From NCBI GenBank assembly GCA_011033025.1, contig WFMF01000008.1:1369001-1433000 (forward strand): a stretch of 64,000 nucleotides of DNA. The letters are read 5' to 3'. The notes below the pieces were generated by a model that was not told the origin of the DNA, made no database searches, and saw nothing but the letters and a program-made list of their open reading frames with translations. Below, one piece after another: positions 1 to 64,000 of this stretch. This DNA comes from Beroe forskalii. Taxonomy: Eukaryota > Ctenophora > Nuda > Beroida > Beroidae. The first letter of the stretch is position 1, and each line of letters opens with the position of its first letter. Position numbers and translations under genes: made by a program.

Positions 1-1080
1 AAGTTTTTCCGGGATTGGGGTTCATGGTGGGTGGGAGGATGGGTGTAAAGGCGGGGGCCAGATAAAGGGTGTCAAAAAAAAAGGGTGTCGGCGGTTTGGG
101 TGTCAGGGAAAATGGGTCGGGGAGGAGGGGCGAAGAAGGTGGGGGCCCGGTGGTGTTGAAAAGTGATGTAAAGGAAAAGGGGGTTGGTGTCGGCTGGGGG
201 TGTAAACAAAGTGGTCAAAAAAGGAGGTCGGGGAAAGTGGTGTAAAGGTGGTGTCGGGAAAAGGATGTCGGGGATTGGTGTAAAGGGGAAAGGGGGCGGA
301 AGAGCGGAGTCCAGAAAATTTGGGGGTAAAGGTTTAAATGGGGTTCAAAAAAGTTTTTTGGCGGGGAATGGCGTAAAGGAAAGTGGTGTAAAGGGATAAA
401 AGGGAAGGGGGGGGGTTAAAGTTTAAAGTGGGTCGGGTTTGGGGGTGTCAAAAGGGAGGAAAGGAAGGGGGGTGTCGGGAAAAGGGGGAAAAAAAATGGG
501 GGTGTGGGGGGAAAAAGAAAGTGGGGGAAAAGGGGAAAAGGGGTGCCCGGGGAAAGTGGGTCAAAAAGTGGTGTAAAGGGAAAAGCGGGTGTTGGCAAAA
601 GGGGCCGTCGAAAAGGGTGTAAAGGGAAAGTGGGCCAGAAAGAGGGTTGGTTAAAAAAATTTGGGGGCGCTTTGGGAATTGGGGGGCGGTTACGATGGCA
701 GGAAAAGGAAAAAAAAGTATTTGGCTTTTTTTGGGGGGGTGGCCGGACAAGGGAAAAAGGGATTGGCCGGGCGAAATTTGGTGTAAAGGAAAGGCGGAGG
801 AAAAATGGCGGGGAAAGGGGGCGGGAAATTTGGTTTTAAAGGGAAAATTTTTGGCGGAAAGTGGGTCTTTGGAAAATGGGGTCAAAAGTGGTGTAAAGGG
901 AAAGGGTGTAAAGGGGGGCCAAAGAGGCCTGGGCGGGTTGGGTGGTGGCGGAAATGGTGTTGGGGAAAGGGTGTAAAGGGAAAACCCGGTTGGGAAGATG
1001 GCGGGGCCAACCCAAAGGGGTGGTGGGTTAAAAGGGGGGTCAAAGGAAAAGTGGTGTCAAGCAAAGTGATGTAAAGGGAA
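1..1080. repeat. Degenerate G-rich part of a GTGGTGTCAAGG minisatellite
   Basis: The sequence is almost only G and A with fragments of the unit GTGGTGTAAAGGGAAA recurring irregularly. It grades into the clean array that follows. Homopolymer runs are long and variable, so part of the disorder may be consensus error at a contig edge rather than biology. The apparent open frames here, all rich in Lys, Gly, Trp and Cys, are products of the repeat and not genes. Confidence 0.8.
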
Positions 1081-1975
1081 AGTGGTGTCTAGGAAGAGCG
1101 GAGTCAAGCAGGAAAGTGGTGTCAAGGATAAATGTGGTCCAGGGAAAGTGGTGTCAAGGATAAGTGGTGTCAAGGATAAGTGGTGCCAGAGAAGAGTGGT
1201 TTCAAGGACAAGTGATGTCAATGAAAAGTGCTGTCAAGAAAAAGTGGTGTCAAGGAAAAGTGGTGTTAAGCAAAAGTGATGTCAAGGGAAAGTGGTGTCT
1301 TGGGAAAGTGGTGCCAGAGAAAAGTGCTGTCAAGGAAAAGTGGTGCCAAGCAAAAGTGATGTCAAGGGAAAGTGATGTCAAGGGAAAGTGGTGTCTTGGG
1401 AAAGTGGTGCCAGAGAAGAGTGGTGTCAAGGGAAAGTGGTGTAGAGGGAAAGTGGTTTCAAGGAAAAGTGATGTCAAGGTAAAGTGGTGTCAAGGAAAAG
1501 TGGTGTCAAGGAAAAGTGGTGCCAAGGAAAAGTGGTGTCAAGGAAAAGTGATGTCAAGGAAAAGTGGTGTCAAGCAAAAGTGATGTCAAGGGAAAGTGGT
1601 GTCAAGGGAAAGTGGTGTCTAGGAAGAGCGGAGTCAAGCAGGAAAGTGGTGTCAAGGATAAATGTGGTCAAGGGAAAGTGGTGTCAAGGATAAGTGGTGT
1701 CAAGGATAAGTGGTGCCAGAGAAGAGTGGTTTCAAGGAAAAGTGATGTCAAGGAAAAGTGATGTCAAGGGAAAGTGGTGTCTTGGGAAAGTGGTGCCAGA
1801 GAAGAGTGGTGTAGAGGGAAAGTGGTTTCAAGGAAAAGTGATGTCAAGGTAAAGTGGTGTCAAGAAAAAGTGGTGTCAAGGAAAAGTGGTGTCAAGGAAA
1901 AGTGATGTCAAGGGAAAGTGGTGCCTTGGGAAATTGGTGCCAGGGAAGAGTGGTGTCAAGGGAAAGTGGGGGGGG
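1081..1975. repeat. Minisatellite array, 16-bp unit (GTGGTGTCAAGGAAAA)
   Basis: Tandem copies of a 15-17 bp unit with the core GTGGTGTCAAGG run through the segment with point variants such as GTGATGTCAAGG and GTGGTGCCAGAG. A higher-order repeat is also visible: the block around 1082-1200 recurs around 1615-1740. Two further arrays of the same unit lie at 18625-18925 and 54808-55295. Open frames reading [14 protein letters not shown] are the array translated. Confidence 0.95.
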
Positions 1976-2139
1976 AAAAAATTAGGTCAACCTCCACCTA
2001 ACTTCATCCCCCTTTTCTGGGGGGGGGGGGAGCTGATGAAGCTATGAATATTCCTCGACCGAGAGGATACCACCAAGTGGTTCTCCAGACCCACCTGGAC
2101 GTTTTAAGCATATAAGAATATAACCCCCACGCCCCATTT

Positions 2140-4445
2140 TCACAACTCTTGATTGAACTCACTTGTTTCGTAATGGTCATCCTCGTCTTCAAGTTCATCC
2201 TCATCTGACTGGAAGGAAAATAATGTATTATAATCAAGATTCACAACTGCAGGAATTACTCCTAAAGACTGCATGAGACAGTGAACTTGCGCCTCGTTCA
2301 ATATGCACTAATTCGCATCTCAACTCTGCCTTATAACGATAAAATAGTAATAACAACTCACGGAGACTTGGAGGTGCGAGTCCGCTGAATCTGAATGAGG
2401 GATGAACAGCTCTGAAATATAAGAATTCGGGTTAATGATCATGAGATTACAGTGAATCAATGAGAATTCTGACCAATTTTGCTCACTTTCCGGGCAATTT
2501 CCAGAAATTACACTACATAGTTGTATTGCAAACCTGGACCTGCTATACACATATCCTATTTCTCACCTTTTCCCACCACGATCTCTGCTAACCCTCCTCA
2601 ATGCCTTTTTATAACACAAAAAGCCAGAGGGGCAGGAAAAAAGTACAGATGGAATTTTAAAGAGAGATTTGAATTCTGCGGCGTTATTTGGAAGTTGCCG
2701 ATACCGCAACGTACACCATCGCTAGAACAAGCTTGAAAGGAGTATTCATAAGCTAGCTGGTTTTTTGTTTGGTGCCATCCACTCACTGATATAAACTATG
2801 AGGATGAGATCACTAAGAAGCTAAGATAAGATGTACATCACAGAGTGCTACTAAATACCAGCCCACCTTTGCAGTAAGAGTGCTGGAGGGCGCTGACGGC
2901 GCACCACACATGAGAACACGCCGTTAGCGGGGGCACTGTCACGTGACTTCCCAGCGCCGCTGACGTCACGTCCTGGATCACGCCCACGTGACACACGCGT
3001 TGCTTCTGCCCCGCGCACAGCTCGTGCTGCAACTGGTAGTGGTGCTCGGGGAAGTTCAGCCTCACAGTAAACTGCTCCTCTGCCAAGTAGGGCTGGTAGG
3101 GGCGCAGGAAGAGGCCCAGAGACCGTAAGTCAGCGAAAGTGCCCGAAATTAGGTCGCTCCGACTGACAATTCGCGGGCTATTGTCAAGAACTTTGTTTAG
3201 AGATGAGAGTTTCTTTCGAATTTCTCGTGGCTGAAGTTCTGAAAGGCTTTTCCATGTGTTTGCGTCTACAAACCTGTCCTCTATCACAAAGCCTGAAACT
3301 TCGACAGTTTTGGCGTTTTTGTGTTTCTTAGCCAGCTTTTTAAAGCTACCCAGGGTTGATCTCAGAGATCGTCTGATAGAGCCCCCTCTTTTTGAGTCCA
3401 ACTCCATACTCTTGAAGTCGATGGCACTTCCTGCACTGCTCAGGGGAGGGAAATGGGGCAGGGACTTGTGGTTGTTATCAGGTTTAAGTCGGAGAGATGA
3501 GGTACCGGCAGGCAACGAGCAGGTGGCCATCACTTGCCTGGCGAAGTCCATGGTTTCAAACGACCGTCTTAGCGAGGGCGGAGCCGTACCTCCCACTTTG
3601 AACTTCCGGGCAAGATAAGGCGACGAAATGGCGCCAAAGACACTCCCGCTTCCGTCTGAAAAGTCCGTGAAACGGTCTGATTCGATACTGGCTTCAGAAG
3701 AGAAGGGTGTCCTGATCAAGAAGGATGGGTCTATTTGTATTTGAGGTGACAGTGATAAGGAACTTGGTTTAGGGTCAGGGGAGTTGATAAGAGTGGAGTT
3801 TAGCCCTGTTCTGCTAGCAGATTCTACGAGAGTGGTTTCTAAGTCCGTACTGCCAGGCAGGTAACATTTCATTTCGTCTTCTGAGGGGTTCAAAATCGCA
3901 CAGTTTTTCTTAGTACCAACGGATGAGGAACATTTGTCTGCCTGAGAAGTTGCCCGACTCACTTCATTAGCTGTTGAAGTTCCAGGGGAGTGTTTGTTCA
4001 GAGGCCCCCACCCGAGACAGGCGCCTCCTTCTTCCTCTTACTCCGGAATCCCCGTCTAGACAGTTGTCTCCTCTTGATGGGGACGATAGCTTCGTCTGAC
4101 GACGAATCTGACAGATTAAGCGAAGTGGAGGCGGGTATCTTCAGATCAAGAGGCAGAGATCTTGGTCTGCCATAGTGGCAAAACTCCTTCCGATCGCGAG
4201 GTTGTACCCGGTACGGGGCCACTCAACCCCGTCACATCCAAGGATTTGCGTTTTTTGAAGTACTCCAACAAGGGTCCGTACAACACGTCACACATAGACC
4301 GGGGTCTAGAGAAAGGGTCTCCCCCAGAGGGGGTTCCACTGGTTCTCCTGCAGATGTGGCGCTGAGCGGTCCCATTGGCAGCAGGAGGGTCCTTAGCAGG
4401 GGTGTAGGTGGGTCCGGTTACATTTGCAGGATGGCATATTATCAT
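2140..4445 (-). CDS. C-terminal exons of a minus-strand gene, probably the tail of the GDAP2-like gene
   Basis: Six exons keep one frame: 4445-4236, 4186-4012, 3970-2867, 2731-2705, 2411-2362 and 2208-2140, the last ending in TGA. Two of the introns are very short (4235-4187, 49 nt; 4011-3971, 41 nt). The protein part is about 544 residues: a serine-rich region with basic patches, a folded-looking stretch (GTFADLRSLGLFLRPYQPY, then a Cys-containing segment), and a strongly acidic end (SDEDELEDEDDHYETSEF). I do not recognise a family. It follows the exon at 7473-7595 on the same strand, but with the obvious donor of that exon the phase is off by one. Using an internal donor after 7537 (AAG|gtgaca) restores phase. 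Otherwise an exon is missing or this is a separate gene starting with the ATG at 4445. Confidence 0.55.
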
Positions 4446-7400
4446 CTGGGAATTATACGACTTAAATAAACCTCGGATTGGGGATAGGACATTTCAGTTT
4501 CACCTCATATTTTTCACCTCATGACACTTTACCTCATGATATTTCAACTATATAGAAATTACAAAGGTTAGGGTTATGGTTAGTGCTAGGAATGGTTCGG
4601 GTTAGGTGAGGGTTATGGTTAGGGTCAGAGGAGAGAGAGGTGAAATGTCAGGCTCCCATGTAATTCTATGCGAAATCTAAAAAATGCAACAACAACAGCA
4701 ATGAACACGGAAACATTTGGTTTCAGGTACTACCTTATCGGAAATAATAATCACGGAACTAAAACTTCAGCCAGTTGCTGTGCTTCAGCTCATCAATAAT
4801 TCGATCAATGTAATTGTAAGGGGGAGTGATGTATTGTTTAAAATGTAAGTCATTTGGTGGACAACCGATTATACAGCGTATCGTGGGACTATTATGCAAC
4901 GGGGGAGTACACTACATGGACAAAACACATTTGTGTTAACGTGTGTAGGGGAAATCACGGTCAAATGGGAAATTTGGTTAAATGGGAAATCGAAGAATGG
5001 TATATTTCAGCATATTTCAACCCCATTTGCATGATAAGACCCTTAGGACCCAACATTTAGAAAGAAATAGATGGATTCACTTTATTTGCCCCAGATATTT
5101 TCGATGTTTTCAAAAAAAGGCATCAAATTAAAATATTTTGAATCAACCACTGAAAAAACTGTCTATAAATTTGTTTCAGTGCATCAGTTCAGTTCATTCT
5201 ATGGTTATTCGTGTTCTGGAATATTTACTCTCTATGTATACTACCCTGTCTTGTACCTAAAGTAATTATAATGCGAAATTTTTGTGTTTTTCCTCCAGCC
5301 ATCATTTAAAATGGGATTTTGGTCAAATGGGATTTTGGTCAAATGGGATTACATTTTACTGTATATTTGTATATTTGGTCAAATGGGATACCAGAAAATA
5401 ATGGATGCAATAGCATCAATATCATTCCGATTTGATATCATCAAACCATATTATCCCTAGAGTTTACATCTTTCTGAAAAACATATAAATATGGAAATCA
5501 TGATGTAGAAGCTTTTTGTCTGATTAGGGCACACTATCCCCCCACGAATATACATTCCCATTTGACCAAATTTTGGGGTCAAAATTAATTCGTCTACAAC
5601 CACAAAAGAAACCACTATGGGCGATTAAACCACTGATTATATGATCAAGACAACTATAATTGTTTAAAATTTATTTGGACTATTTGATTATAAAAGCTTA
5701 AGATTCAATTTAAATTGTTGACTTAATACAAGGACAAAACATTTTGTGTTAACGTGTGTACACATGAAATCTTACACAGCACAAAACACTGAATAAATGA
5801 AGCTAATAAATCTAATATCCCATAATGAGATTATTAATGATAATCTATCATGTATAATAGTATAATGAGATAATAATAATTTATCACATAATGAGATAAT
5901 GATAATTGATTGCTGCTCGGGTGATGACATTATAAAGAAAAAATAAGATCAATTTCTAAAATATCTCTAAAAAGCTAAAATAACAAAATGTCTCCCAATG
6001 GATCCCATGATCAATGAGAGGGTACAAACTGGACAAAGACAATATTATACATACGATAGGCAGGAGAGGAAGTAAAACACAAAGCTAGATTGAATTATAT
6101 AAACATTGATCCTAGCTTGTGAAGTAATAGGAGAGGGAGACTAACTAATCAATTCCAGAAAACCCTGAATGTACATTTTATGTGATTCTTTCAGAATAAA
6201 AATGCTTCCAGTTTTTCAAAGAATCGTTGAGAACACAACGCAACTCATGAGGACCAAGCACCTAACTATAGTACTATGAGCACCTTGACGGGAGACGAAT
6301 TCAGATGGGTTTCCGGAATTCAACAATCAACGTATACGGGAAAATTCAAAGAATTGTAATGTGCCTATACGGAGTATAATAGTCAAAGATATTACGTAAT
6401 TATCATAGGACAGTGTAGAAAGTTGATGAAATTAAACTGCCTCTTTTTCGCGCGCGGGATTCATTTCTAGGAAGAGAAAGAAATCAAACACACGCCAGCT
6501 CCCCGTAGCGAATGCTGGATACAAAGCGGATCTGTGTATATTCAGTAATGTAATTATTAAATATACGCGGGGGTAATGCGTGTGTGATTAGAGTGAGTAT
6601 ACAGAGTAACTGTACGTTAAAGGATTTGGCAAGTCATCATAGAGTTGAGGGCTAATTATTCAGGAGGAAGCAGATAATTATCCAATGCATGGCCCAACAT
6701 TGAAAAGAAAAAGTTAAATTTCTGCCCCGTCCCAACAAACAGGATCACGGTTTCCAGGTTTTCACGCACCTTATTGGCATTTATTAAATCGGCTTAGAAA
6801 TTTCTATACAAGCTGCAAATACACAGCTCACTCAGCGCTGCTGGACAGCACCTCGTTCGCAAATTTCAAACCCCATGCAGTTTAAATATCGAACATGGCG
6901 TCCAAAAATCGAAATTTTACCGGCAGATGGTAGAGCTTATCATTCGATTCGTCTCGACGAGCTGATCATTCTAAGACATTTGTAATTGTTTGTCAAAATC
7001 GGATGAAAAATGGCCAAGCTTTGCAAAGCGCGCGCGCCAAAGTGGCAGTTGGCCTTTTTTGGGCCTAAAGATGGCCATTATGGCTACATTTTTGGAGATA
7101 TGAGCTTCAAACCTGTTTTGCCCATCATTTAGGTCCAAATTGATGGGCAAACCAATTTGTATGTGAATTGGACCTTATTTGGCCATTTTAGCCCATATAA
7201 TACAAACCTGCAAAAATCCACTGAATCGCCAATACCTATCACAGTTTGCGATTTTGCCCAAGTGGACTTAACACTTTGCTCAAAATCTCAACCATTTTCC
7301 AACCATTTTCCATGAAATTTTCTGGATCGCTTCGAAACTCAATTTCGCACTTATGTTATAAAACAGCAATTTAGCAATTTAGAGTTAGGCCTCCAAAAAT

Positions 7401-7472
7401 TAAGAGTCCATCGGAGCCAAAATCCCCGGTGATTTTGGCTCCGATGAGGAATGCACTGCTGAAAACCCCAAC
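4446..7472. other. Gene-free stretch with dispersed repeats
   Basis: AT-rich sequence without a convincing exon. TGGTCAAATGGGAT recurs at about 4960-4990 and 5325-5390, with an inverted copy near 5553. The phrase GACAAAACACATTTGTGTTA at 4920 recurs nearly intact at 5733. Segments near 6780-7330 (GGCCATT/AAATGGCC-like words) look like old dispersed repeats. An exon needed to correct the phase of the GDAP2-like gene could lie here, but I could not place one. Confidence 0.5.
4565..4632. repeat. Degenerate telomere-like TTAGGG tract
   Basis: GTTAGGGTTATGGTTAG and similar variants recur over about 70 bp. It is a short, impure interstitial tract and not a chromosome end. Confidence 0.5.
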
Positions 7473-10400
7473 CTGAGTAAGTGGGATCCTCGTCTCCCTG
7501 CAGGTCTCCTCCAGTAGGAGGCTGGCTGACTGTCACCTTCACTTGCTGCTCTGAGTGATCCAACACGCTGTACACCCCCTCCTCCTCCGACGCACCTGGG
7601 GAATGAGGAAATACAAGGGAGCTGAGTTTACCCACCGCACAGTGTGACTACAGCACAGTGTGGCTACCGCACAGTGTGACTACAGCACAGTGTGGCTACC
7701 GCACAGTGTGGCTACCGCCCAGTGTGGCTACCGCACAGTGTGGCTACCGCACAGTGTGGCTACCGCACAGTGTGGCTACCGCACAGTGTGGCTACCGCAC
7801 AGTGTGGCTACCGCACAGTGTGGCTACCGCACAGTGTGACTACAGCACAGTGTGACTACAGCACAGTGTGGCTACCGCACAGTGTGGCTACCGCACAGTG
7901 CGGCTACCGCACAGTGTGGCTACCGCACAGTGTGGCTACCGCACAGTGTGGCTACTCCAATCAGCGAGAAGGGTTGGTGAGAAGCTGTACACTGATTGGT
8001 CTAGCCATTGCGTGCAGAGAGAAAACTAACTTAGTCGCCTACAAGTAGAGAAGTTGTTTAGTTGTGATGATAATTGTTTCAAGATGAAAAGGAGTAAAAA
8101 GGTAACTTGGTTCCACACTTAAACTGGTTGAACCACGGTTGAAGCAACTATGCAATGTTGTATTTGGATAAAAATAGATGAAAAAGAGACATCTTAGAAA
8201 TTTATAGAATTTATAATTATAGAATAAACTTACACACACTGTTGGACACCGATTTGTCACCCGTCCGGTTTTAATTCGAAGTGCTTGATTTTTAAGATTA
8301 GCTTATCAAATATGCAGTTAACTTAAATTTCGAGTGACGAATCAGTACGGATGTGACAAACTGGTGCTCTGAGTTTTAAGAAATCCGATATTTCCACCTG
8401 AAGTAGAGTGTTTGATATTCATATAAGTCGTCTGTAGCATACAAGAAGTCAGAGCAGTGCTCATACTTAGACCTAAGTGTGTGTTCTTAGACCACTTGTT
8501 ATATCAATAAAACTTCCAGTGATGAACCGGTACAGGTGACAAATCGGTGTCTTCGGACATAATATATCAGGAACTCAACGGTTAATAATCAGCCCCGATA
8601 ACATAAATCATCAGATACAGGGGTCTGGGGTATCACCAGAAACACACAGAAATTAGAATTAGATGATATGATTATTATGACTACCCGATTGTGATTAGTG
8701 ATTCATTCTAAAGTGAAGAAACGTGGAGGAATAAACTTGCATCGAGTTCATGATTCATTTCAAGACATTTTTATAAAAATACGCTCCTCGGGGACAGTGC
8801 CTTTCCATTTGGGCCTGAAGAGTCGGGCGTTACTTTCAACTCAAATGACAGATTAACGACATAACATTGAATGACATGTATCACGACATAGGGTTTACTA
8901 AGTAAAGATCTGAGCAGCGTGACGCGGTCGGGAACTGTGTTAAAGGGTGCAGGAATAGAGGGCTGATTACTCTTCGGAGCAGGTGGCTTGCCACATGTCA
9001 TTGCTTTGTTGTCACATGTTGTCACAGCTTCGTTGTCACCTGTTGTCAATGCTTCGTTGTCATCTCCTAGATCTATGAGACTCTCCACCTGATTGTACGC
9101 CACTTCCTCCCTCTTCCTCTCATCGTTGTACTCATCCTCTGACGAGTCAGGACTGTTCCTGCTGCCAGGTGCACTGAACCCCTTAGGCCACATCAACTCA
9201 AAGTTAGACTCGTATCCGTATACAGAGAGATCAGTCACTGTGGTGGCTTTCTTAGAACTCTTCCTCGGTAAGGATGCTGGAGATCTGCTGGAATTCCTGA
9301 AGGGATTGACGGATGTTCCCGAGGAGGGGAGCAGTTGAGGGCTAAGAAAAGGGTTGGTGGATCCTTCTTTGCTGGTGGCATCCTTGAGGTACCCGTAGGG
9401 GTTATCCACACATGAGAGCTTCTTCTTGGCTGGCAAGGGAGGTGGAGTGAGCCTACTCCGGTCAGTAAACATCAGCAAATCATCCACAGAAGCACTGAGG
9501 GCGCGCCGAGGGGGTGGAGGTGAGAGGTGTTCAGTGCGACTACTGATGATATCCTCACCCGGGAAGGAGAGATCTGAGGAATACGTGATATCGGGTGGTT
9601 TGATATGATACTTGATTGCTTTAATTGGCGGGTTTAACGGAAACATGTCTACTTTATTTGTAGCATGTGATAGGTGTTATGATTAATTAAGAGTTAATAA
9701 GAAAGAGTCGGTAAAGTATGCAAGAGAAAATCAGTTCTAATTTCAGGTCATTATGTCATTGGAAAGATATAGCAAGTGATTGTAAAGGTTAGCTATTAAA
9801 GTATTAAAAGGCCAGCACATGTACTGATTGGGTTCAAAGCACAATTTTACCGAGAAGATTCTCCGAACCACCATGAGGAGATTCTTTATCAACATCAGAA
9901 CTTGGCCCAGAGTGAGTTAGCCGTAGCTCCGCGTAGAGCGACGATTCACCTCCTTTCAAGGGAAGACAATTTACACACCCTATTGATTGCAAAGTGATGC
10001 CATCATTTCCAAGGATCAGAGAATTCATTTTGTCGGATAGTACCCTTATTCAACAAATATGAGCCAAACCGAATGTGTAGCCTTGTACCCATAGCACGGC
10101 CACAGAGAGTTCTCGCGCTTTGGTTACAACAGTAGATGAATTTACCAGTTGAAATAGCACTTTCAAATAAAAGTAGGAAACTACAAATTGACTAAAATCG
10201 ATTTCATTATCATGAAATTACTAAATTATGGCAAATTATTGAAGTTTCAGACTTAGCACAACGCTACTTACTCGTTTCAAAATGCGAAACAGCTTCGTCA
10301 TATTCGTTGCCTGTACAGTGTTTTACAAGGATTCTATTGACTATTGCAGAGTAATGGAAGGCTATACTTTTTGTGTGGTAAAGGGGAATAGGGGACCATT

Positions 10401-13400
10401 ACCCTTTCAATTTCAAGATTTCAAACCCCTTCTCACCTTCAATCATGTTAGCAGTCGTGTTTATATAACGATAATAATAATTAAAGTCGTCAGTAACTTG
10501 TGAACATATTACAAAAACCTTTTCCAGTCAGCCAATTTATGAATTGATGTTGTAGATTCTTGGATGGGATTTGGGAGATTTCTTTGTACATATTATAGCT
10601 TCGTCAGATAAAAAACGAGTAGACTATAAACAGAATAAAATCGAACTGATTAGATTTAACGGGGGATATAACGCACCCCCATTATTTCAATAGGCTATGA
10701 TCACTTACTCAGAGTAGGTTTGGAAGGAGGGAGAGGCGGTAGAGGAGGTCTATCTGGTGCACTCCTTGGATCACTGCCAGTCCTGAACACGGGGGTCTTA
10801 CTAGAGTCTTCTTCCCCAGAAACTGCAGCAGCTCGCTTAGCGTACGGGGACGGCATCTTGGAGGGTCTGGCAGGAGGGCCATTAGGTGTTACTGCAGGAG
10901 GGCCATTAGGAGGGACTGCAGGTGGGCCATTAGGTGGGATTGCGGGTGGGCCAGTAGGTGGAAGTGCGGGTGGGCGAGAGGGGCTGTTGGGTGCGTCGGA
11001 GAGGGCAGGCGGGTTACTTCGCTTGGCACCTGAAATGTTGTGAGTATTAAGATTAAAGGACATTTTTAATTAAGGAAATTTTTGATAATCTGCGATGCGG
11101 AAAGGACACTACAGAGAAATTTCAAGTTCAAAAGATGTTTCCCTGGTAGACTGGTCAGTATTTGCAAGTATCTTACAAATTAAAAATTGCCATTTAGTCT
11201 GGTCAGCTAAGGCCAAAAAAGGGCTGCGGCCTGCAACGGCTTTAGAACCCTTAATGACCGGTTGCATTAGCTAGTTTTGGACCTCCTGAGTCCAAATCCG
11301 TCGAGACCCAATTTTGTTAGGTGGTGGAACATGGCGCAAATGCGCCATTTTGGCGCCATGGCGCCGAAAATGCTAACTTTGGCTAGGAAGGTCGTAGAGA
11401 CTTCGTTTTGGGCTCAAACGAACCGCAATGTGCGACTTTATATACAACTTGTTAATAAAAATATGTTCTAGAACCTTTACTTTTGAAGTTATTGAGCAAA
11501 AACCATAATATCTAGAGAAACATGCCTTCGTTTTAATAGCCCATAGCTGATAGGCATGCATGATTGTCATTATACGACAGTGAAAGATGGTCGGAGTCAT
11601 GTTTTTTAATGGCAGGCAAATATAAAATCATTTCCACATGGTAGACCTGTGCACGTCATATGGTACCTAGACAGTCATAGCGACAATACATGATAATAAT
11701 AATCAATACGTAAGTAGACAATTCCATTCTTTCTTATTGAAATTGTGATTTTCACGATTTATCTTTCTTTCTCAAAGAGAAGTCTGCTAATAAAGTTTAT
11801 GAAACTCCCTGTCAATTGTTAATAAATCTTGAAGTACGCTTCTTTGAACTGCAGAAATTTCAATGCAGACAGCAGATCTGCATTGCAGTCTGTCGTACCA
11901 CCTCAAGCAGCTCTATCGCAAGTACCACGATGTGAAACAGAATGGATGGTGCAAGTGCTGTAGAAAAACCAAGTTTGCCATCCTTGCATAGTGCGGATTA
12001 ATTCAAGGCTCACGCCTCATGAAAGCTTGGATTGTTTTGATCTATGCATTATTTAGGAAGGTATGTAAACTTTTGCATTGCCTGATCACCTTCTTTCGAA
12101 TGCTTGGTTTTGTTTTCCATATAAACTTATAAACTTATAAAATTATAATCATATAAGCATTTATCATTTATTCGACAACAAATGTGAACTTTCCTGTGGG
12201 TTGGTTTGAAATTCCAGCTTCTTCAAGATTTCGACTGCTTTTTCCAACACTATTACTCAATTAATGAACCCAATTTTAGAAACGGAACTTGGTTGTATTG
12301 GCGAAAGACGTGACGCAATTGTACAAATTGCGAGAAATGACAATTGGAATATTGAAACTTGTGCTAAGAAAACTAGAAATTGTCACTCCAGACATCAGCT
12401 CTTTCTTGTCCCAAATACAATCGTCATATAGTTCAAATAAAAGTAAAGAAGAATCAAAAACTTTCACATCTAAATTCGTGAATGATTGTATTAAACTCAA
12501 ACAATCAATAACTACCAATCCATTTGATGATACACCACTTCATAAACTGAATACTGCGATAATCTTTTCTGAAGAAACTGTACAAGCTATGAACGATGTT
12601 TTTGTGGTTGGTGAAAAGCAGAAAACAACCTTTATTGAAGATCGATTGGTGTTTGGAAAAAGTGATGTGATGGATACTTTAACAAAAAATAACTTGGCCT
12701 TGCCAAGCTGTTGTAATGCTCATAAGAGTGCACCAGTAGCCCGTACACTGACCTCCAAAACCTTGATAAAGTTAAGAGAAGCAGCTGAAAAACGAAAAGA
12801 TTTGGCCTTAAAAGTCTTTGAATCTGATTTTACTGGTAGGTACTAGGTATGGTTCATTACGTATCTTTTGATCACTTTATCAGTATTTCAACTTTGCTTG
12901 CCAGAGCTTCAGCTTTTTAAGTTTTTATTCTTCTGTTAACCATTTTATTACAGTATGACAGAAACAAAAAACATTTTTTCATTTTCTAAATTTCAGGTGG
13001 TCCTAATTGTTTTTTCAAGAAACTTGTGATATTGAAGAGAGAATAGACTCATATGTGGTAGATCTGGGCAGTATCCAAGTAGCCCGACACACTTAATAGA
13101 CGTCTACTATCTCGATAGTAGACGTCTATTAACACTTAATAGACGTCTACTAACTCTTAATAGAAGTCCACTATCTCGGTAATAGACGTCTATTACGAGT
13201 TAGTGGACGTCGATTAACAGGTAATAGAAGTCCACTATCTGGTTAATAGACGTAGACGTCTCAATAGACGTCGAAGTCCACTATCGACTTAGTGGACCTC
13301 CCATCATGCAGCCAAACTAATCAGCACGAATTCATATGCAGTTTGGAGTCTAATGTGGACGTCCACTATCTAGATTGATCTAATTAGCTGAATTAGGAGA

Positions 13401-16400
13401 CAACCAATCACAACGAAATCATATGCTGAGAGAAGTATAAATAAGAGAGTTCGGCTGTTCTCTCCATCGCATTCACCATGATTCCCTCCCTACAACAAGA
13501 GATCGTCTCCATCACTGACACTGAGGAACACGCCAGTTGTAATTCGCAGCACAGCAGCCGTGTTAACAGCAGAGTCAATAACATTCCGGGAATTTGTGCT
13601 GACTATATTGAACAATATAGCTTCATCTGCCAGAACACTACATGCAAAAGAAATATTAATCGTCAAAGATTTTTATAGTGACCTTTCAATTAAAAATGCC
13701 ACCAGAGCACAGAGAGGTACAAGTGTTGAGTTCGTCTTCAATGCTGATGATCCATTGCCAAAGGATATCATGAACGATCTGTCAAACTCAAGGTTCAAGA
13801 AGAAACTGAACAAAATGTTCAGTGATCGAAGTATTCTTAGTGACTGGCAATGGCAGGAAGACTTTTCAATAACAGATGAGAAGGAAATCTTTTCACGAGC
13901 TGGTGGTCAGACCTCTTCAGATGTTATTGTCTTTGAAGTCAAGGCATTAGAAGAAGCAGATAACCGGCTCCTGCTTCATATTCAGCATGCACTGAACCGA
14001 GGAAAAAAGACATGCCTAGTGCGAACAGTCGACTCAGATGTGGTTGTCATTTGCACTAGTTACCTAGAGCAATTCCTTGACCATGATCCCCAATTCAGAC
14101 TTTTCATAGACTTTGGTACAGGGCAAAACAGGCACTGGTATTGCATTAATGACTGCCTTGGAGCAATGGGTACTCCAACAGCATTGGGCTTAATGTTTTT
14201 CCATGCCTTCAGTGGCTGTGATTCCACTGCATCCTTTTTCAGACATAACAAGGGTCAAATTATGGAATCTTGGGCCTCATTTCCTGAGCAACAAAAGCTA
14301 AGTGCTTGTTATCAGCAGCTATCGTGGCAACCTACAATGACAACGATTTCCACTTGTCTTCCACTCATCGAGAAATTTGTCTGCTACTTTTATGGGTCCA
14401 GGTCAATTTCAAAGCTAAGTCAACTTCGCCTTGAGAAATTATTGACGATGACCACAGATGATTTGAGGGAGCTCCCCCCAACATCCAGCAGTCTCAGACT
14501 TCATGTTCTACGGGCGTGTTATCAAGCTGGTTGGGTATGGGGCAACACGTTTTCTCCAAACGATTGCCCAGAACTTACTGACATGGGTTGGATTGTATCT
14601 GATGGTTCTATTTCAGTCAAATGGACAGATGGGTCAGATGTAAGCTGCAACCTCTTAAGTGAACTGTTGAAATGTTGTAAGTGCCGGACTGCCTCATGTT
14701 CAGCATGTAGCTGCAAGAAAACCGGCAAGATATGTTTACTCAGATGTGGTTGCAAGGGACAATGTAATGTGGTCCATTGAATATTGAAGTAAATTGCAAA
14801 AGCAATTATGATTTTGCCTTGAAAACCCAGGGTTGGGCTTGGAAACAAATGAACTTAGTTTTCGTGTTATAATATTATGACTAGGGCTTTGGGAAATACA
14901 TTTTCTGGAATCATAATTCATAAGTCTTCTGATGAATGAACTTGTGGATGATAGCTTATATTATGCTTAGAAATGGGTTTAGCAAATAATTCTATGCAAC
15001 TTTTAGTTTATATTTTGAACAACTATGGCGAGAAAATGATTTTTGCTCAATAACTTCAAAAGTAAAGGTTCTAGATCATATGTTTATTAACAAGTTGTAT
15101 ATAAAGTCGCACATTGCGGTTCTTTTGAGCCCAAAACGAAGTCTCTACGACCTTCCTAGCGAAAGTTAGTATTTTTGGCGCCGCGTTGGCCCGAAAACGG
15201 TTTTTGCTTAATAACTCAAAAAGGAAAGGTTTTAGAATATATGTTTATTAACAAGTTGTATATAAACATGGCCATTGCGCTTCGTTTGAGCCCAAAACGA
15301 AGTCTCTACGACCTTCCTAGCCAAAGTTAGCATTTTCGGCGCCATGGCGCCAAAATGGCGCATTTGCGCCATGTTCCACCACCTATCAAAATTGGGTCTC
15401 GACGGATTTGGACTCAGGAGGTCCAAAACTAGCTAATGCAACCAGTCATTAAGGGTTCTAAAGCCGTTGCAGGCCGCAGCCCTTAACTGACTAGACTAAT
15501 TAACACCATGATATTCGTGTTTTTTATGCCATAAATAAACAGAAAAAGCAAGGAGTATTGAAAAATATCTTAGGGAATTTCCAAAATGGCCACGCCCATT
15601 TTTGACTATGATGGGAAAATTCAGTAACCCAGATAGGAAAAATAAATTTTGGTCATATGAAGCATGATGCAGGGTGTCTGAACCCATGTTTTTCAGGATG
15701 CTGAATCGATTGAAATGGTCATTTTTAGGCTCTGAGCATCACAGATGGCTGTAGGGACCACACCCACTTTGACCGTTAAAATTTTTGACCGATTTTGCCT
15801 CCCATAATTCTGCTTCATGACATAGCATGATGTCTGTCTAAACCTATGTTTTTCGGGACGCTGAATCGATCGAAAGGGTTTTTAGGCTCTGAGCATCACA
15901 GATGGCTGTTGGGACCACCCCCACTTTGACCACGGGAATTTTGACCGATTTTGCATCCCAGAACCCTCAATCCTGCTCCATGAAAACAAACAAATGAAAA
16001 TTTAATTTCAACTTGCATACTACTTTTAAACGAAAAATCCCAAAAATTGTCCTTCAATTTCAAAAGTTCATAATAATAATAATAATAATCAGAATCAGAA
16101 TCGCAGTCATTCCCTATTATATATCATAGTCATATACACAAGGTTGCACATAAAAACACTAAAATATCCCAGATTACGACAGATTACGTCAATCATTCAG
16201 AGAGCTACGCTGAGTTAACGCCTGAGCTCCGTGCCAGGGAGATTGTTGAGAGTCACCATTGATTATAACGAAACTCTCAAAGTCTTGAAGTCTCTTTTCA
16301 CTCTCCCAACCTAAGATCCACCGTGGTAACATGAAGTCCGAGACTGTCCGTTATCTCAGCACTGAAGACCCCCCTGACTGGCGTTTTTCAGTCTCAAACT

Positions 16401-19400
16401 CAAATCTCGGTGGTAACGAATCCGAGACTGTCCGCTAGCTCAGCCCTGAAGACTCCCTCACTTGTGCAGGAGCAATGAAGGGACCTGTGTTGCCAAGTCT
16501 GTGTGTAGGGAACTGCGATACTGCGGGGATAGGAGAATTAAAATAATAAGGTAATGGGATAAAATATGATACAACAATGAAATTAGATTTAAAAATGTAA
16601 GATAAAACGAGTGTCGTACCCCCCAGGTAATCAGGGACCGGTAAAATGAGACAAGAATTAAGATTAGAATCTGAGATGATATTAAGAAAGATGATATGAA
16701 TTAAACCTTCCCAGGGACCGGTAAAATACCGGTGTACTGTACATTATATTACATGGCTCATAAGCCCTTATTCGCCACCATATACATCGGGGAATTTCTT
16801 TAGTATAGGGTCGGTCGGATCCTGTAACCCCATGTTACGTAGTCGGTTGGGATCCTGTAACCCCATGTTATGTGGTCGTTTCCGACCCTATAAGCCCGAG
16901 CTACAATGATGACTCCGACGTAGATTCAATATGAAAGTTTATGACGTGAGTCGCCTACATATCTTTTTAGAGTCGTTCGGATCCTATAACCCCATGTTAT
17001 GGGATTTTCCAAGAGTTGATAGGGTATTTACAATGATGACATCGTCGTAGATTCAATAAGAAAGTTTATGACGTGAGTTGTCTACATTTGTTTGCGGACC
17101 ATTACACGATAACGATACCTGCCGCCTCAAGTGCCAATTCAATTTGAATAATTTGGTTTGGAACGCAGATATTCGAATTTTGTGGTATTTGAGACTCCAA
17201 TGATCAACAGGCTGTTCAAATGACGCCGTTATCTTGCTTCACTATGGTAAATTGCTACATGGCATCACAATAAGCATTCCATCGACATATGTCTACAAGT
17301 ACATGTCTTGAGGCCCGACAAAAATGCAATTACCGGCGAGAGCATTCTTACCATGACGCCTGATACACGTAAAACTATGGGACGTCATGTTTCATATTTC
17401 TTATGAGTTTCCACCACATAATTTATGTAATTTCGCCATGTAATATCACCACATTGTTTTGAACTTGGCTTCGCCTTGTCCAAAACAAACCATTATTAGC
17501 CTCAGCTTCGCTTCGGCCAATAATGCGTCTATATATAGTTCGCGCTTCGCGCTCACTACATATATGTGGTATTAGGTTACTCCTTCTAGTTCTATATTAT
17601 ATGGCTCCCAAGCACTATTTGCTATCATGTACATAGTAGTATTGAAGGGTTACTAACCTGAACCAGGTTAATAACCGCTTTATATTGAGTCCCTGAGACG
17701 GGATTAGTCCAGATCGACCGAATAACCCCAACGACATTAAGAGTAAATTTATCAATTGAACAATCTTAATCTTGGCTGCATAATCACATTCGTCGCAACA
17801 GCAATTAGAGCTCAAATCAGAGGAGTCAAAATTAGGTGCTCTAAATCAGTCTTAACGAAATCCATGATAGCAAACGGCGATTGAAACACATACTGTTCAT
17901 CCGGGCTTACAATTTATTTCCGGTATCACGGTTTGACATGACTCTGTACTCGAGAATCGAGATGAATCATGAACCACAATTAGAATGTTAAAACTTTCTG
18001 CCAAACAAATTAGCGGTAGACTCTTATAGCGTTCATCATCGTATAACGTATAAGTAGCGAATTAAAGTACCGACCAAGCTCCCTTATAATATGTGATAGC
18101 CCAGGCTAATTCTGATGGAATTTTAAGAATTACCATGATGTTCAGGTGAAGAGGAAAAGGGTATCGCTTCATTAAGTTATCGATTCAACACATGAAGATG
18201 AACGAATTATCTAAACATCTAACTATAATGGGTGTAATTCATTTCATTCGGCCTGTAAATTCTGTACTGCATATTTGAGTATTCGATACTTTAAAAACTA
18301 AATGTAATCAGCCCTGTGAATAAGATTACCAATGGCTCTTGCTTCCGGAAGTCTGCAGCCCTATCGAAAGACCATTATTTTCCATGTTTTAACTACGTTT
18401 TAATGAGTGGTTTCACATATATCATTATTAACCTCAGTAGAGATAGTAACATCTAGTTTTGAACTCGGCTTCGCTCGTACAAAACACATCATTATTGAAC
18501 TCGGCTTCGCCTCGTACAATAATGCATATATATATATGTCGCTCGCTGGCTCGCAACATATATCATGTTACTTACCTCTACTTCGGTTAATAGTTCTATA
18601 TTACATGGCTCATAGCCCTTATTCGCCAAAGTGGTGTCGGGAAAGGGGTCAAGGGGGTGCGGAAAAGTGGTGTCAAGGGAAAGTGGTGTCTGGTGTCGGG
18701 CGAAAAAGTGGTGTCAAGGGGAAGTGGTGTGGCGAAGGGGTGTGGGGTAGTGGTGCAAGGGAAAGGACGAGTGGTGTCAAGGAAAAAGTGGTGTCAAGGG
18801 AGAGTGGTGTCAAGGCTTCAAGAAAAAGTGGTGTCAAGGAAAAGTGGTGTCAAGGAAAAGTGGTGTCAAGGAAAAGTGGTGTCAAGGAAAAGTGGTGTCA
18901 AGATAGACTGGTGTCAAGCCTTTCTGCCGTCAAGGCTAACCGCTCTAAAAACAGTAAACACTGATAGTCATGTGATTGATGATTTGCTTCACACTCTGCG
19001 AACAATGCAACATGAAGCTCACAGCACAGCAAGCCTCATTATCTCCTTACATGGAATAATTAGCCGTACTTTCAATCTAATTATCACGTGACCTCCTAAT
19101 GGACATTATTGCTACGCAGTATACTGTAATCACTTGTCCTATGATGAGTGAAATTCAATGCTGCTGACAATGATGATATCTCGTATTTCAAACACAAGGA
19201 AATATCGTAACACCACACTTATATTCACTGAACACTCACTGTCCTCAGTTTTAAACTTAACAACACTACTTATTACAATCAAATTTGAGGTAAGAACCCG
19301 TTCCATGTGTATCTGACTATCTGATTCTCTTCGGAGATCAGAATCACACCTTTTGGCTTGTCTTCCCCTCGGAGGACTTTATCGAAATCAAGGGCAAAAA

Positions 19401-22400
19401 TCGTTGGCAAAAGGATACATCATGTTGATTTCAAACACAAGGATTTGTTCTGAAGTCTAGATATGTTTTTCTGAGCAAACCGTAGGCGTAAGCCGTTAAA
19501 GTAAACGTCTAAGTATAGTCGAAGTTGTCATGATAAAATTGATGTATGTAAACTGACTACTGTACTCACAGTGCGCTCGAATGTAGTTGGGGGCTCCGCC
19601 CTTCCTGATCGGTTCCCCGTACTCCCCTCCCATCGAGTCCGGCAGCTCCAATTGGAACTTGTAATCAGCAGTATGTCGTGGGAAGTAGTAAGGGAACAGC
19701 TCTTGGTAGAAACTCTGAGATAAAGTTGTTTGTTAAATCTATCAGTGGATTTGATACGGATTGGAAGCTTGGTAACGATAAATAGTATGAGAAAGGCAGT
19801 TAAATTGTGTTTTGGTCAGAAGACGTAATCACTTAATAAACAAGGAAAAATGCAACAAGGGATTACCAGTTCTTTGCTGTTCTCCAACACAAAGCAAATC
19901 CGTGTAAAGCTATCACTGTGCTTCTCAAGGAACCGTCTCGTTACTCCTGTGGAGAAATTGAGGAGTTGGGCTGGTGTCTAGAAATAGAAGGAACTCATGT
20001 GCATTGTTAACGAGTTGTTGTTATTAAGGAGTACCCACTTTTCAATGGTCCATGTAGTACTGTCGGTAGATAGACATTTTAAACAAGAACCATCTACCAT
20101 GTTACGTTCATAAAGTTTAGGAGTGACGAAAGTTCTCAAATCTGCAAAAGCCAGTTCGTAATTATAATATCGATCGAAATCACTACGGCTTTTTGGACAG
20201 TCAAGTTTTCGAAAGTGGTCCTTGATTTTATTTGATCGGAACGAGCGCGCGAATTTCACGCCTGCCCGGCCACGCGCTGCACTGCGCGCGCGCTTTAATT
20301 TAAATCAACGCGCATTTACATTTAAAAATTCATTTCCGCGCCGTACTGAGACGCATGAGAATTTTTGCCATTTTTGGGAAAAGTTCCATTTACTACATGC
20401 CTTTTCATAACATTACAAATCACATGATACATTACAATCACGAATTATCCAAAAGCTGAAACAGGAAATCATGTTGAAGCTCTCAGGTAAATCAAATTAC
20501 GAAAAATAAAAATCTCCTGGAATGAGATTGAACGAAACTTCGGAAATTGGCGATTCGTGCTCGCTAGAGGACTTGCCCCGCTTACTGACACCAGCACACT
20601 CTTCAGAAGTGCAAATGACAGCTTTTCAATCAATCTCACCTCGATTTGATCATAGGACACGTGCAATTTCCGTTGCTAGGTGACAGAAAATTACAATTTC
20701 TCAAAGTAGCGGCACGTGCTGATCATTTCTCGTTATATCACACAAGTTTCGTTGCAATTTAAAATCGAAAATGATTGAAGCAACCACACTTTTCAACATC
20801 ACAGAAATATTTCTGCTCATATTGATAACCATGATCCTCTCTTACGTGTGCTTCACTCTGAAGAAAGTTCTTGCTTCATTTCGCTTGGCAGTGAAACCAG
20901 ACTGGGTAAAAAAGGATATACGGCATCATGACAAGGATGCAGTCAAGTTGAAGGAAATGTTCAAGAAGAAGGAAACGGAGGAGATGCAGAACTCTGAGAC
21001 ACCCTATGCGACGTTGGGGGAGTTAGCTGAAAGCGAGCATGAGCCGAGTGAAGTGGAGTTTGACATCGCCTCCCTGCACTTTAATGACACCTTCGTGCTT
21101 GACATCCCGGACCACATCGTAAGTCAATCTAATCAGTATTCATTACATCATCTCTATCTGTTCCATGTTACAAACGATAGGAATTCGCAATACTTAGTTA
21201 GGGTTCTTTCAAAAATTGTGCACCAACTTTTCAAAATTTTAAACCCCCAATCAAGTTGAATATAGCAGATAAAATCCACACGCACTCAAGAGTTCCTCCA
21301 AGTAATCAGTCTATCTAGATCAGTATCTCAATTAGGTGTGGTATTTACTAAGTCTCTTTTTACCAGGAGTCCGATTGGGGCAAGGATGTGGATTATGGCT
21401 CGGTAATTGACTCTGAGGAAGGCTCGGTAATTGACTCTGAGGACTCGGTATCAACAATCGGCACGAGGCGCTTGTTTTTCATGGTAAGCAGATGTGTTAA
21501 TTTCCTTTAAATTTGGAGGTGTGGTAGATATATCTGAGTCCGCTACGAACATAGCTGCCGACTCTTGAAAATCCTTTGGGAGGGCACTTTTTGCCCCATT
21601 TGGGAGGGCAAATAGCGTTGAAGGGAGGGCAATTTCCGTGGGTGTATTTGAGAAAATATATGGCGACCTTTTTTTTTTTTTGGACGTCGCCTAAAAATTG
21701 AATCCGAGATAGTGCCTATTAGGTAAATTTTCTCATTTGTAGGTAAATTTTCAGAATTTTAGGTAAATTTTTAGATTTTTCGGTGACTTATTCATAAATT
21801 TTAAGCATGTTAAGTAGGTAAATTTTCAAAATTGATTCGAGATAGTGCTTGATTGGTAAATTTTCAAAATCGATCCGAGATAGTGCTTGGTAGGTAAATT
21901 TTCAAAAAATGGCGACCTTTTTTAGGGAACGACTAAAAATGTGATCCGAGATAGTGAATATCAGGCAAATTTTTCAAAATTGTGAGTAAATTATCAGAAT
22001 TATAGGTAAATTTTCAGATTTGCCCTCCAAAAAGGTGGGAAAGGTCCGAAAGGAGGGCAAATGGAGGGCATGGGAGGGCGCCCTCCCAAAAGGAGGGCAG
22101 TTCGGCAGCTATGGCTACGAATTATATTGATCTGGGCCTAGGGGTTCCCACTCTTAAATTCTTAACTTGAAACTGAACCAAAATAGTTTAACATCGTAAC
22201 TTTCAGGATGAGACAGATGAGGAAGAAGAGGATGCTACCAGACCCCCAAATGATTGGATAGCCTCGTTTGACTAGAAGATGACTAACCGCAGCAAGGATT
22301 TCAGGAGAGCACCGGCGGACTGCCTCACACTTCAGGCTGAGCAAGAGCCCACCATCAAGTCATCAGCAACTCCAGCACTACAGCAGCTACAGCCCCGCAC

Positions 22401-24984
22401 CCAACACAAGCCCCTCCTCCACTTTACACCTCAAACCATTCGGCGCTTCAGTTACACCCCAACCATTCGATGCGACAGTACGCCTCGGAACAGGTCATAT
22501 TGACTACGAACTATCGGCCGTTCAATCAACGGACATCGTCGGCGTACGAAAACTATGGAGCAGCGAAAATGGCGCGCTTGTATGGATAGAACATTTGATG
22601 TGTGCTGAGTTTTTGTGCATGTTCACTTTTTGATATTTTACATTTGAGTGCTATTTTGAAAGGTTGAAGTCATGACATGATTCGTGGAATCAATTATTGA
22701 TTATTATTACAAGTACTGATTATATTTTTATAATTGATACTGATTTTATATAATTGGTACTGATTATATTTGATACTGATTATATTTGATACTGATTATA
22801 TTTGATAAATGATTTCCAGAAAGCCAGAGTATTTTTCATGCCAATTTGAAGTCTATTAGGTTTTTGGTCCGGATAGAAGCACTAAAAATTCACGCTACAC
22901 CGACACACGAACAGAAGAACGACCAGCCGTGTTCCGTCCCAAAATTTTCCGTAAAAATGAATGGAAAACGGGAAAAAGTAGCTAACGGGAAAAATGGGAC
23001 AAGACATGATCTGGATATGTGCTCTGAATACGTGCTCTGGAATCGTGCTAAACTCCACTCAAATCCGCTCAAATAAATAGCATTGCGATGTCGCGCTGAC
23101 ACAGTTTCATTACAAAGTTGTAATCTGATATGATGGGTGTTTTAAGTGTGTGTCGTGATAAAACGTCCAGCAGCGCGACTTAAATTGTATGTGGAAATCT
23201 CACGATGTAACACCGATATCATGTTGCACAGTGTCCACAAATCACACTTTGAAGAGTGCAAAGTGTAAATATAAAGTTGTAAATTGAATGCAGTGAGGAG
23301 TTAATTATAAGTGGAAGATCCGTGAAAAATCCGATAAGCATAGTGATCTCTTCCCAAGGAGTTAGGGATGATATTCCCAGACTCCAAAATCAGATTCTTA
23401 CATGCGATTTTATATCAAAAGTTACTCCTATAACATAGAGATCATCAAAATGTATACCGTGTAAAGGTGAAGGAAATCACTAGAAACCACATCAGAAAAC
23501 GGTTAAATTGAATAAATCCTTACTGAGCGCTAAGTGCACAGCATCCTTTTCAGGGTACATCTTTTCTTTGGTGTAGAGTTTCCCAATGGTGAGGGTCTCG
23601 ATGTTGTTGTCACTGAAACCGAAATTCGTGATGCAGAAACTTTCATTGACAGTATATCGAGTAATCGAGTATACTGGTTTATTACGCAGGTGTTTGTAGC
23701 GAGTGAGAGAAATGAGAGACATTCTAAAATCCTCGAGTCACACGGCCCCATGTACAGTATACGTGGATATACTGTTGAATTAGTGTCCCGACGTACAAAT
23801 AGCGGTGGTGTGAAAGTCAGAAGTCACGACTTCTGCATTATGACTGCAAGAAAGTTCAATGTTCACGATGTACACCATGCGATATTTTTTCACGAGACTG
23901 CAGCTGGCATCTTGAATTAAGATAACACCAATAAGGAAAGTGTAAAACTCGTAAATTGCAAGGTTTAGAGTGTAAACTTACAGGGCAAGGTTGAAGACAT
24001 TCCTGTAGCAAGAAAAGAGCGTGTTTTGGGCAGCAGAGCGGTATTTGGGGTTGAACTTGGGTCCTGCACTCAGAACAATGTTCCTTGGAAAGAAAAAAGG
24101 TATATACTGAAGTCGAAATTTAAACCATCAGGGCAGATTTCAACTGTTAAGTCACTAAAAATAGAAGTTCCGTGAACTATGATTAATGAATTACCTCACT
24201 GGAAGGACAGAGCTTTTAAACAAGACAGTATCACCTGTTGTACACCCTGTAATATAAGTGTCGAGATTAGTTGGCATTGGAACATGTCCAACTTCCAAGC
24301 ATTAATTCAGTACTGACAGCCAATATACAACGTGTTCAATATTCATAATTAGCTCTTGAGTAATTTACATCCATCAGACTAAACATAATATGACAAACAA
24401 TGCCAACTGTAAGCATTACAAAGTTACAATCTTGCGTGAAGGCTAAATGCAAGCATTGATATCTAAAGTGACACTCTAGCAGTAAAATTCACAGAACTAA
24501 CTGTATGCATTGAAGACTTGTTTCTGGAGCTCAACCCCTCCGTATCTGAGGAGTTGTCTGGTCTGGGAGGGTTGCTTTTCCCGCAACATCTCAGAGCATG
24601 CAGCAGCACAGCCATCTGCCTCAACTCGGGATATGTTACCACACCTAAAATTTGGGAATGAGAGTGATAGAATAGATTGGAACCTATGAATTTGAATTAT
24701 AATTTTAGTTTGTTGTTAAGACCATATCATTAGAAAAACTTCCCCTCACTGAGACATCTGAAAATCTTCTCCCATTTCACACTGCACACTAACCAAAATG
24801 ATACTTTCTGATTGATGCTATCATCCACAGCAAAATGCTTTGCCACTTTTATCTCTTCTGCTTGATCGACCTTTCCAACACACTCATTCTCAACACAATC
24901 ATTATCACTCCCCTTCTCAGAGAGACCAGCTGTTGGAACTAACCCCATGCTTAGTTCTCCATGTGTACACGCCAGAGCACCCAT
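7473..24984 (-). CDS. GDAP2-like: GDAP2-like macro-domain protein with a proline-rich tail
   Basis: Ten exons keep phase throughout: 24984-24794 (ATG at 24984, in-frame stop just upstream), 24644-24502, 24234-24195, 24083-23982, 23612-23524, 19946-19867, 19714-19570, 11029-10709, 9648-8899 and 7595-7473. The first seven encode a macro domain of the GDAP2 type. Typical stretches are AGPKFNPKYRSAAQNTLFSC (with YRNV following), YPEKDAVHLAL, VTRRFLEKH and LFPYYFPR. Macro domains bind ADP-ribose, but the conserved Asn-containing loop is replaced here by ADGCAAACSE, so binding may be lost. In known GDAP2 a CRAL-TRIO (Sec14) domain follows. Here the later exons instead encode proline-rich repeats (GPPAxPPNGPP), PPLPP motifs, NPF motifs (STNPF, SVNPF) and a YSVLD tyrosine motif, as in adaptor or endocytic proteins. 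The gene probably continues to 2140. The exon-to-exon join across the 8.5-kb intron at 11030-19569 rests on phase alone. Confidence 0.7.
7636..7955. repeat. Minisatellite, 16-bp unit (GTGTGGCTACCGCACA)
   Basis: About 20 near-identical head-to-tail 16-bp units, with a GTGTGACTACAGCACA variant interspersed. It lies 41 bp upstream, in transcript direction, of the exon at 7595-7473, and so inside the intron of the GDAP2-like gene. The open frames with WLPHSVATAQCGYRT are the array translated. Confidence 0.95.
11195..11490 (+). repeat. Left inverted repeat of the 4.3-kb element
   Basis: It matches the reverse complement of the right end, including the diagnostic stretches GGGCTGCGGCCTGCAACGGC and GGACCTCCTGAGTCCAAATC. 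The apparent 64-residue frame beginning MDLLSPNPSRPNF occurs in both arms because they are copies. It is unlikely to be a gene. Confidence 0.9.
12280..13075 (+). CDS. First ORF of the 4.3-kb element (partial, spliced)
   Basis: The exon opens after a likely acceptor (TTTTAG|AAACGG at 12279/12280) and runs to 12835, where ACTG|GTAGGT is a good donor. A second exon probably resumes near 13021 and adds about 18 residues (ETCDIEERIDSYVVDLGS) before the sequence enters the palindrome array. The encoded 185 residues are lysine-rich, mostly helical in character, with no signal peptide or membrane segment. I do not recognise a domain. It is probably the N-terminal part of the protein whose C-terminal part is the ORF ending at 14780. 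Confidence 0.5.
13085..13360. repeat. Array of GACGTC-centred palindromes
   Basis: TAGACGTCTA and its relatives AGTGGACGTC and AGAAGTCCACT recur about a dozen times in both orientations at irregular short spacing. Each site is self-complementary around GACGTC. It separates the two ORFs of the 4.3-kb element and lies directly upstream of a TATA box. It could be a binding-site array for the element's own protein, or a nested palindromic insertion. Confidence 0.85.
13404..13480 (+). promoter_or_regulatory. Candidate core promoter: CCAAT box, TATAAATA, then ATG
   Basis: CCAAT lies near 13404, TATAAATA at 13436-13443 and ATG at 13478, a layout in which transcription would start only about 10 nt before the ATG. 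The frame of this ATG runs 66 residues. The conserved long ORF is in the next frame, open from 13482, so one base lost or gained in the first codons would connect them. Confidence 0.5.
13482..14780 (+). CDS. PIN/FEN-like protein with cysteine-rich C-terminal tail, element-encoded
   Basis: The frame is open from 13482 with no early ATG. A clear family resemblance begins near TPVVIRSTAAVLTAESITF (about 13531). Acidic-motif blocks are visible: EEADNRLLLHIQHAL, RTVDSDVVVI and HAFSGCDSTASFF. They recall the aspartate-bearing strands of PIN/FEN-type nucleases. The end is a metal-binding pattern, CCKCRTASCSACSCKKTGKI, followed by CLLRCGCKGQC. Proteins with this order of motifs are common hypothetical proteins in cnidarian and other aquatic animal genomes, consistent with a mobile-gene family. 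Nuclease activity is my inference from the motifs. The gene lies inside long inverted repeats. The start is unclear, and it may be spliced from the upstream ORF or frameshifted. Confidence 0.65.
   Translation, partial: FPPYNKRSSPSLTLRNTPVVIRSTAAVLTAESITFREFVLTILNNIASSARTLHAKEILIVKDFYSDLSIKNATRAQRGTSVEFVFNADDPLPKDIMNDLSNSRFKKKLNKMFSDRSILSDWQWQEDFSITDEKEIFSRAGGQTSSDVIVFEVKALEEADNRLLLHIQHALNRGKKTCLVRTVDSDVVVICTSYLEQFLDHDPQFRLFIDFGTGQNRHWYCINDCLGAMGTPTALGLMFFHAFSGCDSTASFFRHNKGQIMESWASFPEQQKLSACYQQLSWQPTMTTISTCLPLIEKFVCYFYGSRSISKLSQLRLEKLLTMTTDDLRELPPTSSSLRLHVLRACYQAGWVWGNTFSPNDCPELTDMGWIVSDGSISVKWTDGSDVSCNLLSELLKCCKCRTASCSACSCKKTGKICLLRCGCKGQCNVVH
15038..15498 (-). repeat. Right inverted repeat of the 4.3-kb element
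   Basis: Reverse-complement copy of 11195-11520 with one internal duplication of about 150 bp carrying AACAAGTTGTATATAAA and GACCTTCCTAGC. The outermost 270 bp align with the left arm with few differences, which suggests a fairly recent insertion or continuing homogenisation of the ends. Confidence 0.9.
15655..15985. repeat. Two tandem copies of a ~160-bp unit
   Basis: ATGTTTTTCAGGATGCTGAA near 15686 recurs as ATGTTTTTCGGGACGCTGAA near 15846. Each is followed by the shared GGCTCTGAGCATCACAGATG and TTTGACCGATTTTGC. It lies just outside the 4.3-kb element. Confidence 0.75.
16160..17120. repeat. Short direct repeats
   Basis: CCGAGACTGTCCG is present twice (about 16338 and 16421) with similar flanks. 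GGATCCTGTAACCCCATGTTA is present about three times (16818, 16851 and, altered, 16979). No gene is evident. Confidence 0.55.
16741..18630. repeat. Dispersed-repeat block bounded by direct repeats
   Basis: TATTACATGGCTCATAAGCC near 16748 is repeated near 18598, and a variant (TATTATATGGCTCCCAAGC) lies near 17594. Two related modules with GGCTTCGCCTTG/GGCTTCGCCTCG and TATATATA lie at 17440-17630 and 18450-18630. This looks like fragments of one non-coding element family; no open frame of interest. Confidence 0.5.
18625..18925. repeat. Second GTGGTGTCAAGG minisatellite array
   Basis: Same 16-bp unit as at 1081-1975, degenerate at its left edge and clean from about 18770. The order here (array, then a conserved 230-bp module at 19170-19405) is reversed at the third locus, where the module precedes the array. 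Confidence 0.95.
19170..19405. repeat. Dispersed ~230-bp module, copy 1
   Basis: Closely matches 54523-54725, sharing TCGTATTTCAAACACAAGG, TAACACCACACTTA and CTTTTGGCTTGTCTTCCCCT. Part of it has coding appearance ([20 protein letters not shown] in the second copy), interrupted here by an insertion after TTTGAG. It may be a captured exon or an old element gene. Confidence 0.75.
20771..22275 (+). CDS. Small membrane-anchored acidic protein, nested antisense in an intron
   Basis: Three exons keep phase: 20771-21118, 21367-21483 and 22207-22275, giving 177 residues. Residues about 12-32 (EIFLLILITMILSYVCFTL) are one membrane segment near the N terminus. The rest is hydrophilic, beginning with a lysine-rich stretch (KKDIRHHDKDAVKLKEMFKK) and ending very acidic (DETDEEEEDATRPPNDWIAS). 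Exon 2 contains a 24-bp duplication producing GSVIDSEEGSVIDSED. The family is not recognised; a cytoplasmic-tailed single-pass protein is my inference. The gene lies wholly inside the intron 19947-23523 of the GDAP2-like gene on the opposite strand. Its second intron is mostly a MITE-like element. Confidence 0.6.
21554..22109. mobile_element. MITE-like element with TA flanks and internal 40-bp repeats
   Basis: The ends GCTGCCGACT and AGTTCGGCAGC are inverted copies, followed by GGGAGGGCA-rich subterminal sequence in both arms, and TA stands on each side (21552-21553, 22110-22111). Inside, TAGGTAAATTTTCAAAAT and GATCCGAGATAGTGCTTG recur about five times. There is no ORF. It fills most of intron 2 (21484-22206) of the small nested gene. 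Confidence 0.7.
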
Positions 24985-25394
24985 TCTGGTTCATTCAGGT
25001 TTCTCACCTGAGGACCGCTAGCTCTTTGCAGGCAGCATCTCCTACCTACATGCTTGCTCCTTTGTTGAGATCCTCTCTACCCTCCTTACATTTTTGGCAG
25101 CGGACCTCATCAAGGCTATCAGACTGCCTTGCTCTCCTAGAGAAGCCAACTGCTCCGGGTACTTTTCTGAGGATCTCTTCTGCTCCGCGTTCAGACTGTT
25201 TTCCTAGCATTTGAAGCATTCTTATCGCGAAAGCTGGAAGATATTCTGCAGTAATATCTATTTCTTGATCAATCTGGTACCCCCTTGGTAATAAAAGTAA
25301 CAGGAACCCTAAACAGCTTCAGGAAAACCCCAGGAGAAATTTCAGGTTCCCTCAGGAATCTCAGGTTCTGCATATCACTCTAATACCGAGTGAT

Positions 25395-25510
25395 AAGCAG
25401 CAAGCAATCGCCAATTTCTTCATGAAACTTTTGGCAACTCACAAGGCTGTGCAGCAGTTGGCAAGCAACAAAGCTGCTGGATCAGATGAAATCAGGAGCG
25501 TAAGGATTTC
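25395..25510 (+). pseudogene. Possible fragment of a non-LTR reverse transcriptase
   Basis: The peptide AVQQLASNKAAGSDEIRS resembles the common KxGKAxGPDGI block near the start of LINE-type reverse transcriptases. Only about 35 residues are recognisable, and the frame is lost downstream. It could be chance. Confidence 0.3.
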
Positions 25511-27284
25511 TAGATCGCGGAGGTGGATCAGAGATCTGGAGAAAATGGTTTTTTTCTTGTTTGCTTTTAAGCTTTCACTGGTATACTCCCTGAATTGGCA
25601 TAAATTAGGTTGCATTTTACGGAATTCCACTTGACGGCACCTTGAAATATTTTCTTTCAGCCAGTGCCGACTATGCGACTATTCCTATGGAATTTGTTCT
25701 AGGTCACAGGTTATGAACAACTATCCAGGACAGATTAGCGGAAAAAGAGAAACTGAATCAACTTTTCTTGAACGCCTGGTACATTTTCAGCTATGAACCA
25801 TTTAACGGAAATTGGCCACTGGAGCTGGTTTTTACTGGAATTTGACCATTGGAACAATGGATTGGGGTATACTAAATATCAAGATCCCATCCGACATCAT
25901 AATTAACGGACATCAAGCATTTAATCGCCCTCAGGTTTATTCCCAGGTTTATTCCCAGACAGGTACTGATTCATATCAGCCTGACTCACATAGCGGAATA
26001 ATACTGGATCCCTGAACAAGTGGAAGTACCCTGAAGCTTGCAAGAGTTTGCCGAAAGTTTCTGGGTCCTTGTCACTTCTCAAGGACCCAGAACTGTCCCT
26101 CCCATTTCATTGGCGAGTTCATCATAACATTTGAAAACCAGAATGGTAAACTCAGTTTGGTCATACTCTTTGGCAGACTTAGTCACAGGGGTAACCCCCA
26201 CTTTTGTCATTTTATGAAACAAATAGGTCGTTTTGAGAGGAACAACCTGTTTATGGATCACTGGTGACCTTTTAAGGTTAATTTGGAAAGTTCTGACATC
26301 CCACACAGGGAATACAGAACAAATGGGTTTGGCCTGAGCGTTGGTCCCTGTCTGCTCTCCGAGTTTGCAGCGCTCCAGGTAGCAACTGACATTAGACTCC
26401 CGTGTCTAGTTGCAGTTCTATGATATAGGTAAGTATGTTTATTGTTATATACAGGGAGTCCTTGGGGTCGAGCTAGCAGGAGTTTGCCTCTGGGGACCCG
26501 GCGACAGAGACACAGCTCTGGTGCTGTGACTAGAAACCGGTGACCGCAAAAGAAGAAGATTCTGGTATAATATACACAGCTTCATCCCCCTGAAAGGGGA
26601 ATGAAGAATAATCTATTATTATAATCGAGAGAGGTAGTTCAAGGTAGGAGCCTCCGCTCTCCCAGAAAATCTGACAAACTAGGAGTTGAAAAACCGCGAT
26701 TTTTTGCAGGGTGGTAGAAAAAAGGTGTCTTCAGTATTGCTACATTCTTCTTTTTGAGTAAAGGCTTTAGATTTTTGTGGTTAACGCTCAAAGTTGGAAA
26801 AGGGTCGAAAACATGATCGAGTTTTTAGATTTGATTCACCAGTTGAGCGTGTTGCTATGGATACATGGGCTTTTTGGCATAAAACTACATACATTTTCGA
26901 AAAGAATCTGCCATTTCGTTGTTGTATATTTTGGAAATGTTTCCACTGTTGAAATTCATAATTTATACGTTTTCCCAATAGAATTTTCCGAGTTCGGTAA
27001 AAGTTTTTGACCGAAGACTAACTTATCACCGTCATAGAGAAATGGTAAGAGTTGTTCCATTATGAAAAATTAGCAGTAAATCTTTCAAGAAAACAATTAG
27101 ATGGTTTGCGAGAATTCGACGGAATGAGGAATTCAATTATTTACTGAAGCTAGAAGTGGGTTATGAAAAGATAAAAATGCAAACAATTTTGATTTTAATG
27201 AGCTCGGATTCAAATTTGTTGCCCATCTATTCTCCTAATCTGAACTTAATAAGATTAAAAAACATTATTTTTGAGTTCTTCTTA

Positions 27285-28032
27285 GACCCCAACTAATCGT
27301 GACATGACGCGTCACGTCACGCGTCACGTCATGCGTCCCCTGTTCTAACTAATCGTGACGTGACGCGTCACGTACACATGTCAAGAGTTAGAACAGGGGA
27401 CGCGTCCCCTGTTGAAAAAAAATCCTAACTAATCGTGACGTGACGCCACGCCACGATCCTCATGCTGGCATTTCTTCTAGATTTTGACTTAGGATGTCAA
27501 TGAGCAGAGCGACATCCAGTGTCATACAGGTAACCTGTATCATGCAATAATGCAAGGGCGGTTGATATGAGACATAGATCACCTGATCAGCCTACGGCAG
27601 GGGTCAGCGCCTACCTCATCAGCAGACACCGTTTCTCTTGTGTTGTTCTCTGATATGTTACCTGTCTCTGTGTAGTTTGTGGTTTCCAGTTGTGCCTTCG
27701 CATTATTGATTTTTGTTCAATTTTGCTGACAATCTATAGATTGATTATATGCTTGATGAAGAAATCATATGAAGTTACTTGTTTGACACTGGATCTCGCT
27801 CTGCTCATTGACATCCTAAGTCAAAATCTAGAAGAAATGCGCGCGCGAGATCGTGACGTGACGCGTCACGTCACGATTAGTTAGGATTTTCTTCCCAACA
27901 GGGGACGCGTCCCCTGTTCCAACTAATCGTGACATGACGCGTGACGTGACGCGTCACGTCACGATTAGTTAGAACAGGGGACGCATGACGTGACGCGTGA
28001 CGTGACGCGTCATGTCACGATTAGTTGGGGTC
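27285..28032. mobile_element. 748-bp MITE inserted in the palindrome, TTA target duplication
   Basis: The ends GACCCCAACTAATCGTGAC and its complement are followed by runs of TGACGCGTCACG palindromes. TTA flanks both sides (27282-27284 and 28033-28035), and the uninterrupted right arm of the host palindrome shows the empty site. A TTA duplication is typical of the PIF/Harbinger superfamily. Inside, a second nested inverted pair (TAACTAATCGTGACGTGACG near 27425 and its complement near 27860-27890) with its own inverted core (TTGACTTAGGATGTCAATGA and complement) suggests a copy within a copy. Confidence 0.8.
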
Positions 28033-28430
28033 TTATTTAACAGCTGTTTGTTCGAGGTTAATATGCAATCGTAAAATTTGGTCTATATTTTCATTTATTT
28101 TCAAAGCCCTTATGTGAATATTTCGTAATTTCGTTACGTTGCACCCCACCAATCAGTAAAAAATTGCATCACGACTAACTTAGTGTAAGATACACATTTG
28201 ACACTTCCAAACTTAAAAAAACCGCAATTGTTCATTTTATTCAATTTCATATGTTTCAATTGTTTTGTCATTAATTTTCATAATTCAATATTATCATTTA
28301 TGAAACTTGTTGTGGCTCATGAATTTTGAAAATACTACGTACTTTAATGTCCATTTTTAACTTTTCAAGTCTAAGAAACCAGGGTCCCGACTAGGGCAAT
28401 TATATGCTGGCATGGTGGTGCCCTGTAGCC

Positions 28431-28552
28431 AGCATTGAAAGGGTCGGGTGTCCTGTGACCCAGAAGGCCCAACGGGCCTTCTAGTATAATATAATACTAG
28501 AAGGCCCGTTGGGCCTTCTAAATCAAAGGACACCCGACCATTTCAATGCTGG
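28431..28552. repeat. Central hairpin of the giant palindrome
   Basis: About 58 nt on each side of the axis near 28488 pair with few mismatches, and each side itself contains a smaller palindrome AAGGCCCAACGGGCCTT. The loop is only a few A/T bases. Confidence 0.9.
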
Positions 28553-29659
28553 CTACAGACTACCATACAGACTACCATACAGACTACAACATGGTAACAT
28601 GTAATTGCCCTTACCAGGACCCTGATTTCTTAAAATATGGACATACACAGTATTTTCAAAATTCACGGATCACAACGCAAATCTCGTAAAAATTGAATCA
28701 TAGAAATTACTGACAAAAACAAATGTTTGTAAAACGTATGAAACTGAAACATGATCAATCGCGTTTTTTGGATTAGAAGTGTCAAATGTGATATCTAACA
28801 CTAAGTAAGTCATTGATGCAATTTTTTGTTACTGGGGGTGGGGGTGCAACGTAACGAAATTGCGAAATATTCACATAGGCTTTGAAAATAAATGAAAAAA
28901 TTTTACGATTGCATATTAACCTCGAGCAAACAGTTGGTAACTAAAATGAACTCAAGAAAAATCTTTTTTTAATCCAAATTCAGATTAGGAGAATAGATGG
29001 GCAACAAACTTGAATCCAAGCTCATTGAAATCAAAATTGTTCGCAATTTTATCTGTTTATAAACCACTTCTAGCTTCAGTAAATATGAATTTTTCATTCC
29101 GTCGATTTACCGCAGCAAACCATCGAAACTACAATTAATATCTTCACATGAATGAATTATTGCTTTATTGCTGATGTTCACTATAACACTATGGAACAAA
29201 ATGTTCAACTCTTACCTTTTCTCCTCTCCTAAAATATTGATCGTTTCCTGCAGTCGTACTCTTTTTACCAAACTCGAAAATTCCATTGAGAACGTTAATT
29301 ATAATGAATTTCAACAGTGGAAACGTTTCCAAAATACACAATAACGAAATGGTAGATTTTTCGTTAAAATGCACGTGCAGTTTTGCGCGCGCTAGTGCAT
29401 GTATCCATAGCAACGCGCGCAACTGGTGAATCAAACCTATAATTCGATCTTGTTTTTCGCGACCCTTTGTCCAACTTTGATCATTAATTACAAAAAATCT
29501 AAAGCCTTTACGCAAAAAAGAGGAATGTAGCAATACGGAGACACCTTTTTTCTACCACCCTGCAAAAAATCGCGGTTTTTCAACTCCTAGTGCGTCAGAT
29601 TTTCTGGGAGAGCGGAGGCTCCTACTTATAACTACCTCTCTCGATTATAATAATAGATA

Positions 29660-32600
29660 TTTAATAACCTATAAAAATAACACGATTCATTCTATAAAAA
29701 TTAGCTAATAAACTTCATCCTTCGTTTCCACACCTTATGTCCACACCTTATATCCAAGCCCGGTTGGAATAAAGGTTAGGCTGGTTGCCAATCCTGTGCG
29801 AGCGAAGCGAGCACGGTAGCTTTTGGTTGCGAGTGGAGGTGCTGAGGTTGGCGCCGAGCGAGCTGCAGTAGGGGTCTGGGGGCGCAGCCCCATGGGGGTC
29901 CAGGGCAGAGCCCCTGGTGGGGGTCTAGGGGCGAAGCCCCCTGAAAATTTTTTAAAACGTATGTTTTTGCAGGGTTTTCCTTCATTTGAGCAAGAAAATA
30001 TCCGATATTTAAACAGCGTGTTTCATTCAAAAATCTCTAATTTTTTTGATTCAGAAGCCCCGATTAGACTACAAATTATGTAATTCATAGTACAGGAGTT
30101 CGAAAAAACCAAATTCCAGACTGAATATTGATCATGATTTAATATTGTCTATGTGTCGCCGTATCTTGAATATGAATATTACCCCTGGTTTTTATTTCTA
30201 ATTTTATATCTAAATCGAATTTTTGTGCCCGCTAAAATTTAGTCCACTTATTAAAAGTTAAAACTCGATCAGATCATGCCGACTGGAAGTGCAACCACCG
30301 CTTTAGAGAGCTTGCAAGTTGCTGCTCTCAGCAGCAGTGTTTTACTACAGCTCACCCTCACAATAATCTAATCAGGTGCAACCAGAATCGCAACCAGGAT
30401 TGCTAGAGAGCCTCCAGGATTGTAAGCGGAGCTTACAATCCTCTGAAAATAGTAACAAGTTGGGTTGCTCTGGTTGCGCTAGCATCGAATACAGGATATA
30501 TGCTGGATATTATGAGGGAAGTAGATAGACTTCGCATATCCCTTCAGCTGTAGTAATTATTAAGGCGGCAAGGTATAATATCATAATATGAAGGATACCA
30601 ACGTAGTAGGTACGTAGTTCAGTGTTTCCAAATCCTGACGAGTGATAAGAATAAAATGGAAATTTTATGCATACTGATGGTGATACAGTGAGTAGCAAAC
30701 AATGATTGCACGTTTCACTCTCCATTTTTAAAAACTGGCTGATGTAACAGTAAAATTGTAGCTGCACACCTAATTTTAAGTCGTTAAATTCTGAAATTTC
30801 ATGGTTGCTTTAACAAATAATGTTGCCCAGCTAGGATTGCCAGGATTGCAGGATATTCCAACCGGGTATCCAAGGTGTGGGGCAGGGACCTGGTTCTTTC
30901 CAGTTGGGGCTTCACACACCTCCCCCTCCCAAGTGTGCCAACTGCACTTCCCCATGCAGTTGGTATCATCCACACCTTCCACCTGCTGGGTACTCTCTAG
31001 TACCACTCACCAGCTAAGTATCATAACTTCACTATCCAGCCCCTCACGGTATATTAACTTTTGATTTTACATTATAACCGCCCTAGCCCCCTCTTTCTAT
31101 ATCTATACTATTCTTTTATCTTTTTACTTAATTGACTATAATTCCGGTACACTAACTTGAAGACTGTCCTCAAAGGGAATGATCAACCCATAAATACATA
31201 TTATATACTATAACAACATGGGCACAGCCCGGTAGTCAGTACTCACTTTGTACTACAAAAAAAAACAATATGGCTTCCTCCCTCAAACTCTCAAAGGCCA
31301 CTCAAGAACCCCTGATATGATTTTCTCCAGATCCCTCCAAAGTTCAGATCCCCTCAAGGTTCCTCAGCACCATCATGGAATAATTTTTGTCTCATTCTGG
31401 AAGCAGCAGTTACATTGGCGACCCCTGCATTATCAAACCTCTTACTGCTTTAAAACTAAGCCCACTGTCCAATTCTCCCATATTATATCCAATTAGGAAA
31501 CAAAATTTTATTTCGCTATCTCCCACTTTCATCACCCTCACCTGCTGGGTACTCTGTACTTCAAACCAGCTAAGTCCCATTACCTCACCACTTCCATCAG
31601 GCAACAAATTTCTGTACATCTAGACCCATAGAAATAAATACTACAGTACAAACTGCAGCCAATTTCGAAAGGATGTTCCATCCCAATAAATCAGATTTAG
31701 CAACATTGCCAAGATTAATGAACAATTATACAACACCAAAAACATCACCAAAAATATCACAAAACTAACCCCATAGCTGGGCTTTGCCCATTGATCCCAG
31801 CATAACTCCAATCAATGGGAATATTATTTACACAGTCTGGTTGGGTCAGACCTCCCTGTGGCTCAGTCAGATGAAGGGAGGTGGTACATAGCCACCTCCG
31901 GCTGATCTCCGACTTAATCTGCAGGCAAGCACTGACTTGTTTTGCAGTCTGTTTGAAGCCAGGGGCGTTGGTGGCTTGCTGGTCCAGTGAGGTCCTGGAC
32001 GGGTAGGCTACTCTCAGCCCAGGATATCTCCGGCAGTCCGGTGGCCTGAAAAACCACCCAGGAGTTCACACCCTTCGCCTAGTGTACTAGGGATAGTCTC
32101 CATGCTCAGCATGGCTGCCACCGGCCTGGTTGATTAAACCGACTGTGGCCGTTTTACTAAGACTAAGATATCCAAGGTGTCCAAGATAGAATAAAATTTC
32201 ACATTCTAATGCTTCATTAATATTACATACCTTCACAAGGTACCCCCAATCTAAAGTCAGAATTATGAAAATATAGATAAAGGTGAACATAATAAGTTAA
32301 ATGAGCTAGCTTGAAATAAAATATAGTATGGTTAATAAATAATTGACTGAAATAAATAATTGATGGACATAGTAAGAGTCCAAAATAATAAGCAAAACCA
32401 GAAAAAATAACGAAGCCGATTTTATCATAGTTAAAAAAGAATGTTATCTAAAAAGTAGGTTGCCTCAAGTTGAAAGATTTTTAGGGAGTGAATGTGGAAT
32501 GAAAAAGCAAGCAAAAATTGATTGTAAATCCACAAATCGTTTTACGTGTGAAACGGTGAAAATTTGCACACAGCACTTTTGGTCCGAAACTGATTCATGT

Positions 32601-35084
32601 TGTGCACAGTAACTTTAAAGCAAGTTACTTTATTAGAAAAAATAGAATAAAGGATAGTATAAGTATAAAAATTTTTGTCTGGCGTTGACAGACCCTCTCG
32701 AGAATTAGCAGATGCCAGCCGCTTCGCGGCTGGCGTCAACGGGTCATACACTCATACATCGTACGACAATTTTTTTGCTTTGCAGCAAGTACACGGTTCC
32801 ACATTCCCCTAACCAGGGGCGTCACGAAACCAGGGCGCTTGTAGGATGTTACCCTACCCTCCGCCGCGCACGCAAGGTTTTCCGCGGGGAGTATGCAACA
32901 CGACCCTCCAAACCTCCGAGTGTTGCGCGCAGGGATGGGAGAAATCCATCAACCAGGGCGCTGGTTAGGGTGACGTTGACAGACCCTCTCGAGAATCAAC
33001 GCCGCGCGCGCGGCGCTCGTAGGATGTTACCCTACCCTCGCGCGGCGCAACGTTCCACATTTGGACGTCACTTTGCAACCTCGCCCGGTAGCCATCCAGT
33101 CAGAAGAAATAAACGGGGCAACGTCCGTCGACGCGGCGCTGACGCCAGCGGGTCATACATCGTACGACAAATGCGGGCTTAGGAAGGTCTGGTATAACAA
33201 CCAACCAGACAAGCTGACGCACCTACAACATGTTACATTGTTACGTGTCCCTGTTTGTTCGCGCGGCGCTTGCGCGCGCTTTTCGTATGAGGCGCGCTTG
33301 CGCGCGCAAAATAAGGCGCCGTAACATGGACTTGGAGTAATGACGCACGCACAGCCACTTCACGCCTGCATGTGCATCAGCCGGCGCGGCCTGGTTTAGC
33401 AATAATTGCAACTTAGAAACTGGAAGGTGAATGACACTGACAAGTACAGATATAACTAAATTGCAATTTAATGCGTTTGAAAACAAACTGAAAACAAAAT
33501 TTAGTAATAAGAATTGTAAATGGAGGTCCAATTACAAAATGAATAATATTAATAACAAAATGATATTGATAACATGCGAACATTATAATGTTTATGATGA
33601 AGGATCATATTATCTGTAAACTATAGTCTACAGCCTAGCAAGTTTGACTTCAAGTTGCCTTTTTAGAGGTATTTAAATGTCGACAGCGCAGCTGGAGACA
33701 TTTAAATAATTTAGAGTGCGAGGCGAAGCGAAGCTGAGCCGATTGCTCTAAATCATATTTCTGCGGTGAGTTTGAGCCTCTAAAGTAATATAGTAGTCGA
33801 ACGGTGTATACAAGACACACCCTGTACACAACAAGCATACATTACCTTATATGGTAATAAGCAAAATGCTTGTTTACACAACAAAAAAGCGCATAACTCA
33901 GCCGTTTTTTGAGCAATTTTGATCAAATTTTCAGGATATTACAAGCAACATATGACCAATATAATCCTAGAGTAGCTAACATTTTTGACCTTCAGAAATT
34001 GAGATATCTTAAATAAACCGGTTTTATGTTTAAAAGTTATCGCTTAATAACTGGCTTTTCGGTCATAACTCCGCTTCTGGGGCTCAAAAATGAATCTAAA
34101 CGTCACTGAGATGTTGCTCATATCTAGCTTTAAATATCCTGAAAGTTTCATCAAGTTTGCTCAAAAAACCTCGGAGATATGCACATTTTTGTAACGCAAA
34201 AGCAAAGGTCGCGTAGATGTGTATTTAAATTGGTATTTAATTACAGTGTGTCATAACAAACACATGATATAAAACGCGTGTAGAACACGACTCTACGCAT
34301 ATGGTACTACCCTTTAAATCGGTCAAAACTTGTCGTGAGACTACTATAAGTATATCAGTATCACTGCACTGCGTATAAAATGATCAATATTTCAGTTTGA
34401 AGTTGAAATTGAATAGTGTAAGTTAAAAACTATAATAATAAAATTATAATCATCTGTGATCTTGATCAAAATCAATTTCAAACCTCGAATGCATTTCGTT
34501 TTAATATCATCAAAATTATGCCATCTATAAGTATAATTATTGTGGTTTGCCGACCTAGTTTACGTCACGTAACAGTACGCCCATGTGTCACACTCACACT
34601 CACACAGCGTATGGCCTAGTTTTCTGTGCCGACAATGTGGGGAATGGGAGGTGCTATTGCTAAGCTTTTGATATATCAAAAGTATGTGCCGCATTGTCAC
34701 TGTCAGTGTCAGCACGGAAAATACGCCACGTATAACAGCAAAACCTTGGTGGTGTAACTTTACGTGGCTTAAACTAGGTCGACACTATAAGTTTAACTAT
34801 AAGGGCACCATGTGATAAACATCATCTCAGTCAAACTCAAACGTGTGGTCTGGCGGTCATTCAGAACCAAGATCTGGAGATGTATCTATTATTTAACTTT
34901 AAGTATTATTATTTTGATTTCATAAGACAGTAACAGGTTGAACTTTAAACATAAGGGGCAAGGGTAGTGTGGGCAGTGTTTCGCAAAATGACTAGATAAA
35001 ATTAATTCATTAATCAGTACGTGTATTAACAAAGTTCGATAAATGAGATATGAAAGTCGAAGCTGAGGCAGTCTCTGGGAGTGA
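29660..35084. other. Repeat-rich stretch without a supported gene
   Basis: Visible items: 29770-29945 with GGGGTCTGGGGGCGCAGCCCC-like phrases; 30970-31070 and 31540-31625, a diverged pair sharing CTGCTGGGTACTCT and CCAGCTAAGT; 32690-33310, CG-rich words with TTGACAGACCCTCTCGAGAA repeated near 32687 and 32975 and GTAGGATGTTACCCTACCCT repeated near 32841 and 33019; and a hairpin at 33888-34190. I see no exon with convincing splice sites. Upstream exons of other genes could be hidden here. Confidence 0.5.
33888..34190. repeat. Hairpin repeat, ~60-bp arms
   Basis: GCATAACTCAGCCGTTTTTT with TTCAGGATATT at about 33890-33940 is repeated in inverted form at about 34133-34185 (AATATCCTGAAAGTTTCATC, then AAAAAACCTCGGAGATATGC). 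It is a short foldback-type element without an ORF. Confidence 0.75.
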
Positions 35085-35990
35085 TCAGCAGGAGAACTTG
35101 TCCGCCCCAGCGAACTTGTCCACAGAGGCAGAAAACCTGAGGTGCTGCTTCGAGCTCTGGCGACCTTCCACTTTCCTTCGTCCCTGAAAGTATTAAGAAT
35201 AAAGATCATCATTTTAGGCATTATTAAGATGTTTTAATCAATGAATAAAAGTTAAGTGGTACACGTGTGTTCAAACTTTTGATAGGAAAAATGACGAAGA
35301 GATCCAAATTCAAAACCCAAAAGACACCACATAATTCTATCTTACTGAATGCCCCTGTGGTTGTAAGGGCAACTCACCACCACGACAGGCGGACTGCTGG
35401 TCGAGGTCCTGCTCCTTGAGTCAGTGGAGCTGATGAGTGAGTAGTCATCTAACCAGAGGTCGGTGGGAGACAGCTGGGCGGGGTGGTCACGTGACGAGGA
35501 CGCGTAGTCACGTGACGAGGAGGCTGGGGAGGTGGACCGGCTGGGAGGCGAGCTGACCATCAGGTTACGCAGGGCACCGTTAGCTGACTTAGCTATCTGA
35601 AACATGTTAGACAAGGTGAGCATGAGAGGGTAGTTTGACTGGGGAGAGAGAGGGGGTGAAAAAGGGAGGAGGGTGAACTTGAAGGAGGGATGTTGATTCA
35701 TCCGTCTTCATGACAATATGAAATTTGTAATATAAAAATAACGCCTGAATAAAACCCCCACCACACTCACGCTCTTGTCGGGGTGTACAGTGAGGGACTG
35801 CAGACAGGTGACAGCCCCACACTCCCTCAGTAACTCCTGATCTGAGGGAGACCTAGCAGACAGGTTCCACAGAGTTCCACACGACATGGACACGATGGTG
35901 TCGTTAGAGGAAGAGAGGAAATCCACGAGGCGAGCCAGCACTCCCGACTCTCTCAGAGCAGCTCGGTAATGGGTCACTTGGGTGATGTGG
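35085..35990 (-). CDS. APC-like: APC-like armadillo protein, last three exons
   Basis: Exons 35990-35771, 35596-35378 and 35183-35085 (TGA) keep phase. The first contains RESGVLARLVDFLSSSNDTI, then GTLWNLSAR and DQELLRECGAV. The second begins IAKSANGALRNLMVSSP. This matches the last armadillo repeats of adenomatous polyposis coli, which scaffolds the beta-catenin destruction complex and binds Asef and other partners. After the repeats only about 90 residues follow: serine-rich (SSRDYASSSRDH, encoded by repeated TCACGTGACGAGGA) and a short basic end. The long region with beta-catenin-binding repeats, SAMP motifs and the EB1-binding end seen in vertebrate APC is absent. Exons for the earlier armadillo repeats should lie above 36.5 kb but were not found, so this may be a partial or damaged copy. 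Confidence 0.75.
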
Positions 35991-36490
35991 CTGAAAGATA
36001 GGTTGTTAGTGTTACTTGGGTGATGTGGCTGAAAATATAGGTTGTTAGTGTTACTGTTACTTGGGTGATGTGACTGAAAGATAAGCGGTCACTTGGGTGA
36101 TGTTGCTGAAAAGATAAGCGGTCACTTGGGTGATGTGGCTGAAAAGATACACAAAGATAGGTTGTTACTTGGGTGATGTGGCTGAAAAGATAAGTTGTTA
36201 CTTGGGTGATGTGGCTGGAAAATAGGCGGTCACTTGGGCGATGTGGCTGAAAAGATAAGCGGTCACTTGAGTGAAGTGAATGAAAAGATAGGCGGTCAGT
36301 TTTTCAGTTTTGATGATGTGACTGAAAATATATTTGGGTGATGAGACTGAAAAATTGGTTGTTACTTGGATGATGCGAAAGAAAAGATTGGTTGCAATTT
36401 GGGTGATGTGACTGAAAAGATAATCGGTCACTTGAATGATGAGACTGAAAGATAAGCGGTCACTTGGGTGAAGTGACTGAAACTCTGAAA
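35991..36490. repeat. Minisatellite made of the APC-like exon's 3' splice site
   Basis: On the minus strand the unit (about 32 nt) reads TATCTTTTCAG|CCACATCACCC followed by AAGTGACCGCT or AAGTAACAACC. This is the polypyrimidine tract, the AG and the first bases of the exon that begins at 35990. About 14 copies lie head to tail immediately upstream of the true acceptor. The array is intronic if the copy nearest the exon is used. Confidence 0.9.
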
Positions 36491-39242
36491 ATATTGGTTT
36501 AACTTTGGTGAGTGAGGAGAAGGTTAAGGTTTATGGATTTAGGATGATTGTAATTTAAATATTTAAAGATAAAATATGAATTCAGTCTCAGACGAAAAGA
36601 AATGTTCGGGATTTTTGGGACAATTAAATGCTTCCCTGATCCGCAGTCCGGTTCGCATTCCGAATAGTAGTTTATTAACTGGCGTACAATTTTCAGATAA
36701 TTGTGCATTTATAAAACCATCCTCCTCAACGAGAACTAGACGAGGTTAAGTAGGAAGTCTAGCTAAATCATGGAACGTTAACATATTCAAAACATCACTA
36801 GCTCTCTGAAAATTTACCCATTTACCCATTAGCCACATGACGGGCCTAAGTTAAACCTATTAACGGCAAATGAGTCTCCTATCTGCTCTTAATAATGGTG
36901 GTAAGAAGACGTCCTGAACTAGCGGAATATATCGCTGAGTTTACGACCTGACAGTCTGCAGTGCATGATTAATGGTAGCCTCCCATCGTACTCTACCGAT
37001 TACCTTTGAGCTACGAAGACGCAACTCCGCACGCATTTCCATGTCATCAACGCGCCATTCCCACCACTAATAGTGACGTCATTTCCAAAGACGAGCATTA
37101 GAGCGCGGCAATACCGGCGGTAGAGCGTTCGCCGGAACCACCATCAAGCCACTAAAGTGGTGCACCGTTCATATTATAAGTTTTCATAAGTCTGTATTTA
37201 TACCGGTTAGATGCAGTCATAGTCGCTTCGGCAAAATGGCAAACTAAGTTTACTGATTTGTTTACGAGTTGTATGTAGCGAGCAAATGATAAATTTATTT
37301 GTCACGCGTTCTAACGAATATGATTATAATATTTCGATAGCAAAAACCTGTTAAGTTTACATTAATGCCTGAAATACAAACAAGAGATTATTTCAAAACA
37401 ACGTCGTATGATGTTGTGTTTTTCTATATTCTTTAAATTTCGCATCTTAAATGTTCGGCGCGGTCTCATCAGTGGAATTCCCAGAATTTGTCGTAGTAGT
37501 GTTTGCTTTTAGTACACTTAGTGAGCTGCCAATGCCAGAACTCGGCGCTGGGGTCATGACATGTTGACATGGTAAATGACATGCTGACATGGTAAATACG
37601 TGGTTATATAAACTTGAAAATGAGCTCATTTCAACTACAGCTATCTAATCACTTCGTTTACCTCTTTTGTTTGCCAACGATATATTAACCCCGTACTTTC
37701 CTCTGGTACTAACTTCAGACAATTACAGAAGTATAGTATTTTACAAAGGTCAACCCCCCCCCCCTAACCATAACCCGGGTTGATTTTGGTTGATTCGCTT
37801 ACAGTTGAATTGTTTGTTTGTTTGGGTTTGATTTGCTTGTTTGGGGCTTGTTTAAATTCATTTGGGGGAGGTTTTGGATTATTTCGGGAGGTTTTTTGGT
37901 TTGGGTTGGGGGTGGCTTGGGGTTTGTTCCGCTTGTTTCGGCAGTTTGGCTAGTTCCTACTTCCAACTTATAGTATCGATGATTATTTGTATCTAGGTCC
38001 TAGAGAGGTCTGAACCTCTGTGATGGAAATCTTATGACTATTGGTTCAGGAATGCCAGTGGCAATCACTCATAATATAGTCATCAACTTGAATGTGAGCT
38101 CTGTACTAACAGACAGTAACGGAATCAAGCATTATTTTGTTTCCACTTTCATTTTACTTCCAGTTCCACTTTTTGCCTGTCGATGTTCTTCCACTACATG
38201 GGCTGTATCTTGAGTAGTTAATTTCCAAACGAAAATAAGCTACAGTAAGATACCATGGCTATATGATATTGACACTCAATAGAGGATTGACAGTAATAGA
38301 GATTGTTGGATTTGTTATATTTAACTATGGAATTATAATTGTTGAACTCATCCAAAGCTATACAGCCTAAGAGTTGGAAGCAAAAAATGTCCAATATTGT
38401 CCAATTTTGTCCAAAGTTAACCTCATTTTTGAGAATTGGACAAAAAATCATTGGACAAAATTGGACATAATTGGACAAAATTGGACTTGGCCCCGCCCCT
38501 AATATACAAAGTGGATCATAAATTGTATCAATTATTCGTAAATATAATATTATGTATGCGCAAGTTTATTATTAAAAGGCGTGGGTAAGTTGCCCCAGTT
38601 GTGAAGTTGGACAGTTGCCCAAGTTTGCATAATTTAGTGGGACAGTTATCCCATGATTTTTGGATACTGCCGTACTATGACGTCAGCTTGATGACGTTAT
38701 TTCAATAATGACGTCAAAATGGGGGAAATCTGTGGAACTGCCGTCATGGTAACAATTAGTTGTGTATTGGTACACATGGTTACATCACCTTGCACCTTCT
38801 GTAGAGTTGAGGTCATACAATTGTATGTTGGTACAAATTGTTGTTACTTTATTACGTCACATTAAAACTTAAAAACTTCGGATGTTTCTTTTAATTCAGA
38901 AAATCCTTAAATTCACTTAAACTTTATAAAGAAATAAAGTTGAAACTGAGCGTGAAAAAGCTTAGACCCCAACTTGTTGGTACATACCGCAGTATGTACC
39001 AACAGGTTGCGGTCTTGCACTTGCACTCTATAGCCTATACAGGGTTGGTAATAAGTCGGCACCCCCCTTCTGCAGCCAAAACCATAGAAGCTGACAACAA
39101 ATCATTTGGCACAGTTTTAGATTGATCTATTGCGATGGAATTTGAGTGATAAAAATCAATCTCTGAATGCAGAATATTTTACTCACATTGGGGGGGGGGG
39201 GTTGCCGACTTATTACCAACCCTGTATATGATATATCCGAAC
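36491..39242. other. No supported gene
   Basis: AT-rich sequence without clear exons. A poly-C run and G/T-rich words occupy 37745-37930. CAAAATTGGACA-like words recur near 38390-38490, and TTGGTACA recurs near 38770-38840 and 38970. The earlier APC-like exons would be expected in or beyond this stretch, but I could not identify them. Confidence 0.45.
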
Positions 39243-41757
39243 CTAGGAAAGTATTTATCAGAGAGGTCCTCCACATCGACTGTAGTTGCACATGCTTGTC
39301 CCACGTTGCGTTGTATCTCTGCGAATGTGTCGTTGCTGTGGATCTTCATGTACTGCTCACTCATGCCTCCTGGCCCTAACAGCTGCAAAAAATAATGATG
39401 CTCAAATTCATGTCTTCATTCTTATCAGAATGAATCCAGATCACTTTTACAGTATTTATACTTTGAAAGTCTGACTACATCGACCTTTAATTAAGGTAAC
39501 CTTGGTAGTCCACCTTTTCGATTTTTAAGTTTTCATAATACTACTGATGTACAAGGATGCATTTCATAGGGTGTAGCTCGTTAATGAGAGTTAATTAATC
39601 TTTTTTTAAAGTTTTAATCAACATAATACGAGCGAATTACTGCGGGAGCCCTCCGGGAGTACTCCGAGAGTCCTCCGAGAGTCCTCCGGGAGCCCTCCGG
39701 GAGTACTCCGAGAGTCCTCCGAGAGTCCTCCGGGAGTACTCCGAGTACCTGAGAGTCCCCCGGAGTCTCCTCCGGGAGTCCCCGGGAGTCCTACGGGAGT
39801 ACCACGGGAGTGCCACGGGAGTACCCCCAGAGTCCCCCTGGGAGTCCTACGGAGGCCCCCGGGAGTCTTACGGGGAGTACCCTGAGTCCTACTGGGAGCA
39901 CCACGGAGTGCCACGGAGTCCCCCCGAGTACCCCCGGAAGTCCTACAGGAGTCCCCGGGAGTACCCCAGGAGTCCTACGGGAGTATCCCGGGAGTCCTAC
40001 AGAGTACCCCGAGTCCCAATGGGAGCCACCCCGGGAGTCCTACGGGAGCAATTACAGGAGTACCCCGGGAGTGCCACAGGAGTGACAAGGAGTACCCCAG
40101 GAGTCCCACGGGAGTACTCCGGGAGTCCCACAGGTCCCCGGGAGTCCCCCGGGAGTCCCCCGGGAGTCCTACGGGAGTACCCCGGGAGTGCCACGGGAGT
40201 ACCCCGGGAGTCCCCCGGGAGTCCTACGGGAGTACCCCGGGAGTCCCCCGGGAGTGCGACGGGAGCACCACGGGAGTACACGGTAGTACCCCGGGAGTCC
40301 TACGGGAGTACCCCGGGAGTCCTACGGGAGTACCCCGGGAGTCCCCCGGGAGTCCTACGGGAGCACCACAAGAGTGCCACGGGAGTACCCCGGGAGTCTT
40401 ACGGGAGTATGACAATTCAAAATGGCAAATGAGTAGTTCAGCGCAAATTTGCTCTCATTTGTGCTCACTGAAGAAAATTTTGCGCCAATTTTTAGACCCC
40501 GAATTTGGTTGAGCGCAAATAGGCGCATTCAGAATTAACGGCGGGGAGTGATGGATAGGTAGTCAAGTACGATTGGCGGCACCGTAGTTTTGAGGTAATC
40601 TCCCAGCAGGAAAAAGTGATAGAGTCAAGGTCAACACCTGTATTCCAATCACGTGATTTATTCTACTCGTAAAAACTATCATGAACGATTGTACTTGGTT
40701 GTCACGTGATACGATGTGTGCCTTGAATTAGAAGTCGAAACAGCGTGATGGGATACCAGTGAGGGAGGAGCACTGTGTGATGCGATCACATGTGATCAGG
40801 TAGAAGCCACTTTGACACTCCACTTAGACAGACCACTTAAACCCCCCTGAAGCGTATTATATATAGCGATTCATTCTCAACGATAATCATTCGTTCATTG
40901 TTCTCGAGGGATGTATCCGGTTTTGGCCAGAGCCCGTAAGGCAAGTTAGGGTTTAAACCGATATGACCCTGATCAGGCAAGTGTTCTATAAGAAATTTCT
41001 CCCGTGGTAATCCTCCCGTAGGACTCCCGTGGTGCTCCCGTAGGACTCCCGGGGGACTCCCGGAGTACTCCCGTAGGACTCCCGGGGTACTCCCGTAGGA
41101 CTTCCGGGGGACTCCCGGGGTACCCCCGTGGCACTCCCGGGGTACTCCCGTGGCACTCCCGTGGTACTCCTGTAGGACTCCCGGGGTACTCCCGTAGGAC
41201 TCCCGGGGGACTCCCGGGGGTACTCCCGTAGGACTCCCGGGGTATTCCCGTGGCACTCCCGTGGCACTCCCGTAGAACTCCCGGGGTACTCCCGAAGGAC
41301 TCCCGTGGTACTCCCGGGGTACTCCCGTAGGACTCCCGGGGGACTCCCGGGGTACTCCCGGGGGACTCCCGGGGTACTCCCGTGGCACTCCCGTGGTACT
41401 CCCGTAGGACTCCCGGGGGGCTCCCGGAGGACTCCCGGGGGACTCTCGGAGTACTCCCGGAGTACTCCCGGAGGACTCTCGGAGGACTCTCGGAGTACTC
41501 CCGGAGGGCTCCCGGAGGACTCTCGGAGGGCTCCCGGAGGACTCCCGGGAGTCTCCCGCAGTAATTCGCTCGTATGACCCACTATAGAGTATAGGTATTG
41601 CTATGTCTGTGATTATATGTACCTGTGTCAGCTCTGATTGACTCAGAGCGTTTATTTTTGCCTCTTTGACAAAGAACCGCCAAGTTGTGAAGACCCTGAC
41701 ATTGCCAGCAAAGGTGATGGATAACAGTAGAAAAGACAAGGAGAGTATACGTTCCAT
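39243..41757 (-). CDS. First two exons of an unrecognised secreted or membrane protein
   Basis: Exon 1 (41757-41623) starts MERILSLSFLLLSITFAG, a good signal peptide, and ends at a GTACAT donor. Exon 2 (39382-39243) follows a TTTTTTGCAG acceptor in phase and reads LLGPGGMSEQYMKIHSNDTF and on to VDVEDLSDKYF. The layout recalls the N terminus of calcium-channel alpha2-delta-like proteins, but the similarity is too weak to claim. Later exons were not found. The intron between the two exons is almost filled by a foldback element. Confidence 0.4.
39626..41575. mobile_element. Foldback element with tandem-repeat arms
   Basis: Both ends carry ATACGAGCGAATTACTGCGG in inverted orientation. Each leads into a long array of 12/15-bp units: GGGAGTCCTAC, GGGAGTACCCC and variants at about 39645-40405, and the complement at about 41010-41565. 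Between them is a single-copy centre of about 600 bp (40410-41005). Long inverted ends made of short tandem repeats are the hallmark of foldback transposons such as FB of Drosophila. The open frames here (GSPTGVPRESPGS and similar) are array translations. Confidence 0.85.
40845..40995. repeat. Dispersed repeat shared with the FKBP3 intron MITE
   Basis: GAGGGATGTATCCGGTTTTG and GATCAGGCAAGTGT match 46350-46435. Only the right-hand portion of the MITE is represented. Confidence 0.6.
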
Positions 41758-41759
41758 AG

Positions 41760-42790
41760 CTTAGTAGCTTGCTCTGAATTATTTGGGTGGTGAAAATCAG
41801 GGAGGTCGATTCGAAAATGTTTGTGTCCAATCGTGGACAATAATCAAAGAAAATTAAGAATATCGTTACTTTTGACTAGAAAAGTAGATTCTATGTTGTA
41901 GCTTTGTAGGAATGAGAATTTAAAAATCAAAATCATGGGTGCAATTGAAAGGTTGGAACAGAAAACTTAAAACGAAAATGCACATCATACTCACATCTTT
42001 CATGCCTGATTTAAGTAGCGGTTCGAAAATAAAAGTATTATCACCTCATTATAATTTTGAATTACTGCTGTGAACACTAGACTGTTAAATCTGACTTTGA
42101 ATAATTCTGAATTCTTGCATTGTGAAACTTTTGGTTTCGTCGCATTGCTATTTATTATACCTTCAAAGTATTATGCAAAGTGATCTTAATTTGATAAGTC
42201 CACTTCTTCCTTCACCAATCCGACGACAAGACAATACAGTACTCTTTTTCTTAAAAAAAATGAGTAACACCTGTAGACAACCTGCAATACAATCAAAAAT
42301 CCACTAAAAGCAATGGATAAGGATCACTGTCAAAGTGTCAATACCTTTTTAATGGTATTGCTATTATGATAAACCAAGTTACTGTTGCAATGTTTCAACC
42401 GAGTGCTCTAGGCCTCTAGGGCCTATTGGCCTGTAATAACTTACTAACAATTAACATTCACATTAACAATCATGTCGGGATGCAATCCAAATTCAAAATA
42501 AAATTCTTTTAAAATTCAACGTGTCATTGTTCTAACATAGCCGGACAAATTATTCTTAACTGCCGTCATGACGACCAATTATCACTGTCAGTTACTGGCA
42601 ATCGCAAAGTCTGTAACAAACGTTGAGAATAAAATCCTAATTTCACAGATCTTTATTTCTCCACACCTATTTCTTAACATGAATCAAACTCAAAGATATC
42701 AGTAAACGCAAACGTAATTATTTTCATTTTAATGTCTGAACACCTTTGGCGCGGCTCCTCAATTCTTTTCAATGAAGGGACAGCACTAAA
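41760..42790. other. No supported gene
   Basis: AT-rich sequence with no convincing exon or repeat. Confidence 0.5.
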
Positions 42791-42804
42791 TATCTTTATT
42801 ATAA

Positions 42805-42930
42805 ACGTACACGTGATCTCTCCTTTCCTGTTGGTAGCTGCTGTTATCACGTGACTCTCTTCAAGTCAGGTGACACTCTTGCAGTCACGTGACACTCTTG
42901 CAGTCACGTGACACTGTTGCACGTGACGCA
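42805..42930. promoter_or_regulatory. Cluster of CACGTG E-boxes
   Basis: CACGTG occurs five times within about 120 bp, several as TCACGTGAC, which is the site bound by USF/MITF/TFEB-type bHLH-zip factors. The middle sites are partly a 22-bp tandem repeat (ACACTCTTGCAGTCACGTG). The cluster lies 1.3 kb upstream of TTC1. Function is inferred only. Confidence 0.35.
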
Positions 42931-43040
42931 TGCGGTCGCCGTGGGAACACACCATGATGTTACGTACTGCTCTGGGCCAAAGAAAGCCTCGTTGAATGTG
43001 AAAAAAAATGATGTCCCCTTGGGATCTACCAAAAAGGCTC

Positions 43041-43997
43041 GGTTGCTTAAGTAGGGGGGGGGGGGGGCCAACCCCCTCAATTTTGGTGGATATCAAAAAA
43101 TCGCCAATAGGGGGTTTAATTTTGGGGGGTTTTGGGGGGTTTGAGGGGGCTTAATTCTTAGTGAAAAAGGGGAATTTTTTTCTCAAATGGTACCATTTTT
43201 GTTCCTGATTTTTTGCACCATTTCAAAATGGTACCATTTTTGGTCGTGATTTTTGGCGATTTTCAGAAATGGTACGATTTTTGTTTACAGTTTTTGGTAC
43301 CATTTTTGTTTCTGATTTTCAGCATCTTTTTCAAATGGTACCATTTTGTTTCTGATTTTTGCACCCTTCGAAATGGTACCATTTTTGTTCCTGATTTTTG
43401 CACCATTTCAAATGGTACCATTTTTTTGGTTGTGATTTTTGGCGAATTTTAGAAATGGTACCATTTTTGTTTCCGGTTTTTGGTACCATTTTTGTTTATA
43501 ATTTTTGGAACTTTTATGAAATGGTACCATTTTTGTTCCTGATTTTTTGCACCATTTCAAAATGGTACCATTTTGGTTGTGATTTTTTATGATTTTAGAA
43601 ATGGTACCATTTTTGTTTCCGGTTTTCGGTACCATTTTCGTTTATAATTTTGAACTTTATGAAATGGTACCATTTTGTTTCTTTGATTTTCAGCATCTTT
43701 TTCAAATGGTACCAAATTTGTGTCCGATTTTTGCGCCTTTTCGAAATGGTACCTTTTTTATTCGTGATTTTTGGCAACTTTTTCTTCAAATGGTACCATT
43801 TTGTTTCTTCATTTTGGTGCTTTTTGAATCATACTAGAATAATTTTGCTGTCGATAGGGGTTTAATTTTGGGGGTTTAATTTTTGCTGTCGATAGGGGGT
43901 CTAATTTTGGGGGGTTTAATTTAACCCCTTGGTGGATATAACAAATTTCCGATAGGGGCTTAGACCTGGGGGGTTGCCCCCCCCCCCCTAAGTAACC
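43041..43997. mobile_element. Element packed with AAATGGTACCATTT palindromes
   Basis: The ends GGTTGCTTA and TAAGTAACC are near-inverted copies, followed in each arm by a long G (or C) run and GGGGGTTTAATTTT-type sequence. Between 43185 and 43805 the palindrome AAATGGTACCATTT (KpnI core) recurs at least a dozen times, spaced 30-60 bp by T-rich linkers. Isolated relatives of the motif lie at 53218-53275 and 61926-61990. No coding frame is real here. It ends 265 bp before the TTC1 start codon. Confidence 0.75.
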
Positions 43998-44261
43998 AAA
44001 AAATCCTAATGGAAGGGCACGCCTTCCCAATGCAAATGACATAAGTTTTGAAAAAAATACTGTTTATTTGATTGTTGATATATGTTTATTTCCATGGAAG
44101 ATTTCTTGGTTATAATCCATGAACTATTCATGATTTTTTATTTCTTATTTTCATTCTATCAAGGGGATCAAATACAGATGGATATTGGGTTAAATTCTAA
44201 TCAAATCATTATTCTTGAGTAGCCATTACTAATGTAGATGTCATAAAGCATTCATTGGACT

Positions 44262-45008
44262 ATGGAAAAAGATTCCGATTCTGAATATGAACTAGCTCAT
44301 GAGAAGTTTCCTGAAGAAGAGTTGATTGAAGAAGCTTTGAAAAGTCAAGATTTTGCAGAATATCAACCTCATGATGAAACACCAGTTTTCGCAGAAGGTA
44401 ATCAAAAAGATAAGGAAGAACTGAAAAATGATGCAGACACACAGGAATTGTACGACGATGATGAACTAATTGAGGTAAGAAGTATGGTTCTTCACATCAA
44501 ATCCGAAGCCAATGACCAGTTTCATGCATCAAACTATGGAGAAGCAGCAGATTTGTATACAGAAGCGATTGAGTTATGTCGACAGCAACTAAATGTGCTG
44601 AAAGCAGTTTTGCTAGCAAACAGGGCAGCCTGTCACTTGAAAAACTTGGAGTATGAGAAGACTGAGGAAGATTGTAGTGCTGTAATTGAGTTGGATCCTG
44701 CTTACTTGAAAGCACTTTTACGCAGAGCTTATGCTAGGGAACAACTTGATAAATTGACATTAGCTCTAGAGGATTATAAGCAAGTATTAGAAATTGACCC
44801 GAGTCAGTCAGCTGCAAGGGAAGCTGTATCACGTCTTCCTGGGCAAATTGAGATCCAGCAAGAGAAAATGAAAGAAGAATGTATTGGTAAACTTAAAGAC
44901 TTGGGTAATATTGTCTTGAAACCATTTGGTCTCAGTACTGACAATTTCAAAATGGTCCAAGACCCGGCCAGTGGTGGATATAACATTCAGTTTTCTCAGG
45001 AAAAGTAG
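44262..45008 (+). CDS. TTC1: Tetratricopeptide repeat protein 1
   Basis: A single exon of 248 codons, close to the human TTC1 length of about 290. Residues 1-72 are acidic and poorly structured. Three TPR motifs follow (about residues 78-185), recognised by ANDQFHASNYGEAADLYTEA, LLANRAACHLKNLEYEKTEE and YLKALLRRAYAREQLDKLTL. The C-terminal signature LGNIVLKPFGLSTDNFKMVQ is diagnostic of TTC1. The family binds Hsp70/Hsp90 ends and G-alpha proteins as a cytosolic co-chaperone or adaptor. FKBP3 starts 443 bp downstream on the same strand. An intronless coding region is unusual for this gene. Confidence 0.9.
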   Translation: MEKDSDSEYELAHEKFPEEELIEEALKSQDFAEYQPHDETPVFAEGNQKDKEELKNDADTQELYDDDELIEVRSMVLHIKSEANDQFHASNYGEAADLYTEAIELCRQQLNVLKAVLLANRAACHLKNLEYEKTEEDCSAVIELDPAYLKALLRRAYAREQLDKLTLALEDYKQVLEIDPSQSAAREAVSRLPGQIEIQQEKMKEECIGKLKDLGNIVLKPFGLSTDNFKMVQDPASGGYNIQFSQEK

Positions 45009-45451
45009 CATTTTCATAACTACCATTTTTATGTTTGATTAATATAATCGGAGTTATTTAATTCTACAGATTTTCTTATTTAATTAAAAGTTGATAAACT
45101 TATTTAAACTTAACATACTGGCTGAAACTTAGATACCTAAGTGTTTCAATGATTGAGGTGTCATTATTTTTAACTCTTAGCTGATCAGTTCTTATACCAG
45201 CCAATTGTGAGCTATAATTTGCATGATAAACCTACGTATATATTTTATTTGTACTCTATATATGTGGTCATTCTGTTTATAGTTGAAATTCCATATTGAG
45301 GTGCTGGTCCAAAATTTAAGTTTCAATTCCATTATCATTTCATTCCATTGCTATAAAGAAATTCTGGGCAGATAAAATATGAAATTAAGAATCCAAATAT
45401 ATGAATATCCATTGTACCTGCTTTAATTAAATTAACTAACTGAGGGATAAC

Positions 45452-47224
45452 ATGTCGTCTGTTTCTGTAGAGGAATTCAAAGCTGATAAGTACTCGAAGA
45501 AGGAAGCTATTGCATTTCTACAAGAAAATGCTTCAGTGAAGGTGAAATTTATGACCTTGATTGTTGATTGGGCAGTAGGTACTATTATCATACCATATGT
45601 TGTGAATTATCCCAACATAAACGCAATCCGACGCAATTCATAATTTATTGCTCTCATCTCGTGCTTGCCGGATAAAGTGATCAGGTAATCTATAATTAAA
45701 ATTTCAGTTTCTACAAGACAAGAAACTATTCGGGAAGCTTACAGCCATTGCTAAAGGATCTTCCAAAGATAAAGTTCTATCAGCTCTCGAAGCCTTTGAA
45801 GCTGATCCTGAGGTGAAATTTATAGTCTCTTTTAAATTATTGAGGTCGAATACTTTGCCGTTGGGAATTTGTGGTCCGTAATAATGAGTCGTAATTTGAT
45901 ACAACTCAAAATTATTTCTCCTTTACCAAAATCGAAAATCGAGTGCATTAAAATTTCATTGTCTTTAAAAGTCTTTGGTTTGAACAAACCAACCAAATAT
46001 AATTTCATTTCGTAAGTCTTTCTGATTTTACAGGCCAGGAAAGGGGCTGAGGATGGTGATTTAGCAGAAGCTCTTGAGAAAACCAAGGCTCTGAAAATAA
46101 AAGAAGAGGAGTGCAAGAAGAACCAGAAGGAGGCTGCAAAAGAAGCGGTAAGAATGCTCTTATTTCGATTTCCGCTAAGTTTTAGCAATAACCTTCAATC
46201 CGTTATTACTAAAACTGTTTCAATTATAAAATCACCCTAAAATCACATCTTCAAATGATGCATCATTAAGAACAAGTTCGTATCTATAAAATACATAGAC
46301 ACGCGCCTATCCGGTCCATTTTGGGATACTTCCAGAGGGCGTTAGCCCGAGGGATGTATCCTGTTTTTGCCCGAGCCCATAGGGCGAGGGTCTAAACCAA
46401 TATGGACCCGATCAGGCAAGTGTCTATATATTATAGACCTGCATGAAAACGTCAAAGGGTTCTATTACAGGAAGCCGGTGCAGCAGAGAAAGTTGGGTTC
46501 ACCAAGAAGGTTTTGAAGAAGGGGAAGACTCACATGAAGCCTGGAAAGGGCGATGTAGTGAGTGTGTGGTACACAGGTCTGTTTACATGTTATTGCATCA
46601 TAGCCATAATCTGTTATCTTAACTCATATGGCTTCTCCCATAGTTCGGAATTCGTCTCTTTGAAGCCTGTCTACTGTAGTCATACCATGGGATAAATGTT
46701 TCTCTCGTAGAGTAAATTTATAGTCTCAGATCTCCATTTGAATACAGAATTATCTGATATTATTCAGGTAAGCTTGAGGATGGAACGGTATTCGATTCAA
46801 ATGTGGAGAACTCCCGTAAGAAGGAGAGGAAAGCCCTCAAGTTTAAAGTTGGTACAGGTGAGAACAATATTTATTATAGGAATTCTGAACAATGTGCATC
46901 ATTTCAAAATCTTATCATGGGATTATCTCTCTATTTGGTAATCTATTATTGTCAAAGACTACGGAGTCCATTTAACTGTCAATCTATAAACTTTTAAAAT
47001 ATGATTTGGCCCTGCCAAACCATAACCTCTGTCTACCTCCAGGACTCGTTATCAGAGGTTGGGACGAAGCACTGCTTACCATGAGTTTTGGTGAGAAGGC
47101 GGAGATTACCATCGACCCGGAATGGGCGTACGGCAAGAAAGGCATGCCCGATGCCGGGATCCAGCCCAACTCAACGCTTATCTTCGAAGTGGAACTGGAG
47201 GTGCCTGTTAATATCGGAGTGTAG
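45452..47224 (+). CDS. FKBP3: FKBP-type peptidyl-prolyl isomerase of the FKBP3 (FKBP25) class
   Basis: Six exons keep phase: 45452-45541, 45708-45812, 46034-46147, 46471-46576, 46768-46857 and 47043-47224, for 228 residues (human FKBP3 has 224). The first two exons form the basic-tilted-helix domain (KKEAIAFLQENASVK, FLQDKKLFGKLTAIAKG) that binds nucleic acid. The third is a charged linker. The last three form the FKBP domain with KGDVVSVWYTG, LEDGTVFDSN, VIRGWDEALLTMSFGEKAEI and PEWAYGKKGMPDAGIQPNS. It catalyses proline cis-trans isomerisation and is nuclear in animals. Intron 3 carries a small MITE (46294-46438). Confidence 0.93.
46294..46438. mobile_element. Short MITE in FKBP3 intron 3
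   Basis: ATAGACACGCGCCTATCCGG at the left and its diverged complement at the right (CCGATCAGGCAAGTGTCTAT) form terminal inverted repeats of about 30 bp flanked by TA. It is about 145 bp with no coding content. Related sequence is found at 40845-40995. Confidence 0.65.
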
Positions 47225-48378
47225 CTTTGAGAGTGACTTTTTAACACAATATGTCCTGCTTAGGTGATATACATTGGAGGGTGCTCCGTAATGTGGCCCC
47301 TCCGTTCTTTTATATAATGGTATTCTTTTCCAGAATCCAGTCCGATATAAACAGTTGAATCCATGTTGGCTGTAAAAATGGGGAAATATGGTAATCAAGA
47401 ATATTATAATCGAAAACCCTATTTAATTTTTTGCTAATTTATCACTTTAAAACGTCCAGATTCCGTCAGATTGCCAAATAATGACCGAAATTTCAAGATC
47501 TTGGTCACCCATGTACACTGTACAGTAAAATTAGGATTTTTCTGTGAAGTTCATACTTTCAATTTTCATATCATGCTTTGCTGGTGAAATATTTGATGGA
47601 TTTGTTCTAAAATCTTGTAGTATTAGTTTTTAACCATGGTCCCTCTATAGATTGTAACGTTTAGGGTATAAGCGGAAACATCTATGTTTAATTACATAAT
47701 ACTTTCAATAACAAGCGCGTCTAAATCCACTTAATTTAACAGCTCAAATATAATGCTACAGATTTTTAGCACAATTTTTAACTATTTATTATTTAATAAC
47801 GTTGTGTTCGGTTCTGTTTCGCCTCTATTTTCCTGTCACAATTCATTTTATTGGCTTTGCTGTCCAAATCGCTTCCATTCTATTATTTTCCACGTGTTTG
47901 CAATAAATTAGATTTAACTCCCTTTTCGAGTAGTATGTCAGTATAACACTTAAAGATGTAACATTCATTTGATTTAACAGTTTAACAATGGTCCACGGGT
48001 GTATTAGAGTAGTAGAATTGGGTTTAACAATCCTTCCAATTTCTTGTGTAGTCTGTTAATTCATGTTCATAAGCTCCATTTTACTGTCATTTCTGCACCG
48101 CCATTTATTCATTGTAGATGAGTGCTGATCAGGACGTGTATGCAATTTTTATTTTGTAACACCCTTGTATTTGTCTAAACACGTTGTATTTTAGTATGGA
48201 ATTGTCGCCAATGTTGTCAGTAAATCTGATATTTTCTACATGAATTGGTAGTTTCATTGCTTCCACGGCAGAATCATAGCAGATTTCCATGTTTTTGTCA
48301 TCGGTTGAGTAAATTGGTTTTATTCTTTTGTTTTCTTTAGAAACAGGTTTATTACCTGCTGTAAGATTACAATCATGA
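47225..48378. other. Intergenic stretch between FKBP3 and the CLC gene
   Basis: AT-rich, with no exon, repeat or clear promoter motif that I can support. It must contain the FKBP3 3' untranslated region and the CLC promoter. Confidence 0.5.
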
Positions 48379-50823
48379 ATGTTGAAGTATTTGTACCTCC
48401 ATAAGTTAAATCAATCATACACTACGAAATCTTCTGAGATAGGTATGGAACTAAGAGGAATACTAGATGATGGATTCAGAGAACCCCTATTGGACGACTC
48501 GCCTGAGACACCACACACTTTCCTTGGAAACCGAGCAGGAAGCTCGAGTCCGTATCTCGGCGTGGACGACGATGACGACGACGAGGGGAGCATCGTAAGC
48601 GACATCATTGCAGACGACATCGGCACAGCGTACGACGACTTTCAGACGGTAGACTGGCTGCGAGACCAAGCCAGGGACAGGACACGGCACAAGCACACCA
48701 TGAGCCAGGGCTTTCTGTACCGGTGCGGCGATGCTGTCTCGGGGTGGATGGTGGTCTTCATCATCGGCCTGCTTTCCGGGCTCTTTGCCGGGATCATTGA
48801 GATAGGCGCCAAGTGGCTGATAGACGTGCGGGAAGGGTACTGCGGAGAGAAGTGGTTCCTGGACAAGGAAGCGTGTTGTTGGAGCAACTCTACGGTAATT
48901 TCAGAGGACTACTGCACCAACTGGATCAGGTGGTCCGACGTGTTGAGTGGGAGTAACCAGAGCGCAGTGCGGTACGTCATCAACTACTTCACCTACGTTG
49001 CTATCGGGACTGGGTTCGCAACGCTAACAGTTATCTTCGTCATGATAATTGCACCGTATGCCAGCGGTAGCGGTATTCCGGAAGTTAAGACGATTCTCAG
49101 CGGTTTCATCATCCGAGGCTACCTCGGACTCTCCACCCTCATGACCAAGTCGGTGGGCCTCATCCTGTGCGTTGCTTCCGGGCTCTCTCTCGGCAAGGAA
49201 GGTCCGATGGTCCATGTGGCGTGTTGCATCGGCAACGTGTTCGTTAGGCTCTTCCCCAAGTTCACTAAGAACGAGGCCAGGAAGCGTGAGGTGCTGTCCG
49301 CGGCAGCTGCCGCCGGCGTGTCTGTCGCCTTCGGGGCGCCTCTGGGTGGCGTGCTCTTCTCCCTGGAAGAAGTGAGCTACTACTTCCCCCACAAGACCCT
49401 CTGGCGGAGCTTCTTCGGGGCCATGGTGGCGTCCGTGGTCCTGCAGAGCCTCAACCCCTACAGCACGGGCCAGTCAGCGCTCTTCTACATCGAGTATGAC
49501 TACGCGTGGCACTTCTTCGAGCTGGTGCCCTTCCTTATCCTGGGCTGCATTGGTGGCGTGCTCGGGGCTATCTTCATCAAATGCAACATTTACTGGTGCA
49601 TCAAACGGAAAACAACGCGCCTTGGCCAGCACCCCTTTATCGAAGTTGCGGTTGTTGCGTTTATAACGGGTGTCATCAGTTTCGTCAACCCATATACCCG
49701 CAAATCGACGGCAGGTTTGATAAAGGAGCTGTTTTCCGTGTGTGAGTGGGAGGACAACTCGAACCTGTGCGACTACAACTTCACTCTGAAATACGTCACC
49801 AACAACGGCACGGAGCTGGCTAGCAACATCGCGTGGGGGCCCCCTCTCTCGGGCCTCAAGACAGCCATCTGGCAGCTGGTGATGGCTGCCATCGTCAAGT
49901 CCGTGATCACAGTCTTCACGTTCGGTCTGAAAGTGCCGGCAGGGCTGTTCATCCCCTCGCTGGCAGTGGGGGCGTGTCTAGGTCGGGTGGTGGGGGAGCT
50001 GGTCCAGTATATCACATACCTCAACCGGGACTCCCCCTTCCTCACCGGCATCTGCCCAGACATGTCAGTCTGCACTCTCACCGGCCTCTACGCCATGGTG
50101 GGGGCGGCGGCTGTCCTCAGCGGAGTGACCCGGATGACAGTGAGTCTGGTGGTCATCATGTTCGAGTTGACGGGGGGTATCACCTACATCGTGCCTATCA
50201 TGGTGGCCGTCATGACGGCTAAGTGGGTGGGGGACTATATCACTCCGGGGGGTATTTACGACGCGCACATCACCATTAACGGCTACCCCTACCTGGACGG
50301 CAAGGACCGCTTCATGCACACTTCAGTGTGTGAGGACGTGGTCCACAGCAAGCGCAGCAAGGATCTCAAGACGGTTAACGCTAGCAGCGTCACTATAGGG
50401 GATCTGGAGATGTTGCTGGAGTCCACCACTTACCACGGCTTCCCCATTGTGGCAGATCAGGAGTTCAATGTGGTGGTCGGGTACATCGGCCGGAACGACC
50501 TGGTACGGGCCCTCAAGTGTGCCCGGGACAGGCACATAGACCTGGTGAACGCTAGTAGGGTCTACTTCAGCGATGCCCTGCAGAGGTCCAATACTGGCGG
50601 GGGCCCTATCTCAGTTTCCTTTGGGAAGTTCGTTAACCACGACCCGATCTGTATCGAGCCCAAAACCCCGCTAGCCCACACTATCGACATGTTCACTAAG
50701 CTCGGACTAAGCCAGGTTCTGGTGACCCACCGGGGGAAGTTAAAGGGCATCATAACCCGTAAAGATGTCTTGAGACACGTGGATCATCTGAAAATATCCT
50801 GTAATGGGCACATGCTGTATTGA
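48379..50823 (+). CDS. CLCN3/4/5-like: CLC-3/4/5-type chloride/proton exchanger
   Basis: One open frame of 814 codons without introns. An alternative start at 48445 (MELRGILDDGFREPLLDD) may be the real one. Family motifs: TVDWLRDQARDRTRHK before the first helix; GSGIP near residue 230; GKEGP with the gating glutamate at about E274; FGAPLGGVLFSLEEVSYYFP; the proton glutamate at about E381 in FFELVPF; and VGAAAVLSGVTRMTVSLVVI. Two CBS domains follow (about residues 650-810). Both exchanger glutamates are kept, so this should be an endosomal 2Cl-/H+ antiporter and not a channel. The gene is clearly more GC-rich than its surroundings. An intronless copy suggests loss of introns or a retrocopy; there is no obvious A tract downstream. 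AATAAA lies at 51150-51155. Confidence 0.93.
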   Translation: MLKYLYLHKLNQSYTTKSSEIGMELRGILDDGFREPLLDDSPETPHTFLGNRAGSSSPYLGVDDDDDDEGSIVSDIIADDIGTAYDDFQTVDWLRDQARDRTRHKHTMSQGFLYRCGDAVSGWMVVFIIGLLSGLFAGIIEIGAKWLIDVREGYCGEKWFLDKEACCWSNSTVISEDYCTNWIRWSDVLSGSNQSAVRYVINYFTYVAIGTGFATLTVIFVMIIAPYASGSGIPEVKTILSGFIIRGYLGLSTLMTKSVGLILCVASGLSLGKEGPMVHVACCIGNVFVRLFPKFTKNEARKREVLSAAAAAGVSVAFGAPLGGVLFSLEEVSYYFPHKTLWRSFFGAMVASVVLQSLNPYSTGQSALFYIEYDYAWHFFELVPFLILGCIGGVLGAIFIKCNIYWCIKRKTTRLGQHPFIEVAVVAFITGVISFVNPYTRKSTAGLIKELFSVCEWEDNSNLCDYNFTLKYVTNNGTELASNIAWGPPLSGLKTAIWQLVMAAIVKSVITVFTFGLKVPAGLFIPSLAVGACLGRVVGELVQYITYLNRDSPFLTGICPDMSVCTLTGLYAMVGAAAVLSGVTRMTVSLVVIMFELTGGITYIVPIMVAVMTAKWVGDYITPGGIYDAHITINGYPYLDGKDRFMHTSVCEDVVHSKRSKDLKTVNASSVTIGDLEMLLESTTYHGFPIVADQEFNVVVGYIGRNDLVRALKCARDRHIDLVNASRVYFSDALQRSNTGGGPISVSFGKFVNHDPICIEPKTPLAHTIDMFTKLGLSQVLVTHRGKLKGIITRKDVLRHVDHLKISCNGHMLY

Positions 50824-51149
50824 ACTATTGAAGTATTGAAAGTATTTGTTGGAAAGTAATATTACCGTTTTTGGGTCACATGACTATAATTCCTTGAAAC
50901 TTGAAAGGTTAGTTCTTAGGTGCTGTGAAGCCCGAGTTGCTAGATGCTCTTACCTAAAACAATGTCAGGTTGGCTTGATATGCCATGTACGCTTAGTCAC
51001 GCTTCTTACTGAGCTAAGTCATAGGTGAAGACTGAATACGCTAATTAAACACTTAAACAATTATTTAAATTGCATTTGTCAAAAATAGTTGTCGATTTTA
51101 GGTCGCACATTATCATGATTCTGATATATAAAATGATATATAAAATGTA

Positions 51150-51155
51150 AATAAA
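51150..51155 (+). terminator. Polyadenylation signal AATAAA after the CLC gene
   Basis: A canonical AATAAA 327 bp after the CLC stop codon. It is the best candidate signal before RBM22. Confidence 0.45.
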
Positions 51156-51277
51156 CAAAATGTTTTGTGGTCAATCACTGTGCTACGATATAATTGCTGT
51201 TTGACGGTTGATTGTCAATTTATATCCGAAAGGACTCAGGGACCTAATGTTTGTATGTTTCTTATGTTAATTTGTTT

Positions 51278-51517
51278 GATTCTTGATTTTTAAAATACCA
51301 GGTTTATCACTCAAATCTTCTCTAATCTTCCATGATTGCCAATTTGTCTATGAATCTGCAATTTGGCAATTTAAAGCCGATCTGGAGAATAAATTCTGAT
51401 TCTTGATTTTTAAAATACCAGGTTTATCACTCAAATCTTCTCTAATCTTCCATGATTGCCAATTTGTCTATGAATCTGCAATTTGGCAATTTAAAGCCGA
51501 TCTGGGGAATAAATTCT
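51278..51517. repeat. Exact 120-bp tandem duplication
   Basis: 51278-51397 and 51398-51517 differ at one position that I can see (CTGGAGAA versus CTGGGGAA). Each copy contains the inverted words ATTGCCAATTTG and CAATTTGGCAAT. It lies about 100 bp upstream of the RBM22 start. Confidence 0.95.
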
Positions 51518-51614
51518 GTTGAATATAATAACTGCATAAAGATTAAAGACGAAAATTGATATGAAAATTGAATCGTGAGCATTATTAACCCCCCTTCTTG
51601 TAGAGTAGTAAGCG

Positions 51615-54600
51615 ATGGCCGTGTCGCTTGGAGCTAACACCTACAACCGGATGAACTGGGAGACCAGCGATTTCCCCATCCTCTGTCAGACCTGTCTCGG
51701 AGATAACCCCTACATGCGCATGATACGCGAGACGTACGGCAAGGAATGCACTATCTGCAACCGTCCTTTTACCGTCTTCAGGTAACCGTCATTTTACCGT
51801 CTTTAGGTAACCGCCCTTTTACCGTCTTCAGGTAACCGTCATTTCACTGTCTTCTGGTAACCGTCATTTTACTGTCTTCAGGTAACCGTCCTTTTACCGT
51901 CTTTAGGTAGCCGTCTTTTTACTGTCTTCAGGTAACCGTCCTTTTACCTCTTGAGTGCCATTTTCAATTCAACTTCGAACTCAGGAATCCTTCGGAAAGC
52001 ACCTGAATACCTATTATAAGCACCTGAATACCTATTATAGTTTTCATGTACATGTTCCATACACATCAAACATGTATATAACATGTACATGTTCCATATA
52101 CATCAAACTGTATATTTCACCGTCTCGTCTTGAAATGGTCCTCGTGTGCCCTAAACTGCTTGTTTCAGGTGGTGTCCTGGAGCTAAGATGAGGTACAAGA
52201 AGACGGAAGTATGTCAAACATGCGCCAAAACGAAGAACGTGTGTCAGACTTGTTTGCTGGACTTAGAGTACGGCTTACCAGTCCAGGTAATCTTGTAAAT
52301 TGACCCGTTATTAACTTTAAATAGCCCATGGATGTTGGTATTCTGTGCAGTGCAGTCAAACATGATAGTTTAGGATCCCTTTTTTGTGGTGGTACCATAG
52401 ATTTGTGGTTTTATGGTATAATCATTAATCAATGAAATGTAGCCTGTCATAGATTCTTCGTATGCGACCACCACAGACACGTGGTATGGGTGCAGTATGC
52501 TTTTGTATGCAAGAGTGTGCAAGTATCTAAGTAAAAACTACATGCCTATCATTGTTCAATTTGTAAACTTGTGAACATCTCCTCTCAGGTAAGAGATCAC
52601 GCTCTTAAAATGCAAGACAACATTCCCAAGTCCGATGTCAACCGGGAGTATTACCAGCAGAACAACGAATCAGCCCTTGCTAAGACCGGGGGTTCCAGTA
52701 AGTCACCTTAATCATGCTTGATTGTACAGGTTAAATCATCTCTTGCCCCACTTGTCACAATTGGAAAATTTTACCCAGAGCGCGAAATCCGCACGCATTT
52801 TGCTTGAACTAACAACAAATTGTTTTCTATCACAACACTATTTTTGCGCGCATTTTCATATTTCATTACGAATTTTCCCAAGGTGGTGCAGGAGGAAAGG
52901 CCCCTAACGAGTTGTTGATGAAGTTAGCTCGAACAACGCCCTACTACAAGCGGAACCGAGCCCATATCTGCTCGTTTTGGGTGAAAGGAGAGTGTAAAAG
53001 AGGGGAAGAGTGCCCGTACAGGCATGAAATGCCAACAGACCCTAACGACCCTCTTGCGAATCAGGTACCTAAGGCAACTTCTGAGAATAATTCAGAAATT
53101 TCTAATCCGTTCGTAATACTGATTGTGTGTGTCTAAGAATAAGTTCTCATTACTGACGTACCTAATGACTGTGTGCTGTAGCAGTCCTTATAAATTCTGA
53201 TATGCCAGCACATTTCTGAAATGGTACCAATTTTGTTTGGGATGAAAATTTCGATCCTTTTCTAAAATGGTACCGTTTATATCGATGAAATTTGGCACAT
53301 TTCTATGCAGTTCTACTTCTAGCAGAATGCAGATTTAAACCCCTATTATTATTAGTGGAAATTATGATAAAGGTCATATGATAAGTACACAGTGAAATTC
53401 ATGTATTCGAGCATTTCAGATGTCTCTCATTGTCATGAAAATGATCTGTCAATGATATTAATAATTTATCTACAAATAAAATCTATCTTCAAATAATATG
53501 CTCCCCATATTCTCGGGATCATAACAGAGTTCACCATACCGAGGCTTCCCCTAAACCTGGGATCACCTTTATTCACGGACTCCCCTGTACACTGCTCCCC
53601 TTAATCTAGGGTTCACCCGATTTTCCGGGGCTCACCTCAGTCACCTCTGTACACGGTCTCGCCCATACCAGACTCACCTCATTGTCGGGCTTCACCATAC
53701 CAGGCTCCACCAAACCTCGGGCTTCACCAATGCCTTGGGATAACCCCGATACAGGGGCTCACCCATACCAGACTCACCTCATTGCCGGGCTTCACCATAC
53801 CAGGCTCCACCGAACTCCGGGCTTCACCAATGCCTTGGGATAACCCCGATACAGGGGCTCACCCATACCAGACTCACCTCATTGCCGGGCTTCACCATAC
53901 CAGGCTCCACCGAACCTCGGGCTTCACCAATGCCTTGGGATAACCCCGATACAGGGGCTCATCCATACCAGACTCACCTCATTGCCGGGCTTCACCATAC
54001 CAGGCTCCACCGAACCTTGGGCTGCACTGATGTTCTGGGCTAACCCTGAAACAAGGGATCACCCATACGTGGCTCACCCTTACCTTGGGCTTCACCGAAC
54101 TTTGCTCGACCTTATCATGGTCTTCACCATAGCTTGGGCTCCCCCACACTTATTTGGGCTCCCCCTCCTAACTCGGGCTCCCCCATGCTAAGTCGGGCTG
54201 CCTCATATTAACTTGGGCTCCGCCTACCAACTCGGGCTCCCCCATGCTAACTTAGGCTCCGCCATGCTAACTTAGGCTCCCCCATACAATTTCGGGATCC
54301 CCCATAAAAAACTTGAACTCCTCCATACTAACTCCCCCATACCAACTCGGGCTCCTCCATACCAACTCCCCCATACTGTCGTGGCTCCCCCATACCTACT
54401 TGGGCTCCCCCATACTAAATCGGGCTCCCCCATATTAATTCGGGCTCCCCCATACTGTCGTGGCTATCCCATACCCACTTGGGCTCCCCCGTGCTAACTC
54501 GTGTTTTATTATCACTGCATCATGATGATATCTCGTATTTCAAACACAAGGAAATATCGTAACACCACACTTAGATTCACTGAACACTCTCTATCCGCAG

Positions 54601-57600
54601 TTTTAAACTTAACAACACTACTAATTACAATCAAGTTTGAGGTCCATGTGTATCTGAATCTCTTCGGAGATCAGAATCACACCTTTTGGCTTGTCTTCCC
54701 CTCGGAGGACTTTATCGAAATCAAAGTTATGAAAAGGAATCACCCTTCGCAATCTCGGATATTTAGCGCGTGAAAATGTTGTGTTGTGTCAGGCCCGAGA
54801 TGGGTCTCAAGCACGAGTGTCAAGGAAAAAGTGGTGTCAAGGAAAGAGTGGTGTCAAGGAAAGAGTGGTTTCAAGGAAAAGTGATGTCAAGGAAAAGTGG
54901 TGTCAAGGGAAAGTGGCGTCAAGGGAAAAGTGGTGTCAAGGAAAAAGGGTGTCAAGGAAAAAGTGGTGTCAAGGAAAAGTGGTGTCAAGGAAAAAGTGGT
55001 GTCAAGGAAAAGTGGTGTCAAGGGAAAGTGGTGTCAGGGCTTCAAGAAAGAAAAAGTGGTGACAAGGAAAAGTGGTGTCAAGGAAAAAGTGGTGTCAAGG
55101 GAAAAGTGGTGTCAAGGAAAAGTGGTGTCAAGGAAAAGTGGTGTCAAGGAAAAAGTGGTGTCAAGGGAAAGTGGTTTCAAGGCTTCAAGAAAAAGTGGTG
55201 TCAAGGAAAAGTGGTGCCAAGGAAAAGTGGTGTCAAGGAAAAGTGGTGTCAAGGAGAAGTGGTGTCAAGGAAAAGCCAATTCAAGGAAAAAGCAAATTAT
55301 ATTTCATTTCTTCATTACACACAAACAAATCAATAATAACTTTATTAATATGAATTACTATAAAATCCTAGTGTACATTCATGTAAGGTGTACGGGTACT
55401 ATAAACCTATGTTTTACTGGGACAAGGAATCGATTCCAAGTATAATCTAAGCACTATCGATCTTTCTTGACCCATTTTGCTGACCACGCTCACTTTTGTG
55501 TATGGAAATTTTGGGCCAAAATACCATTTTTCGATGATTCACAGTATATGCCATCTGGGTACCAGTGAAACTTGTGCAACATTGGATCAAGTAGGTTTGA
55601 GACATGTGAGACGTTAACAGAGACCTGTGAGACATTGAGAAATTTTCAGTTACAGGTATGAGACATTGAGACCTGACTCAAACAGTCCATAATGTTATTT
55701 TGCTCCTCAATCAATAGCCTTTATATTAACTTGTTATAATATGGAGCATCAATTATGGAGCATCAACAAGCTTCAAGTGTTCCAAACATACATGCTAGGC
55801 ATCATGTCCGAGCCATCAGGTAAGCACTAACAGCAAGTTTGTAAACTTGCATGCTGATCAAAGTCACAACACAGCATTATCCCAATTCTAATGAAATTAT
55901 TATTAAGTAAGCAGTGCTAAGACACGAATGATGCATGATAAAAACAGACCTTGTTTAAATACTGCTTAAGGTTCAACTGTTGTACCTAAACTTGTTTGAG
56001 AATGATTGCCAGTAAAGCAGTTTTGTGTGTTCGATTTTGTGCGTTTGAAACCGGGCTCTTCTTTATTGTTAAGTGTAGCAGTGTTTATAATTAGAACTGG
56101 AACTCCGGACTTACACCGAAAGTGCCATTGAGATATTCCAATGTTCTTCCCAAGAATGAAGAAGAAGAAGATAGTGAATGCTTCTCTGCTCTTATTAACC
56201 ATCCTAGTTTTGAACTACATCCTGCAGCAATTTCTACATACCAGCACAGATATTAAAAAAGTGACTACGAGGCATCAAAGAAATACCAAGAAAATAGCTT
56301 TGTTTGTTCAGGGCTTTGGCATCGTTGATAAGTCCCTTTGGGGGGATATCAAGCAATGTATCAGGAATGTGGGTGAAGCGAAGCAGCTGGCTGATAACTT
56401 CACAGCTTACCCGTGGCTTAACATTCAGCCACCTGAACCTTTCAAATTCGATGTTTTCATCAGTTACCAAACAAGCGTTGATTTCGCTGGCATAAAGTCA
56501 ACATTAGAAAACCTTGGAGCCAATGAAGTCTTTGGATTTCCTATTTTGGTGAATCAGGGTTATGATATCAAGCAGTTCTACGAACAATTGCAGAGCACAG
56601 AAAGACTGATGGAAAACTCGAGTTCAAGCCGTTATCAGTCCTTCTTGAAAATACACACCAAATCCAAGTCATCATGGAGATGTAAGGTATTAGGAAGTTT
56701 GTGCGGATCTCCCAGGAACGTTTTAACTGCCCTTCAGACCCTGGGAAGCGCTCAGAACATTGGAATGATTGGTCCTCAGGGGTATGTGGCTCAGCGATCT
56801 ATCGGATCTGGAGCTTCTCTGAGCAACCAAATCAATACCACGCGTTACACAATCGAGAAAATGTTCATGCGCAACATCAAATACATGCAACTCATGTACT
56901 CAGAGATATACCACAAAACACTTGATTCGGAATCAGACTTTGCATTTTGTGCTGGCACCATGTTTTGGAGTCGGTATGAGGATTTCCAGGTCGGGGCTTG
57001 GATGAGGATAATGCCTTGGTTATCTGGGAGGTGGTCGACTAAGTACGAAAGAGATGGTCAAATAGAGCACGCTGCAGAGAGAATGTTCGGGGTTATTCCC
57101 TTCCTCAACAACGTTACAATTGCTGAGATAGGAGTCCCACTACGACCCATAGGCATCTACCAACCCCCATATCACGAAATGCAAGAAATCCGTGGGAAGG
57201 ATGACACGGGATATTACGATATGACAGATGTCAATACCCGTAGGAAGCAGGGTGAAATGGCGAAAGCAGCTGGACTGCATGGCTTGATCTACAATCACTA
57301 CTGGGTTCTCAATAACACTCTGCAAGGAGAAGTGCCCGAGCTCATGTTACGAGATGGCTACCCAGACATACCCTTCATGTTTTGCTGGGTTCTTTTCAAG
57401 GAAGAAACTACTTCGTCATCAAGCGAAAGTTCAGGGAGAGAGCAGGCCTGGAAAATTCACTTTAATTATCTCTTGCCTTTCTTCAAGCATCGTAACTACA
57501 TAAACGTCGGCGGCAAACCTGTGTTTGTTATCAAAATGGCTAACCAGAACAATATAGATGCAATGCTACGATTTTGGAGGCAATTGGCTCCAAAAAGTGG

Positions 57601-60600
57601 CCTCAAAGGTCTCTTCTTTGTGTTTTCTTTCAGCGAAGAGTCACCTTTTAGCAACGTACAGCAGAATCCTGCCTACCAATCTTATGACGCTACTCTGCAG
57701 TTTCAGGCAAATGTAGAAGACGTGCTGCGTGATGTAAGGCTAGGAGAGTCTTCATCAACTTCTCATAAGAGGTTCAAAACACAGTTCTGGGGAACGTTCA
57801 GTTCTCAAGGCAATTCTCTTCTCCATGACTCAGCTTATAAGCACAGAACACCTCTATATCAGTTCGAACATGACTTAAGGCTGTCTTTACAGCTACCCCT
57901 AACTCACCTGGCAGTTACCAAATCACTGCCTCTTTATAACAATTTCTTCTTCATTCCCGCCTGGAATGACTGGTATAACCAATCCGTTATGGAACAGAGT
58001 GATAAACAAGGGTTTGCCTATTTGAGCATTATCAAGGATGCTCTGGAAAATCTGCCGCTTGTTACAGATCGAAAGCAGTTTTACGGCAACTAGATTCCTG
58101 GAATTTTTATCTTGAAAACAATTTAATATTGTTTTTACAATAAGCTAGCCCAGCTAGTATATGTTTTCTAGAATATTCTTGAATGATGACTTGATTCAGT
58201 GGATGATATTTTTCAATGCAGTTTAATTTTTATCATAATATGAAATACTAAAATAAACATAACTTCGTTTACCATTGAAAACAACTGATACGTCACTTGA
58301 ACAAAACATTAATTAAAATACTGTAATTTAGTTTATTAAGTTAGAGTCAATAACAAGCTAACCCTTTGAAATTTAGTTTAATAAGCCATATCATTCGATG
58401 TTAGTATAGCACAAAAGATGCAACATGATCATGAAGGAGTTAACATGAAGGGAGCCGTCACATAATATTTGGCAATACATCTTTTGTTCTGTGATTAGGA
58501 AGGTATAGGTAAGCTTCATAGGACATTTCACTTTTTATTGTGTCGCAAAATGAGACAAACATGCATTTTGTAATAAAAAAAATCAGTCCGAATTCGATTG
58601 TTTCTAACGGTCAAATTTGCTGTAAACTAGGCCAATGAGTGTTTCCAAGTAATGGAACGCGCAATACGCCGCGCGAAATCTGACACGACTTAGCTCAGAA
58701 ACATGTTCTGACTGGGTTTGACGTCTTTAAGATTTTAGTGAATATAACTTTGCAAAAATTGCACAATGTTGCGCGCGGCTTGAAACTCTGAATGTGCCAC
58801 GTACTATGAATTAGCTATCTATCTTGGCAAGAAGCTAAATAGTTTTGCCGTATTTGTGTTTCGTAGCGAAAAGTTTTAAGTGGACTCATTTCGGAATTGA
58901 ATCGTGAACTTTCACCAGAGAATAAAAATAACCATATACCTTCCTTTTCTTTCCGTTTCTCGTAAGTTATCTGTTATCTTGATAGTTCTTCCGTTGTATA
59001 CTTTTCTCCCCATACTTGAAAATTCCATCTAGAATTTCCAACAGTTGAAACGTTTCAAAAAGAGCAAACAACGAAATGGCAATGGCTTCGTAATAGTGCG
59101 CGCACGTTCACGTCGCCAAGCAACGCAAAAAGCTTAGGAATTTAGAGCAATTCTCAACCTTGTTTGTCGCGAACCTTCTTCCAACTTTGAACGTCAATTA
59201 CGAAAAAACTAAAGCATCAATAGGAATTTTGAGTGACTACCGTCAGCGGACACCTTTTCTTTACCACCTTGCAAAAAATCGCGGTGGTTCAGTTATTTGC
59301 CGACAGCGGAGGTCATTAAGAAATTCCCCTTTTTTCCTTCATATTGTTAAAGATTACAATTATTGCTATTATTTTTATAATGTAAAATTATTCCAAACGA
59401 ACCATCAAGGTCAACTCATTTGCCATAATTCTATTAATATAGATTTCAGATACTTTATAACGCCTTACTCTGAGCCTCTAAGTAAGTTTCAAAGAATTTA
59501 TTATGGGTGGATTTCCATTCATCTTTTTCACTTGCCATCTGGTCTTAAAATTTGTTATTGCTATTATCATTTCTATTTTGTTTTCTAAGATATACGTGAG
59601 TAAAAATGTTACTATACGTGATCTGAGACACGAATTTAAATCATAAACATGTACTTTGTCAAGTCACGAAAAAAAGACTGTTTAATCGAATTTAAAAGTC
59701 AATGTAAATTTATTCCATACAAACCATCAACGGCAGTTCATTTGCCATTATTCTATTAATTGAGATTTCAGATGGTTTATTACGCCTTACTCTGAGCCTC
59801 TAAGTAAGTTTCAAAGAATTAATTATGTGTTGATTTCCTTCAGCTTTGTCACTTACCATCTGGTCTTTAAGATTGAAGACATCTGGCGGAGTGGCAGAGG
59901 GATATAATACTGGCTGAGATGAGACCATCTCATTCAGTTAACTCACTACGATATGAAGTTGGTTATACTCGTCGCTGCAATCCTCTGCCTGACCAGATCA
60001 GAAGATGTACGATCACTGTTCCGGAAGGCCATGGCAAAGTTCGCAGCAAAGAATGGAATCCTACGGAACGAATCCCCGGAAATTATGGGCAAGAGGTTCC
60101 GATCCTTCCTGAAATTCCATGCAATAGTTGAGGAAGTGAACAATGACGACTCCCTGCCCTACACAGCAGCAGACAACTTCATGTCTATTCTGACTGATGA
60201 AGAGCGCCAGCTATATCTGGGTGTGAATGTCACAGAAAATTTCGAAGATACTGAAGATGATGAAATCCCTCTCGACTCCAGATCTACCCTTCCTGAGCAC
60301 AGAGACTTCAGCGCAGTTCTTCCTGACATAAAATATCAAGATAGTTGTGGGTCCTGCTGGACCTTTGCTGCTGCAGCGTCTCTGGAGGGAGAAATCTACT
60401 TTACAACGGGCACTAGGAAAGTCAGTCTCTCCGAACAAGAATATTTAGATTGTATAAGGCCAGAAAATGATGGCTGTAATGGTGGTTTGCCCGTTGAGTG
60501 TTTTGAGTATTCCCGAGCAAAGGACAGGATTGCACCTTCTAGTGGATACAGTCCCTATCTTAATAGGGACAGAATGAGATGTTATGCAGACCAATCTACT

Positions 60601-62697
60601 CCTAATGCTCTTGTTGATAACAATGTTAAAGTCATAGATAGTGCCTTCTTTGGAAACACTGACTATGCACTTTTGTACCACGCCAGCAGACACATAATCT
60701 CAGTTTGCATCAACGCCAATATGCATTTTGTTGCCTATCAAACTGGGATCTACATAGACGAGAGCTGCCAAGATAAAGTTAACCATGGTGTAAATATAGT
60801 GGGTTATGGGAAGGATAGCTCCAGTGGAAGGAAGTACTGGAAGATAAGAAACAGCTTTGACACTTGGTGGGGTGAGAATGGGTACATGCTGATGGACAGG
60901 GAGAAGGAAAACATGTGTAATATTGGTAAAATTGCCTTTTACCCGAGACTTGAGTGCAGGAACAGCAACTGTGTAGCTCCAAACCCAGATGAGGGGGATA
61001 GTTCTTTTAATGGACACGATGAGGGAGAAGAGGAGGCTGAGGAGAATAGTAATAGAAGATTTGAATATGATCAGGCTTGTTTCAAGAGGCGGTACATAAG
61101 CAACTGCAATAGAAATGAAAAAGATGCCCGACAGAAATGCAAAGGTAGCCGTCACAACTGTATTGTAGCAAAGCTAGCTGAGAATTGCTATGTTGGTCAA
61201 AAAGGAGAATACGGTGCCAACTACGTAGAAGAAGCCTATGACTGCAAACACCACGACACTGTGTATGATGTAGAGGCCGGGGGTGAACTTCGCAGGGTGA
61301 AGGCCGGGCTGAGCCCCTGCCAGAGGAATCGGCGCCTAGCACTGGAGTTCTGTTTGAATGGAATCGGAGCCAAGCATTGCATGATTGTGAAGCAAGGTAT
61401 ATGTTTCTTTGGTACAAATCAATTAAAAGCTGGCACAAGCACAAGGTGGATCGAGCGAACTATCAAATGTAAAAACTAGGGATTTGAAGGACCAGGAGTG
61501 ATGAGAATGATGTTGACACTGCACAGTGCACTGACAGTTCACAATCCTCTATGGTAGCCTTGAATTATATTTGTAATTTCGTAGTTCGATCTAATGAGTA
61601 TGAAATGAAATAATTCATGGTTATACCCTGCAATGCTTTGTTTTCACTGTGTCAATGCATTTGAGTACATACCTACTGTATAGGTGTATAGATTGGGTTG
61701 GGTTGCGCTTTGGAGCAAAGCATTCTTGGGAATATTTGCTTAATTAGGTCAAATTCTGAAACTTTGGGAATTATATCTAACAACAAATTAAATCAAATTA
61801 AAATTAAATCAAATTAATTCAAATTAATTCAAATTAATTCAAATTAATTCAAATCAATTCAACATTAATTCAAATCAAATAATGGTGAAATTTTTGTTTG
61901 AGATCTTTGGACCTTCTCTGAAAGTGAAATGGTACCATTTTTTCTGGTAATTATGACCTTTCCGAGATACAATCCATTTAAACGGTATCATTTTCTTCAA
62001 CGTTAGCTGGGAGAATTTCTGACAGCATTCTCAATTTCAGAATATAAAGGACCGTTACTACGGGGTTGATGACCCTGTTGCTGACAAGCTCCTTAAACGG
62101 GCTGCTGAGATGCCCAAGCTGAGCCCACCCACCGACAAGACCATTACCACAATCTACGTGGGGGGACTAGATGCCAACATCAAGGAGCAAGACCTCAAGG
62201 ACGTGTTCTATCAGTATGGTGAGATAAGGAACATCAACATGGTCGCTAAAAGCGGGTGTGCTTTTGTCAACTTCTCCCAGCGTGAGGCAGCAGAGAAAGC
62301 CGTTCAAGGCTCCTTCAACAAGCTGATCATCAAGGGCCGCAGACTGAAGATCCTGTGGGGTAAAGGTCAGGGAGCCCCCTCGGACAAGCCGCAGGAGGAA
62401 GCCCGGCCCCTGCCCCCAGTTCCCGGCCTGCCTCCTGCCCTCCCCCAACCCCCGCCCGAGCTCCTGGCCCACGACTTCTTCGGTCTGGCAGGAGAGAGTG
62501 GGGTGCGGCCCCCTCCTCCCCCCATGCCACCGCATGGGGCTCTGCGGGCAATGGCCGGAGGGGTGCTGCCCCCGCTGCCTGGACCAGCTGGTCTCAGACT
62601 CCCCGTTATGGCGCCCCCTGGGACCCACGTTATCCACTACCCTTCACAGGACCCACAGAGATTGGGAACCAACAAGAGCAGAGGTGCAGATAACTAA
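51615..62697 (+). CDS. RBM22: Pre-mRNA splicing factor RBM22
   Basis: Five exons keep phase: 51615-51781, 52169-52286, 52589-52697, 52883-53064 and 62041-62697, giving 410 residues (human 420). The order is an N-terminal zinc-binding region ([46 protein letters not shown]), a CCCH zinc finger ([19 protein letters not shown]), an RRM ([27 protein letters not shown]) and a proline-rich end with [14 protein letters not shown]22 is the Cwc2-type protein that contacts U6 snRNA in the spliceosome active site. The last intron (53065-62040) is about 9 kb and contains two intronless genes and several repeats. The first intron begins with repeated copies of its own donor. Confidence 0.95.
51757..51950. 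repeat. Minisatellite made of the RBM22 exon-1 5' splice site
   Basis: The last bases of exon 1 plus the donor (TTTTACCGTCTTCAG|GTAACC) recur about seven times as a 25-bp unit. Several copies keep CAG|GTAACC or TAG|GTAACC, so several look like usable donors. The 25-bp length is not a multiple of three, so use of later donors would shift the frame. Confidence 0.9.
53640..54020. repeat. Tandem repeat, 100-bp unit
   Basis: ACAGGGGCTCACCCATACCA recurs every 100 bp (53751, 53851 and, slightly changed, 53951), with the rest of the unit nearly identical. It lies in the RBM22 host intron. Confidence 0.9.
54021..54500. repeat. Degenerate GGGCTCCCCCATACTAAC repeats
   Basis: Irregular 17-22 bp units with GGGCTCCCCCAT and CTAACTCGGGCTCC variants continue from the 100-bp array and appear to derive from part of its unit. 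Confidence 0.8.
54523..54725. repeat. Dispersed ~230-bp module, copy 2
   Basis: Copy of 19170-19405. Read on the plus strand it includes [20 protein letters not shown] and then [10 protein letters not shown], an open stretch that looks like a protein domain fragment. No start or splice context is evident. Confidence 0.75.
54808..55295. repeat. Third GTGGTGTCAAGG minisatellite array
   Basis: Clean 16-17 bp units like those at 1081-1975 and 18770-18925, here on the same strand, inside the last RBM22 intron and directly after copy 2 of the 230-bp module. Confidence 0.95.
56141..58093 (+). CDS. Membrane-anchored RgpF-WbsX glycosyltransferase-type protein
   Basis: An intronless frame of 650 codons. 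Residues about 10-30 ([20 protein letters not shown]) form a type II signal anchor, as in Golgi enzymes; an alternative start is the second Met at 56156. The middle (about residues 50-330) resembles rhamnan-synthesis protein Rgp[50 protein letters not shown] and [12 protein letters not shown]. The C-terminal half resembles the WbsX/GH99-like glycosyltransferase family: [32 protein letters not shown] and [17 protein letters not shown]. These domains occur together in bacterial polysaccharide loci. The missing introns and bacterial domain pairing suggest horizontal transfer followed by gain of a signal anchor. It lies in the RBM22 host intron, same strand. AATAAA follows at 58252. Confidence 0.85.
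   Translation: MFFPRMKKKKIVNASLLLLTILVLNYILQQFLHTSTDIKKVTTRHQRNTKKIALFVQGFGIVDKSLWGDIKQCIRNVGEAKQLADNFTAYPWLNIQPPEPFKFDVFISYQTSVDFAGIKSTLENLGANEVFGFPILVNQGYDIKQFYEQLQSTERLMENSSSSRYQSFLKIHTKSKSSWRCKVLGSLCGSPRNVLTALQTLGSAQNIGMIGPQGYVAQRSIGSGASLSNQINTTRYTIEKMFMRNIKYMQLMYSEIYHKTLDSESDFAFCAGTMFWSRYEDFQVGAWMRIMPWLSGRWSTKYERDGQIEHAAERMFGVIPFLNNVTIAEIGVPLRPIGIYQPPYHEMQEIRGKDDTGYYDMTDVNTRRKQGEMAKAAGLHGLIYNHYWVLNNTLQGEVPELMLRDGYPDIPFMFCWVLFKEETTSSSSESSGREQAWKIHFNYLLPFFKHRNYINVGGKPVFVIKMANQNNIDAMLRFWRQLAPKSGLKGLFFVFSFSEESPFSNVQQNPAYQSYDATLQFQANVEDVLRDVRLGESSSTSHKRFKTQFWGTFSSQGNSLLHDSAYKHRTPLYQFEHDLRLSLQLPLTHLAVTKSLPLYNNFFFIPAWNDWYNQSVMEQSDKQGFAYLSIIKDALENLPLVTDRKQFYGN
58252..58257 (+). terminator. Polyadenylation signal AATAAA after the RgpF-WbsX gene
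   Basis: AATAAA 159 bp past the stop codon. It supports the gene being an independent eukaryotic transcription unit. Confidence 0.45.
58980..59330. repeat. Diverged single arm related to the giant palindrome
   Basis: Shares the order TAGCAACGC/AAGCAACGC, TTGTTTTTCGCGACC/TTGTTTGTCGCGAACC, CAACTTTGA, ATTACAAAAAA/ATTACGAAAAAA, GACACCTTTT and TGCAAAAAATCGCGGT with 29370-29640. It has diverged by perhaps a fifth and lacks the second arm. Confidence 0.7.
59340..59870. repeat. Direct repeat pair upstream of the protease gene
   Basis: A block with CATTTGCCATAATTCTATTAAT, TACGCCTTACTCTGAGCCTCT and ACTTGCCATCTGGTCTTAA at about 59410-59550 recurs, diverged, at about 59710-59865. Confidence 0.75.
59903..59937 (+). 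promoter_or_regulatory. Core promoter of the protease gene: TATA box and initiator
   Basis: TATAATA at 59903-59909 is followed 29 bp later by TCATTC (59930-59935), a match to the TCAKTY initiator. The start codon lies 21 bp further on, giving a very short leader. This spacing is typical of a focused RNA polymerase II promoter. Confidence 0.6.
59953..61479 (+). CDS. Secreted papain-family (C1A) cysteine protease with a cysteine-rich C-terminal domain
   Basis: An intronless frame of 508 codons. [16 protein letters not shown] is a signal peptide. A propeptide (about residues 20-110) precedes the mature enzyme. The catalytic triad is complete: C135 in [18 protein letters not shown]278 in [11 protein letters not shown] and N300 in [15 protein letters not shown] (the usual NSWG reads NSFD). 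The oxyanion glutamine is kept in YQDSCGSCW. The mature domain ends near residue 330. It is followed by an acidic linker ([12 protein letters not shown]) and about 130 residues with ten or more cysteines in a repeating layout ([20 protein letters not shown] and so on), which I do not recognise. Likely secreted or vacuolar. It lies in the RBM22 host intron. Confidence 0.88.
   Translation: MKLVILVAAILCLTRSEDVRSLFRKAMAKFAAKNGILRNESPEIMGKRFRSFLKFHAIVEEVNNDDSLPYTAADNFMSILTDEERQLYLGVNVTENFEDTEDDEIPLDSRSTLPEHRDFSAVLPDIKYQDSCGSCWTFAAAASLEGEIYFTTGTRKVSLSEQEYLDCIRPENDGCNGGLPVECFEYSRAKDRIAPSSGYSPYLNRDRMRCYADQSTPNALVDNNVKVIDSAFFGNTDYALLYHASRHIISVCINANMHFVAYQTGIYIDESCQDKVNHGVNIVGYGKDSSSGRKYWKIRNSFDTWWGENGYMLMDREKENMCNIGKIAFYPRLECRNSNCVAPNPDEGDSSFNGHDEGEEEAEENSNRRFEYDQACFKRRYISNCNRNEKDARQKCKGSRHNCIVAKLAENCYVGQKGEYGANYVEEAYDCKHHDTVYDVEAGGELRRVKAGLSPCQRNRRLALEFCLNGIGAKHCMIVKQGICFFGTNQLKAGTSTRWIERTIKCKN
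61795..61880. repeat. AAATTAATTC microsatellite
   Basis: About eight tandem copies of a 10-11 bp AAATTAATTC unit lie between the protease gene and the last RBM22 exon. Confidence 0.85.
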
Positions 62698-63244
62698 ATA
62701 CAGGACTTTTCATTGCAGGGTTTCACGATACAACAGATTGACATTTAAATGAAAAAATTCGTTTATTCGATACCGAGTAAACCATATAATAGTTTTCGTA
62801 GGCTTTCAAGTCTCAAATTCATGATTAATTATCAGCATTTCTCATTCGCATTGAATAGCTGATTTTGACTGTATGAAATATAAATTTCTCTAATTATGGG
62901 ATGGCTCAGAAATCTGAACTGTTTTAACACGTTTCAAACGAACGTGTTTGTTGCTGCTACAATTTTACGCTGGCATTGGTAAACTATTGGAATGCTTGTA
63001 CTTGTATCAATAATCTTACTCGTAGTTAATACCATTCCCATGCTTTTCAATTTCATTGTTTTCCCTTATAATTGCAAAATACATATGAAATTCCCCGCTA
63101 GATAAAAATATTATATATTGAACTGATAATAATGATTATGAACTGCAGTAATTGTGACTAGCAGAAACAACTCAATCAGCACAGACTGGCCCCTTTTGAT
63201 AGTAATATTTCTTGTCCCCTAACTCCCCACCATTGCACAGCTAA
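62698..63244. other. Intergenic stretch between RBM22 and uL13m
   Basis: AT-rich with no ORF or repeat of note. It holds the RBM22 3' untranslated region and the uL13m promoter. Confidence 0.5.
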
Positions 63245-63862
63245 ATGACGCACAGGTTTGCCAACAGCAGGAGTTCCCAACTCCTCACAACTGCCCGGCA
63301 GTGGCTCCTGATCGATGCAACGGGGCAGCGACTGGAACCCCTGGCGCAGCAAGTGTGCAAAGTGCTGGAGGGGCGGCACAAACCCACGTACAGCAATATC
63401 GTGGTGAGTGGCGAGTGGGGTAAGTCACAAACCAACGTACAAACCAACGAACAAACCAACGTACAACCCAACGAACAAACCGACGTACAGCAATATCGTG
63501 GTGAGTGGCGAGTGGGGTAAGTCACAAACCAACGTACAAACCAACGTACAAACCAACGAACAAACCGACGTACAGCAATATCGTGGTGAGTTGTGAGTGA
63601 AGTAAGTCGTTATCGGGATTTTTCGACTATCATGCATGTGCTAATCGTCGACAGCCTACTTTGATTAAGGTAAGTTAATGACGTCATCAACCCTCACAAC
63701 TCGCAGGACATGGGGGACCACGTGGTGGTAATCAACACCCGGAAGATGGTGATACCGGAGAAGAAGGTGTTGTGGTGGTACTCCGGCCACGCCCAGGGAC
63801 ACCGCCACGTCTACGCCAAGGACTTTCACATCCTCCGACCCACGGAGTGCCTCAGACTTCAG
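63245..63862 (+). CDS. MRPL13: Mitochondrial ribosomal protein uL13m (MRPL13), N-terminal two exons
   Basis: Exon 1 (63245-63403) encodes ARQWLLIDATGQRLEPLAQQ and VLEGRHKPTYSNIV. Exon 2 (63707-63862) encodes MGDHVVVINTRKMVIPEKK, then WYSGHAQGHRHVYAKDFHIL. The two join in phase and match the N-terminal half of uL13m, a protein of the mitochondrial large ribosomal subunit. The gene continues past the window. Intron 1 starts with duplicated copies of the exon-1 donor. Confidence 0.88.
63385..63602. repeat. Repeats containing the uL13m exon-1 5' splice site
   Basis: CAGCAATATCGTG|GTGAGTGG occurs at the true exon end (63403) and again near 63489 and 63573 (third copy GTGAGTTG), separated by 12-bp units of ACAAACCAACGT/ACAAACCAACGA. 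Each copy repeats the last exon bases and a good donor. Confidence 0.9.
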
Positions 63863-64000
63863 GTACTAAGCTGTAACATAGAGGTGTCGCCAAGTCTCTG
63901 AGATAGGTGTCTGAAATTTCCAAAAAACTACCATTTGTTTGTGCGTGATAATGATTCAACAGTATATCCACATCCATACATATATGGCGCCATGCGATCG

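Follow-up and report, generated by a model that had tools for sequence, protein, structure and literature searches.

DDD/E enzymes commonly leave a fixed 3-bp target duplication; that of PIF/Harbinger is a 3-bp TWA, and the nuclease found in AcademX is of the XPG type. AcademX elements have been described as encoding a DDD/E transposase and a nuclease and as making 3-4 bp duplications (PMC10045372), a combination that already constitutes a known kind of transposon in the accounts cited here (PMC10045372, PMC9587614). For AcademH the same description gives duplications of 9-10 bp and an encoded helicase (PMC10045372), and Academ elements are long, with a mean of 5565 bp in the bivalve data reported (PMC10294476). 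Kolobok and piggyBac are given with a 4-bp TTAA duplication (PMC9587614).

The window analyzed here, a stretch of 64,000 nucleotides from the ctenophore Beroe forskalii, contains at 11195-15498 an element for which the original prediction had claimed matching inverted ends, an ATT duplication and a PIN-like, CXC-tailed protein as its cargo and perhaps its enzyme. The inverted arms, 11219-11504 and 15199-15484, are 286 nt long and 95% complementary; past a short indel they continue to the element ends at 11195 and 15498, each adjoined by ATT (11192-11194 on the left, 15499-15501 on the right). The left terminal inverted repeat (TIR) occupies 11195-11504 and starts TAGTCTGGTCAG, and the right one occupies 15199-15498 and finishes ...CTGACTAGACTA. 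Both the ends and the duplication hold up: a diverged duplicate of the site, C703:476125-476374, lacks the element and has a single ATT, with a 7-bp indel starting 2 bases to the right of the junction. The element inserted at ATT, producing a 3-bp duplication. Altogether, 6 of 18 joined flanks (the window's included) match genome places without the element, and the letters of the empty site were read at three places: C703, the counterpart of the window's copy, and C741 and C225, each the counterpart of another copy; at C741 the trinucleotide is TAC, versus TGC in the filled copy.

Across the 216-Mb genome the terminal pattern TAGTCTRGTCAGYTAAGG has 70 exact matches, 33 forward and 37 reverse, from which 15 head-in pairs were derived, while the reversed control of this 18-mer has 0 places in the same genome; with 70 ends against none, a chance inverted repeat was rejected. 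Duplications were examined in 21 copies, namely the window copy and the ends of 20 further pairs. All 18 in which both ends are readable (18/21) have an exact 3-bp duplication, whose sequence varies among copies and includes GAT, ACT, ACG, TGC and ATG; C297, C782 and C35c, with ends altered or lost, were left out of the count. By eye, ATA flanks C782 on both sides, adjoining a mutated first base. The family has many copies sharing common ends, plus empty sites, and a search for both had been proposed at the outset.

A sister (type II) end, TAGTCAGATCAGTTATGC, lies 858 bp beyond the stop codon of a relative on C274 that is 41-42% identical; allowing up to 2 mismatches, it was found at 49 genome places versus 2 in its control, with 12 head-in pairs. 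When the 102 matches to the gene family are merged into 55 loci, 18 of these have one of the two terminal motifs no more than 10 kb away, all 18 facing outward and one of them paired with the end of a neighbouring copy, versus a chance expectation that we estimate at about 0.6. The claim that DNA transposons carry this protein family is borne out by these loci. At 37/55 loci neither terminal motif lies within 10 kb; among copies with a type I end C536 is the fullest, and no left TIR was found for it in 218000-229500; a motif-independent search around the divergent relatives (L039-L041, L074-L077) gave no convincing terminal repeat with duplication. Family queries against viral and genome contigs outside this genome found no relatives, and tblastn of the family against phages gave weak chance hits or none.

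As it stands, the window copy encodes no complete protein; it is a non-autonomous derivative that arose by internal deletion. Its 5' part (11505-12363, + strand) is kept from the parent element and, over the stretches that match the C721 copy, shows about 98% identity. An approximate deletion junction, at which the N-terminus and the central DDE-candidate region are gone, lies at 12364-12368: residues 743-901 of the relative L042 match from 12364, and the left part common with C721 stops at about 12368. What is left of the coding exon that joins the central domain to the nuclease domain spans 12364-12835 (+) and is 72% identical to L042. After it comes an intron, GT..AG by inspection, at 12836-12996 (+); the reading frame breaks at this intron's place in L042 and L076 and is continuous in L039. 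By sequence and tblastn, the nuclease exon starts at 12997 (+) and reaches about ...SYVVDL at 13064, where it is interrupted by an inserted repeat (13065-13536); its remainder, 13537-14780 (+), holds the PIN/FEN-like acidic motifs and then the CXC tail, with the stop codon at 14778-14780. Two tandem 161-bp subterminal repeats (15009-15330, +) overlap the inner right TIR. An Rfam scan of the window gave no match.

The inserted repeat, recognized by copies on C2, C171 and C199 at 95-98% identity and by a tandem array, is present a second time on C171, at 89% identity and in the same orientation, the two C171 copies lying about 4.3 kb apart. Because no clear flanking duplication was found for it in the window and 3/3 other copies run on alike past its right edge, it is named LTR-like only. 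The frame 13482-14780, originally predicted to be the family product, is a stop-to-stop frame that does include the nuclease exon from 13537, but its part up to about 13536 falls in the inserted repeat, outside the nuclease gene, as does the ATG immediately upstream at 13478. In the C721 copy (about 98% identical), the N-terminal exon is joined to the CXC end and the middle is missing; what the two copies retain of the gene differs but is collinear, and C721 represents another deletion, distinct from that of the window copy, in one and the same parent. With its central domain deleted and its nuclease exon interrupted, the window copy must have relied on another copy's protein for any movement that it made in this form.

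Fuller relatives are present in the same genome, as open frames of 1513 aa (L039), 1453 aa (L040) and 1297 aa (L041), measured stop to stop, and as intron-split frames of 913+486 aa (L042) and 934+476 aa (L076), measured likewise. They outline a protein of about 1300-1500 aa comprising a central domain, the PIN/FEN-like acidic region and the CXC tail. With motif patterns that were fitted to the family itself, DNxD, the D in DQP/DMQ/DEG, and G..H are found in 6/6 relatives covering the central region, and DxxxE in 8/8; the window copy is without the DNxD, DQP and DxxxE region. Because the fuller relatives carry conserved D, D and E motifs there, this central domain, a candidate DDE type, is likely the transposition enzyme. 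Pfam's DUF6589 matches 2/8 members (best E 8.4e-7), spanning 439-664 in L041 and finishing at DxxxE. Against the Pfam DDE families, no member that was scanned gave a match at E 1 or below, and a PDB profile search with the central part gave chance hits only.

In the nuclease-like region, acidic positions D36, D133, D157, D159 and D220 are invariant in 8/8 members and stand in the PIN/FEN order of strand-D, strand-D, [E/D]xD, DxD and G[CS]D. The same order is found in the FEN/XPG and PIN/NYN nucleases, though with no significant profile match, and the EAEA, DDSD and GSDY of a host XPG fragment (L171) parallel the family's motifs. Using hhalign against a FEN1 profile, E values of 0.22 and 0.17 were obtained, which are not significant and whose best alignments lie outside the motifs; when the FEN1 comparison was shuffled, 21/200 column shuffles attained the observed score, the best alignment setting GCD on FEN's GTDY. 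One member has a weak NYN match (E 0.014, below cut-off), and a genome search with XPG_I (PF00867) found 5 places, 0 of them at gene-family loci. Among the window, C536, C406 and C345 copies the dN/dS of the domain is 0.08-0.10, at a dS of 1.5-2.1 that is near saturation, and comparisons against L076 give 0.16 and 0.27; the domain has diverged under purifying selection. The original prediction of PIN/FEN and not DDE motifs was right as to the acidic motifs and their order, but the fuller relatives add the central D, D and E. Its suggestion that the PIN-like protein is itself an enzyme with non-DDE chemistry finds no support here, since in those relatives that protein makes up the C-terminal domain of a longer one with the central motifs; the nuclease is likely an accessory to the transposase in the fuller protein.

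The cysteine pattern of the tail resembles the LIN54/tesmin CXC (TCR) domain. Pfam TCR was detected in 2/8 members, above cut-off in L040 only, and the PDB profile search with the C-terminal part gave the LIN54 structure 5fd3 as best match (E 0.013) plus one chance hit; the window copy's tail alone has no TCR match.

A fuller element would encode one spliced protein with a Cys-motif N-terminus, a central DDD/E-type transposase, a PIN/FEN-like nuclease and a CXC tail. Its Cys-rich parts may attach to the TIRs and to the 161-bp repeats next to them. Cutting and joining of the DNA, staggered by 3 bp, would fall to the central D-D-E residues, and the nuclease might trim or nick an intermediate. 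In the window copy the central domain is deleted and the nuclease exon is split by the inserted repeat.

Placed by features and not by a tree, the element, a copy of a cut-and-paste TIR DNA transposon, is quite probably of Academ type, AcademX being the most likely. The duplication, exactly 3 bp in 18/18 readable copies, falls within the 3 or 4 bp of AcademX, and the nuclease-like domain, the probable DDD/E transposase and the length of the element are likewise AcademX traits as described (PMC10045372), a comparison that covers duplication length, domain content and element size. AcademH, which would belong to the same superfamily if the Academ placement is right, was rejected on the 3-bp duplication and on Pfam scans in which helicase matches did not rise above chance (DExH14_plug in one member, E 0.097). 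Kolobok and piggyBac were rejected on duplications that are 3 bp and of varied sequence, and PIF/Harbinger on the duplicated GAT, ACT, ACG, TGC and ATG and the lack of a Pfam match to its transposase. The family is most likely part of the known Academ (AcademX) group rather than a novel type of transposon.

An undescribed superfamily, a DDE-plus-nuclease TIR transposon resembling AcademX in duplication length and domains and unrelated to it in sequence, would be in keeping with a likeness to Academ that is judged by features and not by sequence, with Pfam results above chance only for DUF6589 (2/8) and TCR (2/8), and with the finding of no mention of DUF6589 in the literature searched. It is nevertheless unlikely: the 3-bp duplication, nuclease-like region and probable DDD/E motifs agree with AcademX as described (PMC10045372), and a gene of this size needs an element of about the reported Academ length (mean 5565 bp, PMC10294476) or more. 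Equally doubtful is a broader proposal, that of an undescribed superfamily or distinct AcademX branch in which a transposase-fused FEN/PIN-type nuclease is essential to movement and processes an end flap or hairpin, its fold-back activity creating spreading palindromic derivatives that could yield hairpin RNA.

It is very improbable that the PIN/FEN-like domain itself serves as the nuclease of transposition and that the central domain does no more than bind DNA. Its acidic motifs are indeed invariant (8/8) and in PIN/FEN order, it is under purifying selection, and the window copy keeps most of it, but the central domain has conserved acidic motifs of its own in the 6/6 relatives covering it, and the fixed 3-bp duplication fits DDD/E enzymes. 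The C721 copy is without both domains, which says little on the enzyme because its right terminus is absent and it may not have moved since the deletion. There is hardly any probability that a host gene fragment was caught by chance between inverted repeats and has no part in movement, as the incomplete and interrupted state of the window copy might suggest: the same kind of ends adjoin the gene family at 18/55 loci, all outward-facing, the window nuclease region has a dN/dS of about 0.1 versus C536, and the window and C721 copies hold different parts of one gene with the order kept.

A hypothetical-protein family with a PIN/FEN-like region and a CXC tail is now tied to TIR transposons by ends, duplications and empty sites, and in animal gene sets proteins of this kind are best annotated as transposon-derived unless there is evidence to the contrary. 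The family also offers a clear test of the fused nuclease's role in movement, which the AcademX accounts cited here leave open. A separate observation is the spread, within this genome, of palindromic derivatives that have one fold-back junction.

The element at 11195-15498 is a real DNA transposon insertion. Its inverted arms, 11219-11504 and 15199-15484 (286 nt, 95% complementary), extend to the element ends at 11195 and 15498, so that the matching inverted ends of the original prediction are real, and the flanking ATT duplication has likewise been borne out, the empty counterpart on contig C703 having a single ATT at the insertion point (...TTGCCATTAAT...). When 20 further end pairs were examined along with the window, an exact 3-bp target duplication was found in all 18 of the 21 copies with both ends readable (ATT, GAT, ATA, ACT, TAG, ATT, AGT, TAT, AAT, TTA, TAA, ACG, TGC, AAT, ATG, TAC, TAA and ATG); C297, C782 and C35c, with ends altered or gone, were left out of the count. 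The search for empty sites gave element-free matches for 6 of the 18 joined flanks (window, 1; C754b, 29; C669, 3; C2, 4; C580a, 1; C172, 1), with 40 of 1010 candidates scored, so the 12 flanks lacking a match carry little meaning. Three empty sites were read letter by letter: C703 for the window, C741 for C669 and C225 for C172. C741 differs from the C669 flanks at 1 of 97 bases, inside the trinucleotide itself (TAC for TGC), and C225 from the C172 flanks at 4 of 99. C703 shows a 7-bp indel starting 2 bases to the right of the junction and further indels nearby, and is therefore a diverged duplicate and not an allele.

Further copies with the same ends are present in the genome (216 Mb, 1134 contigs searched), which, judging from its gene content, is probably that of an animal. 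The first 18 bases of the element occur at 70 places, the reversed control at none, and these type I ends form 15 head-in pairs, facing each other at spacings of 4.0-8.9 kb. When the terminal 314 bp served as query, scoring 40 of 1268 first-look candidates yielded at least 50 matches, and the copy number is therefore at least dozens; among the scored candidates of the whole-element search, only the window itself matched at full length.

The coding part of the window copy is a remnant. Window 12364-12837 corresponds to residues 743-901 of L042, a fuller relative at C536:222500-227812, and the segment past 13536 to its nuclease part; compared with L042, everything 5' of the residue-743 equivalent, including the central domain, is missing. 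An intron was recognized by inspection at 12836-12996; the frames of L042 and of a second relative, L076, break at the same place, while L039 reads through. An inserted repeat of 472 bp (13065-13536) splits the nuclease exon past ...VVDL. Copies 95-98% identical to it lie on C2, C171 and C199, and C171 has another (89%, same strand) about 4.3 kb from the first. The repeat is LTR-like, and within it palindromic units of the TAGACGTC type are arrayed in tandem at 13089-13253. Since it spans 13065-13536, both the beginning of the originally predicted 13482-14780 frame and the preceding ATG, at 13478, belong to the repeat and not to the gene. The C721 copy, about 98% identical to the window copy where they match, joins the N-terminal exon to the CXC end with the middle absent, a subset differing from the window's; its right terminus is unmatched. 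The two represent different internal deletions of one parent, a pattern typical of non-autonomous derivatives. Subterminal tandem repeats are seen at window 15009-15330 (unit 161 bp) and, in more copies and at a spacing of about 171 bp, at C406:49245-50196; both are perhaps transposase-binding sites.

Relatives in the same genome have stop-to-stop open frames of 1513 aa (L039), 1453 aa (L040) and 1297 aa (L041), or intron-split ones of 913+486 aa (L042) and 934+476 aa (L076). Using patterns fitted to the family, DNxD, a D in a DQP-like context and G..H were found in all six relatives covering the central part, and DxxxE in 8 of 8. Pfam DUF6589 was detected in two of the eight members, in L041 at 439-664, ending at the DxxxE motif. 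The central motifs would supply the three acidic residues (D, D and E) of a candidate DDD/E transposase. In the nuclease part, with residues counted along window 13563-14777, D36, D133, D157, D159 and D220 are invariant in all eight members, and the invariant acidic residues of the C-terminal part come in FEN/XPG order, paralleling those of a host XPG fragment (EAEA, DDSD, GSDY). Statistical support for this likeness is weak: hhalign against 14 archaeal FEN1 proteins gave E values of 0.22 and 0.17, with the best alignments outside the motifs, and once a host XPG fragment and a further family member had been added and the region restricted, the best alignment placed the family's GCD on FEN's GTDY at a score reached by 21 of 200 column shuffles. 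The XPG_I profile matched five places in the whole genome, none at the element gene-family loci, and an NYN match in one member was weak (E 0.014, below cut-off). The CXC tail was recognized as Pfam TCR in two of eight members and as LIN54 in a PDB profile search (E 0.013). The proposed PIN-driven transposition chemistry is unsupported, and the element most likely belongs to an already known kind of transposon. Academ has been counted among the DDD/E superfamilies (PMC9587614), with duplications of 3-4 bp in AcademX and 9-10 bp in AcademH, a length tied to the encoded nuclease and helicase (PMC10045372); in a curated library from bivalves, Academ elements average 5565 bp (PMC10294476). On the features checkable from these descriptions, the element agrees with AcademX. 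The protein family is not named in the literature searched, which is no proof of its being undescribed; the element usefully links hypothetical proteins to TIR elements.

A relative on C274, whose nuclease part is 41-42% identical, carries a sister (type II) end, TAGTCAGATCAGTTATGC, 858 bp beyond its stop; such ends, at up to 2 mismatches, occur at 49 places (2 in the control) and form 12 head-in pairs, examples of sister-type elements, with ends like TAGTCAGRTCAGTTATGC, being C2:145470-149606, C304:221047-225544 and C592:327801-333804. After merging of 102 matches into 55 gene-family loci, 18 had a type I or type II terminal motif no more than 10 kb away, in each case facing outward, where an estimated 0.6 would be expected by chance (one, C782:17389, was paired with a neighbour's end). 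The other 37 had neither within 10 kb, which counts against the link. The open gene at C536 has a right TIR; that no left TIR was found in 218000-229500 also counts against the link, and the gene may be either a truncated copy or one that has been retained (domesticated). Between the window and C536 the nuclease region is 76% identical in amino acids and 75% in nucleotides (dN 0.157, dS 1.54, ratio 0.10). Ratios against the C406 and C345 arms were 0.09 for the window and 0.08 for C536, and against L076 0.16 and 0.27, with dS near saturation and not computable for window versus L039. Despite this, silent changes are in large excess, and the nuclease domain was thus maintained during divergence of the family.

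The 3' part of the gene is also found twice, head to head, with an identical junction at seven loci (C345:146577-147989, C406:50508-51900, C782:17393-18802, C636:364338-365730, C702:20281-21669, C578:55640-56997 and C384:92786-94011), joining element positions of about 2995 and 2761 across a gap of about 22 bp. Others, at C782:8939-10501, C782:37482-38457, C536:330797-332125 and on C35, have a shifted or eroded junction. The simplest reading is one fold-back event, later spread. Both ends can be read in the C345 palindrome (about 7.5 kb), where the target duplication is TAA. Since dN/dS among palindromic copies is 0.78-1.14 at 1-5% divergence (five comparisons, one using the single-arm copy C345:99346), they are recent, neutral passengers, and a possible source of hairpin RNA.

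Elsewhere in the window, compact host genes lie at 44247-62697 (a TPR protein, a CLC chloride channel, a WbsX-type glycosyltransferase, a papain-family protease and an RRM protein), and a related AAAAGTGGTGTCAAGG-type 16-bp repeat occurs in three separate arrays, at 1030-1969, 18633-18935 and 54817-55290.
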